Of a DNA stretch of 35,227 nt, positions 1 through 35,227 are shown piece by piece; the first letter of the stretch is position 1; the number at the start of each line of letters is the position of its first letter. Made by a program: the position numbers and the translations under genes. The stretch comes from a virus: positions 1-35,227 of IMG/VR virus record IMGVR_UViG_3300046559_000609; one strand, given 5' to 3'. A model generated the notes under the pieces. That model was not told where the DNA came from and made no database searches. It saw only the letters and a list, made by a program, of their open reading frames with translations.

Positions 1-607
1 GCGCGGCGTATTCATTGAGGTTAGCGGCGTGCATCCAGCCGATCAGCAGGTAGTCTATGACCCGGTGATGCTGCACATAGCGGGCGGTACACGTGCCCCG
101 TTCCTGACCGCTGAATTCGTTCTTTAGTTTGGTTTCCAGCGCGCGCACCCGCTCGGCCAGATCGCCGTCGTAGCGGGTTCTTTCCTCCATGCGGCGGATC
201 GCGTGCAGGATCGTAGTGTGGTCGCGGCCGTTGAGGAACCGGCCGATCATCGGCAGGCTGGCCAGCGTCAAATGCGAGCAGATCAGGCAGAACACATGCC
301 GCGGGCGCACATATTCGGGCGTGCGCCGCTGTCCGCGCAGATCGATCTTGGTGACCTTGTAATAGCGGCAGACGGCGCGCTCGATCAGCCGCATGCGGGT
401 TCGCGTTTGCGAGAGCGCGACTGGTGTTATCGGTAGCGGCGGCGGCGGCGGGGAAGGCTCTGGTAGCGGGGCGGCGATGACCGGCGGCGGTGGTGATTGC
501 CGCACGGCCGGTGCTGACGGCGGTGGAAAGAACTTGTGATGGATTTCACGGTAATGGTCATAAAGTTCGCGCTGGATCGGCGTGGTAAATTGGGCGGCCT
601 CGATCAT
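1..607 (-). CDS. DnaA domain IV-like DNA-binding protein (partial, runs off the left edge)
   Basis: Reading leftward from the ATG at 607 the frame stays open to base 1, giving 202 residues without a stop. The protein has a short N-terminal helix, a proline-rich linker (about residues 27-65) and a helical region that matches the C-terminal DnaA-box-binding domain of the replication initiator DnaA: helices leading into a GRDHTTILHAIRRME segment, close to the DnaA signature GRDHTTVLHA. No AAA+ ATPase part is present, so it is not a full DnaA. By family knowledge this module recognises DnaA boxes; a role as replication-origin binder or transcription factor is inferred. The ATG overlaps the stop of the GcrA-like gene upstream (ATGA), so the two are translationally coupled. 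The C-terminus lies outside the window. Confidence 0.85.
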   Translation of the reverse strand, partial: MIEAAQFTTPIQRELYDHYREIHHKFFPPPSAPAVRQSPPPPVIAAPLPEPSPPPPPLPITPVALSQTRTRMRLIERAVCRYYKVTKIDLRGQRRTPEYVRPRHVFCLICSHLTLASLPMIGRFLNGRDHTTILHAIRRMEERTRYDGDLAERVRALETKLKNEFSGQERGTCTARYVQHHRVIDYLLIGWMHAANLNEYAA

Positions 608-1098
608 GATGTTGGCACCCTTCCTTTGACGTAACAGAGCTTGGTATGGGCGGCGCAATATGCCGACCCTTCGACCTTGGCCTGTCCGCAAAACCGGATA
701 GCGAGGCCGTCGCCGTGCGGGTACCGGCAATGCATTTGTTCGAGATCAATCAGCGCAATGGAAAGAAAACCAGTGCCTGCCGCCGGGCTTGGGGGCTGAA
801 GAGCAGGCACTGGCAGCCGAACACGGTTTAGTCTTTCGAACAAAGCCGCGCCCGTTTCGATGCGCTTTCTGGGCGGATGGTTGTTGAGGTGGGTTAACGG
901 TTTTGCCGAACCATGGGCGCCGATGCGATAGGCGCGGCCGATGGTGGCTTCACGGCTAACCCGATAGCCAAGCAACTCGGAAACTTTTCTGGCGATCAGC
1001 CCGAAGGAAAGGCCTTCACGCAAGCTGGCTTGAATGACGCCGTCGAGATCGGCGCGGCCTTTCCAGGGACGGCGTGGCCGTTTGGCGATGGCATCCAC
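604..1098 (-). CDS. GcrA-like cell-cycle regulator protein
   Basis: This 164-aa protein has the two halves of the GcrA family. Residues about 20-60 form a helix-turn-helix resembling the GcrA N-terminus (EGLSFGLIARKVSE, then a second helix ending in IGRAYRIG). The C-terminal part carries the family's cysteine/histidine pattern at C124, C137, C148 and H151 (FCG, then YCxxH followed by Y). In Alphaproteobacteria GcrA is a sigma70-associated transcription factor that reads CcrM-methylated GANTC sites. A phage copy could redirect host cell-cycle transcription or act on phage promoters (inference). The start is a GTG at 1098 with a GGGGGA ribosome-binding site about eight bases upstream. It lies between the small HTH gene and the DnaA-like gene in one leftward operon. 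Confidence 0.8.
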   Translation of the reverse strand: MDAIAKRPRRPWKGRADLDGVIQASLREGLSFGLIARKVSELLGYRVSREATIGRAYRIGAHGSAKPLTHLNNHPPRKRIETGAALFERLNRVRLPVPALQPPSPAAGTGFLSIALIDLEQMHCRYPHGDGLAIRFCGQAKVEGSAYCAAHTKLCYVKGRVPTS

Positions 1099-1152
1099 GA
1101 TATTTCCCCCAACGTGGAAATCGCGGCACTGAGCGTGCCGTCCGCTACGCGA

Positions 1153-1377
1153 TTACCTATTACTGGTCGCCTCACGTTGCCGCCACAGGGACGGCGGCGC
1201 ATGTAGTCCTTTGGCCCGCAGAAGGCCGTCCATTGCGTGAAACGTCTCTGGGGGCAATCCGCGTACCCTCCAGTTCGAAACAGCCCTAGGATCGGTTCCC
1301 ATTAGCTTTGCAACGGCAACAGTGCCGCCCAATCGGTCGATGACATCGCCCGGCGTCTGGATCTGGCTGGAATTCAT
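1153..1377 (-). CDS. Cro/YdaS-like helix-turn-helix regulator
   Basis: This 74-aa protein has a helix-turn-helix at about residues 10-45: DVIDRLGG, then VAVAKLMGTD, then PRAVSNWRVRGLP, the typical pattern of small Cro/YdaS-type phage regulators. ATG 1377 is preferred over the GTG three bases upstream. It is the first gene of the leftward regulatory operon, and its start is only a few bases from the predicted leftward promoter, so its mRNA may be almost leaderless. It is the natural candidate to bind the two related 19-bp sites in the adjacent control region, acting as repressor of one or both divergent promoters (inference). No cleavable CI-type C-terminal domain is present. Confidence 0.75.
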   Translation of the reverse strand: MNSSQIQTPGDVIDRLGGTVAVAKLMGTDPRAVSNWRVRGLPPETFHAMDGLLRAKGLHAPPSLWRQREATSNR

Positions 1378-1386
1378 CACCCGAAC

Positions 1387-1415
1387 AATATTCCACAGTC
1401 CGTTACATTTTGCAA
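1387..1415 (-). promoter_or_regulatory. Candidate leftward promoter
   Basis: On the minus strand there is a -35-like TTGCAA (1415-1410), a 17-base spacer and a -10-like AATATT (1392-1387). The expected start point would fall only a few bases before the ATG at 1377, predicting a very short leader. The -10 box overlaps the left operator-like site. This is an assignment by eye. Confidence 0.4.
1390..1408. promoter_or_regulatory. Operator-like site O1
   Basis: This 19-base element starts ATTCCACA and agrees with site O2 (1431-1449) at 14 of 19 positions. It overlaps the -10 region and spacer of the candidate leftward promoter. A likely binding site for the adjacent HTH protein (inference). Confidence 0.45.
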
Positions 1416-1424
1416 CCCGACGAC

Positions 1425-1452
1425 TTGACTATTCCACATTGCGTGGTATGTA
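1425..1452 (+). promoter_or_regulatory. Candidate rightward early promoter
   Basis: A -35-like TTGACT (1425-1430) is followed after 16 bases by TATGTA (1447-1452), a fair -10 match, just upstream of the first rightward gene at 1459. The spacer is almost entirely filled by operator-like site O2, so binding there would block RNA polymerase. The whole rightward operon to 8098 shows no other obvious strong promoter. Confidence 0.45.
1431..1449. promoter_or_regulatory. Operator-like palindrome O2
   Basis: The 19 bases form a near-perfect palindrome: ATTCCAC, five central bases, GTGGTAT (six of seven arm positions pair). The nine-base word TATTCCACA at its left side (1430-1438) recurs exactly 41 bases away at 1389-1397 in site O1. 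It sits between the -35 and -10 boxes of the rightward promoter candidate. Confidence 0.5.
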
Positions 1453-1458
1453 TGGCGC

Positions 1459-1572
1459 ATGATCAAACAAACCCTTGAATTCGCCGCCCAGATCGCCGCC
1501 GCCTTCCTGTTCACCGGCATCGTGGTGATCGCCACGGTCGTCGTCTGGTTCCTGCTCGCGGTGGCCGCATGA
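1459..1572 (+). CDS. Very small single-span membrane protein
   Basis: The 37-residue frame begins at ATG 1459 and ends TGA 1570-1572. After a short polar start it is almost wholly hydrophobic from about residue 9 ([11 protein letters not shown], then [16 protein letters not shown]), one clear transmembrane helix. It is the first gene after the rightward promoter candidate and overlaps the next gene by four bases (ATGA), which supports it being translated. No family is recognised; holin-like or host-membrane functions are possible but nothing in the sequence decides. Confidence 0.55.
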
Positions 1573-2210
1573 CCATCGAAAGCATTGCCATTTACCTTTC
1601 ACGGTTTGAGCAAAAATTCATTCCAGAACCGAATAGTGGTTGCTGGCTATGGACTGGCGCGAGAACAACCGGTGGTTATGGAAATTTTCGTTATGAGGGC
1701 AGAACAGTTCACGCGCACAGGATTGCGTGGTTTCTTTACAAAGAACGATTTAGTTCCGAAAATATTTTTGTTTGCCACCACTGTGATAATCCGAGTTGCG
1801 TAAATCCTGATCATCTTTTTGTTGGGACCGCAGCCGACAATGCTGCGGATATGGTGAAGAAGGAACGACAGAATCGAGCGTACGGCTCAGATAATGCCAA
1901 CGCTATTTTGAACGAATGTCTCGCCAAGGCAATCCTAGTCGACCCACGCAAGCACCGGGAAATTGCGAGCCACTATTGCATTTCCATGGGCGTCGTTGGT
2001 GCCATTAAAACTGGCAGGCGATGGAAATCAGTAACTGCTGGAAAAACGGATAGACGCGGGTTCAAAGGCGAGCGCAACGGTAACGCAGTTTTGTCAAACG
2101 ATGATGTGATCGCGATCAGGGCGGACAAAAGACGGGCGTCAATCATTGCAGCCGAATATGGGGTGATGCGGCAGCACATTTGGCGAATTAGAACCGGGAA
2201 AAATCGGTGA
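1569..2210 (+). CDS. HNH endonuclease (HNH_3 type) with two C-terminal repeats
   Basis: This 213-aa protein carries an HNH_3-type nuclease core: a GGYG strand (35-38), HxHR (48-51), [16 protein letters not shown] (68-83) and a trailing N91, matching His-Asn-His metal-binding nuclease folds of phage homing-type enzymes. The C-terminal part has two related segments, about residues 105-154 and 169-211, each starting G(S/E)xNxNAxL and ending in a basic helix with KTGRRWK or RTGKNR. These look like tandem DNA-binding modules that set target specificity. The gene is noticeably more AT-rich than its neighbours, suggesting separate acquisition. It could be a free-standing homing endonuclease or serve in packaging or DNA processing; its place ahead of the recombination genes does not decide this. 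Confidence 0.8.
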
Positions 2211-2214
2211 CGCC

Positions 2215-3138
2215 ATGATTGAAACCATCAAAATTGTCAGCCGTGAACAATGGCAAAATCTCAGAGCCAAAGATGTGACTGCATCAGTCGAGCCGGCGCT
2301 GCACGGTCTGCATCCCTATACATCGGCCTTGCGGCTCTACATCGAAAAGCAGGGCCTGGTCGAGCTGCCACAACAGCCTGACAGTGGTCCTTTGCGCCGT
2401 GGCCGTATCCTCGAGAGCGCCGTCGCCGCTGCAGTGGCCGAGCAGAAACCCGACTGGAAACTAACCAAGGCTAATGAATACTGGCGCGATCCTGATCTGC
2501 GTCTGGGATGCACGCCTGATTTCTACATCCAGGACGCGCAAAAGCGCCGCGGCATTCTGCAGTGCAAGACGGCAGCGCCTTCCGTTTTCTTGAATGAATG
2601 GAACGGCAAGACTTCCCTAGCCGGTCCGCCGATGTGGGTGACGCTGCAGATCACCACGGAAATGATGCTGACGAGTGCGGAGTTCGGCGCCATCGCCGTC
2701 CTGGTGGTCGATCCGCACGAGCTGCCCTGCCACATCTTCGAAGTGCCACGCCACGAAGCCGCCGAGAAAAGGATCCGGCAGGCGGTGGTGCAATTCTGGC
2801 AGGACATTCGCGATGGCAAGGAACCGGATGCCGATTACGGCATGGACAAGGAATTGATCGCCGCACTGGCACCGCGCGAGTCGGACGCAAAGACTATCGA
2901 TCTCTCGACCGACAACGAAGTCATTTCCGGGCTGAATGAACGCGCCGATCTCAAACGCACGATCAAGATGGCGACCGAGCGCTGCAGCGAAGTGGAAGCA
3001 CTCGTGATGGACCGCATGCGCGATGCTGCCGTGGCAACGGTGCCGGAGTTTCGCGTGACTTGGAAATCAGAGCAACGCAAAGGTTACACCGTGCAACCCA
3101 GTGAACCGCGCGTGTTGCGCATCAAGGAGATGAAATGA
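2215..3138 (+). CDS. YqaJ/lambda-type recombination exonuclease
   Basis: This 307-aa protein fits the YqaJ viral recombinase family, PD-(D/E)xK exonucleases that resect double-stranded DNA ends 5' to 3' and feed single strands to an annealase. Visible active-site residues are E67 (RRGRILESAV), D102 in CTPDFYIQ and Q116-C-K118 in GILQCKT, the order typical of the fold. A PPMWVTLQITTEMMLT helix follows, where family members keep a Q that helps position DNA. The C-terminal third is predicted helical. The start follows the HNH stop by four bases. A RecT gene two positions downstream completes the usual exonuclease-annealase pair. Confidence 0.87.
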   Translation: MIETIKIVSREQWQNLRAKDVTASVEPALHGLHPYTSALRLYIEKQGLVELPQQPDSGPLRRGRILESAVAAAVAEQKPDWKLTKANEYWRDPDLRLGCTPDFYIQDAQKRRGILQCKTAAPSVFLNEWNGKTSLAGPPMWVTLQITTEMMLTSAEFGAIAVLVVDPHELPCHIFEVPRHEAAEKRIRQAVVQFWQDIRDGKEPDADYGMDKELIAALAPRESDAKTIDLSTDNEVISGLNERADLKRTIKMATERCSEVEALVMDRMRDAAVATVPEFRVTWKSEQRKGYTVQPSEPRVLRIKEMK

Positions 3139-3419
3139 AATACGCATTAACCGCCCTACTGCTTTTGACCGCGCCGGCCATGGCGCAGGCTCAAACATTC
3201 GTATCCAAGACTTATCTTGAGTGCATGGAAAAAGCCGGCAATGACTACAAGCAGGGCTGGAAGGATGAATGCCACAAGAATCCCGAAGTCAAAACACGGG
3301 ATGAATACAATTGTCCTTTGCCTATCCTGGTGGCGCGTGAACTGAATTCGATATTGAAGGGCCGTCGCGATGTCTGTTCACAGGCCCAGAGCGCCGGCGT
3401 GTTTTCAAAGGACCGCTAG
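3135..3419 (+). CDS. Small secreted (periplasmic) protein of unknown function
   Basis: The 94-aa product starts with a textbook signal peptide: MKYALTALLLLTAPAMAQAQ, with a likely cleavage after AMA or AQA. The mature part is about 75 residues with four cysteines (in LECMEK, DECHKN, YNCPLP and VCSQAQ), which suggests two disulfide bonds in the periplasm. The start overlaps the exonuclease stop (ATGA) and is preceded by AAGGAG. It is odd for an exported protein to lie between the two recombination genes; it may be a moron expressed from the early operon. No family is recognised. Confidence 0.7.
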   Translation: MKYALTALLLLTAPAMAQAQTFVSKTYLECMEKAGNDYKQGWKDECHKNPEVKTRDEYNCPLPILVARELNSILKGRRDVCSQAQSAGVFSKDR

Positions 3420-3424
3420 ACTAG

Positions 3425-3431
3425 AAGGAGG
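3425..3431 (+). promoter_or_regulatory. Strong ribosome-binding site that sets the RecT start
   Basis: An AAGGAGG sequence lies five bases before ATG 3436. This is a near-perfect Shine-Dalgarno and decides in favour of the start at 3436 over an in-frame codon at 3370 inside the preceding gene. Confidence 0.8.
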
Positions 3432-3435
3432 AAAT

Positions 3436-4242
3436 ATGACCACCGCCAAAGCCGAAAAACAAAAGCACCCTCTCATCACCTTGCGCGAACACTTCGACGC
3501 CCGCGCCGGTGAATTGAAAAATGCATTGCCGGTCCATATTCCACCTGAGCGCTTCATCCGCGTGGTGATGACAGCCGTGCAACTGAACACTGATCTGCTC
3601 GCCTGTGAACGGCAGTCGCTTTGGAACGCCTGTCTCAGGGCAGCAAGTGATGGACTTTTGCCGGATGGCCGCGACGGTGCCATCGTCCCGTTCAAGGACA
3701 AGGCGCAATGGTTGCCGATGGTCGGCGGACTGCTCAAAAGATTTAGAAATAGCGGACAATTCAAATCAATCGATGTCGATATCGTGCGGGATAATGACGT
3801 GTTCCATTATTACAAAGACGAGCATGGACCGCATCTCAATCATGTACCGGGTGATGGCACCGGCAAGCCAGTGAAGGCTTATGCAATTGCCAACACTAAA
3901 GACGGCGGCATCATGGTCGAAGTCATGTCGGAAGCCGAGATCAATAAGCGCCGCAATGTCTCCCGCGCAAAAAATTCACCGCTATGGACCGAATGGACCG
4001 AGGAAGCTTGGCAAAAGACCGTATTGAGAAATCTAGCCAAGCGCCTGCCGATGTCCTCCGACCTCGATGACCTGATCCGGGCCGACGATGATCTCTATGA
4101 ATTCAACAAACCAAATAACCCAGCCGCCGACGTGAAGCCGATCACCAACATGCTCGAGGCGCTCGATGCCTTCGGCGGTGATGAGGAAAAAGCACAGCCG
4201 GGTGCCGAAATCAGTGACGAACTGGAAAATCAAAAAGCATAA
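3436..4242 (+). CDS. recT: RecT-family single-strand annealing protein
   Basis: This 268-aa protein matches the RecT/Redbeta-like annealase family. It has an N-terminal helical segment with PPERFIRVVMTAVQ, the SLWNACLRAASDGLLPDGRDGAIVPF region typical of RecT (where lysate-type RecTs have ALxxAAxxGLxPxxxxGxxYxVPF), then LPMVGGLLKR, and TEWTEEAWQKTVLRNLAKRLP near the end of the core. The C-terminus is acidic (EEKAQPGAEISDELE), as often seen in recombination and SSB-interacting proteins. It anneals complementary single strands made by the upstream exonuclease. The pair would support phage DNA recombination and replication-linked repair. Confidence 0.92.
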   Translation: MTTAKAEKQKHPLITLREHFDARAGELKNALPVHIPPERFIRVVMTAVQLNTDLLACERQSLWNACLRAASDGLLPDGRDGAIVPFKDKAQWLPMVGGLLKRFRNSGQFKSIDVDIVRDNDVFHYYKDEHGPHLNHVPGDGTGKPVKAYAIANTKDGGIMVEVMSEAEINKRRNVSRAKNSPLWTEWTEEAWQKTVLRNLAKRLPMSSDLDDLIRADDDLYEFNKPNNPAADVKPITNMLEALDAFGGDEEKAQPGAEISDELENQKA

Positions 4243-4308
4243 AGGCGATGCACAATGTCAGTCACCAGCCGAATGCAATCTCTAAAAAACGCAATACGGA
4301 GGGATGAT

Positions 4309-4746
4309 ATGCCCGACATTCCCAAGATCGCAGCGCTGGCCCGCCCGCGCTCGTCACAGGCACAAGCCGCCATCGAGGCCGGCATTGCCGAGTTTGCCGC
4401 CGTCAAGGAAGATCGTGACAACGTCCGCGCCGACTATGACCGCGCCATGGAGCTTTGCACGCAGGCCAAGCACACCATTATCGGCCTGCAGAACGAGATC
4501 GGCGATCTCAAGAGCCGCTGCACGGGCTATCAATTGGAACGCGACGAGGCAGTGGTGCGCCATGGCAAGCTGCAGGGCCTGTTCGCTTCGGTGCTGGCCC
4601 AGTTGCGCGCTTTTGAAATTCCATCGGTGCCGGTCATTCGTCAGACGGTGGCCGAAGATGCCGAAGCGCCAAAAATTACAGCGCCGCCGACGCACAAGCA
4701 AATGAGTGCGTTAATCGGTAACCAAATCAAGTCGCCGGCAGTGTGA
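4309..4746 (+). CDS. Coiled-coil protein of unknown function
   Basis: From ATG 4309 the product has 145 residues. A GGAGGG ribosome-binding site a few bases upstream favours this start over an in-frame ATG at 4255, which would add 18 residues. Residues about 30-95 are a charged heptad-like helix (AAVKEDRDNVRADYDRAMEL, then KHTIIGLQNEIGDLKSR), predicting a dimeric coiled coil. The C-terminus is proline/threonine-rich and likely flexible. It sits directly after recT and overlaps the next gene by one base. No family is recognised; an accessory role in recombination or replication is only suggested by location. Confidence 0.65.
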   Translation: MPDIPKIAALARPRSSQAQAAIEAGIAEFAAVKEDRDNVRADYDRAMELCTQAKHTIIGLQNEIGDLKSRCTGYQLERDEAVVRHGKLQGLFASVLAQLRAFEIPSVPVIRQTVAEDAEAPKITAPPTHKQMSALIGNQIKSPAV

Positions 4747-4910
4747 TGCTGTCAATTGACCGCCAGGCGGAAAAAATCATGCGGCGTGATCACCTTATCC
4801 GCCAACTCTATCTGCTGATCATTGCGCTCGGCCTGATCATCCTGACGCTGTCCATCATGATTTTGGTATTGACGCAGTCGGCAGCGGCCGCAGCAAACAC
4901 CGTCTGGTAA
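4746..4910 (+). CDS. Small single-span membrane protein
   Basis: A 54-residue frame starts at ATG 4746, sharing one base with the preceding stop (TGATG), and ends TAA 4908-4910. It has a basic N-terminus (RQAEKIMRRDHLIRQ) and one long hydrophobic helix (LYLLIIALGLIILTLSIMILVL) followed by a short polar tail. This is N-in, C-out topology by the positive-inside rule. Tight packing in the operon supports it being real. It is not recognisable as a known holin, although its size and topology do not exclude that. Confidence 0.55.
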   Translation: MLSIDRQAEKIMRRDHLIRQLYLLIIALGLIILTLSIMILVLTQSAAAAANTVW

Positions 4911-4916
4911 CGCCAG

Positions 4917-5513
4917 ATGATTTACCTTAGCGGTGTGATCACGAAGTACCGGCATGCTCGTTTAGGTTTCATTATGACACCAGACCAGGCCAACAAGGTG
5001 CCGTCCGATGTTTTGGTAGCGGCGGATAATGGGTGCTTCACCAACCCAGTCGGCTATTCGGATGCCCGCTATCTGAAATATCTCAAGCGCATGCCGCATA
5101 ATCGAACCTTGTTCGCCACCGCACCGGATGTGCTTGGAAGCCACGCGGCAACTGTGGAGCGCTCGGTGCCTATGCTGCGCCAGATCAGGGCAATGGGTCT
5201 GAAAGCGGCCTTTGTCGCACAGGATGGGTGGAGCGATGACACAACACCCTGGCACGAGCTGGATGTTATTTTCGTTGGTGGTAGCACTGACTTTAAGTTT
5301 AGAGGCGGCCGCGCTGCGGTGGCTGCAGCGAAGCGCCGAAGCAAACTGGCACATATGGGCCGTGTTAATTCTCTGGATCGCCTGCGTGGGGCTGTTGGTA
5401 TCGGCTGCGATAGCGCTGACGGTACACTCCTGAGATTTGGGCCTGATGCAAATTGGCCGCGCATCAAATGGTGGCTCGATCACTTGGACAATCAATCAGA
5501 GATGGCGGTATGA
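4917..5513 (+). CDS. dpdA: DpdA/TGT-like DNA guanine transglycosylase
   Basis: This 198-aa protein resembles the compact phage members of the tRNA-guanine transglycosylase (TGT) superfamily called DpdA, which swap guanine in DNA for a 7-deazaguanine base. Recognisable features in order are AADNGCF (35-41, the counterpart of the TGT DSGGFQ loop with the base-binding Asp), APDVLG (69-74), FVAQDGW (99-105), a VGGSTDFK turn (120-127), HMGRVNS (146-152) and GCDSADGT (163-170), which supplies a candidate nucleophilic Asp at 165 or 168. It lacks the C-terminal zinc site of bacterial TGT, as expected for the short form. It is followed with four-base overlaps by QueE and a T-fold protein, and this deazaguanine context is the strongest support for the call. 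Substrate (preQ0, preQ1 or another base) is not visible from sequence. Confidence 0.78.
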   Translation: MIYLSGVITKYRHARLGFIMTPDQANKVPSDVLVAADNGCFTNPVGYSDARYLKYLKRMPHNRTLFATAPDVLGSHAATVERSVPMLRQIRAMGLKAAFVAQDGWSDDTTPWHELDVIFVGGSTDFKFRGGRAAVAAAKRRSKLAHMGRVNSLDRLRGAVGIGCDSADGTLLRFGPDANWPRIKWWLDHLDNQSEMAV

Positions 5514-6127
5514 CTTACACCGTCAAGGAAATTTATAAGACAATCCAAGGCGAGGGTGCCTTGACGGGCAGGGTGGCCGTATTCTGCCGATTTACAGGTT
5601 GCAATCTATGGAATGGCCACGAGCGAGACCGCCAGATGGCGGTATGCAAATTCTGCGATACTGACTTCGTTGGCGGCGACAAATACGAAACCGCAGAACA
5701 GCTCGCAGAAACCATCGAAGCAACCTGGGGCTTCTCACATATGCCTAACCGCATGGTGGTATTTACCGGCGGAGAGCCAGCGCTTCAATTTGATGACGCC
5801 CTTAAGCAAGAAATGCTCAAGCGGCATTTCTACAGTGCCATCGAAACAAACGGGACCGTTGAATTAAGGGCCGATCCCGATTGGATCTGTATTAGTCCAA
5901 AGGCTGGCACAACACTGAAGTTGTCGGACGCAAATGAATTGAAAGTGGTTTTTCCGCAGGACGGCTTAAACCTTGATGACATAAAAGTGTGGGCGGCCAT
6001 CAAATCCCTGCAACCTATGGACGGCAATAACCGTGCGGTCAATACGCAAATGGCAATTGCTTATTGTTTGGCGCATCCCGAATGGCGTCTAAGTCAACAG
6101 ACACATAAATGGGCGGGCATTCCATGA
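5510..6127 (+). CDS. queE: QueE: 7-carboxy-7-deazaguanine synthase (radical SAM)
   Basis: QueE converts 6-carboxytetrahydropterin to 7-carboxy-7-deazaguanine (CDG), the ring-contraction step in preQ0 synthesis. The 205-aa protein starts MTYTVKEIYKTIQGEG with the family's QGEG (13-16). The iron-sulfur cluster motif is the CX14CX2C form (C31, C46, C49; GCNLWNGHERDR, then CKFCDTDF) found in Burkholderia-type and alphaproteobacterial QueE, not the CX3CX2C of most radical SAM enzymes. GGEP (87-90) binds SAM. The start at 5510 overlaps the dpdA stop (ATGA); an earlier in-frame ATG at 5453 is unlikely because it lies deep in dpdA and would add non-family residues. No queC, queD or folE is present in the window, so host enzymes would supply the other steps. 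Confidence 0.93.
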   Translation: MTYTVKEIYKTIQGEGALTGRVAVFCRFTGCNLWNGHERDRQMAVCKFCDTDFVGGDKYETAEQLAETIEATWGFSHMPNRMVVFTGGEPALQFDDALKQEMLKRHFYSAIETNGTVELRADPDWICISPKAGTTLKLSDANELKVVFPQDGLNLDDIKVWAAIKSLQPMDGNNRAVNTQMAIAYCLAHPEWRLSQQTHKWAGIP

Positions 6128-6378
6128 AATGTCTTTATGAGGTTGAAGTGCGAGCGCAATGCCCGGTCAACAAGGCGGACACAGATCTGTACGAATTCAA
6201 AATATATTCAGGCAATCTGATTAATGTCGAGAAAATCACTGAGTTCTTTGCCAAGAATGCGGGTAAGCATGCCATGTATCAGGAAGAATTAACGCGCAAT
6301 TGTGCGGTTACTCTGGGGGTAAGAGTGACCAGCACCGGCTGGCATTCAGGCATCAAAGTTACCTGTGATGCGCCATGA
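6124..6378 (+). CDS. Small T-fold protein resembling QueF/QueF-like
   Basis: The 84-aa product starts at ATG 6124, overlapping the queE stop by four bases. Its central motif CPVNKADTDLYEFKI (13-27) recalls the catalytic CPxTxxxD region of QueF, where the Cys forms a thioimide with preQ0, and the following strand-helix INVEKITEFF recalls the QueF E-x-x-S-L-K-x-Y helix. A GWHSGIKV strand ends the domain. The acidic residue is at +6 (D19) or +8 (D21) from the Cys rather than the +7 of canonical QueF. It has no HxH zinc ligands, so it is not QueD. QueF reduces preQ0 to preQ1; archaeal QueF-like proteins amidate preQ0 on tRNA. Here it may tailor the deazaguanine base placed in DNA by DpdA. The family call is tentative; the context strengthens it. 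Confidence 0.55.
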   Translation: MKCLYEVEVRAQCPVNKADTDLYEFKIYSGNLINVEKITEFFAKNAGKHAMYQEELTRNCAVTLGVRVTSTGWHSGIKVTCDAP

Positions 6379-6785
6379 TGAACAGCGACACAGCATCCTC
6401 GCTGATGACCCTCACGATGTGCGCCCTCGTGTTGTTCATACTGGCATTGCTGATGGCAACGCCCGCAGTACCGGCAGCAGTCTGCCTGTCGAAGAAGGAA
6501 GCGCGACAACTATGGCCGCGCCAACACATCTACTGGTACTCGAAGGATCGCTGCTGGTCGAACCGCCGAGGTCCGCCGCGCAATCTAAAATTTGATCCGG
6601 TATTTTCTCACCATGCAGAAGATAAAATTTTACCCGCACCTAAACTAGAAGCACCGTTGCGAACTGACGAGCCATTGAAGGTCACCGAGGATGGCTGCTG
6701 CTGGCCGCCGCTGGAGGATTTGCCGCACGAAGCATTGCGTGAATATGGCCTGCGCATCCTGGCTGAGAGAATGAATGGGAAATGA
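6375..6785 (+). CDS. Membrane-anchored or secreted hypothetical protein
   Basis: The 136-aa product opens with a hydrophobic stretch (LMTLTMCALVLFILALLMATPAVPAAV, residues 10-36) that is either an uncleaved anchor or a signal peptide ending near VPAA. The remainder is basic and aromatic-rich (WPRQHIYWYSKDRCW), then proline-rich, with a final helix DLPHEALREYGLRILAERM. Three cysteines lie after the hydrophobic segment besides the one at its end. It overlaps the T-fold gene by four bases (ATGA) and so belongs to the same transcript as the deazaguanine genes, but nothing links it to that chemistry. No family is recognised. Confidence 0.6.
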   Translation: MMNSDTASSLMTLTMCALVLFILALLMATPAVPAAVCLSKKEARQLWPRQHIYWYSKDRCWSNRRGPPRNLKFDPVFSHHAEDKILPAPKLEAPLRTDEPLKVTEDGCCWPPLEDLPHEALREYGLRILAERMNGK

Positions 6786-6979
6786 CTGAGTACGGCTTCA
6801 TTGCCAAGAATATCGGAGAAACCAAGCGCAGGCTCAAACCTTGGTTTGCCATTTCCACTCTGCATTGGACCGCTAAGCACGCGCGAGAAGATTTAATGCG
6901 GGGCCTCGATAGGACATGGGCCAATATGCGGCGCGACGGCTGGCGCATTGTTAAGGTCAAAATAAGCGAAGTGAAGTGA
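6782..6979 (+). CDS. Small hypothetical protein
   Basis: This 65-residue basic protein is rich in Trp and Arg (KPWFAISTLHWTAKHAREDL, then RTWANMRRDGWRIVKVKI). Its start overlaps the previous stop (ATGA), and its own stop overlaps the next start in the same way (TGATG). The composition suggests a small nucleic-acid-binding protein, but no family is recognised. Confidence 0.6.
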   Translation: MTEYGFIAKNIGETKRRLKPWFAISTLHWTAKHAREDLMRGLDRTWANMRRDGWRIVKVKISEVK

Positions 6980-7089
6980 TGACTGAAAAACTTCTATGGG
7001 GTGCCGCCGAAATCGGTCGCTTGATGCCGGACCGCACCAACGAGATGCAAGGAAGGCCAAATGACACGAAAAGAAGCATTACGGCTTAA
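6979..7089 (+). CDS. Short protein resembling the start of a helix-turn-helix, possibly truncated
   Basis: The 36-residue frame from ATG 6979 begins MTEKLLWGAAEIGRLMPDRTNE, like the first helix-turn-helix part of small phage excisionase/MerR-like proteins (W-G-A-x-x-I-G pattern), but it ends at TAA 7087-7089 before a full domain is formed. Its last 29 bases overlap the next gene in another frame. Either it is a remnant of a longer regulator that lost its end, or a very short expressed peptide. Confidence 0.35.
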   Translation: MTEKLLWGAAEIGRLMPDRTNEMQGRPNDTKRSITA

Positions 7090-7300
7090 GAAACAATTTG
7101 AACAATTGACAGATAAAATTCAGCGCGAATTGCAGTCCTCTCTAAAGGGGCGTCAAAAGCACGGAAAAGAAGGCCCATTGATAGCCGCTTGGAAAAGCAT
7201 GACAACAATTCATAAGGTCGAGAAAAAGAGACTTAAGCTTTTAGTCGACGTTTTTTATAGGACGATCGACGAGGCGATGGGCAAAGGGAGAGCAGGATGA
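7061..7300 (+). CDS. Small basic helical protein of unknown function
   Basis: The 79-aa product is highly charged, Lys-rich and predicted mostly helical (KEALRLKKQFEQLTDKIQREL, then KVEKKRLKLLVDVFYRTIDEAM). A good ribosome-binding site GGAAGG lies about four bases before ATG 7061. Its base composition is more AT-rich than the structural genes, like its two neighbours, suggesting a common foreign origin for 6979-7488. No family is recognised. Confidence 0.6.
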   Translation: MTRKEALRLKKQFEQLTDKIQRELQSSLKGRQKHGKEGPLIAAWKSMTTIHKVEKKRLKLLVDVFYRTIDEAMGKGRAG

Positions 7301-7488
7301 ACAAAATTTATAAATGCGATTGTTGCAAGAATGAGATCGGCCTTCCAGGTCCATACTTTCTAAAATATCCAGATTGGGACACCGGCGAATTACATTCTGC
7401 TACATTTTGCACTTTTACTTGCCTTAAACAATGGAGCATCAAAATGGAAAAAGAGTTGGAAGTGGCCGATGCCGTTAAGAAAGCATGA
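7297..7488 (+). CDS. Small zinc-ribbon-like protein
   Basis: The 63-aa protein contains two cysteine knuckles: C7, C9 and C10 (KCDCCKNEIG) and C38-x3-C42 (FCTFTCLKQW). The CxxC plus FCxxxCLxxW layout is that of a small treble-clef/MYM-like zinc ribbon, with a short helical tail KMEKELEVADAVKKA. A nucleic-acid or protein contact role is likely but not defined. The start overlaps the previous stop (ATGA). Confidence 0.6.
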   Translation: MNKIYKCDCCKNEIGLPGPYFLKYPDWDTGELHSATFCTFTCLKQWSIKMEKELEVADAVKKA

Positions 7489-7507
7489 AAGGCCCAGGTT
7501 AGACACC

Positions 7508-8098
7508 ATGACCTCACCAACACAAGCACAGGTAGAGGCGGCGCTAGACGAGGCATTGTATTCTCTTTGCTGCGACGACTACGAAACGCAACAGGAAGTT
7601 GCCGCAAGACTTAAACCCCTCACTGCCGCTGCGGGGGTGGGGAGGAATCGTCAACTAGCCGATGCTTATCGAGAGATAGAGCGCCTAAAGGTTGCTCTTG
7701 TAGCCACAAGACAAGAACTAACCGATATGACATTGGACCGGAACGCTCATTTTCAACGTGCCGAGCGTGCCGTTGCGATGTTGGATGATAAAGCCGCCCT
7801 CGCCGCCGCCGCTGCGGGGGTGGTGGGAGAGTTGCCATCGGTGAATTTCGACAAGCACGGTAAGCCATATAGTTATTGTCCTGAGTGCGGCAGGCAAGAT
7901 AACTATCTGGATGCCATCACCATAGAACGCTGTGCGCTAGTGGCGGATGGAATGGCCTACGTCGAAACCTGTGCAGACGACACCGCTAATGGTACGGCTA
8001 ACGCCGCACCGTACCGCAAGGTGGCCACTGCCATCCGTGCATTAAAGGATGAGCCTGATCAAAGCGCAAACCTCATCGTTCCGGTGCGGGAAATATAA
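7508..8098 (+). CDS. Hypothetical protein with coiled coil and CPxC zinc knuckle
   Basis: From ATG 7508 the product has 196 residues; an in-frame ATG at 7469 would overlap the preceding gene and is less likely. An N-terminal helical, Ala-rich part includes a coiled-coil-like stretch (ADAYREIERLKVALVATRQEL, about 51-71), an alanine run (97-104) and then a zinc-knuckle-like YCPECGRQDNY (123-133). The CPEC pair has only a lone later Cys (IERC), so zinc binding is uncertain. It is the last rightward gene; its end overlaps the oppositely transcribed endolysin by 26 bases, so transcription converges here with no visible hairpin-T terminator. No family is recognised. Confidence 0.6.
   Translation: MTSPTQAQVEAALDEALYSLCCDDYETQQEVAARLKPLTAAAGVGRNRQLADAYREIERLKVALVATRQELTDMTLDRNAHFQRAERAVAMLDDKAALAAAAAGVVGELPSVNFDKHGKPYSYCPECGRQDNYLDAITIERCALVADGMAYVETCADDTANGTANAAPYRKVATAIRALKDEPDQSANLIVPVREI
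7625..7640. repeat. 16-bp direct repeat, first copy
   Basis: GCCGCTGCGGGGGTGG is repeated exactly at 7808-7823. The copies are 183 bases apart, an in-frame distance, so both encode the same Ala-Ala-Gly-Val core within the 196-aa protein. They probably arose by slippage or short duplication. Confidence 0.7.
7808..7823. repeat. 16-bp direct repeat, second copy
   Basis: Exact copy of the element at 7625-7640, in the same reading frame of the same gene, here within an alanine-rich run. No regulatory role is apparent. Confidence 0.7.
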
Positions 8099-9014
8099 TC
8101 TGAACTTCGTCGTCCGTCTGAATTCCCAAACGCGTCATGAGTCCGGGCGATATATCCGCCACTCTTTTTGTCCAGTCCGCCGGACCCCAGTCGGCAGGGA
8201 ATGCAAGAAATTCCTTGCCCGTTTTTGGCGCACGAACCAAACATTTCTTTTGCAAAAGCATTTCACGCGGCGTTTGCTCGTAGTCAAATCTCAGCGCGAT
8301 GTAGTCTTCTTCTGGATCGAGTCGCCGCGCGAGACCTGTCGTGCCCGGCGGCTGTTCCGGCAAAAACAGGTCTGGCTGATCATCGACCTCATAGATGAAA
8401 GCGAGTCCTTCTGATGGCGATACGCCAGTGTCCTCCGGTCCGCCAAAATAAGAAACCAAACCTTCCCATTGATACTGCTGCGGTCGCCCCTTGTTGCCGA
8501 CGCGGGCGATTGCCATGCAGATGGAATCGAAATATTTCCGATATAGATCGCAATCAACTTTGGAATCCACAAAACAGGTCTCGATCAGGATGGCAGGCTC
8601 GTCAGTGTTGTTCAAAAAGTAAAGATCAGTACGCTTCTTCGGCCCGCGATTTATCAAGCCGGAAGCGTTGCTGATCGCGTCGACCACGCGCCGCGCTATG
8701 TCCTCCTGCGTGAGGAAAAGCACCTCCGTCCCCATGCCAGCGTCGGTTGGAATATACGCATTTAGATGAATGGAGGCGTCGATGTCGCGTTCTTGTGAGT
8801 TATGAAAATCCACAATTTTGTGTAAATTCTCATTTTGTGTTGTCGATACGTCATCATGAAATTCAATAACCGTATGACCGAACTTGCGCATATCTTGAGC
8901 GACAGCCGCAACTATCTTTCTTGCTTCATCTACTTCGTCCAAGCCCCATGGTTCAGGCCCGGCCGCTCCACGTATTTTCAGACCATGCCCACTCGATAAA
9001 ACAAGGCGACCCAT
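8073..9014 (-). CDS. Endolysin: N-acetylmuramoyl-L-alanine amidase (amidase_3)
   Basis: The 313-aa protein has an N-terminal zinc amidase of the amidase_3 (CwlM/AmiC) family that cuts the bond between MurNAc and L-Ala. Visible active-site residues are H10 in SSGHG, a Glu in DEVDEAR (E30 most likely), H83 in ASIHLNA, and the catalytic E145 in ILIETCFVD. The domain ends near residue 175; the remaining 140 residues are an uncharacterised, acidic C-terminal region that may bind cell wall. ATG 9014 with a GGAGG site upstream is the clear start; an earlier in-frame codon at 9071 is rejected. No signal peptide is seen, so export would need a holin. It is the last gene of the leftward late region. 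Confidence 0.88.
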   Translation of the reverse strand: MGRLVLSSGHGLKIRGAAGPEPWGLDEVDEARKIVAAVAQDMRKFGHTVIEFHDDVSTTQNENLHKIVDFHNSQERDIDASIHLNAYIPTDAGMGTEVLFLTQEDIARRVVDAISNASGLINRGPKKRTDLYFLNNTDEPAILIETCFVDSKVDCDLYRKYFDSICMAIARVGNKGRPQQYQWEGLVSYFGGPEDTGVSPSEGLAFIYEVDDQPDLFLPEQPPGTTGLARRLDPEEDYIALRFDYEQTPREMLLQKKCLVRAPKTGKEFLAFPADWGPADWTKRVADISPGLMTRLGIQTDDEVQIIFPAPER

Positions 9015-9033
9015 GCTATCCTCCGTGTGCGCA

Positions 9034-9061
9034 GCGGCCGAACGGATCAACGCCCGGCCGC
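9034..9061. other. Inverted repeat in the leader of the endolysin gene
   Basis: GCGGCCG (9034-9040) and CGGCCGC (9055-9061) are perfect 7-base arms around a 14-base loop, just upstream of the endolysin ribosome-binding site and between two divergent genes. There is no T-run on either strand, so it is not a standard intrinsic terminator. It could fold in the endolysin mRNA leader. Confidence 0.45.
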
Positions 9062-9095
9062 CGCTTGACAAAGCAAACCTGAATGAGAGGTTGCC

Positions 9096-9608
9096 ATGCC
9101 CAGACCGGATCCTATCTCAGTTGGTCAACGATTTGGCCGATTAATCGCAGTCAAACGCGATAAATCAAACAAACATTCTCGCACAAAATGGATATGTGTT
9201 TGTGATTGCGGCAACAATGTATCGGTATTTAATTTCAATTTGAACAGGGATAACACGCGATCTTGCGGCTGTTTGCAGGTTGATCGGGCAATAGACGCAC
9301 ATCTTACGCACGGAGAAAGTCGGCGGCGAAATGGCGATGGGGACTCGCTAGAATATAAAACTTGGTGCGCGATGTGGCAGCGGTGTCTAAATAATAATAA
9401 CCCGGCCTATTATCGGTACGGCGGTCGCGGCATTACTATTTGCAAACGCTGGCTGAAATTTGAGAACTTTCTAATGGACATGGGCCGCAAGCCAACACCA
9501 CGACATAGCATTGATAGAATCAATAACGATAAGGGCTATTCACCAAATAACTGCCGATGGGCCACAGTGAAACAACAGGCTAATAATCGGCGCAAGCCTC
9601 CGAGCTAA
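9096..9608 (+). CDS. HNH-like homing endonuclease family protein
   Basis: The 170-aa protein starts with GQRFGRLIAV and a cysteine-rich zinc-ribbon-like part (C34, C36, C38 and C57, C59 of SCGCL). It continues with a YxTWxxMxQRC helix, YGGRGITICKRW, then HSIDRINNDKGYSPNNCRWAT (137-157) and QANNRR at the end. That last block is the degenerate HNH layout (H/D...N...N) of a large family of phage and prophage free-standing endonucleases. It is the only rightward gene inside the leftward late region, separates the endolysin from the rest of the late genes, and is strikingly AT-rich against its surroundings. All of this fits a mobile selfish insertion. Its stop overlaps that of the convergent neighbour. 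Confidence 0.72.
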   Translation: MPRPDPISVGQRFGRLIAVKRDKSNKHSRTKWICVCDCGNNVSVFNFNLNRDNTRSCGCLQVDRAIDAHLTHGESRRRNGDGDSLEYKTWCAMWQRCLNNNNPAYYRYGGRGITICKRWLKFENFLMDMGRKPTPRHSIDRINNDKGYSPNNCRWATVKQQANNRRKPPS

Positions 9609-9832
9609 TGACGATCCGCATTGTAAATCAGCTCCCTTATCTGATCCGGTTTCTCGCGCACGCACAGCGCATTACTGCCAACACGAATGACCGAGCCGTG
9701 ACCGTCCTGGCATTCGTGCGACTGGGTGCGGATGATAACCACCGCGCTACTTTCTACCCAGATCGGTTTGCCATCCAACGACGTCAGCAGGATAAGGGCG
9801 AGAGCAAGAAAAGCGGGAGGGGCAGCATGCAT
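9605..9832 (-). CDS. Small exported hypothetical protein
   Basis: ATG 9832 with a GGGAGGGG site six bases upstream gives a 75-aa protein. It begins with a hydrophobic signal-like segment (AAPPAFLALALILLTSL) and continues with a strand-rich domain (DGKPIWVES, VVIIRTQS, HECQDGHGSVIRVGSNALCVRE) reminiscent of small FlbD-like beta proteins. Two cysteines could pair in the periplasm. Its position near the endolysin would suit a lysis accessory, but it has no coiled coil like Rz and no lipobox; function unknown. Confidence 0.55.
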   Translation of the reverse strand: MHAAPPAFLALALILLTSLDGKPIWVESSAVVIIRTQSHECQDGHGSVIRVGSNALCVREKPDQIRELIYNADRH

Positions 9833-9858
9833 CAGAAGCCCCTCCCTATCCATATCAG

Positions 9859-10200
9859 CTATGGGCGCTTTGGTGTGGCACTTCCCGGCGGCGGGAAATA
9901 TCCCCATCCATAATCCGGGGACCAGCCCCAACCGCCGTTTGCCGGTGGCGGTTTTGGTTCTGTTGGCGTTGTCGGAATCGCTGGCGGCGGCTGCGGCAGC
10001 GGCAAGCCGGCGTCGATATAATCACCGATGTCACCCCATATCTCGAGCGGAGGACCTCCACCGGGACCACCCGGCATTGGGCCTCCACCGGGCTTGAGCC
10101 CCGTTATCCAAGCGAAGCCGCAAATAGTCGCCGGATAAGGCTTCACACTCTTGTCGCGCGGGTAGACTACGACTTGCATAGAAACTGGAACTTGCGCCAT
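9859..10200 (-). CDS. Proline/glycine-rich small structural or membrane-associated protein
   Basis: This 113-aa product is ordinary at its N-terminus (VPVSMQVVVYPRDKSVKPYPATICGFAWITGLKPG) and low-complexity after it: GGGPMPGGPGGGPP, then a PQPPPAIPTTPTEPKPPP stretch and a Trp/Tyr/Gly tail (GGWGWSPDYGWGYFPPPG). A GGAG ribosome-binding site precedes ATG 10200. Such extended tails are common in virion proteins that act as flexible linkers. It is next to the fibre-type genes. No family is recognised. Confidence 0.6.
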   Translation of the reverse strand: MAQVPVSMQVVVYPRDKSVKPYPATICGFAWITGLKPGGGPMPGGPGGGPPLEIWGDIGDYIDAGLPLPQPPPAIPTTPTEPKPPPANGGWGWSPDYGWGYFPPPGSATPKRP

Positions 10201-10215
10201 TTTGATCTCCTGTTG

Positions 10216-10956
10216 TTATGGGTTACTTGACGCGGCTGTTAGTGATCCGGTCAAGGTAGCGGCCCCGCCAGAACCTTGGTTCGTTGCAAAGGTAGTATTG
10301 TTGCCAAGAAACATAACCGGCGCGGCGGGAAAATTAACCGGATCGACAGGGTTGCCGAGCGCATCGATGAATTTTCTGCGATCCGTTGTGGAAATAGTAG
10401 TACCGGTTAACAGAGATATTCCAGGCGCCAGCCATATATCGGCAAAGTCGCAAATAATCCCGGCACCAGCTCCATCCGCACCGAAAACCAACGATTTGCC
10501 GTTTACTACAAGATTGAACGATGCATCCCCATCGTTGGTGGTGGTCGGGGTTTGCAATACATCATCGAGATACAAAACCAATAATTTGCTTCCGGCGGAT
10601 AGATTGGTTTGCACCGTACCGAGCAGGTGATGCCAGCCGGATGCCAACGTGGCAAACCTCTTTTCAAAAAATGGTGGTGTCGGTCCAAAATCAAATACCA
10701 ATGTCAGGACATTGCTGACCCAGAACGTTGGCTGAAATGCATTGGCTGCATCGTGCGTTACATAAAAATCGCTGTTGTTTATCGAGACCGTCAGATCCTT
10801 GGTCCAAAAACTGAACGAATAAAACGCGTTGTCGGTCGCCGCCAGCGAGGGAATGGTCAGCCAGGCGCTACCATTGAAATGTACTCCCGCGCCAACATAG
10901 CCGGCCGGTGCTGCGGCAGATTGCGCTGGATCCTGTGCCGTTATGCCGGGGATCAT
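10216..10956 (-). CDS. LamG/concanavalin-like tail protein
   Basis: The 246-aa protein shows the LamG-type jelly-roll pattern: GAGVHFNGSAWLTIPSL at the start, YSFSFWTKDLT, a central GWHHLLGTVQ followed by KLLVLYLDDV, and ICDFADIWLAPG near the end. These are typical strands of laminin-G/pentraxin folds used by phages for carbohydrate binding or fibre trimerisation. It is the most promoter-distal of the large tail genes, where receptor-binding proteins are usually encoded. Its start overlaps the stop of the 565-aa protein (ATGA). Adsorption function is inferred. Confidence 0.68.
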   Translation of the reverse strand: MIPGITAQDPAQSAAAPAGYVGAGVHFNGSAWLTIPSLAATDNAFYSFSFWTKDLTVSINNSDFYVTHDAANAFQPTFWVSNVLTLVFDFGPTPPFFEKRFATLASGWHHLLGTVQTNLSAGSKLLVLYLDDVLQTPTTTNDGDASFNLVVNGKSLVFGADGAGAGIICDFADIWLAPGISLLTGTTISTTDRRKFIDALGNPVDPVNFPAAPVMFLGNNTTFATNQGSGGAATLTGSLTAASSNP

Positions 10957-12650
10957 GGCGGCGGTATCCCGAATTTTATATCCGGCGGATCGTTCTCAAG
11001 CTCGCCGCCTGTTGTGCCTAACCAAATCGAGTAATGATAGCGTCTATAGTCCTGGCCACCCGAAGTCACAAACCCTGGTCGTTTCGGCCACGGAATTGTT
11101 CTCGTCTTGTTGGGTTCATCGTCCGGCACCGTGAACGACTCCAGACGAATCTCATAAGTCCCGTTGCCAAGCACCGGCACAATGTTGCCGCCCTCGTTGT
11201 ATGCCAGTACTGCGCTGCAATTGACCGAGGTATTCGGCAAGTCCAGGGTTTCGGCCAGAGATCCGGTATCTGTTGGATCGATACCCTTTTTCCTTAGCGG
11301 GAATTCCTCGTCGGCAAGATAGGGCTCGACCAGTCCGCTGGAAAATACATAGACATGAAACCGGAATCCTCCGATATCAGTGACAGCGGTTTGCTGCGTA
11401 TAGGAGCCGGTCGTCGCCACCGTATAGGTTCCATAATTTATTATTGCCGGCGTTTGCGCTATCGCATTGGCGACCGTGAACATTATTTTCGTCGTGTTGG
11501 CCTGCTCTGATGTAGGCAGTTCTGAACTATCCGGGGTCGGTGCCGCCCTAAACAGAAAGGTTCTTTGATAGCCAATAATCGGAACAGAGGCGGAATCATC
11601 GTAATACTGGATCAACGGCATATGCGGCGGCGGAATCGACATGTCCGGGCAACCGGCCGGTTGATATAAATTAACACCGGCGGCCGCAATTGGCGGCGAC
11701 TCGCAGGGACCGAAGATGTGGATGGCTTCTGTCAGTCCTTGCGGTCCCGGTCCGGCCGTCGTTGCTTCGTCCTCGAGCAGGCCGGATTGAAAAACCAGAG
11801 TGGCGCCCTGTGAATTGTCTTCATCGAAGGTGATGGTATTGTTGCCATTGGTGGAATGCAAAATGGAAGCAATGCCCGGCACGAATGTATCGACTAAACC
11901 AAGCAACTGGCTGCGTATCCAGACTTCATTTGCCGACTGTTCCTGATAGTCGTGCCAAGTCCATTGCACCAAGACGTAGGCGCCACTGGAATAATTGACA
12001 ATGTTCTGAAATGGATCGAGCCGTACCGGGTTTGCTTCAGTGCCTTCGGCATCGCCACCGATAGTCAAGTCTGGATCGTTGTCGCTGGCTTGCCCGGAAA
12101 GATCATCCTCCTGAAATTGTGCGTTGGTGGGATTGACCAGCGTATAGCGCGTTTCCTGGCCGCGGTCAGGAGCATCGATCACCGCCACTTCGTCGATCAA
12201 TTCACTGTCTATCCAGACGGCGTTGTCGTCCGGGTTGCTCGGGTCCTGGAAATATCTGTAGATGTGCGTCCGCGTATGGTTGGAAAAATGCGGCGGCAAC
12301 AGATCGTTGCCGGTCCTATTGTCGAGCGTGAGCTGCGTTTCTTGCCCCCGATCGATGGCATCAAGTGCCTTCCAGGTATCGACGCGCTCGACGAATAGCC
12401 CTTCGCCGGTATCAGCACGCGGCGGATCGTCGGTCGGCACCCCGTTCTCGTCCACCGGAACCGCATGCACCTGATCGACATGCGCCAGCCGCGTCGAATT
12501 CTCGGTATTGTCGAGCGCGTGCTGTGTCTCCTGGTATCGGTCGAGCGGATCGATGAACGATATATTGGTAATAACCGGGACTTTAACCCTGTCGCCGCTC
12601 GGCAATAGGATTGTCTTGCGCGCGGTCGTGCGGGAAAATTCCGCCGGCAT
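10953..12650 (-). CDS. Large tail fibre/tail tip-associated protein with internal repeats
   Basis: The 565-aa product is rich in Asp, Thr, Asn and Pro and lacks long hydrophobic segments, as for an extracellular virion protein. A motif of the form D-R-x-Q-E-T-x-x-x-L-x-N occurs three times at about residues 37-48, 100-111 and 162-173, spaced 62-63 residues, so the N-terminal part consists of three repeated domains. The C-terminal half is beta-rich and ends in proline-rich residues. It lies between a second fibre-like gene and the LamG protein, and it overlaps the former by one base. No named family is recognised; a receptor-binding or fibre role is inferred from place and composition. Confidence 0.6.
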   Translation of the reverse strand: MPAEFSRTTARKTILLPSGDRVKVPVITNISFIDPLDRYQETQHALDNTENSTRLAHVDQVHAVPVDENGVPTDDPPRADTGEGLFVERVDTWKALDAIDRGQETQLTLDNRTGNDLLPPHFSNHTRTHIYRYFQDPSNPDDNAVWIDSELIDEVAVIDAPDRGQETRYTLVNPTNAQFQEDDLSGQASDNDPDLTIGGDAEGTEANPVRLDPFQNIVNYSSGAYVLVQWTWHDYQEQSANEVWIRSQLLGLVDTFVPGIASILHSTNGNNTITFDEDNSQGATLVFQSGLLEDEATTAGPGPQGLTEAIHIFGPCESPPIAAAGVNLYQPAGCPDMSIPPPHMPLIQYYDDSASVPIIGYQRTFLFRAAPTPDSSELPTSEQANTTKIMFTVANAIAQTPAIINYGTYTVATTGSYTQQTAVTDIGGFRFHVYVFSSGLVEPYLADEEFPLRKKGIDPTDTGSLAETLDLPNTSVNCSAVLAYNEGGNIVPVLGNGTYEIRLESFTVPDDEPNKTRTIPWPKRPGFVTSGGQDYRRYHYSIWLGTTGGELENDPPDIKFGIPPP

Positions 12651-13384
12651 CAGGTTGTCTCTGGCGCCAGCAACCCAATGATATCCCAGACCTTGCTATC
12701 GCCAACCTGCTTCAGTGTAAGCGTACCGCCCATGGCTGCCGTGGTAAACTGGAAACCCCTGACCGGATTGATGGCGCCCGGTGTCGGTGCCTCGACGGTC
12801 AGCCCGCCAATGCCCGCGGTGATACCGATGTCGCACTCGTCGCGCAAATGCAGCTCGGTCCAGGGCGGATAATCCACTGCCGGATCGATGCTGACGATGC
12901 AGCCTGTGGAACTGGTGAACCGCATGTAGGTATTGGCATCAATGGCGGTGGTCGTATAAGTCGCATCGCTGATGGTCTGCCCCCACACCGGCTCCTTGGG
13001 CAGGATCAGCGCATAGAAGTTATGGCCAAGGCCATCGTTGTCGGCGGCATCGAATGATGTATGCGAGGTATGCGCGAAGATGACCAGATAGAGCGAACCG
13101 AAATAGGAAACCACGTCGTTGACCGCATAGACGGTCGAGGCCTGCCATTCGCCTTTTGGTATCCATGTGCCTAACGTCGCTGGCGGTATCGTCACCGTCT
13201 CCAGCGTAGAATCGCTCATATGGAATGTGATAATATTGCCGCTGATCGTTATGTCATCGATGCCGCGCCCGGCGGTGATGTTGTCTTCGACCGCAGCGAT
13301 CAGATCGTTCAAATAAGTGAAATTTCCATCCGCCTCGTTCGGCGTCAGGTTCGATCCCTTTACGCTGCGCAGGATGAGCGGCAT
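12650..13384 (-). CDS. Tail fibre-like protein with carbohydrate-binding-type domain
   Basis: The 244-aa protein begins with a motif seen at the N-terminus of many phage fibre proteins (MPLILRSVKGSNLTPNEADGNFTYLNDLI), which probably attaches it to the tail. Around residues 70-110 it has a WIPKGEWQASTVYAVNDVVSYFGSLYLV segment, typical of the small CBM5/12-like carbohydrate-binding fold (W...xxYxxGDxVxxxGxxYxc). A beta-rich region follows. It is immediately upstream of, and overlaps by one base with, the 565-aa protein. Adsorption to a surface polysaccharide is a reasonable inference. Confidence 0.65.
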   Translation of the reverse strand: MPLILRSVKGSNLTPNEADGNFTYLNDLIAAVEDNITAGRGIDDITISGNIITFHMSDSTLETVTIPPATLGTWIPKGEWQASTVYAVNDVVSYFGSLYLVIFAHTSHTSFDAADNDGLGHNFYALILPKEPVWGQTISDATYTTTAIDANTYMRFTSSTGCIVSIDPAVDYPPWTELHLRDECDIGITAGIGGLTVEAPTPGAINPVRGFQFTTAAMGGTLTLKQVGDSKVWDIIGLLAPETT

Positions 13385-13393
13385 TGCTATTCC

Positions 13394-13702
13394 TTATAAC
13401 GGTGGGTTGCCCTGTTGTGGGTTTGGATTGCCGCCCAGGATATTACCGGGATCGCTAGAGCTGGCTCCTGCCTTCTTCTTCTCTTTCGGCTTCTTGATAT
13501 AATAATAGGTAATGGTCAGGCTGAAGCTGCCGGAAAATGTTTTTACCTGACCATCCTTGCCGGGGTTGATGATCGTGTTCTTTGCCGCATCGGCGGTGGT
13601 CGATGTCGCGGTTGACGTTCCAAGACTGCCGAGCAATGGCGATCGCGGCGGGCCGATTTCGCTGGTCTGGAATGGACGGACGATACCTTCTAGGCCCGAC
13701 AC
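13394..13702 (-). CDS. Small virion-associated hypothetical protein
   Basis: The 102-aa frame uses a GTG start at 13702, with an in-frame stop three codons earlier and a GAGGAAA site about nine bases upstream, so the start is well constrained. The N-terminal half is Ser/Thr/Pro-rich, a central strand SGSFSLTITYYYIK is followed by a lysine run (KKPKEKKK), and the C-terminus is Gly/Asn/Pro-rich. It lies between the hub-like and fibre genes; possibly an assembly or attachment factor, with no recognised family. Confidence 0.5.
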   Translation of the reverse strand: MSGLEGIVRPFQTSEIGPPRSPLLGSLGTSTATSTTADAAKNTIINPGKDGQVKTFSGSFSLTITYYYIKKPKEKKKAGASSSDPGNILGGNPNPQQGNPPL

Positions 13703-13711
13703 TCTATTTCC

Positions 13712-15670
13712 TCATGCTGTTATTGGATCGGCTTCAAGGTCGATCTGCTTCGGTATTTTCAACATGCTGACGTTCGCCGTGTAAGGCGTGTTGAATACGT
13801 TGTCGGTGGTCGGCAGCAATTCCAGGTAATAGGACTGACTGGCGAATGTCTGGAAATATTTCGTAACGGATGTGTAGATGAACGGCTCGCGCCGCCCCGG
13901 TGGGTCTTCGCCGACCTGTACCGGGTCGGTCAACGTAGTATCGATCCTTTCGGCGACAACCACCTGATCCTTGGTGAGCGGATAGATCAGCCCGCCCGGC
14001 GTCACCGAAGGCAATTCATAGGCCACCGTCCCGCCACCAAGCGTGGTGGTGGCGCCGTCCATGACTTGCCAGCCGGTCTCGACCCATCCCGCCGCAACCC
14101 ATGTCTCTGTCCCGGTTGCCGCCGTTACCGTCCCGTCGCGGCCGATCGCACAGCCGATGGTCACGTTGCCGGTCTGCATCCCCGCAGGACCGTCGCCGCT
14201 GATCTCATAGGCGATGATCTTGCCGGTTGCCGAGCCGCCGCCGATGCGGTCATCGAACAGCGTTGCATTCTTGCGGCAAGACAATTCCAAAGCCGCGTCG
14301 AATGGAACGTCCCAGGACAGATTCACCGCGCGCGCTCGATAGCGGAGATGCGCACAGGCCACCGAGATCATGTATTCCAGCGACCAGCGTCCGCGATCAG
14401 TCTCGAAATAGACGTAACGGCTGGTGTCCGTTTGCGGCGCCACGCCGTCGATCGGGATACCGACATCGGCGCCGTTCAACGGGATCTGCTCTACCACGTC
14501 GGCCGGATCCGGCAATGTCACGATCGGCTGCAAGTCGGCGGCAATGGTGAAAAGAACGGTTTCCTCGCGCTTGTTGTTGGCGTTGTAGTCGAGCACCAGC
14601 TTGGTATTGACCAGCCAACCGGCGACCAGCGTCTGGTGATATTCGACGTGCAGCGGGATCGCCGCTTTTTCTCCGCTGTCGCTATCAATGGCGGCATAAG
14701 GATCGAACGGTTGCCCGGCGCTGTCGTAGGAAATAACGCTTTGCGCCGGAATAACGCCTGCCTGGCGTTGCAGGCCGGAGGTAAAAACAAAGCCACCAAC
14801 CGGGAATGTGGTCCACGATTGGTGCATGGACATGGTATCGCCAACCGCGTGTTCCTTGGCGCGGTTCTCATAGCTTAAATTATGGCTGGTGGCCGACTGC
14901 CCGCCAATGTTGAGCACGTCGATGGCAAAGCCTTCGCGCACGCTCCATCCACCGGATAGCTGCTGTCCGGTTCTCGGCCATGAGGAAACAATCGAGCCTC
15001 CGGTCCATGTATCGAATGACCTGGTGCCGAAGTCTATGGTCCCGGTCGCCGCCTGCGCCCAATTGATGTCACCGGTAACCTGCACCGAGGTGAGCGGTGG
15101 CTTGCCGAAACTTTGTTGCACGCTGGCATAGGGAACCGCGTCAGGGGCAAATACCAACACGCCATCCTCGCCCTGCAACACGTCGCTGATGCTGACGACA
15201 AGATCAGTGCGGCCGATGTGCCACAACGCACTGTAGCCTTCGAGCACGGTGTCAGGATCGGAGCGCTTTTGCTCGTCGATGAATATCGGATCGTAATATG
15301 GCCTGATCTTGAGGCTTTCCGCCAATGCCGCCTTCTGCGCATTGAAGTCCAGCGGCTTGGCGACGAATTCCAGCGTCACCACCTCGGCAAACATGTTCGA
15401 CGGCGAGCCGACCAGCCGGCCAAAGAACAAGGGAACCACGCCGCCGGTGCCGGCACTGTCCCAGGAAAACCACGCCCACACGTTGCGGCCGGGATTGAGC
15501 AGACCGATGCGCGGGTTGCGCACATCGAGACTCAGCGTGGCGAAGTCGCCCTCCACCTGCGCGATACGAAAGCGGATGATTTCCTCATCCTCGACGTGAT
15601 GCTCGGCACCAAACGTGGTCTCGGTTTCGGCCACCCAGGCGAAATAATACGGGCCAGCCGCCGCCGTCAT
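13712..15670 (-). CDS. Tail hub / tail tip protein
   Basis: The 652-aa product follows the tape measure and a small tail protein, exactly where siphoviruses encode the distal tail and tail-tip (hub) proteins. The N-terminal 130 residues (FAWVAETETTFGAEHHVEDEEI, FATLSLDVRNPRIGLL, VVPLFFGRLVG) resemble the hub beta-barrel that forms the base of the tail tip in gene-transfer-agent-like and similar phages. The rest is beta-rich with a YRARAVNLSWDVPFDAALELSCRKNATLFDDRI segment, which recurs in tail-associated proteins of this type. There is no peptidase or glycosidase motif. Confidence in the exact family is limited, but a tail-tip role is well supported by order. Confidence 0.65.
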   Translation of the reverse strand: MTAAAGPYYFAWVAETETTFGAEHHVEDEEIIRFRIAQVEGDFATLSLDVRNPRIGLLNPGRNVWAWFSWDSAGTGGVVPLFFGRLVGSPSNMFAEVVTLEFVAKPLDFNAQKAALAESLKIRPYYDPIFIDEQKRSDPDTVLEGYSALWHIGRTDLVVSISDVLQGEDGVLVFAPDAVPYASVQQSFGKPPLTSVQVTGDINWAQAATGTIDFGTRSFDTWTGGSIVSSWPRTGQQLSGGWSVREGFAIDVLNIGGQSATSHNLSYENRAKEHAVGDTMSMHQSWTTFPVGGFVFTSGLQRQAGVIPAQSVISYDSAGQPFDPYAAIDSDSGEKAAIPLHVEYHQTLVAGWLVNTKLVLDYNANNKREETVLFTIAADLQPIVTLPDPADVVEQIPLNGADVGIPIDGVAPQTDTSRYVYFETDRGRWSLEYMISVACAHLRYRARAVNLSWDVPFDAALELSCRKNATLFDDRIGGGSATGKIIAYEISGDGPAGMQTGNVTIGCAIGRDGTVTAATGTETWVAAGWVETGWQVMDGATTTLGGGTVAYELPSVTPGGLIYPLTKDQVVVAERIDTTLTDPVQVGEDPPGRREPFIYTSVTKYFQTFASQSYYLELLPTTDNVFNTPYTANVSMLKIPKQIDLEADPITA

Positions 15671-15671
15671 T

Positions 15672-16031
15672 TCAGATTTCCAGAAAGTTTATAGACCAGC
15701 TCGTCAGTGCATCCCATTCCGCCCTGCTGGTAGTCCAGCTATCGACCATCATGCTAAGCGTGACCGTGCCGATGCCGGAACCTTCGATGAAGGTCAGGCT
15801 GACGATCTGCCCTTGCCAGATATCGGTCAGCGTCGGCACATCCTGGTCCTCGCAGGTGAGCGTTGCCTTGTATTTGCGAAACTGCGGCGCCGTCAGGTCG
15901 AGCAATGCCCCGTTGATCGAGCGCTGCAAACCATCGCTGGCGCTGATCAACTCGAGGTCGAGCGTCAGCCCGCGGATGGCATAGTCGGGGATGGTTATGC
16001 CGGTGATGGCGAGCAGTGTGCTGTCGGACAT
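15672..16031 (-). CDS. Small minor tail protein (distal tail type)
   Basis: A 119-aa, strand-rich protein (AITGITIPDYAIRGLTLDLELI, then YKATLTCEDQDVPTL) is encoded right between the tape measure and the hub-like protein. Position and size match the small tail protein that joins the tube to the tip in siphoviruses. Its ATG shares one base with the tape measure stop (TAATG). Confidence 0.55.
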   Translation of the reverse strand: MSDSTLLAITGITIPDYAIRGLTLDLELISASDGLQRSINGALLDLTAPQFRKYKATLTCEDQDVPTLTDIWQGQIVSLTFIEGSGIGTVTLSMMVDSWTTSRAEWDALTSWSINFLEI

Positions 16032-18073
16032 TACCGGACAAACCGCGGCTTGCGCCCGGTCGAGGATATCTGCGCGGCCACCGCGAACCGCTTGATTGCC
16101 GCGACGGTATCGTCGCCCGCCGTCATATTGAAAGTATGCCGATCGATGTTGATGGTAACCGGGGTGCCACGAACCTGCCCGCCCGCTGCGAGGTGGTTTC
16201 CACCGCTTACCCTTGCCAGCCCGCCCATGGCGAAGCGGTTCATGAAGTCTCTGGGCAATGCCATGGCATTCAATGCACCGAACAGATCGGCGCCATAATG
16301 GCGCACGGCACGCGCGTTGATGACGTACTCAAAGTCCGACAACCACGCCATGATCGAGTCTGATGTGGTTGAGCCAGGTCCACGAACATGGCCCCCGGCG
16401 GCAAAGGGCGCACCACCGAGCTGACCGCCAAAGCCTCCAGTATCGAAATTTACTTTTATCGGCTGGCTGAACGCAGCCTGCACGCTGGCAAACCATGATT
16501 GCGCCAGGCTGGATATCTGAGAAGCGACATCGCCAAGCCATGTGCTCACGTCGAGCTGTTGTGACGTAACACCCTCGTTAAATCCTTTGCCGGCATTGGC
16601 GCCGGTTGCTTTGAACTGCTCGGCAAGAGCAGCTTGCGCCTCATCCGGAATTACCAAACCAGTCTTGATTATGTTTTGAATCGGTTCGACAATTGCGGCA
16701 GGCGCTTCTTCCTGAAAGAACTTGTTGTCGATGAACCCTTTGCCAAGGTTTGCGGCAATATCTGCACCGGCGTCCTGCACCGGCTTGGGCGGAAACACAA
16801 ATCCTTTCTTTAAGAATCCTTCGCGGAAAGCATCGGCGGCATCGGCGCCAATCTTGCCCGCCTGCTCTGGTGTTGGCAGAAACGCGGCGCCCGCCAAGCC
16901 TGCCTGCTCAAGCGTCGGGCCGACGAAGGCCCGCCCGGTTAAATCGCTGGCCAGCTTACCAATGCCAGGAATCTCGGTAGCCTTTTCAATCCGCCGCAGC
17001 AATTCAATAAAGTCTTGGCCTTCCTGAATGGTGTCCTGCAAGCCCTTGCGGATACGCGCCAGCTCGCCGATGACAAAGTCACTGAATGGCTTCCCCGTCA
17101 GTTTGCCGAAACCATCGCTAAGTGTAGCCAGAAGCTTGCCAATCTCGTCACTGAATGTCTTGATCGCCTTGAGCTGAAATGCCCGCTCGGCCTCGGGTCC
17201 AAACCCGGCAAGTCCCGCCTTGAGTTTTTCGACCGTCACATTGCCTGCTTCGACTTCCTGGAAAAAGGCCTTGGTGCTCAAGCCGGCCGCGCCCATGGCC
17301 TGCTTCAGCAATTCAACCGTTCCCACCGGCAACGCTTGCAATGCAGCCTTGGTGATCGGCCCGCCATCTTTGAGAGTGTCGAAGAACGCCTTGGCCGACT
17401 TCTGCGCCTCGTCCTGATCCAGCCGGCCGGCGCGCAATATCTTGATAAAATTGGTGTAGGCTTCGGTTATGTCTCTGACGTTGCGCGGCCCGCCGCCAGG
17501 CAAGTCCTCGGCGCGCAACGCGACAAATCCCTGTGCCGTCTTGTCAACGTTGGAAAGCGCGGTTTGAAAGGCGACCAATCCAGGCGTCAGTCCGGCGACC
17601 GTGCTACCGAATTCCTTGGCGCCGGTAGTCAACGCCGCGAATGCCTGGTCGCCCTTTTCATTGGAACGGAATAGGTCAGCCAATTGGCCGCGTGCCCGCG
17701 CAGTCTTTTCTTCCAGACCGGCAAGGCCAACGATCACGGCACCAGTCAGTGCCGCACCAAACCCGACAATAGACGTGCTGGCCAACCGGCCGAGAGCGCC
17801 GAAATTTCCTATTTCCAGACCTGCCTCGTGGATGACCGGCTTCAGCGCTTTGAACACTGTGCTCAGCTTCAGCGTGCTTTCTGAGGTCTTGTCCATCTCC
17901 AGCCCGGCGCTTTTTGCGCCTTGCACCAGCTTGTCGAAACCCCCACCGCTGCTGCCTGCTTGCCCAAGATCTGAAAATTGTTTGAGGCTTTTTTCTCCAG
18001 CGACGTTGATACGGGCAAGCTGCGCTTCAACCTGTTCGACGCCTTCCAGTGTAATGAGTTCTTTGATCGCCAT
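16031..18073 (-). CDS. Tail tape measure protein
   Basis: At 680 aa this is the largest leftward protein in the tail block. It is mostly helical, with a hydrophobic segment (STSIVGFGAALTGAVIVGLAGL, about 90-115) and many Ala/Lys/Glu-rich helices. Tape measure proteins run inside the tail tube, set its length and help DNA entry; 680 residues implies a tail of roughly 100 nm at about 0.15 nm per residue. The C-terminus contains a Gly-rich stretch and a motif AAGGHVRGPGSTTSDSIMAWLSDFEYVINARAV, which is common at the end of tape measures (the gxxSxSDsipaxLspGEyVinaxa family). It follows the tail assembly chaperones and a tail component gene, the usual order. Confidence 0.88.
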   Translation of the reverse strand: MAIKELITLEGVEQVEAQLARINVAGEKSLKQFSDLGQAGSSGGGFDKLVQGAKSAGLEMDKTSESTLKLSTVFKALKPVIHEAGLEIGNFGALGRLASTSIVGFGAALTGAVIVGLAGLEEKTARARGQLADLFRSNEKGDQAFAALTTGAKEFGSTVAGLTPGLVAFQTALSNVDKTAQGFVALRAEDLPGGGPRNVRDITEAYTNFIKILRAGRLDQDEAQKSAKAFFDTLKDGGPITKAALQALPVGTVELLKQAMGAAGLSTKAFFQEVEAGNVTVEKLKAGLAGFGPEAERAFQLKAIKTFSDEIGKLLATLSDGFGKLTGKPFSDFVIGELARIRKGLQDTIQEGQDFIELLRRIEKATEIPGIGKLASDLTGRAFVGPTLEQAGLAGAAFLPTPEQAGKIGADAADAFREGFLKKGFVFPPKPVQDAGADIAANLGKGFIDNKFFQEEAPAAIVEPIQNIIKTGLVIPDEAQAALAEQFKATGANAGKGFNEGVTSQQLDVSTWLGDVASQISSLAQSWFASVQAAFSQPIKVNFDTGGFGGQLGGAPFAAGGHVRGPGSTTSDSIMAWLSDFEYVINARAVRHYGADLFGALNAMALPRDFMNRFAMGGLARVSGGNHLAAGGQVRGTPVTINIDRHTFNMTAGDDTVAAIKRFAVAAQISSTGRKPRFVR

Positions 18074-18723
18074 TATTTACGGCCCTCATAAGCCTCTAGG
18101 CGTTTCCGGTATAAGGCATCCAGCTCATCCGATGCGTCTTGCACCGCACCTGCCACGTCGAATTTCTTCGGGATGTTCACCGATGACACCGCCACAAATA
18201 ATGGAATGGTAGTGGTCACACGCCTGCGTTCGCCAAATGCGCCCTTGAGGAATGTCTGCCGCAGCCGCCGCCTGGTTGGCTTGCCGCCCCGTTCCACCAC
18301 CGCGCCAAGCATGGGCAAGCCGCCCGCGCGCCGCATGGTCACCAATGGGCCAACGATGCGGACATACTGCGCCGGCGTCATGTGCTCACGATCCTTGTAG
18401 GGCGGCACATTCGGCAGCGGCAACCAAAGGAATGGCGAACCGGTTATGGTCTTACCGGTCTCAAACACGTCGGCATAATTGATGGTGCTGTGAATGTAAG
18501 CCGCCGGATTAAGCACATAACCCGAGGCCGGCCTGTTGATCACCCGCAATGTGCGCTGAAACTTGGCGCTAAATCCTGCCTGAGCAATCGCCGCGCGACC
18601 TTTACTTACGGCTTCCTTGCCCACATCGCGCATGGCCTGCGTTGCCGCCTTGGCCATGATCTTCTCGTATTGATTAGTCGCCTTCAGCCATTGCCCGGCA
18701 TCAGCCTTGGTGACAATCCTCAC
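18073..18723 (-). CDS. Tail component protein (DUF6441-like)
   Basis: The 216-aa basic protein starts at a GTG (18723) overlapping the frameshifted chaperone stop by four bases (GTGA). It has an N-terminal helix (KATNQYEKIMAKAATQAMRDVGKEAVSKGRAAI), then a middle part with YADVFETGKTITGSPFLWLPLPNVP, which recalls tail-component proteins of the gp10-like/DUF6441 kind, then a basic stretch RRAGGLPMLGAVVERGGKPTRRRLRQ. Between chaperone and tape measure, minor tail assembly components are expected. The family name is tentative. Confidence 0.55.
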   Translation of the reverse strand: MRIVTKADAGQWLKATNQYEKIMAKAATQAMRDVGKEAVSKGRAAIAQAGFSAKFQRTLRVINRPASGYVLNPAAYIHSTINYADVFETGKTITGSPFLWLPLPNVPPYKDREHMTPAQYVRIVGPLVTMRRAGGLPMLGAVVERGGKPTRRRLRQTFLKGAFGERRRVTTTIPLFVAVSSVNIPKKFDVAGAVQDASDELDALYRKRLEAYEGRK

Positions 18724-19264
18724 GACTTCATCCGCTCGAAGCGTTTCTTTGCAAGGCTCATATAACCGGCGAGCTGCCGTGGCGTCATGTGCCAGATTGC
18801 TTCAAGGGAATGTCCGCACTCTCCGGTGAGGAATTCGATGGTGTCGGCAAAACCTTGAAGCGTATCTTGCGCGGTGGTGGTGCTGCGAATTTTTCCATGA
18901 GCGCCGCCCACTGTGCCACGAAAGGGCCGAGGCCATCGGGCATGGTCTTCTCCACTATTTTGGTGAGCGCCTTCAATTGCTCGGCCGCCGACATCATTGC
19001 AGCACGCTTCTCAGCTTCTTCATCACCGGGATGACCGAGGCCGGCTGCAAGCACCGGACCAATGGCAGGGCCTGCCACTTCCATGATGCCAACCAATGTC
19101 AGTGCTCCGTCCTTCTGCATGCGATCCTGCAAGGCCTTCATCAGATCTGGAAAGCGCGGGATCAGATGCCCGAAGCCTTCCATCGATATGCCATGCACAG
19201 TAATTTTCTTGCCGCCGATCGTCACCGTGTCTGGCGCCGGATTGATCGAGAGAAAGTCACTCAT
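18720..19264 (-). CDS. Tail assembly chaperone GT-type fusion made by -1 frameshift
   Basis: The 159-aa chaperone frame and a following 64-codon frame (end 18720) overlap in the -1 phase. A C-CCT-TTC slippery heptamer, exactly of the X-XXY-YYZ type, lies in phase at 18926-18920. Slipping there joins the first 115 residues to 66 new ones, giving a 181-aa product whose tail contains IWHMTPRQLAGYMSLAKKRFE. The W-x-M-T-P-x-Q motif is characteristic of the T-type domains of lambda gpGT-like chaperones. The -1 frame is open between the slip site and the GTG at 18911. Downstream stimulator structure was not assessed. If the frameshift does not occur, the downstream frame would need independent initiation at GTG 18911. 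Confidence 0.6.
18785..19264 (-). CDS. Tail assembly chaperone, G-type
   Basis: This 159-aa protein begins right after the tail tube gene (ATG 19264 overlapping its stop by four bases) and precedes the tape measure by one gene: the location of lambda gpG-like tail assembly chaperones. It has a small beta N-terminal part (INPAPDTVTIGGKKITVHGISMEGF, then LIPRFPDLMKALQD) followed by helices and a charged C-terminus. Chaperones of this kind hold the tape measure while the tube polymerises; most copies stop here and a minority extend by frameshifting. Confidence 0.7.
   Translation of the reverse strand: MSDFLSINPAPDTVTIGGKKITVHGISMEGFGHLIPRFPDLMKALQDRMQKDGALTLVGIMEVAGPAIGPVLAAGLGHPGDEEAEKRAAMMSAAEQLKALTKIVEKTMPDGLGPFVAQWAALMEKFAAPPPRKIRFKVLPTPSNSSPESADIPLKQSGT
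18920..18926 (-). promoter_or_regulatory. Candidate -1 ribosomal frameshift site (C CCT TTC)
   Basis: On the minus strand the heptamer reads C-CCT-TTC with CCT and TTC as frame-zero codons 114 and 115 of the chaperone. tRNAs re-pair perfectly to CCC and TTT after slipping one base back, which leads into the frame encoding the MTPRQ-containing extension. Confidence 0.6.
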
Positions 19265-19815
19265 GCCGTCAGGCCCTCATGCAACGCCCGCTCGGTGAAG
19301 TGTCCCAGGCCATGCACCGGATGCGCCTGGATTTTTCCCTGCAGCGGGACAGTATTCCAATCATCGTTATTGCGGATGAGGAAAAGTGCAGAAGTGGGCG
19401 AGAGGTTCACATAGCCGATCCAATCCACCTGCGGCCCTTCGACGTTATCGCCGTTGATTTCCAGCACGCCGTTAAAGTTCAGCCTAGTGAGCGCCATGAT
19501 ATCCCAACCGGCGCCGCCGGTATTGTCGGTGACAGTGCCGAGGGAAAACATGCCGAGGGCAATCTGCGTGATCTCGTCAAGTGTGAAGTTCACCGTGCCC
19601 GATGCCAGCGTGACAATAGTTTTGTCAATCAGCCGTGAGCCGCCATAGGTGCGGGTATGGTCCTTGGTGGTGATGCTGGGAGTGATCGAGAATTCAACGC
19701 AGTTGCCAAGATTGACGCGGCCGGCCGTTAGGGCGTGGTCATCCGTGAAGTAGACTTTTCCGGTGGGTATTTGGTAATTCGTGATCGATGGGATCGTGCC
19801 AGGACTTACGGGCAT
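19261..19815 (-). CDS. Major tail tube protein
   Basis: The 184-aa product has the layout of siphovirus tail tube proteins: IPTGKVYFTDD, an LGNCVEFSITPSITTKDHTRTYGGSRLIDK central region, then VTLASGTVNFTLDEIT and a strand-rich C-terminus (LRLNFNGVLEINGDNVEGPQVDWIGYVNLSPT pattern). It polymerises around the tape measure to form the tail tube. AAGGAG precedes ATG 19815. Flanked upstream by the tail terminator and downstream by the chaperone pair, as in many siphoviruses. Confidence 0.82.
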   Translation of the reverse strand: MPVSPGTIPSITNYQIPTGKVYFTDDHALTAGRVNLGNCVEFSITPSITTKDHTRTYGGSRLIDKTIVTLASGTVNFTLDEITQIALGMFSLGTVTDNTGGAGWDIMALTRLNFNGVLEINGDNVEGPQVDWIGYVNLSPTSALFLIRNNDDWNTVPLQGKIQAHPVHGLGHFTERALHEGLTA

Positions 19816-19830
19816 TGATGTTTCTCCTTG

Positions 19831-20292
19831 TCAGAGTTCGCTGGGGATGAAGGGATAGGCAACAGTAAAAAACACATTCAGATCGACTTGCGATGAGCGA
19901 CCCTCGTGCAATGAATTGGTGTGATTGAGGTAACGCGCCCCACGCCGGTCGCGCCGCCTTCCCGAAGCCGTGCCCGAACACAGCAGTTCTATTTCGCTAT
20001 CGAACAGGACCGCCTTCTGTACCTTGGCCAACCATTCGTTGGTTACAGTTCCAATGTTCTCTGGCACATCGCCCAACGACACCACGATAACCGGCGTCAT
20101 CAATGCGATATTAGGCGCGCTGCCGGTCGCATTCGAGTTGTCAACAGTATCCTCGTCGCCATCGAATAGGATAGCCGCCGGCAATTTGGTATCGGCCACG
20201 CGGTCAAGATTGCGCGCCGATGTCTCCACCCCGGAGATATTCCCGATCACGACAGCCAGACGGGCCAAGATCAACTCGCGGCGACTGCTCAT
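19831..20292 (-). CDS. Tail terminator-like protein
   Basis: A 153-aa protein with an N-terminal helix (RRELILARLAVVIGNISGV) and a strand/helix core (LPAAILFDGDEDTVD, MTPVIVVSLGD, NEWLAKVQKAVL) ending in a strand VDLNVFFTVAYPF. This topology and its location immediately before the tail tube gene match lambda gpU/tail-terminator proteins that cap the tube and join it to the head. It overlaps the upstream head closure gene by four bases (ATGA). Confidence 0.7.
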   Translation of the reverse strand: MSSRRELILARLAVVIGNISGVETSARNLDRVADTKLPAAILFDGDEDTVDNSNATGSAPNIALMTPVIVVSLGDVPENIGTVTNEWLAKVQKAVLFDSEIELLCSGTASGRRRDRRGARYLNHTNSLHEGRSSQVDLNVFFTVAYPFIPSEL

Positions 20293-20627
20293 GCTTCAAA
20301 CAGCAGGATCAGCATGATTTCGCCATCGGCCTCGCCGCCGGGTGACGGCATCGGCTGATAGGTTTTTATCCGCCACGTCTGCCCGTTAAGAGTGATCTGA
20401 CCTTCCGGCAGATCCGCCACCGGGATTCCGATTTGCTCCAACTCCCGCGCCCTGACCCGCGCCACGGGTCGGACGGTTTCGATCTGCGTTCGAGGATCGG
20501 GAATGCTGATGCCGCTGGTTCTATCCACGGCAGTGACGGTTGCGGATTGTCCACCGGCGGATGCAAGGGTGGCCGCGACCCCGAGGGTATTATAGATCGG
20601 GTCATAGTGCGTCTGCCAATCGATCAT
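20289..20627 (-). CDS. Head-tail joining / head closure (stopper) protein
   Basis: This 112-aa product begins IDWQTHYDPIYNTLGVAATL and then forms a small beta-barrel-like sequence (TVTAVDRTSGI, ARVRARELEQIGI, GQITLNGQTWRIKTY, EIMLILLFEA), the pattern of head-tail stopper proteins of the HK97 gp7/SPP1 gp16 type. Its place just upstream of the terminator supports the role. Start and stop are both coupled to neighbours. Confidence 0.7.
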   Translation of the reverse strand: MIDWQTHYDPIYNTLGVAATLASAGGQSATVTAVDRTSGISIPDPRTQIETVRPVARVRARELEQIGIPVADLPEGQITLNGQTWRIKTYQPMPSPGGEADGEIMLILLFEA

Positions 20628-20926
20628 GGTGGGTTCGCCGGATTAGCAACAATCGTGAACTTGATGTCCTCAGCGCCGGGCGGATTGGCGGCACGCAATG
20701 AGGCGAATGCCGCACCCGGTTTTGTGTCGGCAGTATCGAAGTCGGCTTTCCATTTTCCATCGGTTTGCATCAGCATATCGATTGGCTCGTCGGTCGAGGT
20801 GATGCCGTTCGGGTGCGGATAGTTCAGATAGAGCTTGATCGATGATGGCGTCACCGGGTTGCCATCGTCGTCCTTCGGCGTTGACGTGAATACCAAGAGC
20901 TGCCCGCGAAAGACTTTGGTGGTCAT
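20624..20926 (-). CDS. Small Ig-like/beta-rich virion protein
   Basis: ATG 20926 gives a 100-aa protein; it overlaps the stop of the upstream repeat protein (TGATG), which favours it over a GTG nine bases earlier. Strands VFRGQLLVFTSTP, SSIKLYLNYPH, KWKADFDTAD and DIKFTIVANP suggest an immunoglobulin-like domain, often used as decoration in phage virions. It is packed between the repeat protein and the head closure gene. No family is recognised. Confidence 0.5.
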   Translation of the reverse strand: MTTKVFRGQLLVFTSTPKDDDGNPVTPSSIKLYLNYPHPNGITSTDEPIDMLMQTDGKWKADFDTADTKPGAAFASLRAANPPGAEDIKFTIVANPANPP

Positions 20927-23181
20927 CAGTGGCACCCCATTTCCGCATCCAGCATGGCGCTATCGATCTCGACGTTCAGGGCATCGGCGGCCAGGATTGT
21001 ATTTAATTCGCCCGCGGTTATCAGCGTATTGAGTTCATTGGTAGATAGGGCCGTATTCAATCCGCCTTCTGTCATTGTCGCATTCAGATGACAGATCGTA
21101 ATCGGCAGCACATAGCCGTCGGTCGTTTTTACAACAACAGGAGCGACTGCACTAAGAGCAAGCGATCCGGCCGGGACGGTGAGCGTGGTTCCGATACTGC
21201 GCCGGGGTATATTACCAGTGAGCGAGAGCGATGCAGTCGCCGGCCGCAATTGTCCGCCGAGCTGGACGTTCGGTATTTGCCCCGATAGCGCCAACGAGCC
21301 TGCCGCCGCGATATCGCGGTAGTTGCGCAGCAGGATTGGCGTGCCGCCGGACAGCGCCAACACCGCGCTTGCCGGCATGAACGCAACACCAACATCGCGG
21401 CTTGGTGTTTGCCCACTTAAGACTAGCGCCGCTGCCGCCGGCGTTAGCCGTATGTCGGTTTTTGCAACCGGCGCATTGCCGGTCAGTGTTAATGCGCCCG
21501 CAGTCGGTTGCTTTGTTACGACCCCGCCGACACTCGGGGCATTGCCCGTTAACGTCAGGCTGGCAACCGATGGAACGAGGTAATAGCCACCCGTGATGGT
21601 GGATATCGTTCCACTTAGCGTTAGTGCGCCAGCCGCCGCGACCAGCGGCATATTTTGCACGACTGAAGGAGCAACGCCCGTAAGCGCCAGAGCACCCGCC
21701 GCAGGTGCAACCTGGAATGTCGTCTTCAGCGAAGGTGCGAGGGCCGATAATGTGAGGCTTGCGGTGTTCGGATAAAGCGCACCGCTTAGCAACACGTTCG
21801 GCATTTCGCGGGTGAGCGTTAGTGCTCCCGCCGCCGGTACGAAAATGTAACTGAACGTCAGGACCGGTATGTTGCCGGATAGCGTCAGCGCTCCCGCCGC
21901 TGGCGTCTTGAAAAGGCTTTGACTTAGGCTCGGCGCAACGCCGGTTAGTGTCAGTGACCCAACAACAGGTGTCGCAATGACGTTTTGAACGAGCGCCGAA
22001 ACCGTACCGCTCAGCGTCAATGACGCAACGGTCGGAACTTGGCCAATATTCTGAACGCTGGTCGGTGTTTGTCCACTCAGGCTGAGCGAGCCAACCGTCG
22101 GGATTTTGTTGTTATTGACGGCCGCGACCGGCGTCTGGCCGCTCAGCGTTAGCGCACCGACCGTCGGAATGCAGATGACATTGCGAGCGCTGGTCGGGGT
22201 TTGCCCGCTTAACGTCAAAGAGCCGGCGGCAGGAACAAAGATAACGCCGCCGATGACCGCAGTAATGCGCGGTGTTACATCATATCCACCGGCAAGCGGA
22301 CTGCCGCCCGCATAAACCCTGAAGTCGAGGGTGTCATTATTCGCCAGATTGGCGTTGTCGAGAACGACACCGAATTCCACCTCGGTGTACGATAGGCCCG
22401 GTATGTTGATCGCGCCGGTCTCGCCGGTCTCGTCGTATTGGCCGATGAAGAATTTGAATGACGGAGCGGCCGAAGTAAGAGCAAGCGACGCGGCCGCAGG
22501 AGAAAACGCAAGTCCAACCGTCGCCGTAGAAACCGTGCCGGATAAATTCAGACTGGCGGCGGACGGTGTTAGCGAAATACTCTGTTTCAGTGCCGGTATC
22601 GTGCCGCTGAGCGTCAGCGATCCAACGGTCGGGACTATTGCGCTGTCCTGAACCCTGCTCGGCGCAGCCGATGATAACGCAAGCGTGGCAACGGACGGAA
22701 CAATCGAGAATGCTAGGCTTATGCTCGGCGCATTGCCTGATAGCGCGAGAGCAGCAAAGGCCGGTGTCTTAATCGAGCCCTGCAACAATGCCGGAGCGGC
22801 GGACGACAGCGCAAGGCTGGCGACTGCCGGTAATGCGGCGGCAATTAGTTCCGGCGTTACGTCATAGGATATCGCAACGCCGTTGGCATAAATCTGAAAA
22901 TCCAGCCGGTCTCCAACCGCCAGATTTGCGTAATCGAGAACAACACCGAATTCGACCTCAGTATAAGATGGCGCCGGCGCCAGGGTGATGCTGTCGGTCT
23001 CGCCGGTCTCGTCGTATTGCCCGGCGACAAACGTAACTTTCGCCGCCGTATCATCAGATAATGCAAGAGCAGCGCTCGCCGGACTTGCCGGAATATCGAT
23101 CGGGATTAAATTGGGCTGTTGCGCCCAAAACCCTATGCCTCTACCGGGTCCTCCCGCATGCGGGCCAAGAGTCTTTGGCAT
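20926..23181 (-). CDS. Repeat-built virion protein with 22-residue repeats
   Basis: The 751-aa protein is a solenoid of 22-residue units. Block 1 (residues 117-248, six units) and block 2 (316-689, seventeen units) are in exact register without any insertion; a further unit-like segment starts at 33. The unit is about P-x-x-G-x-L-x-L-S-G-x-x-P followed by nine variable residues. Two copies of an 80-residue module beginning YDETGET (56-110 and 249-305) interrupt the blocks. The C-terminus (about 699-748) has five or six 9-residue L-N repeats. Composition is Ala/Ser/Thr/Leu-rich and low in charge. This predicts an elongated beta fibre or tape-like rod; no named family is recognised. It is encoded amid structural genes, so it is probably part of the virion. 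Start ATG 23181 has only a weak ribosome-binding site. Confidence 0.75.
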   Translation of the reverse strand: MPKTLGPHAGGPGRGIGFWAQQPNLIPIDIPASPASAALALSDDTAAKVTFVAGQYDETGETDSITLAPAPSYTEVEFGVVLDYANLAVGDRLDFQIYANGVAISYDVTPELIAAALPAVASLALSSAAPALLQGSIKTPAFAALALSGNAPSISLAFSIVPSVATLALSSAAPSRVQDSAIVPTVGSLTLSGTIPALKQSISLTPSAASLNLSGTVSTATVGLAFSPAAASLALTSAAPSFKFFIGQYDETGETGAINIPGLSYTEVEFGVVLDNANLANNDTLDFRVYAGGSPLAGGYDVTPRITAVIGGVIFVPAAGSLTLSGQTPTSARNVICIPTVGALTLSGQTPVAAVNNNKIPTVGSLSLSGQTPTSVQNIGQVPTVASLTLSGTVSALVQNVIATPVVGSLTLTGVAPSLSQSLFKTPAAGALTLSGNIPVLTFSYIFVPAAGALTLTREMPNVLLSGALYPNTASLTLSALAPSLKTTFQVAPAAGALALTGVAPSVVQNMPLVAAAGALTLSGTISTITGGYYLVPSVASLTLTGNAPSVGGVVTKQPTAGALTLTGNAPVAKTDIRLTPAAAALVLSGQTPSRDVGVAFMPASAVLALSGGTPILLRNYRDIAAAGSLALSGQIPNVQLGGQLRPATASLSLTGNIPRRSIGTTLTVPAGSLALSAVAPVVVKTTDGYVLPITICHLNATMTEGGLNTALSTNELNTLITAGELNTILAADALNVEIDSAMLDAEMGCH
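20938..21087 (-). repeat. 27-bp tandem repeats encoding 9-residue L-N units
   Basis: Leu codons of the L-N pairs (the last is L-D) fall at residues 699, 708, 717, 726, 735 and 744, exactly nine residues apart (units such as LNTLITAGE and LNTILAADA). The nucleotide copies have diverged, so the period is clearer in protein than in DNA. Confidence 0.7.
21115..22236 (-). repeat. Tandem 66-bp repeats, block 2 (17 units of 22 residues)
   Basis: Seventeen consecutive 22-residue units in perfect phase, all of the form P-x-x-(G/A)-x-L-x-L-(S/T)-G. The DNA copies differ a good deal, so this is old or selected protein-level periodicity rather than recent tandem duplication. It is not a CRISPR array: there are no spacers and it lies inside an open frame. 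Confidence 0.85.
22438..22833 (-). repeat. Tandem 66-bp repeats, block 1 (6 units of 22 residues)
   Basis: Six units with the same 22-residue period as block 2, ending in the transition to the second YDETGET module. The unit consensus here is slightly different (LALSSAAP instead of LTLSGQTP). Confidence 0.8.
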
Positions 23182-23187
23182 GTCATG

Positions 23188-23724
23188 CTAGTTCAGCGAT
23201 CGCCACATATGAAATTTTGGAATGACTGATGGCGCGACGGAGAAAGTAATACCAATCCAAAGCGCCGATGCGACTGTCGTGTCCACCGAAGCCGTTGCTG
23301 TCCCGGCAACGTTGACTGTCGTCTGGCTCGCCGCTGTGGCGACCGCTCCGCCAGATACCCATTGTCCGCAGCCATAAACCACTGAGTTCGCCCCGGCGAG
23401 GCCAAGCGAGCGGATGGTGAGAAGATAGCGAAAGAAGAATGGAGCAGTCGTGATCGAAGGAACGTAGTTTTGTGTTGGCGAAACGCCAATACTCACGCCG
23501 CCGATCACCGTCCCATAGCGGGGAGTGATAATCAATGTTCCGGCTGTGCCGGTGGTGACTGTGCCAGCCACGATCAGCTCATAGACTTTCCCCGCCCTCG
23601 GCTCCATGGCATTGATCGGCGTGTAAACAGTCGGGATGAGAACGGTTTCAGTTATGGCGGTTATGGTGGCGAAGTCCGCATTGATCGGTTCGGTAAGGGT
23701 ATCATCGAAGTATTGCCTTGACAT
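23188..23724 (-). CDS. Beta-rich virion-associated hypothetical protein
   Basis: The 178-aa product is rich in Thr, Val, Ala and Gly with a run of short strands (KVYELIVAGTVTTGTAGTLII, IGGVSIGVSPTQNYV, FFFRYLLTIRSL) and a Gly/Ala/Thr-rich C-terminal part that resembles the tail of many phage decoration or fibre proteins. Its stop precedes the repeat protein by a few bases. No family is recognised; assignment as structural rests on composition and location. Confidence 0.5.
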   Translation of the reverse strand: MSRQYFDDTLTEPINADFATITAITETVLIPTVYTPINAMEPRAGKVYELIVAGTVTTGTAGTLIITPRYGTVIGGVSIGVSPTQNYVPSITTAPFFFRYLLTIRSLGLAGANSVVYGCGQWVSGGAVATAASQTTVNVAGTATASVDTTVASALWIGITFSVAPSVIPKFHMWRSLN

Positions 23725-23746
23725 GAGGAGATCCCTCTGAAGTGGG

Positions 23747-23971
23747 TCAGGCGCCTGCGGTCAGGCGTGGAATGGTGATGATCGTGTTATCGACATCCGA
23801 TCCGGCGTCGGTGGATTTAACGCCGTTGGTTGACGTCGTAGTAACCGGCGCATAGGCGCCGCCGTTCTTCGACATATATAGCTCGAACAATGTCGCGCCG
23901 CTCGCTGCTGCGTCAGTATTGGCGATGCTGAAGCGGATGCGGAATGTTGCCGTGCCTGGATTGAATGCCAT
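23747..23971 (-). CDS. Small beta-rich hypothetical protein
   Basis: A 74-aa product (FNPGTATFRIRFSIANTDAAASGATLFELYMSKNGG, then TTTSTNGVKSTDAGSDVDNTIITIPRL) that looks like a single beta-sandwich module. The ATG follows directly after the stop of the LamG-like gene. Possibly a decoration subunit; no family recognised. Confidence 0.5.
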   Translation of the reverse strand: MAFNPGTATFRIRFSIANTDAAASGATLFELYMSKNGGAYAPVTTTSTNGVKSTDAGSDVDNTIITIPRLTAGA

Positions 23972-24862
23972 TTAATTCGTGTCCTCCGCCGCACCCCATG
24001 TCGGCGTTGCATCAACGGCGCCAGTGTCGGTACGAAAACGGAAGTGGCGTTGGCGTAATGGGGGCGGCGACAAAAATGCTAGAGGCAATTCATATTCTGC
24101 CGGGATCAGAAACGAATACGGCTCGCGATGCAGTCGTGCCCATTCATCCGCAGCCAACGCACGATTCCAGAAATAGGCAGCAGTCGTAATTGAATTACTA
24201 TACCGAGTTGGTGTAGGTGAATAAGTATTGATTCCGACCGAGGATGTTGCCGAACTTATTGGACCGGATGCACCAAAAGCAAAAGCTGAACCGGACGCAA
24301 CGCCATTGCTATACATCTGGCATAGTGCCGATGCGCTCACGGTGAAACTGCATCCAAAGCTATTGATGACTGATGTCGTGATGATTGGACCCGGACTAAC
24401 TTCAGTGAAGACGCCCCCGGTATTCCAAAGCGCACGCACCGTTAGCGGGTTTGATGCTACGCCAATTGATGCGACAACATATGGCGATGCCTCAGGAATT
24501 GCATAAGACACCCCAGCAAAGTCAGTCGTGGCAATTGGAGCGCCGATGACATAGGCCCGCCAGTAAATAGAAAATTGTGTCCACGACTTGAATGCCGGCG
24601 TTGCCGTTGCGGTCATGCCACTGTTCGCTGCGACCGATTGCAGCCCCGGTCCTTCCTCCATCGAAGAAATAGTAGCGGCCGACAATGGAGTAAGATTAGG
24701 ACCCATGCCGGTGATATCGGTCCCGCGCATGACGCCGGGCAGATAACAGCCAATAAGGCCGTTGGTAAGCGAATGACTCCAATCAATAGTAAGGTTCCCG
24801 CCCGGAATCCGTAACGGTCCGGGATTGAGAATGTTTGAGAACGGGCGAAGAATAGAGGCCAT
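23972..24862 (-). CDS. LamG-like jelly-roll virion protein
   Basis: The 296-aa protein has N-terminal segments that introduce a display domain (WSHSLTNGLIGCYLPGV), a beta-rich core (FSIYWRAYVIGAP, FGCSFTVSASALCQMYSNGV) and a signature C-terminal run AYFWNRALAADEWARLHREPYSFL, which is commonly found at the end of LamG-like domains in phage genomes. Such proteins usually bind glycans or decorate capsids and tails. It lies on the head side of the operon, far from the second LamG protein at 10216-10956. It overlaps its upstream neighbour by one base. Confidence 0.65.
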   Translation of the reverse strand: MASILRPFSNILNPGPLRIPGGNLTIDWSHSLTNGLIGCYLPGVMRGTDITGMGPNLTPLSAATISSMEEGPGLQSVAANSGMTATATPAFKSWTQFSIYWRAYVIGAPIATTDFAGVSYAIPEASPYVVASIGVASNPLTVRALWNTGGVFTEVSPGPIITTSVINSFGCSFTVSASALCQMYSNGVASGSAFAFGASGPISSATSSVGINTYSPTPTRYSNSITTAAYFWNRALAADEWARLHREPYSFLIPAEYELPLAFLSPPPLRQRHFRFRTDTGAVDATPTWGAAEDTN

Positions 24863-25326
24863 TAGGCAATGGCCCGATTATAGCTGCGATATTTTAACAG
24901 GTTGCCGCTCGATGCAAGCGCCACTCCGGCCGAATTCCAAAGCACCGGCTTCCAGGTGCCGGGCGGCATGATGACTCGTGTTAGCGTTCCCGTCTGTGCC
25001 TGTGTTGCCGCTACGATGCCGATGCTGCCAACGGAATAATTCGATGGTGGTGGTCCCGCGGCGGATGAGCCGAAACGCGAATCTCCATAACTCGAAGCAT
25101 CATCGTTTAGGGGATAAAGATAAATTCCTATAAAGTTGGGAGCAACGAACACCGCACTCGCCAGCACCAGTGAGAAGTCGCAGAAAATATCCAGCGCGGT
25201 CTGGTTGGTTACCGCCGCGCCGCCCAAGATCGCGTTACCTGATGCAATGGAATTTAATTCCGTGGACATCAGCGTGGTCCAGGTAAAGCCTACGCCAGAG
25301 CCAGCGATCCATTTTTCTGTTGCCAT
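24862..25326 (-). CDS. Virion-associated hypothetical protein
   Basis: ATG 25326 overlaps the upstream stop (TGATG) and gives a 154-aa protein; a longer in-frame extension into the previous gene is rejected. The N-terminus (KWIAGSGVGFTWTTLMSTELNSIASGNAILGGAAVTNQTALDIFCDFSLVL) and the C-terminal part (TRVIMPPGTWKPVLWNSAGVAL) are beta-rich. Proteins of this appearance are frequent in head/tail operons of Rhizobiales phages. No known function. Confidence 0.55.
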   Translation of the reverse strand: MATEKWIAGSGVGFTWTTLMSTELNSIASGNAILGGAAVTNQTALDIFCDFSLVLASAVFVAPNFIGIYLYPLNDDASSYGDSRFGSSAAGPPPSNYSVGSIGIVAATQAQTGTLTRVIMPPGTWKPVLWNSAGVALASSGNLLKYRSYNRAIA

Positions 25327-25796
25327 CAGACTAGCCCCGCGTTCGCCGCGTCCGAGGTTGAAAGGTTGCCGGGTCCATCTGTGCCGTGGCTCGGATAGCC
25401 GTTGGTAAAACACCAATCGACATTGCCCGGAGTGTCAAATTGTGTTGTCAGTGCGATAAGATTATTCCGCGTCTGTGATCCGGCGCCAAACGTTGATAGC
25501 AATGTCGTGCGTGTTGCCGTGCCGACCGATCCGTCAGTCGTGCCAAGCATGAAGATGTCGCGCACGTTCTGCCGCTGCACATCGGTCAGTGCTGCCCATT
25601 CCGACGCGACTAAACAGTTATACAGCTTGTAGGTTGGGATCAGCATCGGCTGCGCCGCAGGCGCGACCTTCCATCCATTGACGGTCGTCACCTTCTGCGA
25701 CGTGCTCCAAGCCGGATTAAGTCCGGTGCCGACAACGCCGGGCGGCGGCTGCGTCGGATTATTCCATGCCGCTATGAGCGTGTCATAATAAGCCAT
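25326..25796 (-). CDS. Virion-associated hypothetical protein
   Basis: The 156-aa product starts YYDTLIAAWNNPTQPPPGVVGTGL, with a YKLYNCLVASEWAALTDVQRQNVRDIFMLG middle section that is helical, and ends with a Gly/Ser/Thr-rich region. The ordinary start ATG 25796 follows the stop of the 50-aa gene directly. No family is recognised; its position among structural genes suggests a virion or assembly role. Confidence 0.55.
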   Translation of the reverse strand: MAYYDTLIAAWNNPTQPPPGVVGTGLNPAWSTSQKVTTVNGWKVAPAAQPMLIPTYKLYNCLVASEWAALTDVQRQNVRDIFMLGTTDGSVGTATRTTLLSTFGAGSQTRNNLIALTTQFDTPGNVDWCFTNGYPSHGTDGPGNLSTSDAANAGLV

Positions 25797-25949
25797 TCAC
25801 CCAACTCCGAATGTAGCCGTCGGTGGCGATATCACCATCGGTGCATCAGGCTTCGGTTTGACGCGCAGTTTGGGCGGCTCGGTCTTGATGCAAAGCGCAG
25901 CCTCATCGTGCACAACCTCACGGCCTTGTGCCGATTGTTTTTCTTGCAT
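25797..25949 (-). CDS. Very small hypothetical protein
   Basis: A 50-residue frame (ATG 25949, TGA 25799-25797) fills the gap between two structural genes with no intergenic space on one side. It is polar and Pro/Lys-rich in its second half (KTEPPKLRVKPKPDAP). Fitting exactly between neighbours supports expression; no function can be assigned. Confidence 0.5.
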   Translation of the reverse strand: MQEKQSAQGREVVHDEAALCIKTEPPKLRVKPKPDAPMVISPPTATFGVG

Positions 25950-25951
25950 GG

Positions 25952-26407
25952 TCAGCCTGCCAAATTGAAGATGCCCGTCGCCGCCGGCGTGATCGTCAAC
26001 GTGTTGTTGATCGTCAAGTTGAACTGCGCCGTTGAAAGCTGGCTATAGCACACCAGTTTGCGGGCAATAGCCGAAGCACCAGAGGCCCAGATCACGGCAA
26101 ACTTGATGTTCGAAATGGTGCCGCCGGTGCCGGTCCACACGGTGGCCGCCGCATTGAACCGCATTTGCCCGCCCGATGCACCGGCCGTCCAAGTCTTCGA
26201 CGCCAATGCCTTGCCCGATGACGAATAGCCGTTCGCCTCGGTCACTTCACCGGTGACGCTCGAAATGATCGACAACGTTGCCGTCGCGGCATTCGATGCC
26301 GATGTGTAGAGCGCGATGCGGAAGTTGCCGCTCCCCAGATTGATCGGGAATGCTTGGCCAAGGTTTCGTTTGAACTTGTTATAAAAGGTCCACGCGCCGA
26401 CTGCCAT
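25952..26407 (-). CDS. Virion-associated hypothetical protein (beta-rich)
   Basis: This 151-aa product has a basic N-terminal helix-like segment (AWTFYNKFKRNLGQAF), then a strand-rich jelly-roll-like body (FRIALYTSASN, LSIISSVTGEV, FNLTINNTLTITP). AGGAG lies upstream of ATG 26407. Similar sequences accompany head and tail genes and may be decoration or fibre subunits. No family is recognised with confidence. Confidence 0.55.
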   Translation of the reverse strand: MAVGAWTFYNKFKRNLGQAFPINLGSGNFRIALYTSASNAATATLSIISSVTGEVTEANGYSSSGKALASKTWTAGASGGQMRFNAAATVWTGTGGTISNIKFAVIWASGASAIARKLVCYSQLSTAQFNLTINNTLTITPAATGIFNLAG

Positions 26408-26408
26408 T

Positions 26409-27293
26409 TTATTTCTCCTCTATTTCCAGTTCCGCGCCAGTGCGGATCATTGTCGCAATGAGTCCAGGACCGTGCACGTTCAACTGAAACAGCTCGCCAC
26501 GTTCCTTAACGAGCTGCAAAAAGTCCTCTGCTTGTTTGGCTTGCCACACCGAACAGACAAAGCGTTGCGCCAGGTCATCTCGCCCCTTCGGCCGACACCA
26601 CACGCTCATGGTCTTTTCGTTATTGTTTTCCGCCTGCTCGTAGGCGTGATGGTCACCGTCGAGCCAGCATGAGTCGAGGCCGAAAATCTCCAGCCGCTGG
26701 AAGCCGAGCATGCGCATCAGCGAGATGGCGCGCATCGAAACGGTCACACCAATGGTGATCGGGTTAATGCGCTTGAAGTAATAGTCCTCCAGCAACTTGA
26801 TCTCGTCATCGCCGGCGCTCAGCGCGTGCCAGATGGTGACAATGCGGTCGCGACACATCTCGAATGTCTTTGGATGGCACTGCGAGGCCAGCAGATAATG
26901 GCAGTCATGCACCGGGGTTTCGACAAACCGTGCATTGAATTCGCGCGCATCCATGACCACCGCGGCATGCACCCGAATATTATGATCAATGCACCATTGA
27001 TAGGCGCCGTTGACGGTGAACACCTTGCCGCCGGTGCGCCAGATCGTCTCGACCAACTCCTTCTCGGTGGTCTTGAGCGACGGCCCGCCCGCCACCAGGA
27101 TGGCCACGTCGGGGTTGGGATCGTAGGGCATCGCCTGCGGCAGACCGCGCCGGATATTCTCCGCGACTTGCGCCAGCAACTGTTTGTCTGTCACGTTCAC
27201 CCTGCAGTCGGGTGAGAACGATATTTCGAGGACTTTCTTCGGATCAAAGGTGACGTGTGTTTGCGCCGCGTCGTGCCTGCCGCGCCCGCTCAT
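26409..27293 (-). CDS. DUF115/MptE-like protein (glycan or pterin-related transferase family)
   Basis: The 294-aa product starts at ATG 27293, overlapping the upstream methyltransferase stop (ATGA). Its VAILVAGGPSL strand-loop and INPITIGVTVSMRAISLMRMLGFQRLEIFGLDSCW region match the DUF115 fold, shared by 6-hydroxymethylpterin pyrophosphokinase MptE-like proteins and motility-associated glycosyltransferases. A DSCWLDGDHHAYEQ stretch supplies acidic and His residues that may hold a metal or nucleotide. In phage genomes such genes usually accompany sugar-transfer genes; here they do too. The role in modifying a virion glycan is inferred. A second, shorter DUF115-like gene lies in the same cassette. 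Confidence 0.68.
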   Translation of the reverse strand: MSGRGRHDAAQTHVTFDPKKVLEISFSPDCRVNVTDKQLLAQVAENIRRGLPQAMPYDPNPDVAILVAGGPSLKTTEKELVETIWRTGGKVFTVNGAYQWCIDHNIRVHAAVVMDAREFNARFVETPVHDCHYLLASQCHPKTFEMCRDRIVTIWHALSAGDDEIKLLEDYYFKRINPITIGVTVSMRAISLMRMLGFQRLEIFGLDSCWLDGDHHAYEQAENNNEKTMSVWCRPKGRDDLAQRFVCSVWQAKQAEDFLQLVKERGELFQLNVHGPGLIATMIRTGAELEIEEK

Positions 27294-27868
27294 CGTTGCA
27301 CCACGTAAAGACCCGTTCCGCACAGGTCGCGGGCTTCAACCAATTCACCGAGCGTCGCGATGCGGTCGCGCCACCATGCGAAATTCTGTACGGTCAGATG
27401 CAGCGGCTTGCCGATGAACTTACCGAATCCGTCGTCATGCAAGGCAATTTGTAGCCATGTCGTCCGGCACGCCTCGAACATGCGGTGAAGCGCCAGCATG
27501 GTATATTCGGGCGGCAGATGTTCCATCACATCGCAGCAAAAGCCATAGTCCCACAGGCTTCTATCTTCCAAAGCCCAATAATCCCATAGCGCTTCCTGCA
27601 TGAAGCGATTGCGGTCGATCTGTGGATCAAGCGCGGCGTCAGTCAGATCGAGCCACGAAACGTCGAAGCCGAGGCTGGCGAACTTCAACCCGGCGCAACC
27701 AGACCCACAACCAATGTCGATAAGGCTCGCCCCGACAACAGGCTCAAGCACCTCGATGAAGCGCTCGACGTTCTCCAGGCCGGGCGAAAATACTTTATAT
27801 TCCGGGTAGCTCCAGATTTCCTCGTACTTGTGTCGTTCCGGCGCCGTGCTGTCGACAATGTGCAACAT
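27290..27868 (-). CDS. Class I SAM-dependent methyltransferase
   Basis: The 192-aa product shows motif I (SLIDIGCGSGCAG, residues 49-60) and the following acidic strand-end VSWLDL (motif II), the hallmarks of the SAM-binding Rossmann fold, and a DVMEHLPP segment (post-I/IV), as in UbiE/COQ5-like or small-molecule/glycan methyltransferases. Substrate is unknown. It is the fourth gene of a five-gene cassette containing a glycosyltransferase, so O-methylation of a sugar is a reasonable guess. AGGAG precedes ATG 27868. Confidence 0.8.
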   Translation of the reverse strand: MLHIVDSTAPERHKYEEIWSYPEYKVFSPGLENVERFIEVLEPVVGASLIDIGCGSGCAGLKFASLGFDVSWLDLTDAALDPQIDRNRFMQEALWDYWALEDRSLWDYGFCCDVMEHLPPEYTMLALHRMFEACRTTWLQIALHDDGFGKFIGKPLHLTVQNFAWWRDRIATLGELVEARDLCGTGLYVVQR

Positions 27869-27871
27869 TGC

Positions 27872-28570
27872 TTAACTTCTCCTGAAAGCAAAGGCCCCGA
27901 TGTCCTCACGCCCCGCACTCATTTCCATGTTGCTGCTGCCGGCCAGCACGAAGCCAAGGCCGCGCATGACAGTGATCAGGCCGTTCCGCGTCCAGTACCA
28001 GCAGTGCTCGTCTTTGCGGTAATGCTTGGAGCGCAGCACATGCTCGGCATCACGGAATATCGGCACCGCCAGGAACAGCCACTGCTGCACATTGGCCAGC
28101 AACGGCCGGAAATCATGCATGTGTTCGAGCACATCCCACATCGAAATGGCTGGCACCGAGTTGGTATAAGGATCGCGCCACAAATCGCGTTGCTTCAGCC
28201 AAGCAATACCTGCCGGATTGATGTCGAAGCCAAGCGTCGAGCGGTAAAAAATCGCATTTCGTCTTTCGATGAACGCCCCACAACCAATGCCAACATCTAC
28301 CAGTTCGCCGCGATGATATTGCGCCACGAACCGCACCCGGCCCGCCATCAGGCTGCGGCCAATCGGACTGTCCGCCTGCTTGGCGAAGCGATCGAAATAC
28401 GCCTGGTCATAAGGCGATGCCGTTACTGGGAAATAGCCGATGCCAAGCTCGGGGAACCATTGCAGATGTTTGCCGGCGATGCTGTCATAAAGCGTCGGTC
28501 GAGGAAACGGCAGAACTGTTGCATCAGGTCGGGGATCGCCTTGTTGCAGTTGTGCCGCATGTTCGTGCAT
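27872..28570 (-). CDS. Second class I SAM-dependent methyltransferase
   Basis: ATG 28570, with an AAGGA ribosome-binding site nine bases upstream, gives 232 residues (a TTG two codons earlier is less likely). An N-terminal part with KHLQWFPELGIGYFPV and SPYDQAYFDRFAKQ leads into motif I LVDVGIGCGAF (about 90-100), LGFDINPAG (post-I) and SMWDVLEHMHDF (motif IV). These are features of a large group of phage-associated methyltransferases that usually sit beside glycosyltransferases. It overlaps the end of the GT9-like gene by 148 bases in another frame, which is unusual, but both frames look like real protein. Confidence 0.75.
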   Translation of the reverse strand: MHEHAAQLQQGDPRPDATVLPFPRPTLYDSIAGKHLQWFPELGIGYFPVTASPYDQAYFDRFAKQADSPIGRSLMAGRVRFVAQYHRGELVDVGIGCGAFIERRNAIFYRSTLGFDINPAGIAWLKQRDLWRDPYTNSVPAISMWDVLEHMHDFRPLLANVQQWLFLAVPIFRDAEHVLRSKHYRKDEHCWYWTRNGLITVMRGLGFVLAGSSNMEMSAGREDIGAFAFRRS

Positions 28571-29406
28571 TGGCAAAAGTCCTTCGGGGTAGCGAAGCCG
28601 ATGCGCGAACAGTCGAGCCGCGGATCGAGCACACGGCCTGGTGCGTTATGCCCGCCCTGGCCGCCGAGCACGACAAAGCAGTGCTTGTTGAGGGCGAGCG
28701 CCGCCGGGATGATGAAACCCATGCCGCCGATAATGATGTCGGACGTCGCCAGTAGCGCCAGCATATCCATCGCCGGCAATTCGCCGTGAATGAACTCGCT
28801 GTCGCCCTTAGGCGGTACTCCAATGAACCACTCGGCGGCATGGGCAACGTCGGCCACGCAAACGATGTGATGCGTCGGCCGTAATGCCTCGACGATATCG
28901 AGAATATATTGCGGTTCGGGATTGCGCGCCGCGTTGAACCATTCACTCCTGACGGTGATCGGGCGAACAAAGGCGATCGGCTTATCTGTCTTGATCGGTG
29001 ATGGTGGCAATGGTGGCAGATCGAAAAGCGCCGGATCCAATTTGATGCCAAACGATTGTTCCATGCCGTTAATAATCGAAAGCCCCATCTGGAATGCGCG
29101 TTGATAACTATTGCGGATAGCCTGCATGCGTGTTGGCCGCGGTGCCCAGATCACGCGACTTCTTGCTACGTTCTTGTTCTGCGTACGCAGCCGCGAATAA
29201 CCGCCGGTTGGCCTGACAAATTTGATCGGCAGATCCGCATATAATTCCGGCCACGAAGTCTCTAGGTAAATTTCCCGCTGCAACGAAAGCGCATGAATGA
29301 ACGCGCGTTGATAGATATTATCGCCCAACCCCTGCATGCCGAGGATGTGCAGCCGCCGGTCAGGCGACGCGAGCGATGGATGCGATCGGATCGGCTGCAG
29401 CAACAT
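28423..29406 (-). CDS. GT9-like (heptosyltransferase-type) glycosyltransferase
   Basis: The 327-aa protein starts from ATG 29406 and carries an ADP-heptose-type N-terminal motif LHILGMQGLGDNIYQRAF (about 19-36), the G-x-G-D-x-x-x-x-x-P family theme with an acidic residue near a Gly-rich loop, and a C-terminal nucleotide-sugar half with PITVRSEW and ATSDIIIGGMGFIIPAALALNKHCFVVLGG (about 238-267). GT9 enzymes move heptose-like sugars. A terminal CQCTNMRHNCNKA region contains four cysteines, as in some phage members. It shares the final 148 bases with the next methyltransferase. Its start overlaps the upstream gene by 47 bases. Confidence 0.68.
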   Translation of the reverse strand: MLLQPIRSHPSLASPDRRLHILGMQGLGDNIYQRAFIHALSLQREIYLETSWPELYADLPIKFVRPTGGYSRLRTQNKNVARSRVIWAPRPTRMQAIRNSYQRAFQMGLSIINGMEQSFGIKLDPALFDLPPLPPSPIKTDKPIAFVRPITVRSEWFNAARNPEPQYILDIVEALRPTHHIVCVADVAHAAEWFIGVPPKGDSEFIHGELPAMDMLALLATSDIIIGGMGFIIPAALALNKHCFVVLGGQGGHNAPGRVLDPRLDCSRIGFATPKDFCQCTNMRHNCNKAIPDLMQQFCRFLDRRFMTASPANICNGSPSLASAISQ

Positions 29407-29998
29407 GGTCTTCCAATCGCACGATCGGCCAAAGCGTCAGCGCGCTTCCCGGCGAGGCGTTGACGCATTCGATATTCATCTGCGTCAGGTCTTCGGCAGC
29501 CTTCGGCAGATCGGTCTGTTGCCGCCGCCAGCAATCTGCCGTCGGTTTCCATGGGTGCGGCGGATGATGATGGATCTTGCCGTCCGGCCCGGCCTTCTGG
29601 TCGATGCCGAGCAGGACAATCTTTGCCACGCCCAGATGCACCGCCAGATTCATCGCCGCGGTGAGCGTCGTATTTTTCACCATCAAGGTATGCGTGTCGG
29701 TGGCCAGGCCGGGCGTGGTCTTGCGGATCATCGTCAGGATCTGCGGCGGGCCGGTTGCCGAAGTCGAGCAACTGATGATCTTGCCGCCAAAGTTCATCAA
29801 TGCCTTGCGATGATGCAGGAACCAACGCATGTCGGCAAACACCACATACTGCGCCCATGGCACCGCAACATATGAGCTGTTGATGGCGATGACGTTCCTG
29901 TCCTTGAGCAACTCAAGATTCTGCTCAAGCAGTGAAGTGCCGCCGCCGATAATATAGCCAACATCCCCTTTCCATAACGGCTCGACGCGCCAGCTCAA
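29360..29998 (-). CDS. Short DUF115-like protein
   Basis: The 212-aa product is called with a TTG start at 29998, coupled to the connector stop (TTGA); there is no ATG near the domain start. GYIIGGGTSLLEQ at residues 14-26 parallels the VAGGPSL loop of the other DUF115 protein, and VIAINSSYVAVPWAQYVVFADMRWF (35-59) matches the next strand-helix of that family. The C-terminus is shortened compared with the 294-aa paralogue. It is the first gene of the sugar/methyl cassette. The close similarity of layout suggests duplication or two partners of one enzyme complex. Confidence 0.6.
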   Translation of the reverse strand: MSWRVEPLWKGDVGYIIGGGTSLLEQNLELLKDRNVIAINSSYVAVPWAQYVVFADMRWFLHHRKALMNFGGKIISCSTSATGPPQILTMIRKTTPGLATDTHTLMVKNTTLTAAMNLAVHLGVAKIVLLGIDQKAGPDGKIHHHPPHPWKPTADCWRRQQTDLPKAAEDLTQMNIECVNASPGSALTLWPIVRLEDHVAAADPIASIARVA

Positions 29999-30675
29999 AC
30001 GTTGAGCCTCGCGTAATTCTGGATCATTTCAGTGACGTTTGGCGGCAGAATTGAACTGACCGGAGCAGCAGCACCCTTGCCGGCGGACGCATAGCGGAAG
30101 CGATTGTAATAATCCCCATATGTGACGGTCGTATCGCCATGCGTCGTCGAGCGGATGGACGGATCGCGGTTGCCGCTGAAATGCTGCCACCGCAAAGTCT
30201 CGATACACGCCTGTGACAGCAATACCGGCGCATCGTCGGGCAAATCATAGCCGCCACTGTATTGCGCAATCACTTCGCCCGACCAATGACTATTGACCGG
30301 CGAATAGGCCCACGACCACATGCCAGGAACCAACCAAAGTAGACCGGCCTCCTTGTCGAGCTCGTAGCCGGTAGGGTCGGCTATGCTGCCGCCGACCGTG
30401 ATCGAGTTAAGTTCGCTGACCGGAAATTGGCGCAGATTAATCCCGCGTGTCGGATCATAAAACGACAGGCGAAAGCTTTCCGAGACCGTCAGCATAGCGA
30501 AATAGCGGTCGCACAATTCACCGATCATCTTGGAAATCGCCGTGATCTTCTCAGCCATGATCGCATCGTCGGCGGTATTACCGGGGATGCCGAGCGCGAC
30601 ATTAACCGCATCCACCGTGGTCAGGTCATAGACCGGCGATGTCGGTTCGAGGATGGTGAAAAGTGATTTCCTCAT
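29995..30675 (-). CDS. Head-tail connector protein (gp6-like)
   Basis: The 226-aa protein matches the gp6-like connector family of HK97-type phages, which sits under the portal: an N-terminal helical segment with DAVNVALGIPGNTADDAIMAEKITAISKMIGELCDRYF, strands SFRLSFYDPTRGINLRQFPVSELNSITV (typical of the family) and a C-terminal helix SQACIETLRWQHFSGNRDPSIRSTTHGDTTVTYGD. It follows the collagen-like gene and overlaps it by four bases. Confidence 0.82.
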   Translation of the reverse strand: MRKSLFTILEPTSPVYDLTTVDAVNVALGIPGNTADDAIMAEKITAISKMIGELCDRYFAMLTVSESFRLSFYDPTRGINLRQFPVSELNSITVGGSIADPTGYELDKEAGLLWLVPGMWSWAYSPVNSHWSGEVIAQYSGGYDLPDDAPVLLSQACIETLRWQHFSGNRDPSIRSTTHGDTTVTYGDYYNRFRYASAGKGAAAPVSSILPPNVTEMIQNYARLNV

Positions 30676-31229
30676 GGCTCATATTTACCCGTCGGCCCCT
30701 GTGGACCGGGCGGACCTCGTTCGCCGTCCTTGCCGTTGCTGCCCTTCCTGACAAACAATTGCCATTGCTTGGAGTCGCCCGGCTTGTCTTTTGCGCCCTC
30801 TATCATGCAGACCCAACCATTGCCGCCGCAGGAAACCGTGTCGTCAAGATGGAAATCATCATCATGTTTCCATGGTCCGCGATGGCGCCCGCGCGAGGGC
30901 CCTGCACCGTCCTTGCCGTCTTGGCCCGGCGGACCTGGCGGTCCCGGCTCGCCCTTTTCGCCATGAATGGACAGGCCGTCCCTGCCATCTTTGCCATCCT
31001 TGCCGGGGATGCCGACTTCGCCACGCAAGCCGATATCGCCGCGATCGCCTTTTTCGCCGCGCGGACCCTGCAGTCCGTTTTCTCCGCGGTCGCCTTTTTC
31101 CGGCATACGCGCCTCGAGCGCAGCTATGCGCTGTTCCTGTTGAATGACGATCGCTCTATAAGGCGCAATGTGTTCCTTGATGATCTCGGCTATTTCTCGC
31201 CCGAGCATATCCTCAAGCTGCAGTTGCAT
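30672..31229 (-). CDS. Collagen-like virion protein
   Basis: The 185-aa protein has a coiled-coil-like N-terminus (residues 1-45, EDMLGREIAEIIKEH then IVIQQEQRIAALEARM) that would trimerise, followed by two runs of Gly-X-Y triplets (about 46-110 and 163-181, with KGDRGENGLQGPRGEKGD, PGKDGKDGRDG and GEPGPPGPPGQDG). The linker between them (111-162) is globular, with two cysteines. Collagen-like domains in phages form trimeric fibres or capsid/tail spikes. It overlaps the portal end by 17 bases and the connector start by four. Host-surface contact or decoration is inferred. No hydroxylase is seen. Confidence 0.85.
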   Translation of the reverse strand: MQLQLEDMLGREIAEIIKEHIAPYRAIVIQQEQRIAALEARMPEKGDRGENGLQGPRGEKGDRGDIGLRGEVGIPGKDGKDGRDGLSIHGEKGEPGPPGPPGQDGKDGAGPSRGRHRGPWKHDDDFHLDDTVSCGGNGWVCMIEGAKDKPGDSKQWQLFVRKGSNGKDGERGPPGPQGPTGKYEP

Positions 31230-32568
31230 GGCCTAGGCTCCTGCGGATCGCGTCGAGCAAGGCGCGCTGATTGATTGGGGTCGGTGCTGGCGTTGTCGGA
31301 TTCGGCATCGGCGCTGGGGCAGCCGGCAAGGCCGGCGCATTGGCACGGTTGGCCAATGCCTGCAAGGTAAACATTTGCTGCTGCGCCATCGGCGATTCGC
31401 CGCCGGTTACATCGACATAACCCAGCACCCTGCGCGCTTCATTGGGCGATAGGATGCCCTTGCTTACGGCCTCTGCCAGCACCGTGATCTGCGTCTGCGA
31501 ATCCATGCGGAATAAGCCGGTCAGGTCGAATTCGGCGCGATAGCCGGCACCGATCAAGCCAAGGCCTTCCGACAGGATCAGTTCGATGTGCTCGATCAGA
31601 CTTTGCAGACATTGCTTGTAATATTGCAGATCGAGCAGTTCAGCGTTTTGATAATTCGGCGGATCTTTCGCCCCGACCATGAACGCCGGGATGCCGAATG
31701 CCGTGCAGATCGTTTCGTTGTTGTGCTTGAGCTGCTCGATCAATTGGCTATCGACGGCGTTCTGTTGCAGCGGATTCCAGGTCAGCCCGCTACCAAGAAT
31801 CGCCACCTTGCCCTGATTGATGCCAGTATAATTGTTATGCCAGTTGTTCTCCAACCGCGCTGCGGTGGCCTCATCGATGTTGCCGGGCGCCGTCAGGATG
31901 CCGGAAGGTCGCGCCGCATTGCCGAAAAACATTGCCGAAAACTGTTCAATCGACAGCCCGCGTGCAGCAGGCGCGGCCGTGGAATAAAGCGGCGACATGC
32001 CGACCATCTTATGGAACAGGCAATTGATGCGGTCGTGCATGATCTCACTGGCCGGAATCACGACATGTTCTTCGGTAATACCGGCCAGGTGATCGGTATT
32101 GAGATCGTAGAATAACGATCCGTCCAATGCCTCCATCGGCTTGACGCGATTGGGATCGAGCACGTGCAGCGCGCTGACGACGTTGCGATTGTCGCGTTCC
32201 TTGAGAACGTAAGCGTTGCCGGCCCGCAGTTTGGAGATCATCCAGCTTTCAAAGAATTGAATGCGGGTCTGATAGCGATTTGGCTTATTGAGGACGGTTG
32301 AGAAAGCGCTTGCCGTAGTCTCCTGCCATACCTGATCGACCGGCTGCATCAGCTTGAGCCGCATCTTGGCGATATCGGCTGAAATCATGGCGACGCAACG
32401 ATAAAGCGTCGCGTTCTGCAGCGGATTCTCCATGCTCAGCGGTTGATTACGCTGCCAAGCTCCGGCAAATGGCTCGCGCACGATCGGCCACCAGCCGCGG
32501 TCATAGATGTTGGTCGGCAGCATGGGCGACTGCTTGCGCACGGAAACCTCGAAGCCGAGGATTCTCAT
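31213..32568 (-). CDS. HK97-family portal protein
   Basis: This 451-aa product is of normal length for the HK97-type portal, the dodecameric ring at the packaging vertex. Recognisable pieces are LQNATLYRCVAMISADIAKMRLKL near the N-terminus, FFESWMISKLRAGNAYVLKERD, the AARGLSIEQFSAMFFGNAARPSGIL block with EATAARLENNW, and the conserved TAFGIPAFMVG... NAELLDLQYYKQCLQ stretch near the C-terminus. Between the fused protease-capsid gene and the connector. ATG 32568 overlaps the stop of the upstream small gene (ATGA). Confidence 0.9.
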   Translation of the reverse strand: MRILGFEVSVRKQSPMLPTNIYDRGWWPIVREPFAGAWQRNQPLSMENPLQNATLYRCVAMISADIAKMRLKLMQPVDQVWQETTASAFSTVLNKPNRYQTRIQFFESWMISKLRAGNAYVLKERDNRNVVSALHVLDPNRVKPMEALDGSLFYDLNTDHLAGITEEHVVIPASEIMHDRINCLFHKMVGMSPLYSTAAPAARGLSIEQFSAMFFGNAARPSGILTAPGNIDEATAARLENNWHNNYTGINQGKVAILGSGLTWNPLQQNAVDSQLIEQLKHNNETICTAFGIPAFMVGAKDPPNYQNAELLDLQYYKQCLQSLIEHIELILSEGLGLIGAGYRAEFDLTGLFRMDSQTQITVLAEAVSKGILSPNEARRVLGYVDVTGGESPMAQQQMFTLQALANRANAPALPAAPAPMPNPTTPAPTPINQRALLDAIRRSLGHATAA

Positions 32569-32759
32569 CCTTTCTCGGCCTCGAGTTTGCGATGCCGGTA
32601 GCGCTGTTTTTTGCGCACCGGCACCACATCATCACTCTCCGCAGCCAGCTTGGCCGCGGACAACACCATGCGATGCGCGTCTGAAAGCGGCTCGAATATT
32701 TGGCCTGCCGCAAGCTTGCGGTGGTTATAATCGAACGACTTCAATGCGCGCATCATCAT
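32565..32759 (-). CDS. Small head-operon protein of unknown function
   Basis: The start is one of three tandem ATGs; the first, at 32759, overlaps the capsid stop (ATGA), giving 64 residues. The sequence ALKSFDYNHRKLAAGQIFEPLSDAHRMVLSAAKLA resembles small proteins often encoded near capsid or portal genes (pattern L-x-x-F-x-Y, L-x-x-G-x-x-F-E), and it ends in a strongly basic tail (VRKKQRYRHRKLEAEK). It may be an assembly factor or internal head protein; function unknown. Confidence 0.6.
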   Translation of the reverse strand: MMMRALKSFDYNHRKLAAGQIFEPLSDAHRMVLSAAKLAAESDDVVPVRKKQRYRHRKLEAEKG

Positions 32760-34693
32760 CCGGTCACCGCCCCACCGTAGGCAGCGTTTGTCATATAAAA
32801 CACGCCTTTGTCTCGACCACGCATCCATGTGATGTAACGCTCGGCACGCACGAACACCAAATTGTTCTGGAATGCCGAGACCAGGTGGTAGTTGCCGGCC
32901 GCAGGTGCCGAATCCAGTTCAACCGATGCCTCGCGTGACACATCGATTTGCAATCCGCCCTCGTCCGCCACAAACACCGACGGTGGATGGATTGCGGTGA
33001 CTTGCCCGGCCGGTGAGTTATTCGAGGTCAACACCGTGATGCCGAGGATATTGCCGCCATTGCCATTGACATTCGGGAACGCCACCACGCCCAAAGTTGT
33101 CAGCATGGTGCCGATCGAAGTCGCCAGCACCGGCTGCATGATCAGCGTCAGGTTATCGGTCGGGATATTGTACTCCTGGAAGTGGTACAGGATCTGCCGG
33201 ATATCATGGATCACCGCGGTGATATCGGTACCGGAAGCTGCATCGCTGTCGGCACCATTGGTGATCGATGCCGGCGACACGTTGGTCACAGCGGTAACCG
33301 ATGGCTTGATGAACTGCTCGTCGAGGAATTTGGCGATGCCCTTGGCGAGGTTATCACGCACCAGCATTTCAACCGACGGGCTTGAGAAGCGCGCCAGTTC
33401 GTCGGTGACGCCCATGATGCACGCCGTCTTGGCAAACGTCAGCGTGACGGTGTCGAACGTGCCTGCAGCCACTGGCTTGCTGGCGCCTTCCCCGACCCAC
33501 TGGGCCGTGATGACGCTATTTTCGCGCGGGATGCGCGAGTTAAATGGCACCCGCGTCAACCCTGGAATGCGGCCGAGATAGGTCTGCGGCACCAGAAATT
33601 CGAGAAATTCACTGGCGAGGTTCTGCGCGTAGACCAAGTTGCCGGCCCATGTTGCCGAGGTAACCGTGCCGGTCGCCACTGCTGCCTTGATATCCATTTC
33701 GATCTGTGGCCACTGCCCGCAGTATTGTCGCGCCACGGCAATAACATCGCGATGATAAACATCGGCGTGTAACTGGCAGGCGAGCCGCTTGATCAGGCCG
33801 AGGCCTGGCGGCAGCGTCGGTGCCTTCACCTGGATCGACTGCGAATGCATCTCGATGCCATCGCTGTTCGATACCGGCTTTGCCGTGCTTATCAATTCCT
33901 TTTCGATCAGCCGGCAGTCGGTGAGCTCGCGATCGACCGACTTGATAACGGCCGAGTGTTCGTCAAACGCATTCTGTTCCGCCTCGTCCTTGGTGCGGTC
34001 TTCTTCAACGATCTTGCTTTGGATTGCGTCACGCGCGGCCACTTCGGCGGCGCGTTTTGCCTCGAGGTCTTTCATCCTCTCGGCGTTGGTCTTCGTGGCC
34101 ATAGTCGTGGCCTCCAATTTGATGGAACGGGATGCCGCGACAGCGACGGATTTGCCGGAATGGCCTGACGAGGCCGGGGTCACTTCTTGCGTATCGCCGG
34201 ACGCGGCGCGCAATCCGTGATAAATGGCGCGAATGGTATGGATGGAAGCATCAACATTGGCGGGAATCGTAACGGCCGATAATTCGAGAATTTCATACTC
34301 GTCGTATTGAATCCCACCGCCCTTAAGCATCGTGACCTTGTCGGCGGCAGCCTGGAACCCGATTGACACCGCACGCACCAATCCCAATTTGATTGATTGC
34401 CACGCCTCGTCGAGCCGGTCCTTTAATTTGCCAGGCTCTACCGATTTGGCGATTTTCGCCCTGAACGGAATCCCGTCGTCACGCGCCTCGGCCCACACCA
34501 CATGTCCAATTGGTTCGCCTGAACGATGCTGCCATAGCATCGGCATCGGCAGGCTGAACTTGGCGCCGCGCGGCTTGACGATATCGCCGACGCGATCGAC
34601 CGTTGGCGTCGAGGCAACGCCCTCGATGATGCGCTGATCTTCATCAAACGATTTGATGTCGAGCACCGCGTAGGCGCGGTTGAGTTTTGACAT
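32756..34693 (-). CDS. Fused prohead protease and HK97-fold major capsid protein
   Basis: From ATG 34693 (AAGGAAA upstream) this is 645 residues with two units in one chain. The first 170 residues are an HK97 S78/U35-type prohead protease with catalytic candidates H56 (LWQHRSGEPIG), S110 (LVRAVSIGF) and E137 (ILELSAV). A charged coiled-coil linker (about 200-270), which would be the scaffolding delta-domain, leads into a HK97-fold capsid domain: TATWAGNLVYAQNLASEFLEFLV, then EGASKPVAAGTFDTVTLTFAKTACIMGVTDEL, and the long C-terminal strands. By family knowledge the protease removes the linker and itself after shell assembly. Most relatives have separate genes; this fusion is known in only some phages. 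Confidence 0.88.
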   Translation of the reverse strand: MSKLNRAYAVLDIKSFDEDQRIIEGVASTPTVDRVGDIVKPRGAKFSLPMPMLWQHRSGEPIGHVVWAEARDDGIPFRAKIAKSVEPGKLKDRLDEAWQSIKLGLVRAVSIGFQAAADKVTMLKGGGIQYDEYEILELSAVTIPANVDASIHTIRAIYHGLRAASGDTQEVTPASSGHSGKSVAVAASRSIKLEATTMATKTNAERMKDLEAKRAAEVAARDAIQSKIVEEDRTKDEAEQNAFDEHSAVIKSVDRELTDCRLIEKELISTAKPVSNSDGIEMHSQSIQVKAPTLPPGLGLIKRLACQLHADVYHRDVIAVARQYCGQWPQIEMDIKAAVATGTVTSATWAGNLVYAQNLASEFLEFLVPQTYLGRIPGLTRVPFNSRIPRENSVITAQWVGEGASKPVAAGTFDTVTLTFAKTACIMGVTDELARFSSPSVEMLVRDNLAKGIAKFLDEQFIKPSVTAVTNVSPASITNGADSDAASGTDITAVIHDIRQILYHFQEYNIPTDNLTLIMQPVLATSIGTMLTTLGVVAFPNVNGNGGNILGITVLTSNNSPAGQVTAIHPPSVFVADEGGLQIDVSREASVELDSAPAAGNYHLVSAFQNNLVFVRAERYITWMRGRDKGVFYMTNAAYGGAVTG

Positions 34694-34709
34694 GGGTTTT
34701 CCTTTGAGT

Positions 34710-35227
34710 TCAGCCGACAAAGAACATCTGAAAGGCGGGCGCCTCTGTCGGCCTGTCGCTCATGACCATGGCCGCATCGAACAGCGCCATGGCGGCGTCG
34801 ATCTTGGCATCGCCGGCGTTCTGTTTGGTCATGCGTATAGCCGTGGCGGTCGGCTCTATTTTGCAATTGCCCACACACCACGACATCAAATCGGATTTGC
34901 TATGCCACAGCGTGCCGTTGGCCAATTTGCGTTCGGTGCCCTTGATCGCATTCATCATGCGATAGCCTTGCGGCGCGCCGATCAGGTTCTTGTCGGCAAC
35001 GGAGACTCCGATGCGTCCGAGCGCGTCCACGACTTCACCGAGGCCAGCAGGGTCAACAGCGACAGCCGCCAAAAGATTTCTTCGCTTGATGTCGGAAATA
35101 ATCTCAATGATGGCGGTGATGTCATCCAGTTCGTCTTTGACAATTGTCAATTCCCCACTAGTTTGGAAATCCTGCAGCGTTGCCGCGATGGTTTGCCTTC
35201 GCTGCAGGACGCTCTCGTGACACCAAG
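34710..35227 (-). CDS. terL: Large terminase subunit, C-terminal part (partial)
   Basis: The frame is open from the right edge to the TGA at 34710-34712 and encodes the nuclease half of the large terminase. Visible features: LAAVAVDPAGLGEVVDAL with an RNase H-like Asp, LIGAPQGYRMMNAIKGTERKLANGTLWHSKSDL and the terminal QNAGDAKIDAAMALFDAAMVM with further acidic residues, which fits the TerL packaging nuclease. It is the upstream-most gene of the late operon in the window. The ATPase part lies beyond the edge. Confidence 0.85.
   Translation of the reverse strand, partial: WCHESVLQRRQTIAATLQDFQTSGELTIVKDELDDITAIIEIISDIKRRNLLAAVAVDPAGLGEVVDALGRIGVSVADKNLIGAPQGYRMMNAIKGTERKLANGTLWHSKSDLMSWCVGNCKIEPTATAIRMTKQNAGDAKIDAAMALFDAAMVMSDRPTEAPAFQMFFVG

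Follow-up and report, generated by a model that had tools for sequence, protein, structure and literature searches.

A widespread phage repeat with two-residue length steps, in a putative virion-surface stalk of a soil siphophage

We argue that P0001, a 751-aa repeat protein of a soil siphophage, is a virion-surface stalk that projects two small, perhaps glycan-binding, domains. We give this reading a probability of roughly 60%. The repeat is not a lone curiosity: it is a widespread phage repeat family that is so far unclassified in the libraries. P0001 itself is phage-typical, conserved and real, and its kind (a phage fibre or minor tail stalk) is already known. Two things raise the case above routine. 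Unit length is quantised in steps of two residues, and the repeat is linked to a glyco-cassette.

The gene and its surroundings

The window is the whole 35.2-kb virus record that was analysed, and every feature located below by window coordinates is on its minus strand. That strand carries a siphophage structural operon in the order protease-capsid fusion, portal, head-tail adaptor, sugar-modification island, P0001, head closure, major tail protein, pre-tape and tape-measure. The P0001 gene (20926..23181, ATG start) has the glycan-modification island on one side and the head-closure gene on the other. It is upstream of the head closure, major tail and tape-measure genes and apart from the tail-tip genes that come after the tape measure. 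Directly downstream lies the gene of a small protein of 103 aa (20624..20935) that is Ig-like by eye and found no match in a family search. A gene in the same position is also downstream of the repeat gene in other phages, where it forms a neighbour cluster.

Three other genes of the window deserve mention. The capsid protein is fused to the prohead protease (32756-34720, Peptidase_S78 + Phage_capsid). A collagen-like GxxG protein is encoded between the portal and head-tail adaptor genes (30672-31229). A tail-region protein (12650-13384) has a CBM_5_12 carbohydrate-binding module (PF02839, over cut-off).

Architecture of the repeat protein

The original prediction described a 22-residue register of six and then seventeen units, and this is borne out. 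Self-match at a lag of 22 is 27% for P0001 as a whole and rises to 38.5% within the second block, while the largest self-match at any lag in shuffled P0001 (n=300) is 13%. The units start at residues 118, 140, 162, 184, 206 and 228 and then at 317 + 22n (n = 0-16), which gives five intervals of 22, one of 89 and sixteen of 22. The span first reported, 21115-22833, is that of residues 117-689. The count of at least 23 units is right for the two blocks, but an extra unit at residues 34-53 had been missed, so there are 24.

The protein begins with a conserved segment (GPHAGG..GRGIGFWAQQPNLIPI, residues 1-30, 23092..23181) that is invariant or nearly so in orthologs. The lone first unit (23023..23082) has the same register as the unit at residue 228 and leads into an inserted domain (GQYDETGET...SYTEVEFGVVLD...DFQIYA...YDVTP, residues 54-113, 22843..23022). 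Then come the first array (residues 118-246, 22444..22830), a second copy of the domain (residues 247-312, 22246..22443) and the second array (residues 317-690, 21112..22233). The two copies are 64% identical. This domain of about 60 residues (GQYDETGET...YTEVEFGVVLD...DFxVYA...YDVTP) therefore splits the array after unit 1 and after unit 7; searches of PDB and of families gave no match to it. The C terminus (residues 691-751, 20929..21111) is made of 9-residue mini-repeats, LNTxLxxxE, and 0/5000 shuffles are as good at period 9. Neither the inserted domains nor this C-terminal array had been noticed before. Among comparable C-terminal tails of relatives, 21 of 55 have a significant period of 8-12 residues (p<=0.01). 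The significant periods are all 9, 10 or 11, in sequences that are mostly unrelated. The mini-repeat array of P0001 and its relatives is perhaps a docking element.

The unit consensus is P1-[AT]-[AV]-[GA]4-S-L6-T-L8-[ST]-G10-x-x-P13-x-[LV]15-...-[LK]21-[VT]22. To say that P-x-x-G-x-L-x-L-S-G occurs each time, as was claimed, is an overstatement. Only L6 and L8 are invariant over the 23 units (23/23); P1 and P13 are kept in 20/23, G10 in 17/23 and S9 in 16/23, and position 4 is G or A.

The units differ from each other, with a mean identity of 44% in DNA and 36% in protein. Their synonymous codons are mixed, Leu6 being written with six codons and Leu8 with five. Compared with an 87% identical ortholog, L002, dN is 0.070 and dS is 0.534 (dN/dS about 0.13). 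The DNA copies have thus diverged, as first noted, and mixed synonymous codons and this ratio are why we agree that the periodicity is kept by selection on the protein. The comparison shows that P0001 is under purifying selection.

A repeat family of phages

No entry in Pfam, PHROG, NCBIfam or PDB covers the repeat protein. Against PHROG there is no match at E<=1, minor-tail PHROGs included. Some Pfam families do match the repeats (Poly_export at E 7e-4, and others), but mostly under cut-off, and the families are unrelated, so we reject them as composition artefacts. To find relatives instead, we scanned all viral contigs with a degenerate DNA pattern that describes two units in succession. 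At 22-residue spacing the pattern finds 96 stretches in viral contigs and none in dinucleotide shuffles of the window. A bacterial and archaeal genome collection gave 3 matches, of which one is an out-of-frame chance match and two are phage-type proteins, and a repeat search in plasmids gave nothing. After clustering, 110 distinct relatives are left from the viral contigs, and they carry from 2 to about 38 units.

Among annotated phages the repeat occurs in mycobacteriophages and Gordonia phages, mostly in a protein named as a minor tail protein. By tblastn P0001 reaches actinobacteriophage minor tail proteins at E 9e-8 to 1e-4, with a matching consensus of PxxGxLxLxGxxP. The mycobacterial repeat-bearing minor tail proteins match PHROG minor tail families, and the Yoshi and KashFlow proteins match phrog_553. 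A literature search for a phage 22-residue repeat found none. Thus the repeat, judged by eye to be no known family, is indeed absent from Pfam, PHROG and NCBIfam, but it does occur in annotated minor tail proteins of mycobacteriophages and Gordonia phages.

These minor tail proteins (PHROG_553/2106/13352; Yoshi gp26, KashFlow gp32, prophiGD102-1 gp102 and Gordonia Gibbles gp37) have PxxAxLTITGGxP repeats with the same unit consensus as P0001. Theirs are virion-type genes too, and a PHROG_644 gene adjoins the three mycobacterial ones that were checked. There are also differences. The minor tail proteins have about 5-12 units and a more variable length, where P0001 has 24 units of 22. They carry a C-terminal globular or glycine-rich domain, where P0001 has inserted domains instead. 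Their genes come after the tape measure, near the lysins, whereas the P0001 gene is upstream of it. P0001 does not score against the PHROG_553/2106/13352 profiles.

Unit length and the predicted fold

Stretches in viral contigs number 22 at a spacing of 20 aa, 9 at 21, 96 at 22, 2 at 23 and 59 at 24. Even spacings outnumber odd ones 177 to 11, and still 81 to 11 when 22 is left out (p 2.5e-14, with contigs that are not all independent). Units in relatives are of 20, 22, 24 or 26 residues and rarely odd, though odd-length units exist. The parity is weaker when counted per protein, as among proteins found only by the 22-pattern 17 have another even length and 11 an odd one. The original prediction held that unit length should not vary freely in relatives. 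Length does vary, but mostly by steps of two.

Three observations point to where the extra residues go. Whatever the length class, Phi15 keeps its distance from one unit end and Phi(n-1) its distance from the other. The hydropathy of unit positions 14-n is mirror-symmetric, with r of 0.97, 0.95, 0.86 and 0.81 for n = 20, 22, 24 and 26. Over the same lengths the centre of the turn-forming G/N/D shifts from 16.7 to 18.0, 19.4 and 20.8. It follows that each lengthening step puts roughly one residue to either side of a central turn. We infer from the sequences that this is how a beta-hairpin would behave, unlike a free loop. Units of the P0001 type have a core of strand type, P1xxG4xL6xL8xG10xxP13, followed by a second beta segment with Phi15 and Phi(n-1) as its anchors.

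AF2 was given the first six units of the second array with 25 in-register sequences. An alignment of overlapping repeat windows was dropped because its register slipped. The six-unit model (pLDDT 77.8, pTM 0.68) has two strands, at positions 3-9 and 14-19, in almost all units, and hydrophobics alternate along the unit. The five models spread from pLDDT 78 to 61, and the full-length protein with its natural ortholog alignment reaches only pLDDT 43 and pTM 0.39. The check first suggested was a prediction of three units; run on six, it yields a repeating beta model that the full-length prediction does not match in confidence. The original prediction of a long beta helix keeps its beta strands, two per unit, but its solenoid needs the in-register alignment. 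It must be added that AF2 produces unrealistic solenoids for perfect repeats (PMC11795689). We accept on the models that the repeats are beta, with two or more strands per unit. We do not choose between a solenoid and a trimeric fibre because the natural-alignment model is weak and AF2 is biased toward solenoids.

A homotrimeric fibre shaft is a serious candidate, at somewhat less than even odds. Each unit would be a strand-turn-hairpin, and three chains would be wound together as in a triple beta-spiral or triple beta-helix. Trimers are common among phage fibres, and PDB 9d93, which we take to be mycobacteriophage Bxb1, lists three chains for the wing brush and three for the wing base. The conserved G/P turns that separate the short strands, the hairpin-like symmetry and the even length steps all fit such a shaft. 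In virion fibres the known triple beta-spiral and triple beta-helix shafts of phages are likewise built of short repeating strands and G/P turns, but their unit consensus and length are unlike those of P0001. The repeat profile found nothing in PDB, and no fibre shaft there matches it in sequence.

The single-chain beta-solenoid, with two strands per 22-residue turn as in curli or pectate lyase, seems to us rather doubtful. The six-unit model speaks for it. VIA-align places that model on PL3 pectate lyase, a CARP domain, SufD and bactofilin with Z of about 8-10 and rmsd of 2.4-3.6 A over 96-131 residues. Curli CsgA and parallel beta-helix proteins have a unit of about 22 residues with two strands, as the model does, and CsgA (8enq) aligns to it at Z 11.8 with rmsd 9.2. 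However, their consensus differs, there is no sequence match, and closure of a solenoid in P0001 is only predicted. Foldseek of the model against PDB has no match at E<=0.001, and its best matches in a viral structure library are uncharacterised Caudovirales proteins. The spread of the models, the natural-alignment score and the AF2 bias also count against a solenoid. Moreover, arrays that mix units of 20, 22 and 24, and a turn that is central in segment 14-n, are better explained by hairpin arms than by a second strand that runs on unbroken.

The sugar-modification cassette

The cassette near the repeat gene has three members. Beside the 151-aa PHROG_644 protein (25952..26407) stands a putative glycosyltransferase of 304 aa (26409..27323) that is MptE-like and Maf/PseD-like. 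It passes the PF01973 cut-off (E 3e-15, 56.8 bits against 34.6). We assume a link of PF01973 to Maf; beside this there is a weak match to NCBIfam PseD in the central domain only, which is far under cut-off (E 0.003, 16.1 bits against 670). The third member is a SAM methyltransferase (27290..27868), which moves with the other two. The rest of the island (27872..29998) has another methyltransferase (27872-28576), a GT9-like gene (28423-29406; phrog_6804, the GT call being by eye) and a DUF115-like gene (29360-29998). The last has a partial PF01973 match below cut-off and is kept where the full MptE-like gene is absent.

Over the 110 loci the repeat gene most often has a PHROG_644-like gene as a neighbour, at 43 loci and on its own strand each time. 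A methyltransferase, in many cases joined to an MptE-like domain, comes second with 21 loci. PF01973 is present in 25/49 repeat-bearing viral records but in 0/50 random viral contigs (Fisher 3e-10), and PHROG_644 in 40/49 against 4/50 (Fisher 2e-14). The random contigs, of 15 kb or more, were drawn by a 16-base pattern, and none had a repeat match. A tblastn search of named phages with the PHROG_644 and MptE-like proteins of the window found nothing. In one relative, L033, a 647-aa protein (3370-5313, plus strand) is encoded upstream of a repeat gene and has dual-specificity-phosphatase-like, methyltransferase and MptE-like domains.

Two relatives are informative about the history of the cassette. 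L198, whose capsid is 87% and major tail protein 93% identical to those of the window, has neither P0001 nor any of the three cassette genes. The rest of the island is still there: the second methyltransferase, the GT9-like gene and the DUF115-like gene. Three genes separate P0001 from the cassette in the window, and two of them (156 and 184 aa) are clearly kept in L198. In L200 the capsid is 67% and the major tail protein 31% identical, yet the methyltransferase, MptE-like and PHROG_644 proteins are 85, 92 and 95% identical and the repeat protein is 37% identical. Sequence comparison thus indicates that the cassette (25952-27868) travels between phages and accompanies the repeat protein. It also points to recent horizontal transfer as one unit, because the cassette is so similar in L200 and absent in the otherwise closer L198. 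Where the window has the repeat protein and two upstream neighbours, L198 has an unrelated 255-aa protein of no known family (9769-10536, plus strand), likely a swap of surface proteins.

A transferase and a methyltransferase stand among virion genes in the window. In some mycobacteriophages the capsid and tail-tube proteins are glycosylated by transferases that the phage itself encodes (PMC12363180). Maf enzymes are reported to transfer nonulosonic acids to Ser/Thr of flagellin (PMC11339370). The head genes of Corndog include those of an O-methyltransferase and of glycosyltransferases (PMC4351075). This island, gp35-38, resembles that of the window in its place, but the window transferase is MptE/Maf-like and is coupled to PHROG_644 and the repeat protein. 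The transferase and methyltransferase of the cassette probably put sugar on a protein of the virion surface, either PHROG_644 or P0001.

One can imagine that the repeat rod is itself the acceptor of both enzymes and coats the virion with a shield of sugar. We consider this unlikely, although it is compatible with a stalk. Repeat and transferase co-occur and are co-absent, proteins in transferase-bearing records have more units (median 20 v 11, p 0.0008), and Corndog, Che8 and Myrna are precedents for virion glycosylation. On the other hand, Ser/Thr in repeat proteins with the transferase is no higher, either overall or at the outward positions 5, 7 and 9. PHROG_644 is also the more tightly linked in L200 and may be the acceptor. 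Still more speculative is the full scheme of a new fibre-repeat class. Here unit length would change by two residues because each unit bears a beta-hairpin arm, and the rod would act with PHROG_644 and be sugar-coated by the phage-borne enzymes, the Maf-type transferase and the methyltransferase. Phages of widely different hosts would share all this as a portable 'glyco-fibre' cassette.

The case for a stalk

As a stalk, P0001 would work as follows. Each unit would lengthen a beta-rich rod by a set amount. This rod would space the two inserted domains and hold them off the particle to catch cell-surface sugars. The C-terminal 9-residue array, the conserved N terminus or both would dock it on the neck or tail. 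That the inserted domains bind glycans is our guess, made by eye and from context.

The actinophage cousins support this role: the units of Yoshi gp25 (about 650-705) are flanked by a wing-base-like part and a wing-brush-like part. The 'tail wing base gp30' of 9d93 matches residues 5-304, and its 'tail wing brush gp33' matches 721-932. In L134 a brush domain follows the repeat array. The solved chains have no match to the repeats themselves. The near-confinement of the repeat to phage is a further argument, and so are the place of the gene in the structural operon, the two strands per modelled unit, the mirror symmetry with its even length steps, and the association with PF01973 and PHROG_644. 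Whether or not they bear the repeat, proteins at the tail end of Omega's operon (gp35-40, 43 and 44) are virion proteins by mass spectrometry (PMC3706429), and the surface of a phage can be densely set with glycan-binding domains, as in Douge (PMC13033339). Several points weigh against a stalk. P0001 has no minor-tail PHROG match and its gene is away from the tail-tip genes, so head, neck and tail positions are all possible. The full-length AF2 model is poor, and the inserted domain matches nothing in PDB or among families.

A disordered sticky linker, periodic in look only, is very improbable. The protein is rich in Pro, Ser/Thr and Gly, and the full-length AF2 confidence is low. However, the array has only 5% charged residues, the GRAVY of P0001 is +0.54, and disorder would not be expected to give invariant Leu6 and Leu8, mirror-symmetric hydrophobics and quantised lengths.

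The idea of a ruler-like rod, with unit number setting tail length or another dimension, draws on the exact register and on a length of 751-752 aa conserved in L001-L005, but we reject it as scarcely credible since P0001 is dispensable in L198, which keeps a 636-aa tape-measure protein, since unit number does not covary with tape-measure length (among orthologs that share the count of 23, tape measures are 680 and about 637 aa long), and since unit number varies, L006 being two units shorter and the relatives ranging as given above.

Implications

A repeat family absent from the public family libraries is now defined. Its even unit lengths and mirror symmetry are a rule that any structure must explain, and it has links to the PHROG_644 family, which carries the label 'unknown function', and to a cassette of sugar-modifying genes. 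If our reading is true, many unannotated phage genes would have a likely role, and phages would have a modular rod of tunable length. There would also be a testable route to phage surface glycosylation beyond the mycobacteriophages.
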